A stretch of 34,851 nt of DNA from an uncultured Oscillospiraceae bacterium (GTDB lineage: Bacteria > Bacillota > Clostridia > Oscillospirales > Ruminococcaceae). The first letter of the stretch is position 1. Every line of letters begins with the position of its first letter. Location of the stretch: the NCBI GenBank assembly GCA_900547455.1, contig URGV01000020.1:1-34851 (forward strand), written 5' to 3'. The translations under genes were made by a program, and so were the position numbers. This document shows positions 1-34,851 of this stretch, in pieces. Below the pieces are notes generated by a model. It saw nothing but the letters and a program-made list of their open reading frames with translations, was not told the DNA's origin and did no database searches.

Positions 1-59
1 CTGTTTCCCTGGCAGTTGTTTCTGTAGCTGCTGCTGGCGCTCTGGCTCTCAAGAAATAA
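1..59 (+). CDS. C-terminal end of a cell-surface protein (5' truncated by window)
   Basis: Only the last 18 codons are inside the window, read in frame from base 3 to the TAA at 57-59. They encode a hydrophobic Ala/Val/Leu stretch followed by Lys-Lys, the usual membrane-spanning, positively charged end of a sortase-sorted or C-terminally anchored surface protein. The end resembles that of the surface protein encoded at 6162-7373, so the two may be paralogues (inference). The anchoring motif itself lies outside the window. A strong terminator follows at 95-126. Confidence 0.6.
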   Translation, partial: VSLAVVSVAAAGALALKK

Positions 60-94
60 GTTATCTGATTAACTTGCTTCTTTAACCAAGCACG

Positions 95-126
95 AAAAAA
101 CCCACGCCGTAAGGCGTGGGTTTTTT
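95..126 (+). terminator. Rho-independent terminator of the surface-protein gene
   Basis: A perfect stem of AAAAAACCCACGCC and GGCGTGGGTTTTTT closes on a GTAA loop, with the T-run included in the 3' arm. It lies 36 bp after the stop codon. Confidence 0.95.
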
Positions 127-154
127 GTTGCCTTTTTGAAGAAAAAGCGTGGCA

Positions 155-174
155 AAAAAAGCGCCCGCTTGACA
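155..174 (+). repeat. Decayed first copy of the antitoxin promoter repeat
   Basis: The 19-mer AAAAAAGCGCCCGCTTGAC occurs here (155-173), with one mismatch at 256-274, and exactly at 570-588. The last two form the -35 region of the two antisense RNA promoters. This copy has a good -35 (TTGACA, 169-174) but no -10 at the matching distance and no toxin ORF opposite it. It looks like the remnant of a third locus. A 10-bp hairpin (GAGAATCGAC, arms 223-232 and 236-245) follows with no assigned role. Confidence 0.6.
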
Positions 175-269
175 AGGGATGCTTTCAGTTTGCGAACGAC
201 AAAGCTGGGCTTTGCATCCCTCGAGAATCGACAAGGTCGATTCTCACCAAGCCAGAAAAAAGCGTCCGC

Positions 270-298
270 TTGACGCGGGAAAATTTGCGTGATATAAT
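270..298 (+). promoter_or_regulatory. Promoter of antisense antitoxin RNA 1
   Basis: TTGACG (270-275) and TATAAT (293-298) are separated by 17 bp, close to the sigma-A consensus. No convincing plus-strand protein gene follows, and transcription runs toward the 3' end of the minus-strand toxin gene at 392-475. Confidence 0.8.
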
Positions 299-304
299 AA
301 AAGC

Positions 305-400
305 CAAGAAGGTGGCTGCCCGCTGCAACGGGCGGTCTCCCCCTATAATCGTTATAGTTGAAGAAAGACCGCGCTATTACTTAGGGTGCGGTTATTTCTT
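305..400 (+). ncRNA. Putative antitoxin RNA 1 (type I TA)
   Basis: This is the inferred transcript from the promoter at 270-298, starting near 305. It would end at an imperfect stem (361-372 with 388-400) whose 3' side reads TTATTTCTT. It overlaps the last codons and 3' UTR of toxin 1 in antisense. That convergent 3' overlap is the layout of TxpA/RatA and BsrG/SR4 in Bacillus subtilis. Ends are estimated, not mapped. Confidence 0.6.
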
Positions 401-475
401 TAATGTCAGGTTTAAGACACCAAAGACAACCGTCGCAATCAAGGTAAGAAGTGCGTAAACTTCCATCGCTGTCAT
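392..475 (-). CDS. Holin-like type I toxin 1 (27 aa)
   Basis: The ATG at 475 is preceded by GGGAGGTGG at proper distance and opens a 27-codon frame ending TAA at 392. The peptide begins MTAMEVYALLTLIATVVFG and ends in two lysines: a short polar start, one membrane-spanning helix and a basic tail. This matches the holin-like toxin family (Hol_Tox; TxpA/BsrG-like), whose peptides damage or depolarise the cell membrane. A strong minus-strand promoter lies upstream (539-567) and an antisense promoter faces it at 270-298. The leader can fold CCTACCTC against GAGG-GG-AGG around the ribosome site, which would limit translation. Family assignment is by pattern only. Confidence 0.75.
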   Translation of the reverse strand: MTAMEVYALLTLIATVVFGVLNLTLKK

Positions 476-538
476 GCCGGCCACCTCCCCTCGTCTCGAG
501 GTAGGGGAACAACCGCTGCCACCTTCTGGCATGAGGAT

Positions 539-567
539 ATTATACCATAATTCGACAAGGTTGTAAA
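539..567 (-). promoter_or_regulatory. Promoter of toxin 1
   Basis: On the minus strand, TTTACA (562-567) and TATAAT (539-544) are spaced by 17 bp. The same hexamers and spacing recur for toxin 2 at 843-871, within a conserved block around ATTATACCATAATTCGAC. Confidence 0.8.
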
Positions 568-583
568 CTAAAAAAGCGCCCGC

Positions 584-612
584 TTGACGCGGGCGCTTTG
601 GTGTGGTATAAT
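584..612 (+). promoter_or_regulatory. Promoter of antisense antitoxin RNA 2
   Basis: TTGACG (584-589), a 17-bp spacer and TATAAT (607-612). The -35 lies in the third copy of the 19-mer seen at 155-173 and 256-274. Confidence 0.8.
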
Positions 613-618
613 GATACC

Positions 619-697
619 ACAAAGGCGGGTTCCTAGTTGCAGTAGGAAGCGGCCAACTCTAAATATTTTATGTACTTGAAAATCGGCCGCTTCTTTT
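619..697 (+). ncRNA. Putative antitoxin RNA 2 (type I TA)
   Basis: This is the inferred transcript starting near 619 and ending at a terminator-like stem, GAAGCGGCC (646-654) with GGCCGCTTC (685-693), followed by TTTTATT. It is convergent with the toxin 2 gene at 715-798, whose mRNA must run into this region if it reads past its stop. The stem could also terminate the toxin mRNA from the other strand. Confidence 0.6.
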
Positions 698-714
698 ATT
701 GCTTTAAGGAGTGG

Positions 715-798
715 CTATTTTCTTGACATGATAGCCATGCCAAGAGCAATAGCGTCGATGACGAGCATAATCAAAGTGCAGACTTCGATTACGGTCAT
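715..798 (-). CDS. Holin-like type I toxin 2 (27 aa)
   Basis: The ATG at 798 follows a near-perfect ribosome site (GGAGGTGATCGT) and opens 27 codons ending TAG at 715. The peptide begins MTVIEVCTLIMLVIDAIAL and ends SRK, giving one hydrophobic helix with a basic tail and the same length as toxin 1. It is a second member of the holin-like toxin family in tandem with the first, with its own promoter (843-871) and facing antisense promoter (584-612). In the mRNA, CAACTCC can pair with GGAGGTG across a GAAA tetraloop, hiding the whole Shine-Dalgarno. The gene lies close upstream of the rnr promoter but is divergent from it. Confidence 0.75.
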   Translation of the reverse strand: MTVIEVCTLIMLVIDAIALGMAIMSRK

Positions 799-842
799 AC
801 GATCACCTCCTTTCGGAGTTGACCGCCCCGCCTATGGGGAAT

Positions 843-871
843 ATTATACCATAATTCGACAAACTTGTAAA
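843..871 (-). promoter_or_regulatory. Promoter of toxin 2
   Basis: On the minus strand, TTTACA (866-871), a 17-bp spacer and TATAAT (843-848). It is nearly identical to the toxin 1 promoter block. Confidence 0.8.
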
Positions 872-939
872 TCTCGACAAAACTTTTCCGTCCCGATGTT
901 AAGGGGCGGTTATTTTTTTGTGCAAAATGGGGGTTTTGC

Positions 940-968
940 TTGCTAGGACTGTGACAAAGAGATATAAT
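940..968 (+). promoter_or_regulatory. rnr promoter
   Basis: TTGCTA (940-945), a 17-bp spacer and TATAAT (963-968), followed by a GGGGGAAAGG ribosome site and the rnr ATG at 991. Confidence 0.75.
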
Positions 969-990
969 AAGAAAAAAGGGGGAAAGGACT

Positions 991-3189
991 ATGGCAAGAA
1001 GAAGGAAAAAACGCAGAAAGCCATTTCGTGTGCCGGCAGGATTTGCGCGGAAGGATTTGAAATTGCGGGTTTTGTACATCCTGCACCGGCAAAAGGGAGA
1101 GCCGCTGGAGGTAAACGCGCTGGAGGCGCAGGCACAGGTCAAGCGTGACCAGCACGAGGACTATGTGCAGCTGCTGTCGCAGATGGAACAGTCCGGGGAA
1201 ATCTGGCGGCGGCGCAACTCGGTGGCCTTGACCGACGGACAGAAGTTTGTGAAGGCGCGGATTGTTTCGATCAATGAAAAATTCGGCTTTGCCCGTCCGG
1301 AACCGAAGGAGGGAGAGGCGCCCATCACCGGCCGCGACCAGGATATCTATCTCCGCCGCAAATACATGCTGGGCTGTATGCCGGGCGATGTGGTCATGGT
1401 GCGCCTGGTCCCACAGCGGACCGAAGGAGAGAAGCGGGAAGGCTCGGTGGCAAAGGTGCTGCAGCCTAATCAGGAGCCCTTCACCGGCGTTGTGGTGCGC
1501 CAGCCAGACGGATATTTTGTGCGGCCGGACCGGCTGATCCACTTTTTGATGGAGGTGGAAAAGGGCTGTCTCAATGGCGCCAAAGAAGGGGACAAGGTGC
1601 TGGTCAAAATCGCCAGCCGTGCGCAGCGACATTCCTTCCATAAGGTTGAGATTGTGCAGACCTTCGGCGACGGTCAGTCGGCCCAGGTCTGCTGCCAGGC
1701 GGTGCTGGCAAGCTACAATGCGCGGCTGACCTTCGACGAGGAGACGATGGCGCAGGCCAGAAAGATTGCCGAAGAAGGTGTGCCGTTGTCGGAGCTGACC
1801 GACCGCATGGATCTGACCGGGATGGACATCTTCACCATCGACTCAGCCGACAGCAAGGATTTGGACGATGCGGTTTCCTTGCAGCGCGACGACGAGCACT
1901 GGTATCTTGGCGTCCACATCGCTGATGTCAGTCACTACGTCCGTCCGGGTACGCCGCTGGATCTGGAGGCTTACCGCCGCGGCACCAGCATCTACTATGC
2001 AGATCAGGTCATCCCGATGCTGCCCAAGGAGCTGTCCAACGGCATCTGCTCGCTCAATCCGGACGAGGTGCGTCTGACCTTCTCGGCGCTGGTCACCCTG
2101 AAGCTGAGCGGCGAGATCGAGGGCTTCCGCTTTGTCAAGAGCTATATCCGCTCGCGGGTCAAGGGTGTCTACGCGGAGATCAACACCATCCTGGACGGCA
2201 GCGCCTCGCCGGAGGTTTTGAAAAAATATAACCAGCTGCTTCCACAGATCCAGCTGATGCAGCAGCTGGCACAGATTTTGCGCAAGCGGCGTTTTGACCG
2301 CGGGGCAATGAACATCAGCTCCAACGAGTCCAAATTTATTATCGAGGACGGAAAGATCAAGGACATTGTGCCCCGCCCGACCGGAGAAAGCGAGCGGATG
2401 ATCGAGGAATTTATGCTCACCGCAAATCAGGCGGCTGCGTCTCTCGCGATCGAGCAGGAGCTGCCGTTTATCTACCGCGTCCATGACCGCCCGCAGGCCA
2501 TCAAGGTCAATCTGCTGCACGAGCTGCTGGAGCACCTGAACATCCGCGCGGACCGGCTGCTGGAAAATCCACAGCCCAAAGATTTTGCGGATATTCTGGA
2601 GAGTGTGCGCGGCACCGAGCTGGAACCGGTCATCAACAATCAGCTGCTGCGCACCATGTCCAAGGCGGTTTATTCGGAAAAGAATATCGGACATTTTGGT
2701 CTGGTGCTGGATAATTACACCCACTTCACCTCGCCGATCCGCCGCTATCCGGACCTGGCGATCCACCGTATCCTGACAAGCTATCTTTCCGGTATGCCTA
2801 AGGACAAGCTGCTCAAACGCTACGGCAGTTTTGTTCCGGCAGCCAGTAAAAACTCCAGCCAGATGGAGGTCAACGCCATGAACATTGAACGCGACTGCGA
2901 GGACTGCTACAAGGCGGAATATATGTCCCACTACATCGGGGAAGTTTTCACCGGCAGGATCACCGGCGTCACCAACTACGGCTTCTATGTGGAGCTGCCG
3001 AATAGCGTAGAGGGAATGGTTTCGGTGCGCGACCTGCCGATGGGCGACTACCTGCTGGAGGACAACATCCAGCTCAAAGAAACCCGCAGGGGAATGTTTT
3101 ACCGCATTGGCCAGGAGTGCACTGTCCGGGTCGCATCAGTGGATGTGTCGGCAGGCCAGGTCAACTTTGTGTTGGCGAGCAAGGACTAG
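991..3189 (+). CDS. rnr: Ribonuclease R
   Basis: A 732-aa 3'-to-5' exoribonuclease that degrades structured RNA, including mRNA decay intermediates and defective rRNA and tmRNA-tagged messages. Domains in order are a basic start, a winged-helix-like N-terminus (about 20-75), cold-shock/OB regions (about 80-220), the catalytic RNB domain (about 260-590) and a C-terminal S1 domain (about 651-730). The RNB metal cluster is clear: D284 in IDSADSKDLDDAV, with D290, D292 and D293 following, and GVHIADVSHYV soon after. The ATG start has a GGGGGAAAGG ribosome site. In many Firmicutes rnr lies next to smpB, but no smpB is seen here. It is followed by small coat-type genes that may be transcribed separately. 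Confidence 0.97.
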   Translation: MARRRKKRRKPFRVPAGFARKDLKLRVLYILHRQKGEPLEVNALEAQAQVKRDQHEDYVQLLSQMEQSGEIWRRRNSVALTDGQKFVKARIVSINEKFGFARPEPKEGEAPITGRDQDIYLRRKYMLGCMPGDVVMVRLVPQRTEGEKREGSVAKVLQPNQEPFTGVVVRQPDGYFVRPDRLIHFLMEVEKGCLNGAKEGDKVLVKIASRAQRHSFHKVEIVQTFGDGQSAQVCCQAVLASYNARLTFDEETMAQARKIAEEGVPLSELTDRMDLTGMDIFTIDSADSKDLDDAVSLQRDDEHWYLGVHIADVSHYVRPGTPLDLEAYRRGTSIYYADQVIPMLPKELSNGICSLNPDEVRLTFSALVTLKLSGEIEGFRFVKSYIRSRVKGVYAEINTILDGSASPEVLKKYNQLLPQIQLMQQLAQILRKRRFDRGAMNISSNESKFIIEDGKIKDIVPRPTGESERMIEEFMLTANQAAASLAIEQELPFIYRVHDRPQAIKVNLLHELLEHLNIRADRLLENPQPKDFADILESVRGTELEPVINNQLLRTMSKAVYSEKNIGHFGLVLDNYTHFTSPIRRYPDLAIHRILTSYLSGMPKDKLLKRYGSFVPAASKNSSQMEVNAMNIERDCEDCYKAEYMSHYIGEVFTGRITGVTNYGFYVELPNSVEGMVSVRDLPMGDYLLEDNIQLKETRRGMFYRIGQECTVRVASVDVSAGQVNFVLASKD

Positions 3190-3237
3190 AGACTTTTGCA
3201 CCTTCGCTGCAGATTTTGGTGTCAAGGAGAACGAAAA

Positions 3238-3270
3238 ATGGATGAAATCTCACCTTACTGGGCATACTGA
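3238..3270 (+). CDS. Possible 10-codon micro-ORF
   Basis: An ATG with AAGGAGA eight bases upstream opens the 10-residue peptide MDEISPYWAY and stops with TGA at 3268-3270. It sits between rnr and the small coat-type gene at 3316. The ribosome site is the only evidence. It might be a leader peptide or a real microprotein, or chance. I recognise no family. Confidence 0.25.
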   Translation: MDEISPYWAY

Positions 3271-3315
3271 AAAAGAAGCCCACAGTGCTTACATTGATTG
3301 ATGAGGTGAAAGACA

Positions 3316-3498
3316 ATGAACCTGACTACCAAAGAGCTGACCGCCATCGAGGAGCAGCTGGGACAGGAGCAGATCCTGATCCAGAAATTTAAGATGTATG
3401 CCGGGATGACCCAGGACCAGCAGCTGAAAGCCTGCTGCGAGCAGATTGCCTCCAAGCACGAAATCCACAAAAACAAGCTGCTCAACCTCTTGGCTTAA
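3316..3498 (+). CDS. Small helical protein, CotF-like (spore coat associated)
   Basis: A 60-aa protein with a GAGGTGAAAGACA ribosome site before its ATG. It is mostly helical, with a heptad-like pattern (NLTTKELTAIEEQLGQEQ...) and two adjacent cysteines near residue 41. The pattern resembles one helical arm of the ferritin-like fold of coat protein F, and the next gene, 20 bp downstream, encodes a recognisable CotF-domain protein. The pair is likely one operon expressed during sporulation (inference), ending at the terminator at 3799-3834. The function of this shorter partner is not established. Confidence 0.65.
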   Translation: MNLTTKELTAIEEQLGQEQILIQKFKMYAGMTQDQQLKACCEQIASKHEIHKNKLLNLLA

Positions 3499-3518
3499 AA
3501 AGGAAGGAGCGAACCGAA

Positions 3519-3788
3519 ATGCAAAAGCACACCCTCAACGACCGCGAGATCCTCTGCGACGCACTTTCGTCCGAAAAGTTCATGACCGAAAATTACAACA
3601 ACTACGCCAACGAGTGCGCGTCCCCTTCGCTGATGAACGAGTTTATGAACCTGCTCTCGGAGGAACACCAGATCCAGCACGATGTGTTCACCGAGATGCA
3701 GAAACGCGGCTGGTACCAGACCCAGCAGGCTCCTGTCGACAAGGTCCAGCAGGCCAAGATGAAGTTTTCTTCCCAGGCAAATTCATAA
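3519..3788 (+). CDS. Spore coat protein F domain protein
   Basis: An 89-aa protein that fits the coat F family (PF07875): an N-terminal NDREILCDALSSEKFMTENY helix, the characteristic NNYANECASP turn, then a long helix with SEEHQIQHDVFTEMQKRGWY and a tail ending in a YQTQQAP-like segment. CotF-type proteins are found in the inner coat layers of Bacillus and Clostridium spores. The ATG follows GGAAGGAGCGAACCGAA. It is the second gene of a two-gene unit with 3316-3498 and is followed by a strong terminator. The exact location in the spore is not shown by sequence. Confidence 0.85.
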   Translation: MQKHTLNDREILCDALSSEKFMTENYNNYANECASPSLMNEFMNLLSEEHQIQHDVFTEMQKRGWYQTQQAPVDKVQQAKMKFSSQANS

Positions 3789-3798
3789 TGGTAAAAGA

Positions 3799-3834
3799 AA
3801 AATCGCCCTCTTTGAAAGGAGGGCGATTTTGTTT
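3799..3834 (+). terminator. Terminator of the coat gene pair
   Basis: AAAATCGCCCTC (3799-3810) pairs with GAGGGCGATTTT (3819-3830) and is followed by GTTTT. Confidence 0.92.
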
Positions 3835-3855
3835 TCAGCAGGACGCACAGGGGAC

Positions 3856-3884
3856 TTGATTTTATCGGGCAAATCCGTTACGAT
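3856..3884 (+). promoter_or_regulatory. Promoter of the nucleotidyltransferase gene
   Basis: TTGATT (3856-3861), a 17-bp spacer and TACGAT (3879-3884), 28 bp before the ATG at 3913. Confidence 0.6.
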
Positions 3885-3912
3885 AAGAAAAAACGGTCAA
3901 GGAGGAAACAAG

Positions 3913-4332
3913 ATGCTGCAGAATATAATAGAGGCGCTGCGGCAGTGGGCGCAGGAGGAGACAAGCATCGAAAGTGTGATTCTGTTGGGCTCCTGGGCGC
4001 GGGGAACAAACCGCCCCGATTCCGATATGGATCTGTGCATCCTGACTGCTCGCCGGGAAGGGCTGCTGGCGGAAAACCATTTCCCATCCCTCTTTGGGAA
4101 GGTGTGCAGACAGCAGACAGAATACTACGGGGCCTGCACCTCGGTGCGGGTCTGGTATGAGGGAGGGGCGGAGATCGAGTTTGGCCTGGTGGAGCCGGAC
4201 TGGATCGCCCTGCCGCTGGACGAGGGAACCAGGCGGGTGCTCAGCGACGGCTACTGCGTGCTCTACGACCGGGCAGGGTATTTTGACAACCCGCTCCTGC
4301 CACAGCCGAACAAGCTGCCGGAAGGGAGATAG
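3913..4332 (+). CDS. Nucleotidyltransferase-fold protein (MNT/aminoglycoside-adenylyltransferase-like)
   Basis: A 139-aa protein with the minimal nucleotidyltransferase signature: G26-S27-W-A-R-G, then D38-M-D40, the metal-binding pair of the pol-beta superfamily. Such proteins transfer an NMP to a small molecule or protein. The fold covers nearly the whole chain, so there is no separate substrate domain. The ATG was chosen for its GGAGGAAACAAG ribosome site; a longer TTG-initiated frame from 3829 would overlap the preceding terminator and lacks one. It could be a drug-modifying enzyme or an orphan MNT-type AMP transferase. No HEPN partner is adjacent, so a HEPN/MNT toxin-antitoxin pair is not supported. 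Confidence 0.8.
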   Translation: MLQNIIEALRQWAQEETSIESVILLGSWARGTNRPDSDMDLCILTARREGLLAENHFPSLFGKVCRQQTEYYGACTSVRVWYEGGAEIEFGLVEPDWIALPLDEGTRRVLSDGYCVLYDRAGYFDNPLLPQPNKLPEGR

Positions 4333-4341
4333 GGCGTACCC

Positions 4342-4782
4342 CTATTCCGGGATGGTCTGCTTCAGCAAAAATTGCTGCACCCACTCCAGCAGCTTCGGCT
4401 GGATGAGTGGGTAGGTCTGCGGCTGCGGCATCTGCTCGCAGAGGCAGATGCGCCTCATCTCAAACTGTTCCGGCAGCGGGCCGAAGGAGTGAATCTGCGC
4501 AAAGTACAGGGCGCCAAAATCTTCAACTCCGTCCTTTTCCACCCCGTAGACGCCGACCGGCTGCAGGGTGTAGTCCAGTGCGCCGGTCTCCTCGTACAGC
4601 TCGCGGCGGGCTGCCTGCTCTGGCCTTTCGCCTGGCTCGATATGGCCGCCGGGGATCTCAAAGCTCTCCCGCTGGCGGTGCTGGCAGTAGACCCATTTTT
4701 CTTTATGGCGGCAAACGGTGACAGCAAACCGCAGCTCCCCGGTAAACTGTTCCGGAGCCTGCGCGATAAAACGAACCTTCAT
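4342..4782 (-). CDS. Nudix hydrolase
   Basis: A 146-aa Nudix-family pyrophosphatase, convergent with the nucleotidyltransferase gene and 9 bp from it. The Nudix box is complete: G46-x5-E52-x7-REL-x-EE-x-G, with R60, E61, E64 and E65 as the metal-binding core. Members hydrolyse nucleoside diphosphates linked to another group, such as oxidised dNTPs; the substrate here is unknown. I chose the ATG beginning MKVRFIAQ because AGAAGG lies about ten bases upstream. In-frame ATGs at 4803 and 4836 lack a ribosome site. Confidence 0.9.
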   Translation of the reverse strand: MKVRFIAQAPEQFTGELRFAVTVCRHKEKWVYCQHRQRESFEIPGGHIEPGERPEQAARRELYEETGALDYTLQPVGVYGVEKDGVEDFGALYFAQIHSFGPLPEQFEMRRICLCEQMPQPQTYPLIQPKLLEWVQQFLLKQTIPE

Positions 4783-4812
4783 GATGACAAAACCTTCTTT
4801 CATTTTGGCTGC

Positions 4813-4841
4813 GCATAAAAGGAGCGCATGTCCCATACATA
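4813..4841 (+). promoter_or_regulatory. Sigma-E-like sporulation promoter of the bofA-like gene
   Basis: GCATAAA (4813-4819), a 14-bp spacer and CATACATA (4834-4841) resemble the sigma-E consensus (GHATAHT-14-CATACAHT). B. subtilis bofA is sigma-E controlled, so motif and gene agree. The call rests on motif match only. Confidence 0.5.
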
Positions 4842-4870
4842 TAGAATAGCAACAAAGGGAGGGAAGGTCA

Positions 4871-5125
4871 ATGGATCAAACCGTTCTTTTTTTGGCCCTG
4901 GCCGCCTGCGCCGGCGTGCAGGCACTGTTCTTGACAAACCACCGTTATTTTTTGCGGGGAACTATTTTCTCCGCCGTCAGCGGAGGCGGTTGCCTGCTCG
5001 CAATGGAGGCGCTGCTTCCCTCGCTGGGGCTGTGCGTCACCGCGCCCACTTTGCTGGTCAGCTGCGTGTTCGGTGTCCCGGGCTGCGTTTTTCTGCTGCT
5101 GATCAAATTGATTTGCGGCGTGTAA
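4871..5125 (+). CDS. BofA-family pro-sigma-K processing inhibitor
   Basis: An 84-aa, almost wholly hydrophobic membrane protein with three predicted helices. The C-terminal half (APTLLVSCVFGVPGCVFLL then LIKLI) has the G-x-PG-V-LLLLLK pattern of the BofA family (PF07441). In B. subtilis BofA sits in the outer forespore membrane with SpoIVFA and holds the SpoIVFB protease inactive until the forespore signals, delaying sigma-K activation. The ATG follows GGGAGGGAAGGTCA. SpoIVFA and SpoIVFB genes are not in the window. The -35/-10 of the next gene lies inside this gene's end. Confidence 0.75.
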   Translation: MDQTVLFLALAACAGVQALFLTNHRYFLRGTIFSAVSGGGCLLAMEALLPSLGLCVTAPTLLVSCVFGVPGCVFLLLIKLICGV

Positions 5126-5136
5126 TCGGCTATAAT
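5108..5136 (+). promoter_or_regulatory. Promoter of the GNAT gene
   Basis: TTGATT (5108-5113), a 17-bp spacer and TATAAT (5131-5136). The -35 overlaps the last codons of the bofA-like gene. Confidence 0.75.
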
Positions 5137-5168
5137 AAAGCTAAGCAAACAAGCAAGGAGGAATCGAT

Positions 5169-5615
5169 TTGGCAAAAAGACAGGATGTAAAAATGGTTTG
5201 GACCCACGGCAAAAAGGGCAGCGACGACGCCTTCTTTGTCCGGGCAAGTGTGTTTATGGTGGAGCAGGGCTTCCAGGTGGAGTTTGACGACACCGATAAC
5301 ATCAGCTGGCACCTGGCGGTCTACGACGGCGACGAACCGATTGGCGCAGCGCGCATCTTTTTAGGAGAGGACAAGGTCTGGCAGATCGGACGCGTCTGCG
5401 TGTTGGAAAATTACCGCAGCAGAAAGCTGGGCGACAAAATTCTGGAAGCGTGCGAACAGAAAATTGTGGAGCTGGCAAAAGGCCCGGCGCAGGCCCACCT
5501 GAGCGCGCAGGTGCAGGCCAAGGGCTTTTATAAAAAGCACGGATATACCGAGTCAGGGGAGGAATATCTGGACGAGTTCTGCCCGCACATCTCGATGACC
5601 AAACAGCTATCCTAA
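5169..5615 (+). CDS. GNAT family N-acetyltransferase (ElaA-like)
   Basis: A 148-aa GCN5-related acetyltransferase that moves an acetyl group from acetyl-CoA to an amine; the acceptor is unknown. It shows the fold landmarks: RASVFMVEQGFQVEFD near the N-terminus, as in ElaA/YjcF-type members, IGAARIF as strand 3, VCVLENYRSRKLGDKIL as the acetyl-CoA loop (motif A) and FYKKHGYTESGEEYLDE near the C-terminus. The start is TTG at 5169 because AAGGAGG ends seven bases before it and no ATG lies in the right place. It has its own promoter and terminator, so it is monocistronic. Confidence 0.9.
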   Translation: MAKRQDVKMVWTHGKKGSDDAFFVRASVFMVEQGFQVEFDDTDNISWHLAVYDGDEPIGAARIFLGEDKVWQIGRVCVLENYRSRKLGDKILEACEQKIVELAKGPAQAHLSAQVQAKGFYKKHGYTESGEEYLDEFCPHISMTKQLS

Positions 5616-5620
5616 AGACA

Positions 5621-5656
5621 AGAGGCACTGAACCGATTGGTTCAGCGCCTCTTTTT
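5621..5656 (+). terminator. Terminator of the GNAT gene
   Basis: AGAGGC-A-CTGAACC pairs with GGTTCAG-C-GCCTCT across GATT and runs into TTTTT. Confidence 0.93.
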
Positions 5657-6011
5657 GTGGGCGAATCTATGTGCCTGCAAAATAAAGCTTTCGCCAGCCT
5701 TTTAAAAAAGGCTGCGAAGCTCGAAAATCTTATCGTTCAAGTGCCAAGTCACATTTATCACTTTCCCCCAAATGGGAATTATGAGGGGAATTTTTACAAG
5801 AGAAAAAGACTTCGAGAAATGGCTGCCCTGTAGCACCCCGCACAACCTTCCTGTGGACGGTTGTGCGTCAACCATCTCGCAGGGCATGGTCTCTGGCAGT
5901 TTTCACAAAAGGCAAGTTAGCTTAACTCACCCTCTCCTCCCCGCAGAGGAAGAAAGAAGAACCTCACCCCAAAAGCGCCAGAAAACCAAGAAATTACCAC
6001 GCGAAACCCTC
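5657..6011. other. Non-coding interval upstream of the surface-protein gene
   Basis: No convincing gene is present; frames here lack ribosome sites and read as low-complexity. The interval holds a nested inverted repeat at 5824-5886 and otherwise nothing I can assign. The promoter of the surface-protein gene begins at 6012. Confidence 0.6.
5824..5886. other. Nested inverted repeat, possible structured RNA
   Basis: An outer arm TGCCCTG (5824-5830) pairs with CAGGGCA (5880-5886). An inner arm GCACAACC (5840-5847) pairs with GGTTGTGC (5859-5866) around an 11-base loop. Both arms are perfect. There is no T-run after it, so it is not a terminator. It could be a regulatory RNA, a decayed mobile-element end or chance. 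Confidence 0.4.
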
Positions 6012-6040
6012 TTGCAAAATGGGGCAGGAACGTATATAAT
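6012..6040 (+). promoter_or_regulatory. Promoter of the surface-protein gene
   Basis: TTGCAA (6012-6017), a 17-bp spacer and TATAAT (6035-6040). This leaves a leader of about 115 bases before the ATG at 6162. Confidence 0.75.
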
Positions 6041-6161
6041 AGCGACAGACGTAAGAAGTGCGTGGAGAACTTCAAGCGGCAAACATTTTTGAAAACCAAA
6101 ATCAGGGAAAAAGACAGCTGTGGAGTCCGACAGAACAGAACCATTTAGGAGGAAATCACAG

Positions 6162-7373
6162 ATGAAAAAATGGATTGCATTTTCGATGGCGTCCGCCATG
6201 CTGCTCACAATGAGCACTGCAGCCTTTGCCGACATCGCGACCGGTGTGGTCAGCGAGGAAAAGCCAGGCTGGCCAAACGAGTTTGGCTTCGGCGGCCAGA
6301 TCAAGGTCATGCGCGAAGAGGAAGTCCTCAGCTATGACCTGGAAGAGAACAACAAGATCGACCTGCAGCCGGGCGACGACCTGTACATCCCGCTGTACTA
6401 CACCACCGCCGAGGGCGAAAGCGTCACCATCGGCGCTTCCAAGGAGGAGATGACCGGCCACGTTCCGTACACCGGCAGCATCGACAAAAATTGGAAGATC
6501 AACTTTATCGATAAATCCAAAACCATCATCGAAAGCACCGACTTCTACCGCGCCGAGTCCAAGGACAGCGGCCTGGTGAAGGGTGCGCTCTACATCAAAG
6601 CGCAGACAGCGGACAGCTACAACAGCCTCACCGACCTGGAATTTAACTTCGGCGTCTATGTCTCCGAGCGCTACAGCCAGAACAAGACCGAGCAGATTCA
6701 GATCGAGGGCGTCTTCGCCAATCCGAAAGCGGACAACCTGGTCGACTTTGACTGGGAGAACAACGTCTATGAGAAGGCTGTCTGGGAAGTGGCGGAGGAC
6801 CAGGACGGCACTGCAACCTTCAACTTCAACGACGACGCCTACTTCACCGTCCGCATGTTCGGCGGCGACAAGGTGATGCTCGACTTCGACCGCACCTATG
6901 ACAAGGCGATTGCCGACCGGTACATTGAGGATCTGTACTTCTACAATTTCCGCGGCGAGCTGGATGAGTTCAGCGCAACCGGCACCCTGACCATTCCGGT
7001 GGAGCAGGAGATGTTTATGTACCAGATTGTCAACGGTGCGCTCAAGGCGACCGACGCGGTTTACAGCGAGGAAAATGAGGCCATGGAGCTCAAGACCAGA
7101 ACCCTTGGAAACTACGTCCTGACCCCAACCAAGCTGGACATCAGCGCCGAGGTTGAGACCGAGACCCCAAGCACCGACGCCAGCAACAACGGCGGCAGCA
7201 CCTCCCAGCCGGCTCCCGGCTACGGCGAGAACAGCGAGACCAATGACTACCTCAGCGGCGGCTCCGACAAGGTGAACCCCGAGACCGGCGCGGACGATCT
7301 GGTTGGCCTGATGGCAAGCCTTGCCGTGCTGTCTCTGGTAGGCGGTGTGGCTCTGAGCAGAAAGAGAAAATAA
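6162..7373 (+). CDS. Secreted surface protein with NPETG sorting signal
   Basis: A 403-aa protein with a signal peptide (MKKWIAFSMASAMLLTMSTA, cleavage near AFA-D), a long acidic ectodomain, a Ser/Asn/Gly-rich linker (about 335-370), and a C-terminal sorting signal: NPETG at 372-376, a hydrophobic segment and SRKRK. Sortases cleave LPxTG-like motifs and join the protein to the cell wall; NPxTG is a variant common in gut Clostridia. The ectodomain has no family I recognise. It is strongly acidic and rich in aromatic residues, suggesting a beta-sandwich (inference). AGGAGG lies nine bases before the ATG. The codon use is like the neighbouring core genes. Its hydrophobic tail resembles that at 1-59. 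Confidence 0.85.
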   Translation: MKKWIAFSMASAMLLTMSTAAFADIATGVVSEEKPGWPNEFGFGGQIKVMREEEVLSYDLEENNKIDLQPGDDLYIPLYYTTAEGESVTIGASKEEMTGHVPYTGSIDKNWKINFIDKSKTIIESTDFYRAESKDSGLVKGALYIKAQTADSYNSLTDLEFNFGVYVSERYSQNKTEQIQIEGVFANPKADNLVDFDWENNVYEKAVWEVAEDQDGTATFNFNDDAYFTVRMFGGDKVMLDFDRTYDKAIADRYIEDLYFYNFRGELDEFSATGTLTIPVEQEMFMYQIVNGALKATDAVYSEENEAMELKTRTLGNYVLTPTKLDISAEVETETPSTDASNNGGSTSQPAPGYGENSETNDYLSGGSDKVNPETGADDLVGLMASLAVLSLVGGVALSRKRK

Positions 7374-7401
7374 TTTCGCAGAAGCGATAAACAAAAAACG
7401 C

Positions 7402-7440
7402 AAGCGGCCCTTCCCGGTCTCCACCCGGGAGGGGCCGCTT
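7402..7440. terminator. Terminator between convergent surface-protein and spoVG genes
   Basis: AAGCGGCCC-T-TCCCGG pairs with CCGGGA-G-GGGCCGCTT. It lies between two convergent genes and probably works in both directions; T-runs are short on either side. Confidence 0.8.
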
Positions 7441-7455
7441 TGCTGCGTGAAAATT

Positions 7456-7824
7456 TTAATCCAGGTAGGTGATGTCCGGCGCGTTGTAGAGGTTTTGTTC
7501 CCACAGCGCGGTCTGGCGGGCAGTCTGCAAGAGGTTTCCGGAGTCGGCTTCGGGGGAGGCAGGCTGCTGCGCAAGATACTGCTCATAGGCACCCAGCACC
7601 GCATCCTCAAGCTGCTTGCGGGCCTGCGGCGTGATGGGGTGGGCGATGTCCCGGAAGCTGCCGTTCTCGTCCTTGCGGCTGGGCATGGCGACAAACAACC
7701 GCTCCGGCCCCTCGATGACCTTGATGTCGTGGACGGCAAGGTCGTAGTCGACGGTGATCGAGACCAGCGCGCGCAGGCGGTTTTCGGTGTAGGTTTTTCG
7801 GATGCGGATATCGGTAATGTTCAT
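7456..7824 (-). CDS. spoVG: SpoVG septation regulator
   Basis: A 122-aa protein with the full SpoVG fold: MNITDIRIRKT at the start, VSITVDYDLAVHDIKVIEG, the FVAMPSRKDENGSFRDIAHP core, then a helix and a divergent tail. SpoVG is a nucleic-acid-binding protein affecting cell division, sporulation septation and gene expression in Firmicutes. The ATG is preceded by AAAGGAGAATTGCC on the minus strand. The gene is single and convergent with the surface-protein gene. The C-terminal 25 residues are longer than in B. subtilis SpoVG (97 aa), as is usual in Clostridia. Confidence 0.95.
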   Translation of the reverse strand: MNITDIRIRKTYTENRLRALVSITVDYDLAVHDIKVIEGPERLFVAMPSRKDENGSFRDIAHPITPQARKQLEDAVLGAYEQYLAQQPASPEADSGNLLQTARQTALWEQNLYNAPDITYLD

Positions 7825-8067
7825 GGCAATTCTCCTTTGTGTCGGGTAAAATGGAATGTTGTGGTCAAGGGTAGTATGGGCGCTGCCGCAGGCCGCTATA
7901 CGCAGAGGGGTGGAATTTATTGGGGCTGGTAGCCCCTAGGACCCAATGCAGGCGCTCCGCCCCAATATTAAAAACGCTCTTTTGCAAAATTGGGTGCCGC
8001 GAGGTCAAAGCCCAAGGCTCCCGCAAAACCAATTCATGAATTGCCTGCGAACGCAGCTTGATCACAG
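7825..8067. other. Divergent intergenic region spoVG/murC
   Basis: Both flanking genes point away from it, so it must hold their control sites. Only the murC promoter at 8068-8096 is convincing. A short hairpin GGGGCTGGTAGCCCC occurs near 7921-7935. I see no gene here. Confidence 0.5.
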
Positions 8068-8096
8068 TTTATTTTTTGCGTATTTTGATATATAAT
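8068..8096 (+). promoter_or_regulatory. murC promoter
   Basis: TATAAT (8091-8096) is perfect; the best -35 at 17 bp is TTTATT (8068-8073). The strong -10 makes the site likely despite the weaker -35. Confidence 0.55.
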
Positions 8097-8157
8097 AAGG
8101 GTAAGGCTTCGCGGGCCAATGGCCAACAATACGATTTGAAGAAAAGGCGGGTTGACA

Positions 8158-9534
8158 ATGACACATATCCACAGGGAGTTTTTAAAGGATAAAAAACACA
8201 TCCACTTCATCGGCATCGGCGGCTCGGGCATGTTTCCACTGGTGCAGATCCTGCACGGCATGGGATACTACATCACCGGCTCGGACAATAACCCCGGCGA
8301 CACCATCGACTTTGAGCGGGAGAAGCTTGGCGTCCCGGTTACCATCGGCCAGCGCGCCGAGAACATCGAGGGTGCAGACCTGATTGTCCACACCGCCGCC
8401 ATCATGGACGACAACCCCGAGCTGATGGCGGCGCGGGCCAGCGGCGTGCCCACCATCGAGCGCGCCGATCTGCTGGGGCTGGTGACCAGTTGGTTTGACA
8501 GCTGCATCTGCGTCTGCGGCACCCACGGCAAGACCACCACCACCGCGCTGCTCACCCAGATGCTGATGGAGTGCGGCATGGACCCCTCGGCGGTGGTCGG
8601 CGGCAAGCTACCGGCCATCGGCGGCAGCGGCAGGCTGGGCAGTAGCGACATCATGACCTGTGAGGCGTGTGAGTTTGAGGACCACTTCCTCAAGCTGCAC
8701 CCGGACATCGCGGTCATCCTCAACGTCGACGCCGACCACATGGAATATTTTAAGACGATGGACCACGTCATTGCCTCCTACCATCAGTTTGCGCAGATGG
8801 CAACCAAGGCGGTCATCTATAACGGCGAGGACGCCAACGCCTGCAAAGCGGTTGAGGGGGTAGCGGGCAAGAAGATGCTGACCTTCGGCATGGGGGAGAA
8901 CAACGACTATTACCCCAAAAACATCGTCCACACCGACGGCCGGCACACCCGCTATGACCTGTACTGCCGGGGCGAAAATTTGGGGACAGTGCTGCTGAAC
9001 GTTCCCGGCGACCACAACATCCTCAACAGCATCTCGGCCATCGCTGCGGCCATCGAGGTTGGCTGCGGGGTACAGCAGGCCATCGTTTCGGCCAGCGTCT
9101 TTCAGGGCGCGGGGCGCCGGTTTGAGATTATGGGCGAAAACAAGGGCGTCACCATCGCCGACGACTACGGCCACCATCCGGCGGAGATTGAGGCGACCCT
9201 GAAGGCGGCCAAGGCGATGGATTACCGCGCGGTGTGGGCGGTGCACCAGCCGTTCACCTACTCCCGCACGGCCATGCTGCTGGACGACTTTGCGCGGGTG
9301 CTGCAGATTGCTGACCACGTGGTGCTCTCGGAGATCATGGGCTCGAGGGAGAAAAACACCTACAACATCTACGCCAAGGACCTGGCGGACAAGATTCCGG
9401 GCTGCGTCTGGTTTGAGACGTTCGAGGAAATTTCCGCCTATGTGGTGAGCCACGCGCAGCCGGGGGACCTGGTCATCACGCTGGGCTGCGGCGACGTCTA
9501 CAAGTGCGCCAAGCTGATGCTTCATCAGAAATAA
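8158..9534 (+). CDS. murC: UDP-N-acetylmuramate-L-alanine ligase MurC
   Basis: A 458-aa cytoplasmic Mur ligase that uses ATP to add L-alanine to UDP-MurNAc, the first peptide step of peptidoglycan synthesis. The N-terminal Rossmann motif is IHFIGIGGSGM, and the ATP loop is GTHGKTTT (residues 121-128, K125). The central domain carries ACEFEDHFLKLHPDIAVI and LNVDADHMEYF; the C-terminal domain carries DDYGHHPAEI and HQPFTYSR. These identify MurC rather than MurD/E/F. The ATG at 8158 has AAAAGGCGGG seven bases upstream; a TTG two codons earlier would sit on the ribosome site. It is a monocistronic gene by spacing. Confidence 0.96.
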   Translation: MTHIHREFLKDKKHIHFIGIGGSGMFPLVQILHGMGYYITGSDNNPGDTIDFEREKLGVPVTIGQRAENIEGADLIVHTAAIMDDNPELMAARASGVPTIERADLLGLVTSWFDSCICVCGTHGKTTTTALLTQMLMECGMDPSAVVGGKLPAIGGSGRLGSSDIMTCEACEFEDHFLKLHPDIAVILNVDADHMEYFKTMDHVIASYHQFAQMATKAVIYNGEDANACKAVEGVAGKKMLTFGMGENNDYYPKNIVHTDGRHTRYDLYCRGENLGTVLLNVPGDHNILNSISAIAAAIEVGCGVQQAIVSASVFQGAGRRFEIMGENKGVTIADDYGHHPAEIEATLKAAKAMDYRAVWAVHQPFTYSRTAMLLDDFARVLQIADHVVLSEIMGSREKNTYNIYAKDLADKIPGCVWFETFEEISAYVVSHAQPGDLVITLGCGDVYKCAKLMLHQK

Positions 9535-9546
9535 CGAAAATAAAGG

Positions 9547-9575
9547 TTGCCCAAGCAGGAAAGTTATGCTAAAAT
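9547..9575 (+). promoter_or_regulatory. ridA promoter
   Basis: TTGCCC (9547-9552), a 17-bp spacer and TAAAAT (9570-9575). A leader of about 75 bases with a GC-rich CGGCGACGCCGGCGGCG segment precedes the gene. Confidence 0.65.
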
Positions 9576-9658
9576 AGCAATAGGAACCAAATTGTTCCAC
9601 AGTCCGCTGCCCGGCGACGCCGGCGGCGAAGAACAATACAGAAAAGGAAGCGGTTAAC

Positions 9659-10036
9659 ATGAAAAAAGTAGTTGCAACCACCAACGCACCAGGCGCAATC
9701 GGACCATACTCCCAGGCCATCATCGCCGGCGACAATATGTACATCTCCGGCCAGCTGCCACTGAACCCGGCAACCGGCGAGATGCCAGCTGATATCAAGG
9801 CACAGACCAAACAGTCGCTGGAGAACATCAAGGCAATCCTGGAGTCCGAGGGCCTTTCGATGAAGAACGTCGTTAAGACCACCGTTCTGATGCAGAACAT
9901 GGGCGACTTCAACGACATGAACGCTGTCTACAGCGAGTTCTTTACCGAGGAGTGCCCGGCTCGCGCCGCTTTTGAGGTTGCAAAACTGCCGAAGAACGCT
10001 CTGGTTGAGATCGAGGCAATCGCTTACATCAAATAA
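9659..10036 (+). CDS. ridA: RidA family enamine/imine deaminase
   Basis: A 125-aa protein of full family length. RidA (YjgF/YER057c/UK114) hydrolyses reactive enamines and imines, such as 2-aminoacrylate from serine dehydratase, to keto acids, protecting PLP enzymes. Signature pieces are [26 protein letters not shown], and the active-site region [20 protein letters not shown] with its conserved arginine and the terminal glutamate. It forms trimers in known members. The ATG follows AAAAGGAAGCGGTTAAC. Codon use is highly biased (CCA, GGC, AAG), consistent with strong expression. It has its own promoter and terminator. Confidence 0.95.
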
Positions 10037-10055
10037 GCTTGACCGGCAGGATGAA

Positions 10056-10089
10056 AAGCCGCTGACTTTCTGTGCCAGCGGCTTTTTTG
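10056..10089 (+). terminator. ridA terminator
   Basis: AAGCCGCTG (10056-10064) pairs with CAGCGGCTT (10076-10084), then a T-run. Confidence 0.93.
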
Positions 10090-10161
10090 TTTGAGTGCGA
10101 TTCTTTTCATGTGCATAAACGAAGGATATTTTTTCACAGATTCAAGGGGAAGTGGTGGAAA

Positions 10162-11433
10162 ATGGACTACCAGCAGGCGGTCGATTATATTGAAAGCCCG
10201 GCTCTGCCCCGCGGGCGCTACGGGCTGGAGCGGTTAAAACAGGCGCTGGAGCTGCTGGGCAACCCGCAGCACAAGGTGCGCTTTGTCCACGTGGCGGGCA
10301 CCAACGGCAAAGGTTCCTGTGCGGCGATGTTGGCCAGCGTTTTAAAGGAGGCGGGCTACCGCACCGGGCTGTACATCTCCCCTCATCTGCGGCGCTACAA
10401 CGAGCGGATGCAGGTGGACGGGGTGGACATCTCGGACGATGATTTGATTCGGGCGGCGCAGCGGGTCAAAGAAGTCTGCGAACAGCTCGGCGGCACGCCG
10501 ATTGTCTTTGAGGTGTTGACGTTGATGGCGCTGTGGTACTTTGCCGAGCGCCGGTGCGACTTTGTGGTGCTGGAGGTGGGGATTGGCGGCAAGTTGGACG
10601 CCACCAACTGCATCCCGGCCCCGGCGGCGGCGCTGATTGCCCAGCTGGGTTTCGACCACACCGAGACGCTGGGCAGCACCATCGAGGAGATCGCCGCGCA
10701 GAAGGGCGGCATCGCAAAGTCGGGCAGCCAGCTGGTGATGGCAGAGCAGGAGCCAGCGGCCCTGCGGGTGGTCGAGCAGCTCTGCCGGGAGCAGGGCTGC
10801 GGCTTCACCGTGGCGGACCCGGAGCGGCTGCAGGTGCTCTCCACCTCACCGGAAGGGCAGCGGCTGCGGGACAGAACCTACGGGGAGCTGCTGCTGCCCC
10901 TGGCCGGATCCCATCAGGTGAAAAACGCCGCCAACGTGCTGACAGTGGTGGAGGTGCTCAAAGGCGAGGGCTTTGCTATCCCGGACAGGGCGGTGCGGCA
11001 GGGCATCGAGCGCACTGTCTGGCCCGCACGCTTTGAACGGCTGAGCCGCAGCCCCGATTTTATCCTGGATGGTGGGCACAATCCCCAGTGCGTCCAGGCA
11101 GCGGTGCAGGCGCTGCAGGACTACTATCCCGGCAAAAAGGTGGTCTTTCTCACCGGGATGATGAAGGACAAGGACAGCGCCGCGATGCTTGCCAAGATGG
11201 CTGAGGTGGCCAAGGCCTTTGTCTGTCTGCACGCGGACAGTGAGCGGGCCTTTGGCGCGCAGGAGCTGACCCGGGAGATTGAGAACACCCTCAGCCTTGC
11301 GGCCTATCCGGCGGCTTCGGCACAGGAAGGCTGTGCGCTGGCGCAGCGCCTTGCCGGGGAGCAGGGCGTGGTCTGCGCGCTGGGTTCGCTGTATCTGGCA
11401 GGGGAGATCCGGGCGGTGTTCCACCGGGAGTAG
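10162..11433 (+). CDS. folC: Folylpolyglutamate synthase / dihydrofolate synthase
   Basis: A 423-aa ATP-dependent ligase of the Mur-ligase fold that adds glutamate to folates, and often also joins glutamate to dihydropteroate. The ATP loop is GTNGKGS (46-52). Family motifs follow: GLYISPHLRRYNERM, FEVLTLMALWYF, VVLEVGIGGKLDATN, then ARFERL, DGGHNP and GMMKDKDSAAML in the C-terminal domain. I chose the ATG at 10162 (preceded by GGGGAAGTGGTGG) rather than the 30-codon-longer frame, which begins inside the ridA terminator. I see no strong promoter directly upstream. Confidence 0.94.
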   Translation: MDYQQAVDYIESPALPRGRYGLERLKQALELLGNPQHKVRFVHVAGTNGKGSCAAMLASVLKEAGYRTGLYISPHLRRYNERMQVDGVDISDDDLIRAAQRVKEVCEQLGGTPIVFEVLTLMALWYFAERRCDFVVLEVGIGGKLDATNCIPAPAAALIAQLGFDHTETLGSTIEEIAAQKGGIAKSGSQLVMAEQEPAALRVVEQLCREQGCGFTVADPERLQVLSTSPEGQRLRDRTYGELLLPLAGSHQVKNAANVLTVVEVLKGEGFAIPDRAVRQGIERTVWPARFERLSRSPDFILDGGHNPQCVQAAVQALQDYYPGKKVVFLTGMMKDKDSAAMLAKMAEVAKAFVCLHADSERAFGAQELTREIENTLSLAAYPAASAQEGCALAQRLAGEQGVVCALGSLYLAGEIRAVFHRE

Positions 11434-11484
11434 GCGGATAAATTTTTCCAAACTGTAAAATATCCGACAAGCCCCCGGCTTTCT

Positions 11485-11513
11485 TTGACAAATCGGAGAA
11501 ACCATGCTATCAT
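11485..11513 (+). promoter_or_regulatory. Promoter of the peptide-binding lipoprotein gene
   Basis: TTGACA (11485-11490), a 17-bp spacer and TATCAT (11508-11513). Confidence 0.75.
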
Positions 11514-11572
11514 AAATCTGATTACTGCAATCAATCGCGTGATGCGGAAAATACAATATTGGGGGTACAACA

Positions 11573-13246
11573 GTGAAAAAAGCGTTAGCCTACCTGCTTG
11601 CCATGCTGCTGTGCGCTTCGATGTTTGCCGGATGCGGCAGCGACGAGGCCCAGCAGGAAACAGAGCAGCAGACAACAGAAGAACAGACGGCGGACAGCAA
11701 CAGCGCTTCCGCCAGCGGCCTCAGCAGCGAGGACTGCAGCGGCCAGGTGCTGACCTGGAACCTGGGCGTAGACAGCCAGACACTGGACCCGGCGTTCAGC
11801 GTTTCGGACGACAGTGACAGCGTTATCAACAACACCTTTGAGGGCCTGATGCGCAATACCGGCGAGGGCGCTCAGCCAGCCATGGCGCAGGACATGCCGC
11901 AGGAAACGGTCAACGAGGATGGCACCGTCACCCTGACCTACACCATCCGGGAGGCCTCCTGGTCGGACGGCCAGCCGGTTACCGCGCAGGACTTTGAGTT
12001 TGCCTGGAAGCGCTGCGCCAACCCGGAAAACAACGCCAGCAACGCCTACCTGATGAGCGTGCTGCAGGGCTACGACGACATTGTAGCGGGCGACGCAACC
12101 ATCGACGAGCTGGGTGTCAAAGCGGTGGACGACAGCACACTGGAGGTCACCCTCAAGCAGCCGACCGCCTATTTTAACGAGTTGCTGACCCTGCCGGCTT
12201 TTATGCCGCTGCGCGAGGACATGGTCGGCTCGGATGACAGCTGGTCCAAGGACCCGACTCGCACCGTCTCCAACGGCCCGTTCACCCTGGCCGGTTACAC
12301 CGAGGGCAAGGAGCTTGTGCTGCAGAAAAATGAAAACTACTGGAACAAAGATAACGTCCAGCTGGACTACATTGTGGCCCGGATGCTGGACGAGCAGATG
12401 GCGCCGGTCGGCATGGCCTTTGGGGACATTGTGCTGACCGAGGGCACTGTTTCCCAGCCGGAGAACCAGACCGACACCGCGGGCAACACCGTTGAGGTGC
12501 CGCAGTTGGCAGACACCGTCTCCGCTGCAGAGACCGCTTCCAACCGCACTGTGAGCCTGGTAATCAATGCCAACACCGGCAACGCCTACCTGCAGGATGC
12601 TGAGGTGCGCGCGGCGCTTTCCCAGGCGCTGGACCGCACCGCCGCCGCAGAAGCTGCCGGCGGCCAGCCGCTGCTTTCGGTCAGCGGAATGGCAGGGGAT
12701 ATCCTCTCTGCTTCGGCTGACACCCAGAGCGCGCTGAGCGTTGTGGAGGGCAAGAGCGCTGACCTTGGCGACGAGAAGACCATCGAAATCGTCTACCTCG
12801 ATAACGAGGAGACCGCTGCCGTGCTGGAGACGGTCAAATCCGCCTGGGAGGCGCTGGGCTTCACCGTTACCCTGACCCCACAGGATGTGGCGACCTTCAC
12901 TTTGAGCCGCAACAGCCTGCAGTACAGCGACGTGCTGTGCAGCGTCTGGGAGACCGACGTGGAGGACCAGGAGCTGTACCTGCAGCCGTACCTCTCCTCC
13001 AACGTCCAGTCGGGCTGCGGCTATACCAACCCTGCCTTTGACCAGCTGATGCTCGACGCCATCCAGGGCGACGAGTCCAGCCGCTCGGCAACCCTGACCG
13101 AAGCCGAGCAGACACTGCTGAACGACGCCTATGTGATGCCGCTCTACCGCGAGGTTATCACCACCACCAGCGACACCGCCAAGGTGTCCGGCTGGAGCGT
13201 TCTGCCAAATGGAACCTACTGGTTTGGCGGTGCGACCTTAGGATAA
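11573..13246 (+). CDS. Peptide ABC transporter substrate-binding lipoprotein (OppA-like)
   Basis: A 557-aa extracytoplasmic solute-binding protein of SBP family 5. It starts with a lipoprotein signal peptide whose lipobox cysteine is C21 (MFAG-C), followed by a Gln/Glu/Ser/Thr-rich spacer. The mature domain shows family landmarks: LGVDSQTLDPAFSVS, then VINNTFEGLMRNTGEG, YTIREASWSDGQPVTAQDFE, SNGPFTLAGYTEGKELVLQ and late ALSQALDRTA. Such proteins bind oligopeptides and hand them to an Opp/Dpp permease. The start is GTG at 11573 behind GGGGGT. No permease or ATPase gene adjoins it and a terminator follows, so it is an orphan receptor that must work with a transporter encoded elsewhere. Confidence 0.92.
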   Translation: MKKALAYLLAMLLCASMFAGCGSDEAQQETEQQTTEEQTADSNSASASGLSSEDCSGQVLTWNLGVDSQTLDPAFSVSDDSDSVINNTFEGLMRNTGEGAQPAMAQDMPQETVNEDGTVTLTYTIREASWSDGQPVTAQDFEFAWKRCANPENNASNAYLMSVLQGYDDIVAGDATIDELGVKAVDDSTLEVTLKQPTAYFNELLTLPAFMPLREDMVGSDDSWSKDPTRTVSNGPFTLAGYTEGKELVLQKNENYWNKDNVQLDYIVARMLDEQMAPVGMAFGDIVLTEGTVSQPENQTDTAGNTVEVPQLADTVSAAETASNRTVSLVINANTGNAYLQDAEVRAALSQALDRTAAAEAAGGQPLLSVSGMAGDILSASADTQSALSVVEGKSADLGDEKTIEIVYLDNEETAAVLETVKSAWEALGFTVTLTPQDVATFTLSRNSLQYSDVLCSVWETDVEDQELYLQPYLSSNVQSGCGYTNPAFDQLMLDAIQGDESSRSATLTEAEQTLLNDAYVMPLYREVITTTSDTAKVSGWSVLPNGTYWFGGATLG

Positions 13247-13257
13247 AGAATAAAATA

Positions 13258-13289
13258 AAAACTGCCGCAAGTGCTGCGGCAGTTTTTTT
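13258..13289 (+). terminator. Terminator of the peptide-binding lipoprotein gene
   Basis: ACTGCCGCA (13261-13269) pairs with TGCGGCAGT (13275-13283), flanked by an A-run and a T-run. Confidence 0.93.
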
Positions 13290-13358
13290 ATGCGGCAAGA
13301 GGAATAAGCGCGGCGGCCACGCCACATACTAAAGAAAAATTGGCTGTGGTGATATGTT

Positions 13359-13766
13359 GTGTTAAGAAAATGTACGAACGTTTTGATTTTATTTTTGTTC
13401 GGGGCCATCAGCTACTCGCTGTTGGAGATTATCTGGCGGGGCTTCACCCACTGGAGCATGTTTGTGCTGGGAGGGTTGTGTTTTTTGCTGGTGAGTCAGG
13501 TGGCGGTGAGCTGCTGCGGCAGGCTGCCGCTGTGGTTTTGCTGCGTGGTCAACACCCTGCTCATCACTGGGCTGGAGTTTGTGACCGGGTGCGTGGTCAA
13601 CCTGGGATTTGGATGGAATGTCTGGAACTACACACACCAGCCGCTCAACCTGATGGGACAGGTCTGTATCGGCTTCACCGCGCTGTGGTTTTTGCTGAGC
13701 GTTCCGGTGACCGAGCTTGCCTTCCAGGTGCGCCGCCGCCTGCAGGGGAAAAAGGCGACCGAATAG
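13359..13766 (+). CDS. Small membrane protein, putative ABC transporter permease family
   Basis: A 135-aa integral membrane protein with about four helices and a basic tail (RRRLQGKK). The sequence contains LLEIIWRGFTHWSMFVLGG, then NTLLITGLEFVTGCVVN and WNVWNYTHQPLNLMGQVC. This arrangement matches the small 'putative ABC transporter permease' family (PF06541) of Firmicutes, whose role is undefined despite the name. The start is a GTG with only a weak GTGGTGAT upstream. The gene ends 8 bp from the convergent radical SAM gene with no clear terminator between. Confidence 0.7.
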   Translation: MLRKCTNVLILFLFGAISYSLLEIIWRGFTHWSMFVLGGLCFLLVSQVAVSCCGRLPLWFCCVVNTLLITGLEFVTGCVVNLGFGWNVWNYTHQPLNLMGQVCIGFTALWFLLSVPVTELAFQVRRRLQGKKATE

Positions 13767-13774
13767 GCGCCTTG

Positions 13775-14668
13775 CTATCGGGCGTAGCGCTGGGCGTAGC
13801 CGCAGCGGCGGCAGAGGGCCTCGGTGGGGCGGCGGCAGGAAAAGCCCTCATACAGCGCCTTGGCCCGCGGGGAGGAGAGAATCTCTGTAAGCGGCTGGGT
13901 GTGGACGTTGCCCAGCGGGATATTGCCGTCCGAGTCGAGGCAGCAGGGCACCACTGTCCCGTCGGCCAGCACGCCGAACTGGTCGCGCAGGCCGTAGCAG
14001 AACACCTCGTCGGAAAGGTCAGCCTGCTCGATGTCCGGCCAGGCAAATTTTTCGGCTGTCTCGAGATATATCCGGTCAGCGAGCTTCACGCTGGCGCGCT
14101 GTTCCAGCGCCTCTGCAGGGTCAAAGGGCAGTGCAAAAAACTGCCGTACCTGCTGGAAGATATCGACGTTGCGTTGGTTGGCGGCTTTGAGGACGGCGCT
14201 GTCGCGGTTCCACAGCCGCAGCACGCAGATGGGCTGGACGCTGGAGCGGCCGGCTGCTGCACAGAAGGAGAGCACTGCCTGTACATATTCTTCCAGCGTC
14301 TGGTGGGAGTCGTTGGCCTCAAAGCTGTGCAGCGAGACGCTGACCCGGTAGAGGGCGGGGGAGCAAAGCAGCAGCTCCTGCCGCTTTTCCAGAAGGGTGC
14401 CGTTGGTGGTCAGCGATACCTTCAGCCCAGCGCGGTGGCACAGGGCGAGGATTTGACCGAGCTGCGGGTGCAGCAGCGGCTCGCCCATCAGGTGCAGGTA
14501 GACATAGTCGGTGAGCGGCTGCACCTGCTCGATGAGCGACGCGAACTCCTCGACCGAGACAAACCGCGGCTCCCGGCTGGTCTTGGGGCAGAAGGCGCAG
14601 CTTAAATTGCAGACGTTGGTGATTTCCAGATAGGCTTTTTTGTAGGGCTTTTTGGATTTTGGGGACAT
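13775..14668 (-). CDS. Radical SAM protein with C-terminal SPASM-like domain
   Basis: A 297-aa radical SAM enzyme. The 4Fe-4S cluster motif is C20-x3-C24-x2-C27 (TNVCNLSCAFC), and GEPLLHP and LTTNGTLL follow as the glycine-rich and strand motifs. The C-terminal part has a cysteine-rich SPASM/Twitch-like region: CYGLRDQFGVLADGTVVPCC, DSDGNIPLGNV, then CRRCGY near the end. Members modify peptides or proteins or act as anaerobic maturases. No peptide substrate gene is adjacent, so the target is unknown. The ATG is supported by AAAGGAGCGCCGCC. Confidence 0.9.
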   Translation of the reverse strand: MSPKSKKPYKKAYLEITNVCNLSCAFCPKTSREPRFVSVEEFASLIEQVQPLTDYVYLHLMGEPLLHPQLGQILALCHRAGLKVSLTTNGTLLEKRQELLLCSPALYRVSVSLHSFEANDSHQTLEEYVQAVLSFCAAAGRSSVQPICVLRLWNRDSAVLKAANQRNVDIFQQVRQFFALPFDPAEALEQRASVKLADRIYLETAEKFAWPDIEQADLSDEVFCYGLRDQFGVLADGTVVPCCLDSDGNIPLGNVHTQPLTEILSSPRAKALYEGFSCRRPTEALCRRCGYAQRYAR

Positions 14669-14701
14669 GGCGGCGCTCCTTTAGCATGGTGTTTTGTAGA
14701 C

Positions 14702-14731
14702 AGTATAGCAGAAGCGGGGGCCTCCCCGCAA
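14702..14731 (-). promoter_or_regulatory. Promoter of the radical SAM gene
   Basis: On the minus strand, TTGCGG (14726-14731), an 18-bp spacer and TATACT (14702-14707). Confidence 0.6.
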
Positions 14732-14803
14732 GGGGAATTTGACAGGGACTGGTGTGCCCCCAGAGGCTTTATGCAGGAACCTGTTTCTGCACAAAACCTG
14801 CGG

Positions 14804-14833
14804 TTGCTCAACAGGGCCCTTTTTTGCTATAAT
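14804..14833 (+). promoter_or_regulatory. rlmD promoter
   Basis: TTGCTC (14804-14809), an 18-bp spacer and TATAAT (14828-14833). Confidence 0.65.
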
Positions 14834-14888
14834 AAAAAAAGAACAAGACCTTGTGTCGACAGATTGCTTTGGGAATGGAGAAAGGAAT

Positions 14889-16517
14889 ATGTTACATAAA
14901 AATCAAATCGAGCAGGCCACCATCACCGCGATGTCCTCGGACGGCAACGGCATCGCCAAGATCGATGGGATGGTGGTGTTTGTCCCCTACACCGCGGTGG
15001 GGGACCAGCTGCAGGTGCGCATCGTCAAGGTGCAGAAAAACTTTGCCTTCGGCATCATCGATAAATTGCTGCAGCCCTCCCCTGACCGAGTGGAGGACCG
15101 CTGCCCAGTCTATAAAAAATGCGGTGGCTGCGCCTTCCGGCACATCAGCTACGACGCCGAGCTGCGCCACAAGGCCCAGTTTGTAGAGGACAACCTGCGG
15201 CGCATCGGGGGTCTGGAGCCAAAGATGCTGCCCATCACCCCCTCGCCGCTGCAGCAGGGCTACCGCAACAAAGCCCAGTACCCTATCCGGGAGGAAGATG
15301 GAGAGATTGTGGCGGGCTTTTTTGCCAAGCGCAGCCACCGGGTTATCTCCTGTCCGGGGTGTGATCTGCAGCCGGCCTTTTTTGAGCAGATTCTGGAGTA
15401 TACCCTCGGCTTCGCGCGCCAGCACTGCATCTCCGCCTACAATGAAGAAAGCGGCAGAGGGCTTTTGCGCCATCTCTATCTGCGGTACGGTGAGCAGTCG
15501 GGGCAGGTGATGGTGTGCCTGGTGCTCAATGGAGACAGCATGCCGCACGAGAGCGCGTATGTGGACGGGCTGCTGGAGATCTGCCCGCAGGTGGCCTCGG
15601 TGGTCATGAATATGAATCGCGAACAGAACAACGTCATCTTGGGAAACAGCTGCCGCACCCTCTATGGCAAGGACACCATCGGGGACAGCCTGTGTGGGGT
15701 ACGGGTCGCGCTTTCGCCGCTGAGCTTCTACCAGGTTAACCGCCAGGCAGCCCAGAAGCTGTACGAGCTGGCCGCAGAGCTGGCGGATTTTCGTGGAGAC
15801 GAGCTGCTCGTCGACCTCTACTGCGGTGCGGGTACCATCGGGCTTTCGATGGCGGGGAAGGTGCGAGAGCTTGTCGGGGTGGAGATTGTGCCGGACGCGG
15901 TCGAGAACGCCCGCGAGAATGCCCGCAACTGTGGGGCAGTCAACGCCCGCTTTCTCTGCGCGGATGCCAAGGAGGCTGCTGCACAGCTTGCCCGAGAGGG
16001 GCTGCGGCCGGACGTCGTGGTGGTGGACCCTCCTCGCAAGGGCTGCGACCCCGAGGTGCTGCGGGCGATTGCCCAGATGGGGCCGGAGCGGCTCATCTAC
16101 ATCTCCTGCAACAGCGCGTCGCTGGCGAGGGACTGCAAGGAGTTGGCCGCCCTCGGCTACCGGCTGGAGGTTGCTGCGCCAGTCGACCTCTTTCCGCGGA
16201 CAGCGCATGTGGAGACGGTTGTTCTCTTAGGTAGGGAATTAGAGAAAAGCCGCGAACATGTCTACTTGGACTATGAGCCTTCAAAAGAAATTGATCTGCC
16301 CGGCGGTGCGACCTATTCCGAGATGAAACAATGGATACAGGCCGAATACGGTTTGAAGGTGTCCAGCTTGTATATCTCCCAGGTTAAGAGAAAATGTGGT
16401 CTGGATGTTGGCCAAAACTATAATCTATCAAAGAAGGAAGATGCCAAAGTGCCGCAGTGCCCGCCGGAGAAAGAAGCGGCGATTGAGGCGGCTTTGAAGC
16501 ATTTCAAGATGATCTGA
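14889..16517 (+). CDS. rlmD: 23S rRNA (uracil-5-)-methyltransferase with element-derived C-terminal tail
   Basis: A 542-aa RumA/RlmD-family enzyme that methylates C5 of a uridine in 23S rRNA using SAM. It has a TRAM domain (about 5-60), the Fe-S ligands C72-x5-C78-x2-C81 (CPVYKKCGGC) plus C155/C158, the SAM loop DLYCGAGTIGLSMAG and the catalytic Cys407 in YISCNSAS. The ordinary family end is HVETVVLL, near residues 440-447. From E442 (base 16212) the chain continues 101 residues into a tail ending in the motifs GLKVSSLYISQVKRK and CPPEKEAAIEAALKHFKMI. The tail lies on the mobile element side of the attachment site. The ATG was chosen for GGAGAAAGGAAT; the longer frame from 14739 crosses the promoter. 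Confidence 0.93.
   Translation: MLHKNQIEQATITAMSSDGNGIAKIDGMVVFVPYTAVGDQLQVRIVKVQKNFAFGIIDKLLQPSPDRVEDRCPVYKKCGGCAFRHISYDAELRHKAQFVEDNLRRIGGLEPKMLPITPSPLQQGYRNKAQYPIREEDGEIVAGFFAKRSHRVISCPGCDLQPAFFEQILEYTLGFARQHCISAYNEESGRGLLRHLYLRYGEQSGQVMVCLVLNGDSMPHESAYVDGLLEICPQVASVVMNMNREQNNVILGNSCRTLYGKDTIGDSLCGVRVALSPLSFYQVNRQAAQKLYELAAELADFRGDELLVDLYCGAGTIGLSMAGKVRELVGVEIVPDAVENARENARNCGAVNARFLCADAKEAAAQLAREGLRPDVVVVDPPRKGCDPEVLRAIAQMGPERLIYISCNSASLARDCKELAALGYRLEVAAPVDLFPRTAHVETVVLLGRELEKSREHVYLDYEPSKEIDLPGGATYSEMKQWIQAEYGLKVSSLYISQVKRKCGLDVGQNYNLSKKEDAKVPQCPPEKEAAIEAALKHFKMI
16212..16219 (+). other. Left attachment core (attL)
   Basis: GAGACGGT in frame in rlmD, encoding E442-T-V within the conserved HVETVVLL. 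It is matched at 25347-25354 in the recombinase gene, also in frame. The sequences diverge on both sides, so the crossover lies in or next to these 8 bases. Confidence 0.75.
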
Positions 16518-16551
16518 TAGATTGCTCTTAGATTCTGATCCGGAGGCAGAA

Positions 16552-16590
16552 CCAGCCACCGCAAAGCGGCTTGCACTTGGCGGTGGCTGG
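16552..16590. other. 10-bp inverted repeat after rlmD
   Basis: CCAGCCACCG (16552-16561) pairs with CGGTGGCTGG (16581-16590), with a 19-base loop. There is no T-run; it may be a pause or decoy structure or a recombinase-related site. Confidence 0.35.
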
Positions 16591-16612
16591 CGGCGGTGCT
16601 ATACTGGGAATA

Positions 16613-16667
16613 CGACGGTGAGGTTCTTTGGAGGATTGCTCCTGAGTTCCTCACCGTCGGCCTTTTT
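16613..16667 (+). terminator. Terminator downstream of rlmD, inside the element
   Basis: CGACGGTGAGG (16613-16623) pairs with CCTCACCGTCG (16649-16659), followed by GCCTTTTTA. It would insulate the element from rlmD transcription. Confidence 0.75.
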
Positions 16668-16928
16668 ATGGGCAGTGCCGCCGACAGGTTCAGTCAAGTG
16701 TGGCGGTCAAATTTTGCTCAGATTGCAAATAAGAAGCCTAAAGGCACAGATACACGAGAAACGAAGAAAAATTGCACAGCGTAAACGATAGGCGCACATT
16801 TCGCTATATTATAAGACGAACCGCAACTGCACTATGTAGCTGTGGTTCGTCTTTTACTTTTGCCTGTATTCGGGCGGGCGGCAGCCCGTCCCCATTCCGT
16901 CCAAACACACTTGCACCAGCGTTTCTTC
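16668..16928. other. Non-coding left end of the element
   Basis: No supportable gene occurs here. A terminator-like stem AAGACGAACC (16813-16822) with GGTTCGTCTT (16844-16853), followed by TTACTTTT, is the only clear structure. A TATATT/TATTAT element at 16805-16812 just before it has no matching -35. Confidence 0.6.
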
Positions 16929-17160
16929 TTACACCCTTTTAGACTATGGAGTGTAAAGGGTGTAAACGGTGTAAAATTTTTTGTCAAGTGCCGAGAACCC
17001 TTGAAAATAGGGGGCCATCCCACAGTGGGCTTGTGTGGGATGGCCCAGAACGCAACGGTGTAAACGGTGTGAAAAAACGCTTCCTACAAGCAAATTCACA
17101 CCGTTTTAGCAATAGCATACACAACAGAAACGGTGTGAACGTATTGACTTCACACCGTTT
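16929..17160. repeat. Iteron-like ACGGTGTRAA repeat cluster, putative replication origin
   Basis: The core ACGGTGTRAA appears at 16966, 17055, 17064 and 17130 on the plus strand, and as its complement TTCACACCGT at 17095 and 17149. An AGGGTGTAA variant forms an 11-bp inverted repeat (16929-16939 with 16955-16965). Copies at 17055 and 17064 are in direct 9-bp tandem. The cluster directly precedes the Rep gene, the usual place for Rep-binding iterons and a double-strand origin. Confidence 0.7.
17012..17046. other. Perfect 13-bp hairpin, candidate nick-site cruciform
   Basis: GGGCCATCCCACA (17012-17024) pairs with TGTGGGATGGCCC (17034-17046) around a 9-base loop. It lies among the iteron-like repeats. 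Rolling-circle origins often expose the Rep nick site in such a loop, so this is the best candidate for one (inference). Confidence 0.5.
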
Positions 17161-17172
17161 CTACGTTACAAT
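17144..17172 (+). promoter_or_regulatory. rep promoter with overlapping operator
   Basis: TTGACT (17144-17149), a 17-bp spacer and TACAAT (17167-17172). The -35 sits within a perfect 12-bp inverted repeat: AAACGGTGTGAA (17128-17139) and TTCACACCGTTT (17149-17160). Binding of Rep or another repressor there would block the promoter. Confidence 0.75.
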
Positions 17173-17205
17173 GCAAGAAGAAACAGTGTGAATCGAGGTG
17201 GGCAT

Positions 17206-19164
17206 ATGGCATACAAAACGAAAAACAGTGTCAAGGGTGAACGCAAGCTCGGCTTGCAGGCCGTAAAGGAAATGGAAGCCGCTCCGGGATACGATCCCCA
17301 GGCTACGTTAGCTCTGGCACAGGCAAATTTGGATGCTTTTGGTACGCTGGATGATCTGGATGATGCGTCATTTATCGCCTGCATGAATGATATGCGGGCA
17401 AATCACCCGGATATTTATCCTGTGTTCTGGTGGTGGCGGAAAGCCGAAGAACAGGCTGGACGTCGCCAGGAAGAAGATGGTGAAGGGACTGAATCCAGAT
17501 ATAAATTTTTCATGGTGACGCAGTTTCTGCGCGACCCTTTCGCTGTCGAATGGGAAGATGACAGGCAAACGCTGAAACCCGGCGTGGCCCCTTGGATTGA
17601 TACGCCTCAGATTGAAGCCGGTCTTGACCACAAGAGCATCAAGCGTTGGTGTTGGATTTGGCATGATCGCGATATTTACACTGAAGAGGATGAAATCGCT
17701 GACCGAACCGGGCGAATCAAAGCAGGAGATCGAAAGTTCAAACATGCGCACATTGTGCTTGAAGTTCCTGGCAAAGTGCCGGTTTCGACTATCGCTCGCT
17801 GGTTCAAGGTACCGCCGCAGCAGGTGACGATCCTGCGCGGACGCGGGGCTTTTCTCGATGGTTCCGAATACCTCGTGCATGAAAGCCCTCGTGCGGTCGA
17901 ACAACACAAGACACACTACGATGACGATGAGGTTCATACTTCACCGGGTTTTGATTTCCGCAAAGAGCTGACCGATTTGCAGGCACATAGAGCCAAATTC
18001 GGCAAGCGGTCAGGAGAAATGACGCCAGCGGATACCATGCGGATGCACGTCATGCTGGATGGCTGGACGATGAAACAGTGCCGCGAGGATGATCCGCTCA
18101 CATTTTCAAAGATACGGAATACATTGCCTCCTTTACGACTTGACTATATGATGGATGCACCACCTTGCCCTTTTAGGCTCAACATTTATGTGGACGGCCC
18201 CGGCGGCATTGGCAAATCGGCTTATTGTGAGTATATTGCACAAAGTTTATTTTCGTTCGTAGATGATCCATTTTTTCACGTTGGGAACGATGAGCGTGTT
18301 ACATTTGACGGTTATGATGGTGAGCCTGTTATTATCTGGGATGATATGCGAGCTATAGACTTTATTAAACACTTTGGCAACAATGGAACTTTCCGTTTGT
18401 TTGATCCGCACCCAAAGAAAATGGCAGAGCAGGCAAAACATACACGTGTTATTTTGAACAACGCCTTAACTATTATTAACGGCGTGGATTCTTTTGACAA
18501 ATTTATTTCTACACTTGCGGGTGAGTACATCGATGCGAAAGGCTATCATCATCACGCTGAAGATGCAAATCAGGCGTGGAGACGTTTTCCGATGATTTTA
18601 TGCGTTCGGGAAAACGATTTCGATATTTTGATTAACCAGGGCTTCATCAATAAAGACCTAAGCTCTATTCAAACACTAATTACTTATTCTCATGTACGCG
18701 GGAGCATGAAAGCTATCATCGAAAGATTGGACGGGGCAGCAAAACAAAAGGCTTTTGCTGGATTTGTCCAACCGGTGGTAAACGCCGCAAAAATGATCGA
18801 AGACAAACATGATGATAAGATTTCTGATCCCGATCAGATTCCGCCGGAAATGATGCCCGTTGTTGAATCGGCTGAAGATCGTTTTATGCGTGAGTGCGCT
18901 GAGTACGAGGAGCGGCGCTTCAATACGCTGGTATCATTCGGCCATTGGTTCTGGGATTCCCCCGCCGGTGGCTGGGCGGAATACACTAAAATGTATCCTG
19001 CTGCCAAAGTGCGCCCACAAGAAGAATATGAATTTTTGCACAATCTGCAATGGCCGACAATCCGAGATGCGATTAACAGATATGTAGACGGCGAACTGGT
19101 AGCAACATACACAGAGCAGATTATTCGGGATACAATCGAGATGGTGTGGAACGGACAGTTATAA
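17206..19164 (+). CDS. Replication initiator: HUH endonuclease fused to SF3/AAA helicase
   Basis: A 652-aa Rep. The N-terminal half has a rolling-circle HUH signature: H180-A-H182 in FKHAHIVLEV, preceded by WIWHDRDIYTEEDE, and a catalytic tyrosine candidate Y222 in SEYLVHESP. The C-terminal half has a Walker A motif at 331-338 (GPGGIGKS, K337), then PVIIWDDMRAIDF as a Walker B-like segment, and RVILNNALTIING as a possible motif C. Rep would nick the origin and unwind it, letting the excised element replicate and be maintained before transfer. An HUH nuclease fused to an SF3 helicase is also the plan of CRESS-DNA virus Reps and related bacterial plasmids. The ATG has GAGGTGGGCAT upstream. Confidence 0.8.
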   Translation: MAYKTKNSVKGERKLGLQAVKEMEAAPGYDPQATLALAQANLDAFGTLDDLDDASFIACMNDMRANHPDIYPVFWWWRKAEEQAGRRQEEDGEGTESRYKFFMVTQFLRDPFAVEWEDDRQTLKPGVAPWIDTPQIEAGLDHKSIKRWCWIWHDRDIYTEEDEIADRTGRIKAGDRKFKHAHIVLEVPGKVPVSTIARWFKVPPQQVTILRGRGAFLDGSEYLVHESPRAVEQHKTHYDDDEVHTSPGFDFRKELTDLQAHRAKFGKRSGEMTPADTMRMHVMLDGWTMKQCREDDPLTFSKIRNTLPPLRLDYMMDAPPCPFRLNIYVDGPGGIGKSAYCEYIAQSLFSFVDDPFFHVGNDERVTFDGYDGEPVIIWDDMRAIDFIKHFGNNGTFRLFDPHPKKMAEQAKHTRVILNNALTIINGVDSFDKFISTLAGEYIDAKGYHHHAEDANQAWRRFPMILCVRENDFDILINQGFINKDLSSIQTLITYSHVRGSMKAIIERLDGAAKQKAFAGFVQPVVNAAKMIEDKHDDKISDPDQIPPEMMPVVESAEDRFMRECAEYEERRFNTLVSFGHWFWDSPAGGWAEYTKMYPAAKVRPQEEYEFLHNLQWPTIRDAINRYVDGELVATYTEQIIRDTIEMVWNGQL

Positions 19165-19172
19165 TTCACTAC

Positions 19173-19200
19173 TTGCGTTCTGCATGATTTACGGTAAACT
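19173..19200 (+). promoter_or_regulatory. Possible promoter of the coiled-coil gene
   Basis: TTGCGT (19173-19178), a 16-bp spacer and TAAACT (19195-19200). The -35 and the next bases (TTGCGTTCTG) recur at 19590. Confidence 0.45.
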
Positions 19201-19224
19201 GAAATCAGAAGTGAGGTGATTCAA

Positions 19225-19542
19225 ATGGCCAAATCAAGCGCCGACTTGAAAAAGGAAGCGGCCACTCTGCGGGCAAAACTTGCCGCAGTTCAAAAAGAGG
19301 CCCGCAAGATGAAGAGACTGGAAGATCAGCAAGCCGCCGAAGAACAGCGCCAGCGTGATATACAGTTTGCTCTTGAGTTCGTGGAGATGGCAAAGGAGAT
19401 GTATTTTCGGGATGGCAATCGAAGCTATTTTGATTACATCTCTGAGAAGATGGCTGAAAAGCAAGCCGCCGCACAACCTGCAACTGATTTAACAGAACAG
19501 CAGCCCGTGAATCAATCTGCGGGCTATGCACAGCAGATTTGA
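19225..19542 (+). CDS. Small coiled-coil protein of the element
   Basis: A 105-aa soluble protein. Residues 5-45 are a charged coiled coil (DLKKEAATLRAKLAAVQKEA); then comes a helical FALEFVEMAKEMYFRDG and a Gln/Ala-rich, likely disordered C-terminus. The ATG follows GAGGTGATTCAA. I recognise no family. Its place between rep and the relaxase suggests an accessory role in mobilization, such as an oriT auxiliary protein (inference). It has its own terminator. Confidence 0.7.
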   Translation: MAKSSADLKKEAATLRAKLAAVQKEARKMKRLEDQQAAEEQRQRDIQFALEFVEMAKEMYFRDGNRSYFDYISEKMAEKQAAAQPATDLTEQQPVNQSAGYAQQI

Positions 19543-19545
19543 CCT

Positions 19546-19580
19546 AAACCCCGTTGGGAAGAACCCGACGGGGTTTATAA
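19546..19580 (+). terminator. Terminator of the coiled-coil gene
   Basis: AAACCCCGT (19546-19554) pairs with ACGGGGTTT (19568-19576), followed by ATAATTT; the T-run is short. Confidence 0.7.
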
Positions 19581-19589
19581 TTTAGGGGC

Positions 19590-19617
19590 TTGCGTTCTGA
19601 ACATTTTGTGGTATGTT
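19590..19617 (+). promoter_or_regulatory. Possible promoter of the leader/relaxase unit
   Basis: TTGCGT (19590-19595), a 16-bp spacer and TATGTT (19612-19617), sharing TTGCGTTCTG with the site at 19173. Confidence 0.4.
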
Positions 19618-19688
19618 GCAGGTAAAGGAAGGTTTGCCGCCCGGCTGGAAACGTAGTTTCCAAAGAGGGAGCCGACGGCAGGAGGACG

Positions 19689-19757
19689 ATGGGTTTGTTT
19701 ACAAACCCTGAGGACATGCATACTGGGTTTGTAAACGACCCCCGCGGCAGGAGGTGA
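19689..19757 (+). CDS. 22-aa leader ORF coupled to the relaxase gene
   Basis: The ATG lies six bases after a strong AGGAGG and opens 22 codons. The peptide begins MGLFTNPEDMHTGFVNDP and ends GRR before TGA. Its last codons and stop (AGGAGGTGA) are themselves the ribosome site of the relaxase gene, whose ATG is at 19764. So translation of the leader would run over the relaxase ribosome site. I know no family for it. Two mutually exclusive hairpins within it (19691-19736) suggest a regulatory leader. Confidence 0.55.
   Translation: MGLFTNPEDMHTGFVNDPRGRR
19691..19736 (+). promoter_or_regulatory. Alternative hairpins upstream of the relaxase, candidate attenuator or oriT
   Basis: GGGTTTGT-TT-ACAAACCC (19691-19708) is a self-contained palindrome. 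GTTTACAAACCC (19697-19708) can instead pair perfectly with GGGTTTGTAAAC (19725-19736). The two structures cannot form together. A third hairpin, TGGAAAC-GTA-GTTTCCA (19646-19662), lies just upstream. Relaxase origins of transfer often have such repeats. Confidence 0.5.
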
Positions 19758-19763
19758 AGCGAT

Positions 19764-21167
19764 ATGGGTTGGAAATGTGCGCCGCAAGTGATGGGCTTGG
19801 TGAGAGGTGAACCGAAGCAAGGGCAGAAACATCGTGCGAACATCCGCAAGATTGCGATGGAAGCTGGATACGAGCGAGCATCGAAATCGGATACGCTGGA
19901 TAAGAACCGGTCGAGTAAAAACCATTATGACGGATATCGCAGCGGCTTACAATTCGCCGCTGCTATGGAACAGGAAGCCTCTAAGTATCGTGTCAAAGTG
20001 AATGGAAAAACTAAAGATAAAAAGCCAGTCGTGCGTGAAAAAGGTCTGCCGCATAATGCTGTGATCGGTTGGGCGGTGATCTATAATCCGCCCGCCGAAG
20101 TTTGTGCCGCATGGACAGACGAAGATTATCAAAAATTTTACGCAGACTGTCGGGAGTGCATGGCTGAAATTGAACCGCGCTTGTTCCGCCGTGATAACAT
20201 TCGAATGTCTGCCGAACACTTTGACGAAGGCATTCCGCCTGATGAAAATTCGGGGGTGATCGACCGTCATTTGCATGACCTCGGAGTATCGAAAGATGCA
20301 GATGGACGCTATTGCGGAAATCTTATAGATGCAAAGCTCCTGATTAAAATCAATGAACGTTTCCCTGCCCTGATGCGTGAGCGCGGATGGGATATGGATG
20401 ACCTTGACCGCACAGACTTTGAACGAGCCAAGACCGACAAAGAATACGCCAGCGAGCGAAACGCAAAACGTCGGCAATCTGGTCTTTCTGTTAATAAACA
20501 CCTGGGCAAGAAAGCTCGTGAGATGGCTGAGGATGCCGCAGAGCTTGTTGAGCAGGCAGAAGCATTGAAAGCACAGATGGAAACCGATGCCACTGCACGT
20601 CAGCAGCAGTTGGATTTGATTGCACAGCAGCAAGAAACCACACGCAAAGAGCAGGAAACCATCGCCCAGCAGCAGGAAGATATACAGAAAAAGCTGGATG
20701 GTCGAGATAAGGGGCAGCGCCGCTTGCTGAAATTCATTTACAATTTATATCAAAATCTTAGCGGCGAGCGTGCTGCATTCCGCACATACTCTGAGGGTGT
20801 TGAGATGTTCAAGGCCGCCATGGATTCGTTTGTAGAACGCACGACGACAGAGGCGCGAACGAAAGCGCAGGAAGAAGCAGCTGCTGCATTTCAAAAGAAA
20901 GAAGATGCGCTGGAAGCCCAGAAATCAGTTTTGGATGAATTGGAGCAGCTTAGAGATAAGCTACAATCGTCCACAGATACGGACGCCAGTAGAAAACGCT
21001 TTATGGAAGCTCATACGTTTAGAGATGGCCGCACGCTGGAAGATGTCTATCAGGCGTCTATTCAGCAGAAGTGGGAACGTGACGCTGCGTTCATTAGTCG
21101 TGCATCTGAGCTGACAGATGAATATGACCGGTTGAGTCAAGGTGTGGAGCAGCAAGAAAAGCAATGA
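19764..21167 (+). CDS. MobV-like relaxase / plasmid recombination (Pre/Mob) protein
   Basis: A 467-aa protein. Residues 1-240 resemble the Pre/Mob (MobV) domain: a basic N-terminus with GQKHRANIRK, then HNAVIGWAVIYNPP, RMSAEHFDEGIPP and RHLHDLGVSKDADGRYCG, and a GWDMDDLDRTDFERAKTDKEYASER-like block. The remaining half is a long coiled coil rich in Gln, Glu and Lys (about 240-400). Relaxases of this group nick oriT and pilot the strand in conjugative mobilization. The usual HxDE-x(n)-PHxH metal site is not exact: here H-F-DE-G-I-P is followed by a longer insertion before RHLHD. It could be a divergent subgroup. The ATG is preceded by AGGAGGTGA. Confidence 0.65.
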   Translation: MGWKCAPQVMGLVRGEPKQGQKHRANIRKIAMEAGYERASKSDTLDKNRSSKNHYDGYRSGLQFAAAMEQEASKYRVKVNGKTKDKKPVVREKGLPHNAVIGWAVIYNPPAEVCAAWTDEDYQKFYADCRECMAEIEPRLFRRDNIRMSAEHFDEGIPPDENSGVIDRHLHDLGVSKDADGRYCGNLIDAKLLIKINERFPALMRERGWDMDDLDRTDFERAKTDKEYASERNAKRRQSGLSVNKHLGKKAREMAEDAAELVEQAEALKAQMETDATARQQQLDLIAQQQETTRKEQETIAQQQEDIQKKLDGRDKGQRRLLKFIYNLYQNLSGERAAFRTYSEGVEMFKAAMDSFVERTTTEARTKAQEEAAAAFQKKEDALEAQKSVLDELEQLRDKLQSSTDTDASRKRFMEAHTFRDGRTLEDVYQASIQQKWERDAAFISRASELTDEYDRLSQGVEQQEKQ

Positions 21168-21171
21168 TATT

Positions 21172-21206
21172 CGGCACCTTTTTGGAGGTGCCGGATTGCT
21201 TTTTTG
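21172..21206 (+). terminator. Terminator of the relaxase gene
   Basis: CGGCACCT (21172-21179) pairs with AGGTGCCG (21186-21193); GATTGCTTTTTT follows. Confidence 0.85.
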
Positions 21207-21224
21207 GCCATTTTATGATACACT
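21196..21224 (+). promoter_or_regulatory. Promoter of the restriction-modification/recombinase operon
   Basis: TTGCTT (21196-21201), a 17-bp spacer and TACACT (21219-21224), overlapping the end of the relaxase terminator. Downstream, ACACG and CGTGT form a loose inverted repeat near 21236-21259 that could be an operator for the RHH protein. Confidence 0.45.
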
Positions 21225-21275
21225 ATTACACAAGTACACGATAACACAAAATCGCGTGTTGAGAGGAAAATCAAA

Positions 21276-21428
21276 ATGGCAGAACGAAACATGGTAAATT
21301 TGACAATCACGATGACAAAGGAAGAGCGCAAGGCGCTCAAGCAGATTGCATTGGATAAGGATATGACTGTTTCTGCCCTTCTGCGTGAATGGCTGAAAGA
21401 ATATCAGGCAAAGGAGGCAGAGCAGTAA
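21276..21428 (+). CDS. Ribbon-helix-helix regulator
   Basis: A 50-aa protein: a short strand (NMVNLTITMT), then two helices (EERKALKQIALDKDM and VSALLREWLKEYQAKEAEQ), the size and pattern of CopG/Arc ribbon-helix-helix DNA-binding proteins. The ATG follows GAGAGGAAAATCAAA. Its stop overlaps the start of the methyltransferase gene (TAATG), so the two are translationally coupled. It is the first gene of the R-M/recombinase operon and probably autoregulates it, or it could assist the relaxosome as other small RHH proteins do. Confidence 0.8.
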   Translation: MAERNMVNLTITMTKEERKALKQIALDKDMTVSALLREWLKEYQAKEAEQ

Positions 21429-22555
21429 TGGCGAGGAATGCTGATTTAGGTGCCGCAAGGACTGCTAAGAAAGATGAATTTTATACGCAGTTGACGGACA
21501 TTGAAAAGGAAATGCGATACTATCGCAAACACTTTCAAGGCAAGACGGTGCTATGCAATTGTGATGATCCGTTTGAGAGCAACTTCTTTAAGTATTTTGC
21601 GCTGAACTTCAATCGTTTAGGGCTGAAAAAGCTGGTCGCAACTTGCTACCATTCATCCCCGATTGCAGGGCAGCAGTTACAATATGGTTGTGACGCAGAC
21701 GGCCAGATGACTTTTTACTTTGAAGATAAGGGGGCGGAAGAGAATAAAAGCAAGCGTCCTTATAAGGCCGTGGTCACTCAAGTATATGACAAAATGGGTG
21801 ACGGCGGTGTGGACATGCTGGATGTGGCAGAACTGTTCCGCTCCGGCGAAAATGAGTTGGTAGAATTGGAAGGTGATGGAGATTTCCGTTCGCCTGAATG
21901 CCTGGCTTTGCTGGATGAAGCGGATATTGTAGTAACTAATCCGCCGTTTAGCCTGTTTAGAGAGTATGTGTCTGTTCTGGTGGAACATGGTAAGCATTTC
22001 ATCATTATTGGTAATGTGAATGCAATCACATATAAAGAGATTTTCCCTCTCATCAAAGAGGATAAACTGTGGCTTGGTGCAAGTATTCACTCAGGTGACC
22101 GGAAATTTTATGTTCCTGATGATTATCCTCTGAACGCCTCAGGGTGTGGTATTGACGAGGATGGTCGACGTTATATTCGGGTAAAAGGTGTACGCTGGTA
22201 CACAAATCTCGATATGAAACAGCGTCATGAAGAATTGATTCTGGTTAAGCGATATAATCCAGATGAATATCCTACATATGATAACTATGACGCTATCGAA
22301 GTGTCTAAAACGGCTGATATTCCATGCGATTATGATAAAATTATGGGGGTTCCTATTACATTCTTGGACAAGTATTGCCCGGAGCAATTCGAAATTGTGG
22401 GGCGTGCAGATGCAAATATTGCGAATGAAAACAATATTTATCATATCGACGGCTTTAAGGACAAAGGCGGTGCTCCATTGCTTTTAGGAAAGTTTGTTTA
22501 TAAACGCATTCTGATTCGCAACAAACACCCTGAGCCGCCGAAAGAGGTGAAATGA
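21428..22555 (+). CDS. EcoRI-type adenine-specific DNA methyltransferase
   Basis: A 375-aa protein that fits the adenine-specific methyltransferase EcoRI family (PF13651). It has NADLGAARTAKKDEFYTQL at the N-terminus, TVLCNCDDPFESNFFKYFA, then the N6-adenine catalytic motif TNPPF (170-174, N171) preceded by EADIVV, and C-terminal pieces VPITFLDKYCPEQFEIVGR and YKRILIRNK. It transfers a methyl group from SAM to adenine in a specific DNA site, protecting the host and element DNA. The ATG at 21428 overlaps the RHH stop and has AAAGGAGG before it. The next gene, 1 bp away, encodes a DUF262-HNH protein, the likely cognate nuclease. Confidence 0.9.
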   Translation: MARNADLGAARTAKKDEFYTQLTDIEKEMRYYRKHFQGKTVLCNCDDPFESNFFKYFALNFNRLGLKKLVATCYHSSPIAGQQLQYGCDADGQMTFYFEDKGAEENKSKRPYKAVVTQVYDKMGDGGVDMLDVAELFRSGENELVELEGDGDFRSPECLALLDEADIVVTNPPFSLFREYVSVLVEHGKHFIIIGNVNAITYKEIFPLIKEDKLWLGASIHSGDRKFYVPDDYPLNASGCGIDEDGRRYIRVKGVRWYTNLDMKQRHEELILVKRYNPDEYPTYDNYDAIEVSKTADIPCDYDKIMGVPITFLDKYCPEQFEIVGRADANIANENNIYHIDGFKDKGGAPLLLGKFVYKRILIRNKHPEPPKEVK

Positions 22556-22556
22556 T

Positions 22557-23666
22557 ATGCAGATCAATGAACTAAAAGTAACTGTCGGTGAAGTTTGTGA
22601 GGGATACTTCAACGACGCAGAAGAAGGCGTTGTCGGTTACGACGAGCGCCTTGATATAAGACCGAAGTATCAGCGCGAGTTCGTTTACAAGGACGCTCAG
22701 CGTGATGAAGTCATTCGCACTGTCATGAAGGGCTTACCTCTCAACGTGATGTACTGGTGCAAGGTGAAGAAAGAGGATGGCTCCGACGGGTTCGAGGTGC
22801 TGGACGGACAGCAGCGCACGATTTCTCTGTGTGAATACGTGGACGGCTCTTTCTCTGTGGATGACAAGTATTTTTATAATTTGCCAGCCGACAAGAAACA
22901 GCAGATTCTTGACTATCCTCTGTTCGTATATGTGTGTGATGGTACGGACAGCGAAAAGCTGGAATGGTTCCGTATTATCAACATTGCAGGCGAAGAATTG
23001 ACCGATCAGGAGCTGCGGAACGCCGTCTATGCCGGTAGCTGGACTTCTGACGCAAAGCGGTATTTCTCCAAGACCGGCTGCGCGGCGGATCAGCTTGCAG
23101 GTGATTATCTGAAAGGTTCCAGTATCCGGCAGGAATATCTGGAAACAGCTATTTTCTGGGCAGCCAGCGCCGAAGGAAAAACCATTGAGGCTTACATGGC
23201 CGAACATCAGAATGACCCCAGTGCGGTGCAGTTGTGGAATTATTTCCGCTCTGTCATTGACTGGGTACAGGCAATCTTTCCGAAGAAGCGCAGAGAAATG
23301 AAAGGGCTGCCGTGGGGGCTTTTCTACAATCAGCATGGCAAGCGAACAGACCTTGACCCGAAGAATCTGGAAGCAGAGATCCAGCGTCTCATGGGTGATG
23401 AAGATGTAACCAAAAAATCCGGCATTTATGAGTATTTGCTGACAGGCGAAGAGAAAAAGCTGTCAATCCGCGCTTTTGACCGGCGGGATGCCTTGGCTGC
23501 TTATGAAAAACAGGGCCACAAATGTGCAATCTGTGGCGAAGAATTCGAGTTTGAGCAGATGCACGCCGATCATATTACCCCGTGGAGCAAAGGTGGCAAG
23601 ACTACTCCAGACAACTGTCAGATGCTTTGCCGGGATTGCAATTTAGTGAAAGGTGCGCAACTGTAA
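22557..23666 (+). CDS. DUF262-HNH restriction endonuclease
   Basis: A 369-aa two-domain protein. Residues about 30-260 are a DUF262 (ParB/Srx-like, GmrS-type) domain with RPKYQREFVY and the nucleotide-binding DGQQRT motif at 83-88, plus FRIINIAGEELTDQELRNAVY. The C-terminus is an HNH nuclease: C323-x2-C326, H336-A-D-H339, and C358-x2-C361 ligands (MHADHITPWSKGG and LCRDCN). DUF262 domains in GmrSD and SspE hydrolyse NTP and control a C-terminal nuclease, which is DUF1524 there; here it is a classic HNH. It probably cleaves unmodified DNA as partner of the methyltransferase upstream. The stop TAA is directly followed by the recombinase ATG. Confidence 0.88.
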   Translation: MQINELKVTVGEVCEGYFNDAEEGVVGYDERLDIRPKYQREFVYKDAQRDEVIRTVMKGLPLNVMYWCKVKKEDGSDGFEVLDGQQRTISLCEYVDGSFSVDDKYFYNLPADKKQQILDYPLFVYVCDGTDSEKLEWFRIINIAGEELTDQELRNAVYAGSWTSDAKRYFSKTGCAADQLAGDYLKGSSIRQEYLETAIFWAASAEGKTIEAYMAEHQNDPSAVQLWNYFRSVIDWVQAIFPKKRREMKGLPWGLFYNQHGKRTDLDPKNLEAEIQRLMGDEDVTKKSGIYEYLLTGEEKKLSIRAFDRRDALAAYEKQGHKCAICGEEFEFEQMHADHITPWSKGGKTTPDNCQMLCRDCNLVKGAQL

Positions 23667-25652
23667 ATGGCACAAAAGAAATTGCGTTGCTATCTTTATA
23701 CTCGGGTATCCACACAGATGCAGGTGGACGGATACAGTCTGGATGCACAGCAAGACCGACTGACAAAGGAGGCAGCTCACCGCAGTATGCAGGTGGTTGC
23801 CACCTTTTCGGACGAGGGAAAATCCGGCAAGAATACCACCGGCAGGCCGCAGTTTCAAGCCATGATGCAACGGATACAGAACGGCAATGAGGATCATGTT
23901 GATTATGTGCTGGTGTTCAAACTGTCCAGGTTTGGCAGGAATGCCGCTGATGTGCTGAACAACTTGCAGATCATGCAGGATTTCGGTGTCAATCTCATCT
24001 GTGTGGAAGATGGGATTGATTCCGCCAGTGCCGCCGGAAAAATCCTCTTTCCTGTTCTTGCCGGTGTCGCTGAGCTGGAGCGTGAAAACATCCAGGCACA
24101 GACGATGGCCGGACGTTGGCAGAAGGCCCGTGAAGGCAAATGGAACGGCGGTCAAGCTCCATATGGCTATCGGATCGAGGATGGTATGCTTATCATTGAA
24201 GAATCCGAAGCCGCCCTCGTTCGGTTAATTTTCGAAAAATATGTTCAGTCTAATATGGGCATAAACGGCGTTGCTAAATGGCTGAATGAAAACGGGTATA
24301 GTAAGCAGGCTCGTCAAAATGGGATATACAGCCGGATTTCAACCACCTTCGTGAGGGGGGTATTGGACAATCCAGTCTATGCCGGAAAAATCGCCTACGG
24401 ACGCCGGAAAAGTGAGAAAATCGAAGGCACACGAAATGAGTACCATACCGTCAAACAGGCTGAATATGAAATATTTGACGGCAAACATGAAGCTATTATC
24501 CCGGACGATCTTTGGCAGGCCGCGCAAGTAAAACGGGGTTTGAACGCCTACAAGCGGGAAAAAAGATACAGCCCGGAACATGCTCATATCCTTTCTGGTC
24601 TCGTCAAATGCCCTGTCTGCGGTGCGCCGATGTATGGTGTAGTGAACCGGAAGAAGAAAAAAGATGGTTCCGGCGAATTCTACACAGATATGTGGTACTA
24701 TATCTGCAAGAATACCAAAACCGTAAGCGGCCAGCGCTGCACATACACAAAGCACATCCGGCAGGACGCGGTGAATGAGCAGGTGCGCCGTGTAGTCCAG
24801 GAAGCGCTGCGGAATATGGATTTCACAGCGGACATTATGAAATCCATCGGAACCGACGCCAATCTGGACGCTTTACAGGCGGAAGCTGATACTCTCACTG
24901 CTGCCAAAAAGAAGGAAGAACGCCAGAAGGCCAAACTGCTATCGAAGATTATGGAGCTTGATGCCGACGATGATCTCTACGACAAAATGTACGATGACCT
25001 GCAAGGGCTGCTGCGTCAGCATATGAAGCGCATCACCGAATTGGACAGCAAGATCAATCAGGTGAGTATCGCTATTCAGAACGCAGGCAGCAAGGCCGCT
25101 ACGGCTGAGGAAGTATATGCCACCATGCGGATTATCGTGGACATGATGGACATTATGCCGGAGCGTGACGAGCAGGAAATCATGCACGCATTGCTTGACA
25201 GCGTACAGATTTATCCTGAACGGCAACCGAACGGCCTCTGGATCAAGAGCGTTCGTTTCAAAGTTCCCCTTGAATTTGACGGTGTTTCGTCGCAAGACGT
25301 GATTATCGACAATGACGACAATTCCCTACCTAACGCAAGTAATGATGAGACGGTAGTACTTTTGTCCAAACTCAATACCAAGCAACATATCGAGGTGGAG
25401 TTGAATTTGGACGAGCTGGATTTGACCGCTGCGGAAAGCAAAGCTACCTATGAAGAGATTAAGGAGTATGTGCTGGAACATACAGGTTTGAAAGTCAGCC
25501 ACCTCTATATCGCCCAAGTCAAACAGAAATACGGAATTATCGAGCGGGAGAACTACAATAAACCGAAGTCTGAGAATTCTAAGCAGCCGAAATGCCCACC
25601 CGAAAAGGAAGCGGCGATTACAGAGGCGTTAAAGTATTTTGGGATGATATAA
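23667..25652 (+). CDS. Large serine recombinase ending in the former RlmD tail
   Basis: A 661-aa site-specific recombinase that integrates and excises the element. The resolvase domain holds Ser15 in LYTRVSTQMQVDGYSLDAQQ, then VFKLSRFGRNAADV, and ELERENIQAQTMAGRWQKA. The recombinase domain includes GGQAPYGYRIEDG and RGVLDNPVYAGKIAYGRR. A zinc ribbon has C315-x2-C318 and two later cysteines, and a coiled coil follows (about 400-470). The native enzyme end is near residue 560. From E561 (base 25347) it runs into a 101-residue tail with GLKVSHLYIAQVKQK and CPPEKEAAITEALKYFGMI, homologous to the tail now on RlmD. That segment is the host rlmD 3' end. The recombinase shares an operon with the R-M genes. 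Confidence 0.93.
   Translation: MAQKKLRCYLYTRVSTQMQVDGYSLDAQQDRLTKEAAHRSMQVVATFSDEGKSGKNTTGRPQFQAMMQRIQNGNEDHVDYVLVFKLSRFGRNAADVLNNLQIMQDFGVNLICVEDGIDSASAAGKILFPVLAGVAELERENIQAQTMAGRWQKAREGKWNGGQAPYGYRIEDGMLIIEESEAALVRLIFEKYVQSNMGINGVAKWLNENGYSKQARQNGIYSRISTTFVRGVLDNPVYAGKIAYGRRKSEKIEGTRNEYHTVKQAEYEIFDGKHEAIIPDDLWQAAQVKRGLNAYKREKRYSPEHAHILSGLVKCPVCGAPMYGVVNRKKKKDGSGEFYTDMWYYICKNTKTVSGQRCTYTKHIRQDAVNEQVRRVVQEALRNMDFTADIMKSIGTDANLDALQAEADTLTAAKKKEERQKAKLLSKIMELDADDDLYDKMYDDLQGLLRQHMKRITELDSKINQVSIAIQNAGSKAATAEEVYATMRIIVDMMDIMPERDEQEIMHALLDSVQIYPERQPNGLWIKSVRFKVPLEFDGVSSQDVIIDNDDNSLPNASNDETVVLLSKLNTKQHIEVELNLDELDLTAAESKATYEEIKEYVLEHTGLKVSHLYIAQVKQKYGIIERENYNKPKSENSKQPKCPPEKEAAITEALKYFGMI
25347..25354 (+). 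other. Right attachment core (attR)
   Basis: GAGACGGT, in frame in the recombinase gene (E561-T-V) and identical to the core at 16212. Sequence to its right, VVLLSKLNTKQHIEVELNL, continues the rlmD-type C-terminus. Confidence 0.75.
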
Positions 25653-25681
25653 GCCTTGTTGCAGCAAAGGAGGCTGCGAGA

Positions 25682-25930
25682 ATGGACAAAATGATTTCCT
25701 GTGAATTCAATATTGACAACGCTTGTGTGGAGCTGCGTTTTGCGGATGGGACGATGATTTCCATTGATACCATTGCTGTGGAGAACGAGGTGGCCGACAA
25801 TATGTACGAACGGTCTGAGTTGGACTATCTGCTCTACAACGCACCGCTTGAATATGCTGACCTGATACTGAACGGCGATCCTGCGAAGTATCTGAAAACT
25901 GTAACCGTATATAAGCCTTTTGAGAACTGA
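25682..25930 (+). CDS. DUF6061 family protein
   Basis: An 82-aa protein: SCEFNIDNACVELRFADG, then MISIDTIAVENEVADN, MYERSELDYLLYNAPLEYAD and a short tail. I recognise it as the DUF6061 family, small acidic proteins common on gut Firmicutes elements and of unknown function. The start has AAAGGAGGCTGCGAGA before it. It lies 29 bp after the recombinase stop, that is, just downstream of the former rlmD end, so it may have been co-transcribed with rlmD before insertion. A terminator follows. Confidence 0.75.
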   Translation: MDKMISCEFNIDNACVELRFADGTMISIDTIAVENEVADNMYERSELDYLLYNAPLEYADLILNGDPAKYLKTVTVYKPFEN

Positions 25931-25937
25931 TCGCACT

Positions 25938-25976
25938 GCCGCCCGTGGGAAAATCCTGCGGGCGGCCTCCTTTTTG
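25938..25976 (+). terminator. Terminator after the DUF6061 gene
   Basis: GCCGCCCG (25938-25945) pairs with CGGGCGGC (25959-25966), followed by CTCCTTTTTG. Confidence 0.85.
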
Positions 25977-25980
25977 AATT

Positions 25981-26000
25981 ATTCGCAAGAAGTTGCGAAT
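25981..26000. promoter_or_regulatory. Palindrome upstream of the HTH gene, possible operator
   Basis: ATTCGCAA-GAAG-TTGCGAAT is a perfect 8-bp inverted repeat 26 bp before the -35 of the next promoter. It could bind the HTH regulator or an activator; it is too far upstream for simple steric repression. Confidence 0.4.
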
Positions 26001-26026
26001 TTTAGATAAGATATAAGCATATTTCA

Positions 26027-26055
26027 TTGACTATATGGCCAGGTGGATGTATAAT
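26027..26055 (+). promoter_or_regulatory. Promoter of the zinc-ribbon/SPFH cassette
   Basis: TTGACT (26027-26032), a 17-bp spacer and TATAAT (26050-26055), 42 bp before the HTH gene. Confidence 0.8.
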
Positions 26056-26097
26056 CATTCCATAGAGTTACAGCAGTGGATCGAGAAAGAGTGAATT

Positions 26098-26325
26098 ATG
26101 AAAATTAGTTATAAAAAGCTGTGGATACAGCTGATAGAAAAGGAAATCTCTCCGGCCACGCTTCGGAAAGATCTAAATATTGCCACGGGAACCATGACCA
26201 AATTGCGAAAAAATGAAGAAGTGGCGCTTTCCGTATTGTTGCGTATCTGCGAGTATCTAGACTGTAATATCGGAGATATTTGTGATGCGGTGCGTACGGA
26301 AGGTAACGATACCTTTGGCCAATAA
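26098..26325 (+). CDS. HTH regulator (Xre/Cro family, YozG-type)
   Basis: A 75-aa DNA-binding protein. It has a Cro/C1-type fold: LWIQLIEKEISPATLRKDLN, TGTMTKLRKNEEVALSVLLR, then ICEYLDCNIGDICDAV, the common end of the small 'helix-turn-helix, winged' HTH_26 proteins. It is the first gene of the cassette, 23 bp before the zinc-ribbon gene, and probably regulates it. The ATG lacks a strong ribosome site (GAGTGAATT), which may keep its level low. Confidence 0.85.
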   Translation: MKISYKKLWIQLIEKEISPATLRKDLNIATGTMTKLRKNEEVALSVLLRICEYLDCNIGDICDAVRTEGNDTFGQ

Positions 26326-26348
26326 TCACATTTGGAGGGGACAAGAAA

Positions 26349-28091
26349 ATGGCTGCTTTTACATCGGGAAATGGGGCATCCAAACAGCATCCAAACGACA
26401 AAAAAGTGATGTTTTGCCCTTATTGCGGAACCAAACTGGATGATGGCGCACGATTTTGCAAAAACTGCGGAGAGGCTGTCTCTGACACTGCGGAACAGAC
26501 TCCAAAGGTCCAACAGACCGAATCTCCTGATGGAAATCCTTCAGAACGAAAGACGGTTTACGAGGGCTATATACATAAATGTCCTAACTGTGGTGAAGTG
26601 CTGGATTCCTTTGCGGTAAACTGTCCCACTTGCGGGTATGAATTTAGAGGAGTTAAAGGTGCCATATCCGTAAGAGAGTTTGCAAAAAAATTGGAGGAGA
26701 TTGAGAGCAAAAGGCCGACCAGCAGATTCGGATTTAAGAAGGTGCTTGAAAATCAAAATACCGTCGACGAGACGGATATGAAAAAAATTTCTTTGATTAG
26801 AAGTTTTGTCATTCCAAATACCAAAGAAGATATGCTCGAATTTTTGATTTTGGCATCTTCTAATATCAATTTGCAGAGATATAATGACTTCGATACAATC
26901 TCAGAATCGGAAAAAGCCGTTTCTGATGCATGGCAAGCAAAATTTGAACAGGCATACGAAAAAGCAAAACTGAGCTTTGGCGATACACCGGAATTTGAGA
27001 AAATCCATGCAATATACAAGAAAAAGACCGGAGAGGTCGAAAAAAGCAAGAAGAAACGAGTATATTTTTGGATAGGATTTGTGGGATTCTTCATTATCTT
27101 TATTGTGGGAGGCTTTGGTATCCTTTTTGGTATGGCTGGTTCCGAGAGCAGGGAGATTGCTGCCGAGAATGAGAGACTTGAGGCTATTGTCCAAGAGGTT
27201 TATGATGCTCTGGAGAACGAAAACTTTGTTCTTGCCCGTGCAAAAGCCGCTACATTAGTATTTTCAGGGCCTGACAACGATGAGGCGGAAATTGCCGCTG
27301 AAAAATGGAATACGACAAGGAATGATCTATACAAAACTATTGAAGCGGCAGAAAACAACGCACCAGGGATCAGTTCGAATACAAGCGAGCCAGTCAATGA
27401 TGATAACGATTCATCGAAGCCCGTAAACGAGAACGAACCTGTAAATGACTCAGGCAACAGTGGCAATAAAGAATATGGCGTAATCAGTAGTGCAGATGAC
27501 TCGGTAGAAGTAACAATTCAAGGAAATGATTATCTCGATGTCAAGGAGTTTGGATGGTTCATTAGTGGTGACTATTTGGAAAGTATAATTACGATTACAA
27601 ATAAAGACTCTGAAAATGCCATCGAATTTCCCACATACAGAATTACTGCTTACGATGAGAGTGATAAGGTACTTGGTACAGCAGAACAGGTATTAAGTGT
27701 TATTTACCCGAAGCAGGACTTCTCTTCTTACTCATTATGCTTTGAGCTGACCGAGAAACCCTCAAGAATCGCAGTTTCTGTTTTTACACCAGACGATTAC
27801 AATATTGTATCGCCAACTATGTTGGAGCATTCTGGACACAAGCAGATGGTTGGCAAAAATATTTCTATTAGTGGTGAGTCAGTTACTGGAGAAATTTATA
27901 ATCCTAATGACTATGATGTGGATTCTGCCTTGGTAACAATTATTTTTAGAAACGATAAAGATGAAATCATTTTGGGTGCACTAACATTTGTTGACCAGAT
28001 ACCTGCCGGAGGAAGCGTTCCCTTTGATGTGGCGGTTTATGGACATGGTAGCCTGCCACAACGGTGTGATGTTTTAGCATATCTCTGGTGA
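26349..28091 (+). CDS. Double zinc-ribbon membrane protein
   Basis: A 580-aa protein with two zinc ribbons at the N-terminus: FCPYCGTKL with FCKNCGEAV, then KCPNCGEVL with NCPTCGYEFRG. A soluble helical region follows (about 100-235), a single membrane helix at about 238-262 (YFWIGFVGFFIIFIVGGFG), a short coiled stretch, an Asn/Ser/Asp-rich linker with repeated EPVND-like units (about 340-375), and a beta-rich C-terminal domain that resembles FxLYD-type extracellular modules. Topology is probably zinc ribbons inside, beta domain outside. GGAGGGGACAAGAAA precedes the ATG. It is followed 34 bp later by the SPFH gene. Function is unknown. Confidence 0.75.
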   Translation: MAAFTSGNGASKQHPNDKKVMFCPYCGTKLDDGARFCKNCGEAVSDTAEQTPKVQQTESPDGNPSERKTVYEGYIHKCPNCGEVLDSFAVNCPTCGYEFRGVKGAISVREFAKKLEEIESKRPTSRFGFKKVLENQNTVDETDMKKISLIRSFVIPNTKEDMLEFLILASSNINLQRYNDFDTISESEKAVSDAWQAKFEQAYEKAKLSFGDTPEFEKIHAIYKKKTGEVEKSKKKRVYFWIGFVGFFIIFIVGGFGILFGMAGSESREIAAENERLEAIVQEVYDALENENFVLARAKAATLVFSGPDNDEAEIAAEKWNTTRNDLYKTIEAAENNAPGISSNTSEPVNDDNDSSKPVNENEPVNDSGNSGNKEYGVISSADDSVEVTIQGNDYLDVKEFGWFISGDYLESIITITNKDSENAIEFPTYRITAYDESDKVLGTAEQVLSVIYPKQDFSSYSLCFELTEKPSRIAVSVFTPDDYNIVSPTMLEHSGHKQMVGKNISISGESVTGEIYNPNDYDVDSALVTIIFRNDKDEIILGALTFVDQIPAGGSVPFDVAVYGHGSLPQRCDVLAYLW

Positions 28092-28125
28092 CTTTTGGTT
28101 GGCAAACAAGAAATGGAGGATAGCA

Positions 28126-29445
28126 ATGAGGCTTTTCAATAAAACAGAAAAAACAGGTGGCTTTATGGACGAGATACGCTGCGACGAGCCGTCCTATCTT
28201 ATCTGGAAATGGCATCCGGCGGGAGCGCAGCCTGGGAATAACAATCGAGAAAACGCCATTCGCTGGGGTTCTTCGCTCCGTGTGAAGGATGGCGAAGTTG
28301 CAGTCTTTGTATATAACCAGAAGAACGGTGTGATGCAGGACTACATAGAGGGACCCTACGACGAAATTATCAAAACAGAAAACCTGCCGGTTTTAGCAAG
28401 TATTATCGGCTTGGCCTATGACGGCGGCACACCGTTCCAAGCAGAGGTATATTTCATCAATCTTGCCCGAATCATTCAGGTTAAATTTGGTGTCCCGTTC
28501 TTTGACATCTATGATCCCCGGTTTGCGGACTTCGGAGTGCCTGTGGCGGTTAGAGGCACGGTTAGCTTCCGTATTGCTGATTATAGGGAGTTTATCAAGC
28601 TCCATAGGCTGAATAGCTTCCGCCTTGACGATTTTCAGAAGCAAATCCGGGATGCAGTCAGCCGTTATGTGAAAGATACTGTGGCCAACGCTCCGGCAGC
28701 CAATAATATTCCTGTCATTCAAATTGAAACCAAAACAGCGCAAATCAATGATGTCGTAGAGTATGACATTAGCGAACGGCTCAAAGAAGGTTTTGGTGTC
28801 CTTGTTTCCGGTGTTGACATTGGAGCTATTGAGATTGACAAGAGCAGCGAGGGCTATCGTCAACTCATGGCTGTTACAAAAGACATTACCGCAACCAGGA
28901 TTGAAGCGGAAACGCAGGACTATGTGGAGCGGCTTCGCATCCAGCGGGAAGAAGGCCAGTATGCCATGCACAAGCAGACTCAGACGGCAAATATCGGTGC
29001 CTTCCAGGTGGAGAAGCAGGCCGAGGTGGGCATTGCAGGTGCGCAGGCTCTTGGTCAGATGGGAGCAAATGGTGCCGGTGACGTGAATCTGAGCGGCGGT
29101 GGAGAGGGGTTCAACATGGCTGCTATGATGGCCAGTATGGCTGTCGGCGGCGCTGTCGGTCAGAATATCGCCGGAGCCATGAACAATATGATGGGCGGAA
29201 TCAATCAGCAGACAGCCCCCGGTGCCGTACCCCCTCCCATCCCTACCGCAGCATATCATGTAGCGGTCAATGGACAGGCTACAGGGCCGTTCGCACTGTC
29301 CACTCTTGCACAGATGACCGCAAACGGGCAGCTGACCGGGGATAGTTTGGTATGGAAAAATGGTATGGCACAGTGGGAAAAAGCAATAGCGGTAGATGAG
29401 CTGAAAGGTTTATTTAGCAAGATGCCACCGATTCCTGAAGAATGA
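28126..29445 (+). CDS. SPFH (band 7) protein with C-terminal GYF_2 domain
   Basis: A 439-aa protein of the YdjI-like subgroup of SPFH/stomatin-type proteins ('virion core protein' in some databases). Residues about 25-300 are the SPFH domain: SSLRVKDGEVAVFVYNQKNG, IEGPYDEIIKTENLPVL, GVPFFDIYDPRFADFGVPV, then an amphipathic helix. A Gly/Ala/Met-rich low-complexity segment (about 305-365) leads to a GYF_2 domain (about 375-425) with YHVAVNGQATGPFALSTLAQ and LVWKNGMAQWEKA. SPFH proteins form ring or cage oligomers on membranes; B. subtilis YdjI sits in a membrane-stress operon with a PspA homologue. The ATG has GGAGGATAGCA. The next gene's overlapping reading frame suggests coupling. Confidence 0.85.
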   Translation: MRLFNKTEKTGGFMDEIRCDEPSYLIWKWHPAGAQPGNNNRENAIRWGSSLRVKDGEVAVFVYNQKNGVMQDYIEGPYDEIIKTENLPVLASIIGLAYDGGTPFQAEVYFINLARIIQVKFGVPFFDIYDPRFADFGVPVAVRGTVSFRIADYREFIKLHRLNSFRLDDFQKQIRDAVSRYVKDTVANAPAANNIPVIQIETKTAQINDVVEYDISERLKEGFGVLVSGVDIGAIEIDKSSEGYRQLMAVTKDITATRIEAETQDYVERLRIQREEGQYAMHKQTQTANIGAFQVEKQAEVGIAGAQALGQMGANGAGDVNLSGGGEGFNMAAMMASMAVGGAVGQNIAGAMNNMMGGINQQTAPGAVPPPIPTAAYHVAVNGQATGPFALSTLAQMTANGQLTGDSLVWKNGMAQWEKAIAVDELKGLFSKMPPIPEE

Positions 29446-29459
29446 AGGAGAGCAAAGAC

Positions 29460-31076
29460 ATGATTAAATGTTCAAAGTGCGGAGCAGAGTTGTCCGATGA
29501 CACAAAATTTTGCTCATACTGCGGTAACAAGATCGAAGCGACAACGCCCCCACCTATCAAAGAGAATGAGGGAGATATAGTCCCCGATGTTCCACAGCAA
29601 GAACCTGTCAACGAAACCGCGCAAAAATCAGATGCCTCAAAATCTTTGGCGGACAAAATTAAGAGTAAAGCATCTGAAAAATGGCACAAGTTGAGTACAT
29701 ACGGCAAAATTACTACGGTTGCAATTATTGCGTTTACCTTGTTATGCCTCATTGCCATCTTGTTTGGAAAGACTGCCGCCGCCGTTATTGCAATTTTGCA
29801 AATTGTTTTAACTGTGGTTGCAGTGCTTATGAAGAAGCAGGTCATCAAGGTGCCTCAGAGCTGGCTCCATATCGTTGCTCTTGTCCTTGCAGTGGTTCTA
29901 TTAGCGCCGTATATGACCTTGTTTGGTACGGATTATGGTGACGCCGAGAAATTTGCGTGGTCCGATATTTTGCTTGCAGATGTTATTCCTGAGCCGAAAT
30001 CTCATTTGGGAGAAATTTTAGCAAACTCTGACGAGTACCTGTCTTTGTATGTGTATAAAACCAGCGCAGAAGACTACAGCAAGTATGTTAATGCTTGCGA
30101 GGAAAAGGGCTTTACGGTTGAAGCGGAGCAGTCAGATCTGTCTTATTACGCCTATAATGCTGATGGGTATAAATTGTCACTGTATTATGATGAAAATGAC
30201 AGCAAAATGAGTATCAGCGTAGATGCTGCCAAGGAATATGGAGCACTCGTGTGGCCCGACAGTGAAATTGCGAGTATGCTTCCTGTCCCCAAATCGACAA
30301 CGGGAGAAATTACTCAGGATGACGAAAAAGGTTTTGCAGCCTATGTAAGCGACACTCCGATTGAAGAATATAACGCTTATGTGGCGGCGTGTGCCGATAA
30401 GGGATTTACTGTGGAAGCCTCTGAATCAGAAAAATCGTATTCGGCAAAAAATAATGACGGGTACCAGCTTTCCGTTTCGTATCAGGGAAATGGCGTTATG
30501 TCCATTTCTGTAGATGAACCAGAGTATGCAGTGTCTTTGGAAATCGAATGTGTGGAAAATCTCCTGTTCAGCAAATATGATGTTGATGTTTACGTTGATG
30601 ATTCCATGCAAGGGACTATCAGCCACGGGACTACCGAAACCTATAACCTGAATCTGACCAAGGGTGTTTACGAGATTAAATTTGTGAGTGCAGAAGATGA
30701 TGAGGTAACAGGTGGGGTTTCTATAGACATTTATCAGGACGAATCCCTCAAATACAAGATTTCCTGTACCAGCTCACAGATCAATGTGGAAACTATTCAA
30801 GGCACCGTTTCAGCGCATGGTGAAGATGAGGCTGCTATGCCCCGGTCTGCCTCCTCGTACAAATTTGAAAACTATACGGATGTGCAAACAGAACTTTCAG
30901 AAGCTGGGTTTACCAATATTTCTTTTGAAATTCTATATGATATTGTGATTGGGTGGACCGAAGAAGGCGAAGTAGATAGCGTATCTGTTGGTGGCAACAC
31001 CGAGTTTGAGCAGGGAGACATATTCAAAAAAGATGTAGCCATCGTGATTACATATCATATGATTAACTCCTATTAG
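29460..31076 (+). CDS. Zinc-ribbon membrane protein with duplicated DUF6591-like domain and PASTA-like C-terminus
   Basis: A 538-aa protein. One zinc ribbon (KCSKCGAEL, FCSYCGNKI) starts it; three predicted membrane helices follow (about 85-105, 110-125, 135-155). The large remaining part is probably extracellular. It contains a tandem duplication, about 165-260 and 265-355: each copy has a PKS-x-GEI segment, an EY-x-x-YV-x-AC-x-x-KGFTVEA block and a DGY-x-LS-x-x-Y strand, as in DUF6591. A beta domain follows and a PASTA-like end (NYTDVQTELSEAGFTNISFE). PASTA domains often bind cell-wall fragments. The ATG at 29460 follows AAGGAG; an ATG at 29442 overlapping the SPFH stop is an alternative. 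Confidence 0.75.
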   Translation: MIKCSKCGAELSDDTKFCSYCGNKIEATTPPPIKENEGDIVPDVPQQEPVNETAQKSDASKSLADKIKSKASEKWHKLSTYGKITTVAIIAFTLLCLIAILFGKTAAAVIAILQIVLTVVAVLMKKQVIKVPQSWLHIVALVLAVVLLAPYMTLFGTDYGDAEKFAWSDILLADVIPEPKSHLGEILANSDEYLSLYVYKTSAEDYSKYVNACEEKGFTVEAEQSDLSYYAYNADGYKLSLYYDENDSKMSISVDAAKEYGALVWPDSEIASMLPVPKSTTGEITQDDEKGFAAYVSDTPIEEYNAYVAACADKGFTVEASESEKSYSAKNNDGYQLSVSYQGNGVMSISVDEPEYAVSLEIECVENLLFSKYDVDVYVDDSMQGTISHGTTETYNLNLTKGVYEIKFVSAEDDEVTGGVSIDIYQDESLKYKISCTSSQINVETIQGTVSAHGEDEAAMPRSASSYKFENYTDVQTELSEAGFTNISFEILYDIVIGWTEEGEVDSVSVGGNTEFEQGDIFKKDVAIVITYHMINSY

Positions 31077-31115
31077 GAAAACACACTGTCAAAAGGGTTT
31101 TTGCTTTGGCGGGGG

Positions 31116-32792
31116 TCAGCCCGCCTCGGCGGTATCGGTGGTGTTGATTTCAATGTACTCGGCAATCTTGCGGAACTCGTCCGCGAACTTGAAATGAACG
31201 CTGATATTGCCGTTTTCGTAAACCTTGATATGGTCTACCAAGTCCGTGAGGATTTCACGGGTGAGCGTTTCGATGCTTTGATACTTTGCAAAGGCTACCA
31301 GCGCGGGGTGTTCCTTGTCAACGCCATTCAAGAGCTCCGCCCGTTCTGCGTTCAGCCGGGCCAGCACATCCGCAAGCTCGGCGGCCTGCCGTTCATAATC
31401 GGCTTTCATATCCCGGTATTCCTGCTGGGTGATTTCCCCGTCTTTCCAATCTTGATACAGTGACTGCTTGTAGCGGGTTATCCGGGTCAATTCCTTTTCC
31501 TTTGCGGCTATCTGGTCGTTAAGGCGGTGGGATTGACTTTTTTTCAGCGGGGCCGAGTTGATGTTGGTTATCATTTCCGAGTAGGAAACGGCGGTGTTCA
31601 CTTGATACTGGATAGCGAACAGAACGGCGGCCTCCAAGCGGTTGTGCTTGATAGAGTGCATGGAGCAGGCCGTCCGGGAGCGGTTCTTGTAAGTGGAGCA
31701 GGCGTAATAGATATTTTTCCCGCTCTGGCTGCGGGTAATGGATTTCCCGCAATCCGCGCATTTCAGAAAACCGCTGAACAGATGAACCTCCCGCCCTTTG
31801 GGGGATGTCCGGGTATCGCGCACCAGCAGGGCCTGCACCTTGTCAAAGGTTTCGTGGGTGATGATGGCCTCGTGGGTATCGGGGACGCGCACCCATTCTT
31901 CCTCCGGCACAGCCTCAATCTGGTGTACCTTGTAGCTTTTCACCCGGCGGCGGCCCTGTACCAAATCCCCGGTATAGATGGGGTTGGTGAGGATTTCATG
32001 TATCATGCGGGCCCCCCACATGGGGTCGTCCGCCACAGCCGAGGAAACGGGCAGGCCCTTTTTCCGGCGGTAGGCCGTGGGACTGGGTATGCCGTGTTCG
32101 TTCAGATACAAGGCGATGGCCCTCTTAGACGAGCCTTGCAGGAGCATGGAATACACGCGCTTGACGATTTCAGCCGCATCCGCATCCACAATAAGCTGGT
32201 GCTTGTCCTTTGGGTCTTTGATGTAGCCATAGGGAGCGAAAGAGCCGATGTACTGGCCGTTGCGCCGCTTGTAATCAAAAACCTGCCGGATTTTCTTTGA
32301 GGTCTGGTAGCAATAGTTATCGTTCATCACGTTGGTTATCGGAACGATAATGTTTGAAACGCTGTCGGGGTTCAGGTAGCTGTCCACGTTCTCCGCAAGG
32401 GAGATAAAGCGGACGCCCATCTGCACAAACAGGTTATCAATCAGACTCCCCGCGTCACTGTAATTCCGGGCGAACCGGGAAAGGTCTTTCACAATCACGC
32501 AGTTGATTTTCCCGCTCATCACATCGGCCAAGAGCCGCTGGAAGTTTTCGCGGTTGGCATCCGTCCCGGTGTGCCCATCGTCCACATATTCAACGGCGCT
32601 TTCAAATTCGTCCATGTGCCGCCGGTAGAAGTCCCCCAGCAGGTCACGCTGGTTCTTCACGCTGTTGCTGTCGTCCTTGCCCTTTTTCAAATCCTCTTTG
32701 GAAAGGCGGATGTACTCGCCCAAACGCCAGCGCCGGATAGTATATGTAGGGGTCAAAGTCTGCTGATACCCTCTGTTTTTAGCTCGTGCCAT
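31116..32792 (-). CDS. Large serine recombinase, TndX/Tn4451 type
   Basis: A 558-aa recombinase. The catalytic Ser31 lies in GEYIRLSKEDLKKGKDDSNS, and the resolvase domain continues with VIVKDLSRFARNYSDAGSL. The recombinase domain includes FAPYGYIKDPKDKHQLIVD and ILTNPIYTGDLVQGRRRV; a zinc ribbon follows (LKCADCGKSITRS, YYACSTYKN, then TACSMH), then a coiled coil and a DUF4368-like end (HIKVYENGNISVHFKFADEF). Tn4451/Tn5397 enzymes of this kind excise and insert conjugative transposons. It does not share its C-terminal tail with the recombinase at 23667. The ATG has AAGGAGGAACA, and the promoter is at 32824-32852. Confidence 0.94.
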   Translation of the reverse strand: MARAKNRGYQQTLTPTYTIRRWRLGEYIRLSKEDLKKGKDDSNSVKNQRDLLGDFYRRHMDEFESAVEYVDDGHTGTDANRENFQRLLADVMSGKINCVIVKDLSRFARNYSDAGSLIDNLFVQMGVRFISLAENVDSYLNPDSVSNIIVPITNVMNDNYCYQTSKKIRQVFDYKRRNGQYIGSFAPYGYIKDPKDKHQLIVDADAAEIVKRVYSMLLQGSSKRAIALYLNEHGIPSPTAYRRKKGLPVSSAVADDPMWGARMIHEILTNPIYTGDLVQGRRRVKSYKVHQIEAVPEEEWVRVPDTHEAIITHETFDKVQALLVRDTRTSPKGREVHLFSGFLKCADCGKSITRSQSGKNIYYACSTYKNRSRTACSMHSIKHNRLEAAVLFAIQYQVNTAVSYSEMITNINSAPLKKSQSHRLNDQIAAKEKELTRITRYKQSLYQDWKDGEITQQEYRDMKADYERQAAELADVLARLNAERAELLNGVDKEHPALVAFAKYQSIETLTREILTDLVDHIKVYENGNISVHFKFADEFRKIAEYIEINTTDTAEAG

Positions 32793-32823
32793 TGTTCCTC
32801 CTTCCCTATCACATTACACTTAT

Positions 32824-32852
32824 ATTATAACTCTGCCCGGGGCAATCAACAA
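32824..32852 (-). promoter_or_regulatory. Promoter of the TndX-type recombinase
   Basis: On the minus strand, TTGTTG (32847-32852), a 17-bp spacer and TATAAT (32824-32829). Confidence 0.65.
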
Positions 32853-32864
32853 GGATGTCGATGC

Positions 32865-32886
32865 CTCGGGACATTTTGTCTCGAAG
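32865..32886. repeat. Intergenic palindrome copy 1
   Basis: CTCGGGACATTTTGTCTCGA: GGGACA and TGTCTC arms around TTT. It lies between the recombinase gene and the 88-aa gene. See copies at 33263-33284 and 34330-34351. Confidence 0.6.
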
Positions 32887-32908
32887 TGGGAGCAGGCCGC
32901 AACAGCAG

Positions 32909-33175
32909 TCACAGCCCGCTCTTTTGCCGGATAAGAAAGGCCGCCAGCGTCTCCTGGAGGGAGGGGCCGCCCTCGGCAAATTCGATTTTCACGCCCACGC
33001 CGCCCACGCTAAAGCAGTACGGATTGACGGCCCGTCTCACAAACCGGGCCAGCCGCTCCTCCCGGGGGAGGGTGCGGTCAAAGGCCATACCGCTCACGTC
33101 AGCCAGCGCATCCGCGCTCACCGCGCCGATGTCCACGTTTTTCATTTGTTCCAGCTCTTGTGCGGTCAGTCTCAC
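32909..33175 (-). CDS. DUF6870-like small element protein (88 aa)
   Basis: An 88-aa protein beginning at a GTG behind a clear AAGGAGGTTTTACC. It reads RLTAQELEQMKNVDIGAV, then GMAFDRTLPREERLARFVRR, then NPYCFSVGGVGVKIEFAEGG and a short helix. The LPREERL-x-x-F and NPYC-F-x-G-x-x-VK-x-F pattern matches the DUF6870 family, small proteins found near recombinases and sigma factors in conjugative elements of Firmicutes. Function is unknown. A 7-bp hairpin lies just upstream (about 33218-33249). Confidence 0.75.
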   Translation of the reverse strand: MRLTAQELEQMKNVDIGAVSADALADVSGMAFDRTLPREERLARFVRRAVNPYCFSVGGVGVKIEFAEGGPSLQETLAAFLIRQKSGL

Positions 33176-33262
33176 GGTAAAACCTCCTTTTGCGTTTTGG
33201 GTTGGTGGGGAAACGCGAAAGGACAGCACTCCGAAAAGTGCTGCCCTTTGGCCTGTCCCTAC

Positions 33263-33284
33263 CTTGGGACAAATTGTCTCGAAC
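33263..33284. repeat. Intergenic palindrome copy 2
   Basis: CTTGGGACAAATTGTCTCGA: GGGACA and TGTCTC arms around AAT. It directly abuts the stop codon of the gene at 33285-33485. Confidence 0.6.
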
Positions 33285-33485
33285 TTAATAGGGGCTGTCC
33301 AGAAAATGCGCCTCGGCCTCTTCCAGCCCCCGGCAGTCGAACACTTCATAGAGCTCGGCCACCACGCGCCGGATGTCCCCGGCAGAAAAGCCGCAGTTTT
33401 CCATCGCATAGATGACATAGCCCCGGCACACGTTGTTGCTCCACGGCTGGGCCAGCAGAGCGGCCAGAGCGGGGTCGTATTCCAT
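33285..33485 (-). CDS. Small conserved element protein (66 aa)
   Basis: A 66-aa protein with a strong ribosome site (AGGAGGCGGACTT). It reads LAALLAQPWSNNVCRGYVIY, AMENCGFSAGDIRRVVAELY, then VFDCRGLEEAEAHFL. The QPWSNN-x-CRGY and NCGF motifs recur in small proteins next to recombinases in Tn1549-like elements (established context, function unknown). It is helical and has two to three cysteines. Confidence 0.75.
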   Translation of the reverse strand: MEYDPALAALLAQPWSNNVCRGYVIYAMENCGFSAGDIRRVVAELYEVFDCRGLEEAEAHFLDSPY

Positions 33486-33815
33486 AAGTCCGCCTCCTAT
33501 GTAAAGATGGGGAGCGCCGGGCCCGTATGTTTGGCCCGTCAAAAGACAGCAGTTAGCGGCCCGGCGTTCCCTTGTTTTGTGCGGCGGCCCCAAGCGGCAA
33601 GCGGCCAGCTTGTCCCTCGCGGATCGTGGCCGTGGGGTTGGCAGTCTCCCCACGCGCGGCGGTGGTGTTGGTCGCTCGTCCTCCCGTGGGAGAAGTCACA
33701 GCGCACCCGCCGCCCGGCTCCCCGCGTTCACCCGGGGCCGCCCGCTATTCAGTTGTGGAGAAGAAAAAACTTCCTCTCATTAACCGAGACATTTTTGGAT
33801 GGTTTTCGGACTGGT
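33486..33815. other. Non-coding GC-rich interval in the second element
   Basis: Frames exist here but are GC-driven, without ribosome sites, and overlap in all directions. An imperfect inverted repeat of CCGGGCC/GGCCCGG type brackets about 33511-33564. No gene or strong promoter is seen. Confidence 0.55.
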
Positions 33816-34238
33816 TCAGCGGGAATTTTTCAAAAACTTTTTCATGTTCTCCAGCCCGCGCTCCACGGCCCGCCGCACCGCGCTTTCGTCAACGCCCTCG
33901 GCCAGCGCCACCTCGGAAAAGCTCTTTCCGAGGATGACGCAGGCATCCACCCGGCGGCCCTGGGCCGGGGGCAGGCTGTTCAGCGCGTTCCACAGACGGC
34001 AGAACCGCTCCTTGCGCTCCAGCACCTCGTCCGGAGTGGGCTCGTGCAGGCAGGCGGAATACTCGATGCCGTCCTCACAGTCCAGCGAATACTGCGCCTT
34101 GTGGCGGGAGAGCCGCCGCTGGTAGGCCGCCTCATAGCGGACGCTGGCCCGGAGCGCCTCGGCCACATCGTCAGAAACTTCCATATATTCGTCCTGGGTA
34201 TACCAGTAGTAAAAGTCGCGCAAGTTGATAATAGTCAT
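33816..34238 (-). CDS. Sigma-70 family RNA polymerase sigma factor (element-type)
   Basis: A 140-aa protein. The N-terminus (MTIINLRDFYYWYTQDEYME, VSDDVAEALRASVRYEAAYQ) and the C-terminal region 4-like helix-turn-helix (ACVILGKSFSEVALAEGVDE, AVRRAVERGLENMKK) match the small sigma-70-like factors of Tn916/Tn1549-family elements. The region LWNALNSLPPAQGRRVDA is the sigma4 entry. It probably drives or modulates element genes. The ATG at 34238 follows GGAGG with a 9-base gap; a perfect hairpin (34250-34289) abuts that site. Confidence 0.85.
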   Translation of the reverse strand: MTIINLRDFYYWYTQDEYMEVSDDVAEALRASVRYEAAYQRRLSRHKAQYSLDCEDGIEYSACLHEPTPDEVLERKERFCRLWNALNSLPPAQGRRVDACVILGKSFSEVALAEGVDESAVRRAVERGLENMKKFLKNSR

Positions 34239-34249
34239 TGTATGTACCT

Positions 34250-34289
34250 CCATATCGTTTTTGTGGTCGGGTTGCGGGAAACGATATGG
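34250..34289 (-). promoter_or_regulatory. Hairpin abutting the sigma-factor ribosome site
   Basis: CCATATCGTTT (34250-34260) pairs perfectly with AAACGATATGG (34279-34289), loop 18 bases. In the minus-strand mRNA the 3' arm ends in the first two Gs of the GGAGG ribosome site, so folding would hide part of it. Confidence 0.55.
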
Positions 34290-34329
34290 AGGGCGGCGGG
34301 GAGCGGCACCCGGGGGAGCCGCCCCGCAC

Positions 34330-34351
34330 CTTGGGACAGCTTGTCCCAAAG
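34330..34351. repeat. Intergenic palindrome copy 3
   Basis: CTTGGGACAGCTTGTCCCAA: GGGACA and TGTCCC arms around GCT, fully symmetric outward to CTTGGGACA/TGTCCCAAG. Confidence 0.65.
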
Positions 34352-34415
34352 CTGGGCAAACAAAAAACGCCTGCGCGGAAAAATACCACGCAAGCGCATA
34401 AAGTGAGACGATTAT

Positions 34416-34514
34416 CTAAATTACAACAAATTTCGCATTGTATAACAGAATATACTTGTCTTGGGCTTGGGCTTTTTTTGGCAAGTTAGGGGGACGGACA
34501 AAGCAGAGAGACAC
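34416..34514 (-). CDS. Possible 32-aa leader ORF
   Basis: A GTG at 34514 lies seven bases after AGGAGG and opens 32 codons, ending TAG at 34416. The peptide begins SLCFVRPPNLPKKAQAQDKY and ends in a hydrophobic stretch (ILLYNAKFVVI). An ATG in another frame (34518) is nearer the ribosome site and is an alternative. I recognise no family. It sits between the KTR terminator and the sigma gene. Confidence 0.35.
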   Translation of the reverse strand: MSLCFVRPPNLPKKAQAQDKYILLYNAKFVVI

Positions 34515-34550
34515 GACATTACCTCCTAAAAAGCAGTTGTCGTACCTTTC

Positions 34551-34596
34551 AATAAAAAAGCCGATAACCGCATTTTCAATCTGCGTGTTATCGGCT
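34551..34596 (-). terminator. Terminator of the KTR gene
   Basis: On the minus strand, AGCCGATAAC (34587-34596) pairs with GTTATCGGCT (34559-34568), then a run of TTTTTT. The stem overlaps the stop codon. Confidence 0.9.
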
Positions 34597-34785
34597 CTGC
34601 GTCTGTGCGTCTGGCTCTGTGATAACTAAAATCTTAAATTTTTCTACACTAATTAAGGTTTCTTGTTTGCATTTAGGACAAAACAAGGGGAAATTTTTCA
34701 GTTCAGTATCTAACCGCAACTTGATACGAGTTTTACTGTTACAGACTGGACATAGCAGCCACTCGAAGCTATCCATATAATTCAT
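34588..34785 (-). CDS. Cysteine-rich KTR family protein
   Basis: A 65-aa protein with two CxxC zinc knuckles: LLCPVCNSKTRIKLRLD and FPLFCPKCKQETLISVE, then a conserved tail, ITEPDAQTQSR. This is the Cys_rich_KTR family (PF14205), named for its KTR motif; it is found on Firmicutes conjugative elements and often beside ribosome-protection tet genes, function unknown. I start at the ATG giving MNYMDSFEW by comparison with family members; no strong ribosome site marks any candidate, and an upstream in-frame ATG at 34842 is possible. Confidence 0.85.
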   Translation of the reverse strand: MNYMDSFEWLLCPVCNSKTRIKLRLDTELKNFPLFCPKCKQETLISVEKFKILVITEPDAQTQSR

Positions 34786-34851
34786 TTCAAATTTCTCTGA
34801 GCGTCCAAACTTTTTGAGCTGTGATAACAGAACCAATCGCAATTATCATAG

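Follow-up and report, generated by a model that had tools for sequence, protein, structure and literature searches.

Probable reciprocal, in-frame exchange of C-terminal tails between RlmD and the serine recombinase of an integrative element

Introduction

The closest described systems are the streptococcal ICEs and IMEs found in rumA (rlmD), which, like the element considered here, have a single serine integrase and insert in that gene (PMC4701971, PMC5357655). According to the available text of PMC4701971 (Ambroset et al. 2016, as referred to in PMC5357655), repeats are present in rumA and in the integrase gene, the 3′ ends are reciprocally exchanged and both proteins acquire altered C-termini, as in the present locus; the exchange itself is, therefore, already published, along with the suggestion that it changes integrase function. 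The same text describes the rumA-targeting integrases as containing Resolvase, Recombinase and, in most cases, zinc-ribbon domains. There both proteins are stated to change reading frame upon the replacement (PMC4701971), whereas here frame and length are kept; furthermore, the available descriptions include neither a conserved exchanged domain nor a partner recombinase with a permanent tail (PMC4701971, PMC5357655). Decayed serine-integrase IMEs in accretion are mentioned in PMC5357655.

Streptococcus phage phi m46.1 inserts in rum, i.e. the same gene and attB region, and the attB sequences displayed in PMC4288039 contain the GA used here, but it is a phage with resistance genes, and the available text describes no tail. 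In Myxococcus phage Mx8, attP also lies inside the integrase gene, and integration produces a new C-terminus and changes the behaviour of the integrase; unlike here, the enzyme is a tyrosine integrase, and a 112-residue end is swapped for 13 residues (PMC4701971, PMC6070905).

The window, i.e. the whole stretch of 34,851 nucleotides analysed here, contains rlmD followed by what would be a 9.1-kb integrative element (16212-25346, element 1) with a large serine recombinase and with attP inside the recombinase gene, through which it swaps tails with rlmD; the probability of this explanation as a whole is put at about 0.87. Archaeal SSV-type integrases also have attP within the integrase gene, but their integration splits the gene, unlike the in-frame replacement of its end seen here. 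What appears to be new is that a single conserved domain is exchanged, that a disordered linker precedes it and that, in viral loci, it is permanently fused to a partner recombinase.

The putative element and its junctions

The features of rlmD and element 1 are as follows.

14889..16517, + strand: rlmD (rumA), 542 aa; body 14889-16211, tail probably supplied by the element from 16212
16212..16219, + strand: putative attL core GAGACGGT, in rlmD; GAG is an in-frame Glu codon; crossover GA at 16212-16213
16218..16514, + strand: RlmD tail of the GRELEK type, probably the own tail of element 1; same type in L001 and L002
17188..19164, + strand: Rep-like protein, origin-binding domain and helicase-type ATPase domain (PF01719, PF00910)
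19764..21167, + strand: 467-aa protein, 92% identical in L001 and L002
21389..22555, + strand: EcoRI-type adenine methylase, cargo (PF13651, E 1.9e-152)
22557..23666, + strand: GmrSD N-terminal domain and HNH nuclease, cargo (PF03235, PF01844)
23667..25652, + strand: large serine recombinase, 661 aa (PF00239, PF07508, PF13408)
25347..25354, + strand: putative attR core GAGACGGT, in the recombinase gene; GAG is an in-frame Glu codon; crossover GA at 25347-25348
25353..25649, + strand: recombinase tail of the SKLNTKQ type, 92-100% identical to 120 listed tails

The rlmD product matches NCBIfam TIGR00479 (rumA) with 419 bits, the last profile position being the core Glu (residue 492 of the longest ORF, 442 counted from the ATG at 14889). 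The octamer GAGACGGT is in frame both there and in the recombinase gene (E561, counted from the ATG at 23667), and in both ORFs 101 residues lead from the core Glu to the stop; the two tails are 50% identical over 104 columns with six gap positions (BLASTP, E = 1e-29), which confirms the arrangement put forward in the original prediction. Judged from these sequences, the octamer alone means little, five copies being present in the window versus 0.64 expected, three of them outside the two cores; what is above chance is the homology of the tails together with the switch of sequence at the same point in relatives. Similarly, the equal length of the two tails would partly be a family trait, as 100-105 residues separate the Glu from the end in most listed tails, and 114 in a divergent group. 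The RlmD tail gave no match in a Pfam search of the protein. Both ORFs are in frame across the junctions, in the observed arrangement as well as in the one predicted after excision.

The Rep-like protein is 98% identical in L001 and 89% in L002. The 467-aa protein, possibly a mobilization protein, matched no Pfam family at E<=0.1; a Pfam search of the five proteins of 16.5-23.7 kb revealed no conjugation domain, and an ICE conjugation module was not found. On the basis of its Pfam domains the recombinase is of the serine type, not a tyrosine integrase as in a Mx8-type switch; its Resolvase, Recombinase and zinc-ribbon domains, the rumA/rlmD junction and the junction inside the integrase gene are all traits of the rumA elements.

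Reciprocal exchange and empty sites in relatives

Over 4.9 kb (16520-21430) element 1 is 95% identical to an element in Thermophilibacter (L001) and 91% to one in Anaerotignum (L002). In both hosts RlmD bears a GRELEK-type tail, which adjoins this shared element DNA, and the recombinase bears the short RlmD end of element-free relatives. Thus, the Anaerotignum recombinase terminates with DESVVLMTRCGGQA and a stop codon, and HVESVVLMTRCGGQA followed by stop ends RlmD in three of the six other Anaerotignum genomes, CVGQA in one more, all six being untailed. The L002 junctions read GATGA/ATCGGT (attR) and GTGGA/GACGGT (attL), GA of the Glu codon being the only bases common to both partners; when joined, the flanks align unbroken across the junction to L080 (query 8-1511) and L082 (7-2000). 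The Thermophilibacter recombinase ends in DESVVTLVRR and the RlmD of L257 in HVESVVTLVRR, each followed by stop, with 304 bp at 95% identity. RlmD is untailed in all 19 Thermophilibacter relatives read (20 matches, G001 and these 19, were made into loci; for the 11 others the alignment end alone was used, G178 being cut at residue 292).

On this comparison of sequences the swap is a real, site-specific one, the GA in the Glu codon being its crossover point; the L002 junction and the empty sites of the two genera bear out its predicted reciprocal, in-frame nature. That the tail now on RlmD came from the element, also anticipated, is supported by the tail type of L001 and L002, by the empty sites and by a G+C content of 47% vs 62% in the rlmD body (45% in the recombinase tail). 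The window RlmD tail equals that of L002 over about its first 100 bases and is a mosaic beyond, and RlmD bodies that are 98-99.5% identical bear tails only 57-60% identical. Mosaic tails do indicate that exchange occurs inside tails, as would be expected if duplication or gene conversion within a genome had made both of them and no site-specific exchange had taken place, but the same GA junction in different hosts and the host-specific ends of the recombinases make such an origin hardly tenable, and refute it for L001 and L002.

For the species of the window itself, the empty site and the circle are deduced from the genomes of relatives. One of these, L135, is circular (10,418 bp; terminal repeat, 107 bp): an in-frame recombinase with tail is followed by rep and then by the same kinds of cargo, and no rlmD was found in the circle. 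Although its recombinase is only 48% identical, L135 supports the gene order predicted for the excised circle and, together with the short host-derived ends of the relatives, the claim that the recombinase C-terminus differs between the integrated and circular states.

In the proposed mechanism, attP would lie within the disordered linker that connects the recombinase body with a C-terminal domain of about 100 residues, and the conserved HVE(T/S/C)V terminus of rlmD would serve as attB. The crossover, placed at GA in the Glu codon, falls in one and the same phase of the two reading frames and would hand the element tail to RlmD. The recombinase would receive whatever host sequence follows the core; this is often a short run of residues before a stop codon, but would be a complete tail where another element already occupies the end of rlmD. 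Excision would regenerate a recombinase of 661 residues bearing the GRELEK tail and an RlmD of 542 residues bearing the SKLN tail; the natural circle of the relative contains the same kind of junction.

A probable older element on the right side

The DNA following the recombinase gene contains the features listed below.

25592..25930, + strand: DUF6061 gene, conserved part 25682-25923 (PF19537), presumably the first gene of element 2
25653..31100: part of supposed element 2, with HTH_26, zinc-ribbon, SPFH and DUF6591 genes
31116..32792, − strand: another serine recombinase, of a different type, with a weak DUF4368 match

This DNA resembles the left-hand end of another element, presumably an older one; its G+C content per kb is 40-49% in 25653..31100, vs 57% for 1-16211. 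A DUF6061 gene directly follows the tail also in L189/L105 (one genome, G118), L200 and L145, and precedes it instead in L038. Among the six genomes of the genus that were compared, RlmD stops 10 and 8 residues past the core Glu in G193 and G194, which are, thus, untailed; G052 leaves its contig shortly after the core and is kept out of the untailed count, the tail of G192 is truncated, and one genome gave no match at the cut-off. Since these two relatives are untailed and the DUF6061 gene comes right after the tail, the SKLNTKQ tail most likely arrived by an earlier insertion. The present tail of the recombinase is, therefore, probably not native to RlmD of this lineage, and the original prediction was probably wrong in taking it for the ancestral RlmD tail; it would rather be the tail that RlmD bore, courtesy of element 2, before element 1 came. 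Element-free rlmD ending near HVETVVLL, which that prediction had held to speak against itself, does occur in the genus at large (G193, G194); the site as it was just before element 1 would still read rlmD joined to 25355 onward. As judged from the relatives, element 1 most likely inserted into attL of element 2, and with such an insertion RlmD and the recombinase both keep a full tail.

The exchanged domain and its possible role

In a structure model of the recombinase the body extends to about residue 546, a low-confidence (disordered) linker spans 549-590, and the tail forms helices at 595-606, 612-621 and 645-657; structure comparisons gave no match explaining the tail. At dS 0.67-0.95, tails still share 97-99 of their 101 residues (96-98% protein identity). 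Omega is 0.011-0.039 for close tails vs 0.068-0.087 for the recombinase body, figures that come from pairs of differing divergence; among tail pairs further apart, omega rises to as much as 0.165 or dS is saturated. As far as these substitution patterns indicate, the exchanged piece is one domain of about 100 residues under strong purifying selection. Untailed RlmD proteins and untailed integrated recombinases are common, which would suit a passive tail, any open sequence past the core being sufficient and tail homology reflecting repeated insertions only; this is, however, improbable, because dN/dS reveals constraint at the protein level, with omega below that of the recombinase body.

The tail may act mainly in RlmD, or as a protein of the element for which the rlmD promoter of the host drives expression, with the fusion to the recombinase in the circle as a by-product: 114 of the 120 listed matches to each window tail sit on RlmD-type proteins, and some elements keep the tail open but out of the recombinase frame. 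Yet it is absent from many RlmDs, including those of the Anaerotignum and Thermophilibacter relatives above (6/6 and 19/19), and permanent tails are found on recombinases, so that this role is rather unlikely. Of 72 viral loci, 52 (forming about 22 groups at 90% identity) have, next to a second recombinase, one whose tail is permanent and which lacks the core; the downstream recombinase has the core in 39, is cut or short in 12 and lacks the pattern in one (L242). These loci argue for a tail domain native to recombinases.

The most likely role, tentative as it is, would be that of an accessory recombinase domain, residing on RlmD as long as the element stays integrated and affecting the efficiency of integration or excision. 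In a rival reading of similar likelihood, a state switch akin to the one proposed in the original prediction, the tail would set recombinase activity or direction, and its loss or exchange upon integration would bias the enzyme, as reported for Mx8 (PMC4701971, PMC6070905). The conservation of close tails, the permanent tails of partner recombinases and the loss of the tail by single recombinases inserting into untailed hosts argue for such a switch; against it, the window recombinase has a full homologous tail in both states, and in L172 and L203 the reading frame in which the recombinase passes the core is not that of the tail. More speculatively, and with somewhat lower likelihood, the tail could be a portable domain that controls recombination, the state being reported by the protein that carries it (the recombinase in the circle, RlmD, from the rlmD promoter, after integration); the partner in tandem recombinases would keep a permanent copy, and a resident element would lend its tail to the next stacking recombinase, thereby altering that enzyme.

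Significance

The exchange would extend the streptococcal remark to serine recombinases that target rlmD in Bacillota and Actinomycetota (Anaerotignum, Thermophilibacter) and in one MAG labelled Gastranaerophilales (L009), the recombinase C-terminus being supplied by the host or by an element already in place. Tailed RlmD proteins, present by thousands in databases, would thereby be explained, and the RlmD tail would be a simple marker of an occupied site. Attention is also drawn to a domain, strongly conserved and without an assigned function, on thousands of proteins. When such recombinases are selected as genome tools, it should be borne in mind that sequences obtained from integrated elements may end in host or neighbour sequence.

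Other arrangements of the tail

Some arrangements, including the frame of the recombinase in L172 and L203, speak against the proposed mechanism: many tails are separate ORFs with no recombinase ORF just upstream, and rlmD has no tail in YS387, an S. suis record in which one is present 4.8 kb inside. In line with stacked insertions, L142/L206 and the contig of L143 and L145 have a tailed recombinase and, after it, a short-ended one. Related recombinases occur within 40 kb of eight of 27 tailed rlmD-family places and of one of 118 untailed ones (150 listed rows, less five incomplete places with alignment end below residue 430; places cut by a contig end were counted as untailed if they reached residue 430), with at most nine candidates scored per genome and many contigs short; many tails thus stand without a detected element. 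At the sole untailed place with such a neighbour, G153, a tailed paralogue is nearer to the recombinase. A pattern search found the core motif in 90 of 120 recombinases, some of the 120 being fragments and some core-bearing ones being missed (e.g. P0283, P0284, P0311). Other recombinases without the motif (e.g. P0250, P0261-P0264) appear to use a different site, as do L003 and L004.

Core octamer and paired tails

The large serine recombinase element in the 3′ end of rlmD (element 1, 16212-25346) is bounded by the octamer GAGACGGT (the core), which re-reading of the window sequence placed at the coordinates originally claimed, in frame in both rlmD and the recombinase gene, with GAG as the Glu codon in each (E442 and E561, respectively); counted from this Glu, both proteins run for 101 residues, as originally stated. 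The tails of RlmD (GRELEK type) and of the recombinase (SKLN type) are 50% identical (1e-29); no Pfam family was found for either, and the core Glu is the last position of the curated RlmD profile TIGR00479. The octamer occurs five times within the window and, therefore, the case for an exchange rests on comparison.

Crossover point and natural empty sites

Large serine recombinases exchange strands at a two-base crossover; consistently, at the junction of the Anaerotignum relative of element 1 (L002) the two partners share nothing but GA, with which the Glu codon begins. RlmD is untailed, i.e. lacks the domain after the core, in all six other Anaerotignum genomes, and the end residues of the L002 recombinase are those of RlmD in three of them, a fourth having one difference. 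When the L002 flanks are joined, the alignment runs through the junction to loci L080 (query 8-1511) and L082 (query 7-2000). For the Thermophilibacter relative (L001), all 19 relatives that were read are untailed, and the RlmD end at locus L257 consists of the residues found on the L001 recombinase, the flanking DNA being 95% identical over 304 bp. Window positions 16520-21430 are present in L001 at 95% and in L002 at 91%; the methylase and nuclease cargo has no match in either. The empty sites, together with the shared element, show that the GRELEK tail is element 1's own, which bears out the original prediction that the element supplied the tail of RlmD.

Tail exchange across databases

With the recombinase tail as query, 7990 of 7991 scored candidates had E ≤ 0.001, the 120 matches listed being 114 RlmD-type proteins, three serine recombinases (P0016, P0032 and P0036) and three other proteins; for the RlmD tail the figures were 7880 of 7982, with 114 RlmD-type proteins and six recombinases among the 120 listed. 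RlmD bodies mutually 98-99.5% identical bear the SKLN tail in six proteins and the GRELEK tail in four, the two tails being 57-60% identical. The rlmD-site recombinases among the 120 closest listed are similar as far as the core and diverse beyond it: the core motif is present in 90 and, from the Glu, the end spans at most 25 residues in 58, 26-60 in 12 and more than 90 in 20, short ends (VVLMSRKDK, VCLLSRKDK, etc.) resembling those of RlmD. These alignments show that tails are swapped naturally at a single point.

In P0003, P0021 and P0038 the tail is joined at ETVVLL to unrelated proteins (with PF02743, PF02900 or no domain), perhaps marking secondary insertion sites. A related recombinase (P0241, 96%) continues in frame past the core into acetyltransferase-domain sequence (PF13302, PF00583). 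Recombinases 63-69% identical to that of the window (L003, L004, P0250, P0261-P0264) have different C-termini without the core, as if another target were used. A stop or frame change separates RlmD from the tail in L020, L035 and L047, perhaps decaying fusions.

The tail as a recombinase domain

In 52 of 72 tail-bearing viral loci (nine of the 72 taken from earlier scans), a recombinase with a permanent tail domain, devoid of the core and usually with extra residues behind, is followed by a second recombinase. These tandem loci, about 22 groups at 90% identity, are:

L128-L130, L133, L197 and L202
most of L207-L254

The downstream recombinases are variable at their ends and, where the end is present, nearly always have the core (39 cases); 12 are cut or short. 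Such permanent copies indicate that the domain is native to recombinases.

The tail is under strong purifying selection. Between the window recombinase tail and four RlmD tails, dS is 0.67-0.95 and dN 0.008-0.018, and omega is 0.011-0.039 for six tail pairs. Both the recombinase body (0.068-0.087) and rep plus the gene of the 467-residue protein (0.132-0.140) have higher values, measured at lower divergence than the tails; in more distant tail pairs omega reaches 0.165, or dS is saturated. The tails are, in addition, mosaics: those of the window and L002 are identical over the first ~100 bases, with 45-59% identity in middle windows and 76-88% at the end. In a structure model, the Glu at which crossover occurs (561) falls within a linker of low confidence (549-590), followed by three predicted helices (595-657); no match to a known fold was obtained for the tail.

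Probable source of the recombinase tail and stacked elements

The original prediction also held that the recombinase had received the lineage's native RlmD tail. The swap itself stands; the native origin is improbable. The genus of the window was taken from G158, the nearest among the genomes found, and five of the six genomes in that genus gave a match: RlmD stops shortly past the core in G193 and G194 and has other tails in G158 and G192, rlmD being cut in G052. Furthermore, a DUF6061 gene lies immediately to the right of the window recombinase tail, as it does after tails in G118 (L189, L105), L200 and L145; in L038 it stands ahead of the tail instead. Beyond it in the window lie HTH_26 and SPFH genes, in lower-G+C DNA, and a further serine recombinase. 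On the most economical account, element 2, the older of the two, would have inserted first, giving RlmD the SKLN tail, and element 1 would then have inserted into its attL. Stacking, with a tailed recombinase followed by another with a short end, is found in L142/L206 and on the contig of L143 and L145. We give the overall account of the window, namely element 1 in rlmD, tail exchange and stacking, a probability of roughly 0.87.

Predicted excision and a circular relative

Computed excision of the window element keeps the frame and, as predicted, the length of both products (542 residues for RlmD and 661 for the recombinase). The same kind of circle junction exists in a natural relative, L135; its contig measures 10,418 bp, has a terminal repeat of 107 bp, and yielded no rlmD. 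Its gene order is tailed recombinase (48% identical to that of the window), rep, EcoRI-type methylase, small ORF, 467-residue-type protein, second methylase and GmrSD-HNH protein.

Function of the tail and relation to known elements

A role of the tail in recombination is favoured because of the permanent copies, its carriage by the element and the Mx8 precedent. Two observations speak against it: the recombinases of L172 and L203 are read through the core in a different frame and stop 64 bases past it, leaving the tail unfused, and tails are separate ORFs in many loci. The tail may therefore act via RlmD or as a separate protein. In one family, 8 of 27 rlmD-family places with a tail have a related recombinase no more than 40 kb away, against 1 of 118 without a tail (Fisher p 4e-6, uncorrected for kinship); at that one untailed place, a tailed paralogue is closer to the recombinase. 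In G153, a tailed rlmD-family paralogue (C6:2266286-2267692), which seems to be a target too, lies ~7 kb from an untailed regular rlmD.

That rumA and a serine integrase gene trade their 3′ parts reciprocally is described in PMC4701971, which also states that integrase function probably changes as a result. The literature searched, thin in subscription papers, contained no description of an exchanged domain that is conserved, of permanent copies of it or of its passage between stacked elements, and these would be the new aspects.

Among the cargo, an EcoRI-type methylase stands beside a GmrSD_N+HNH nuclease (window 21389-23666), a pair resembling a restriction or defence module; it recurs in L135 (2075-4319 and 9353-10297), there with two methylases. 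The Rep-like protein of this integrative element (window 17188-19164) combines a Rep_OBD with an RNA_helicase domain.
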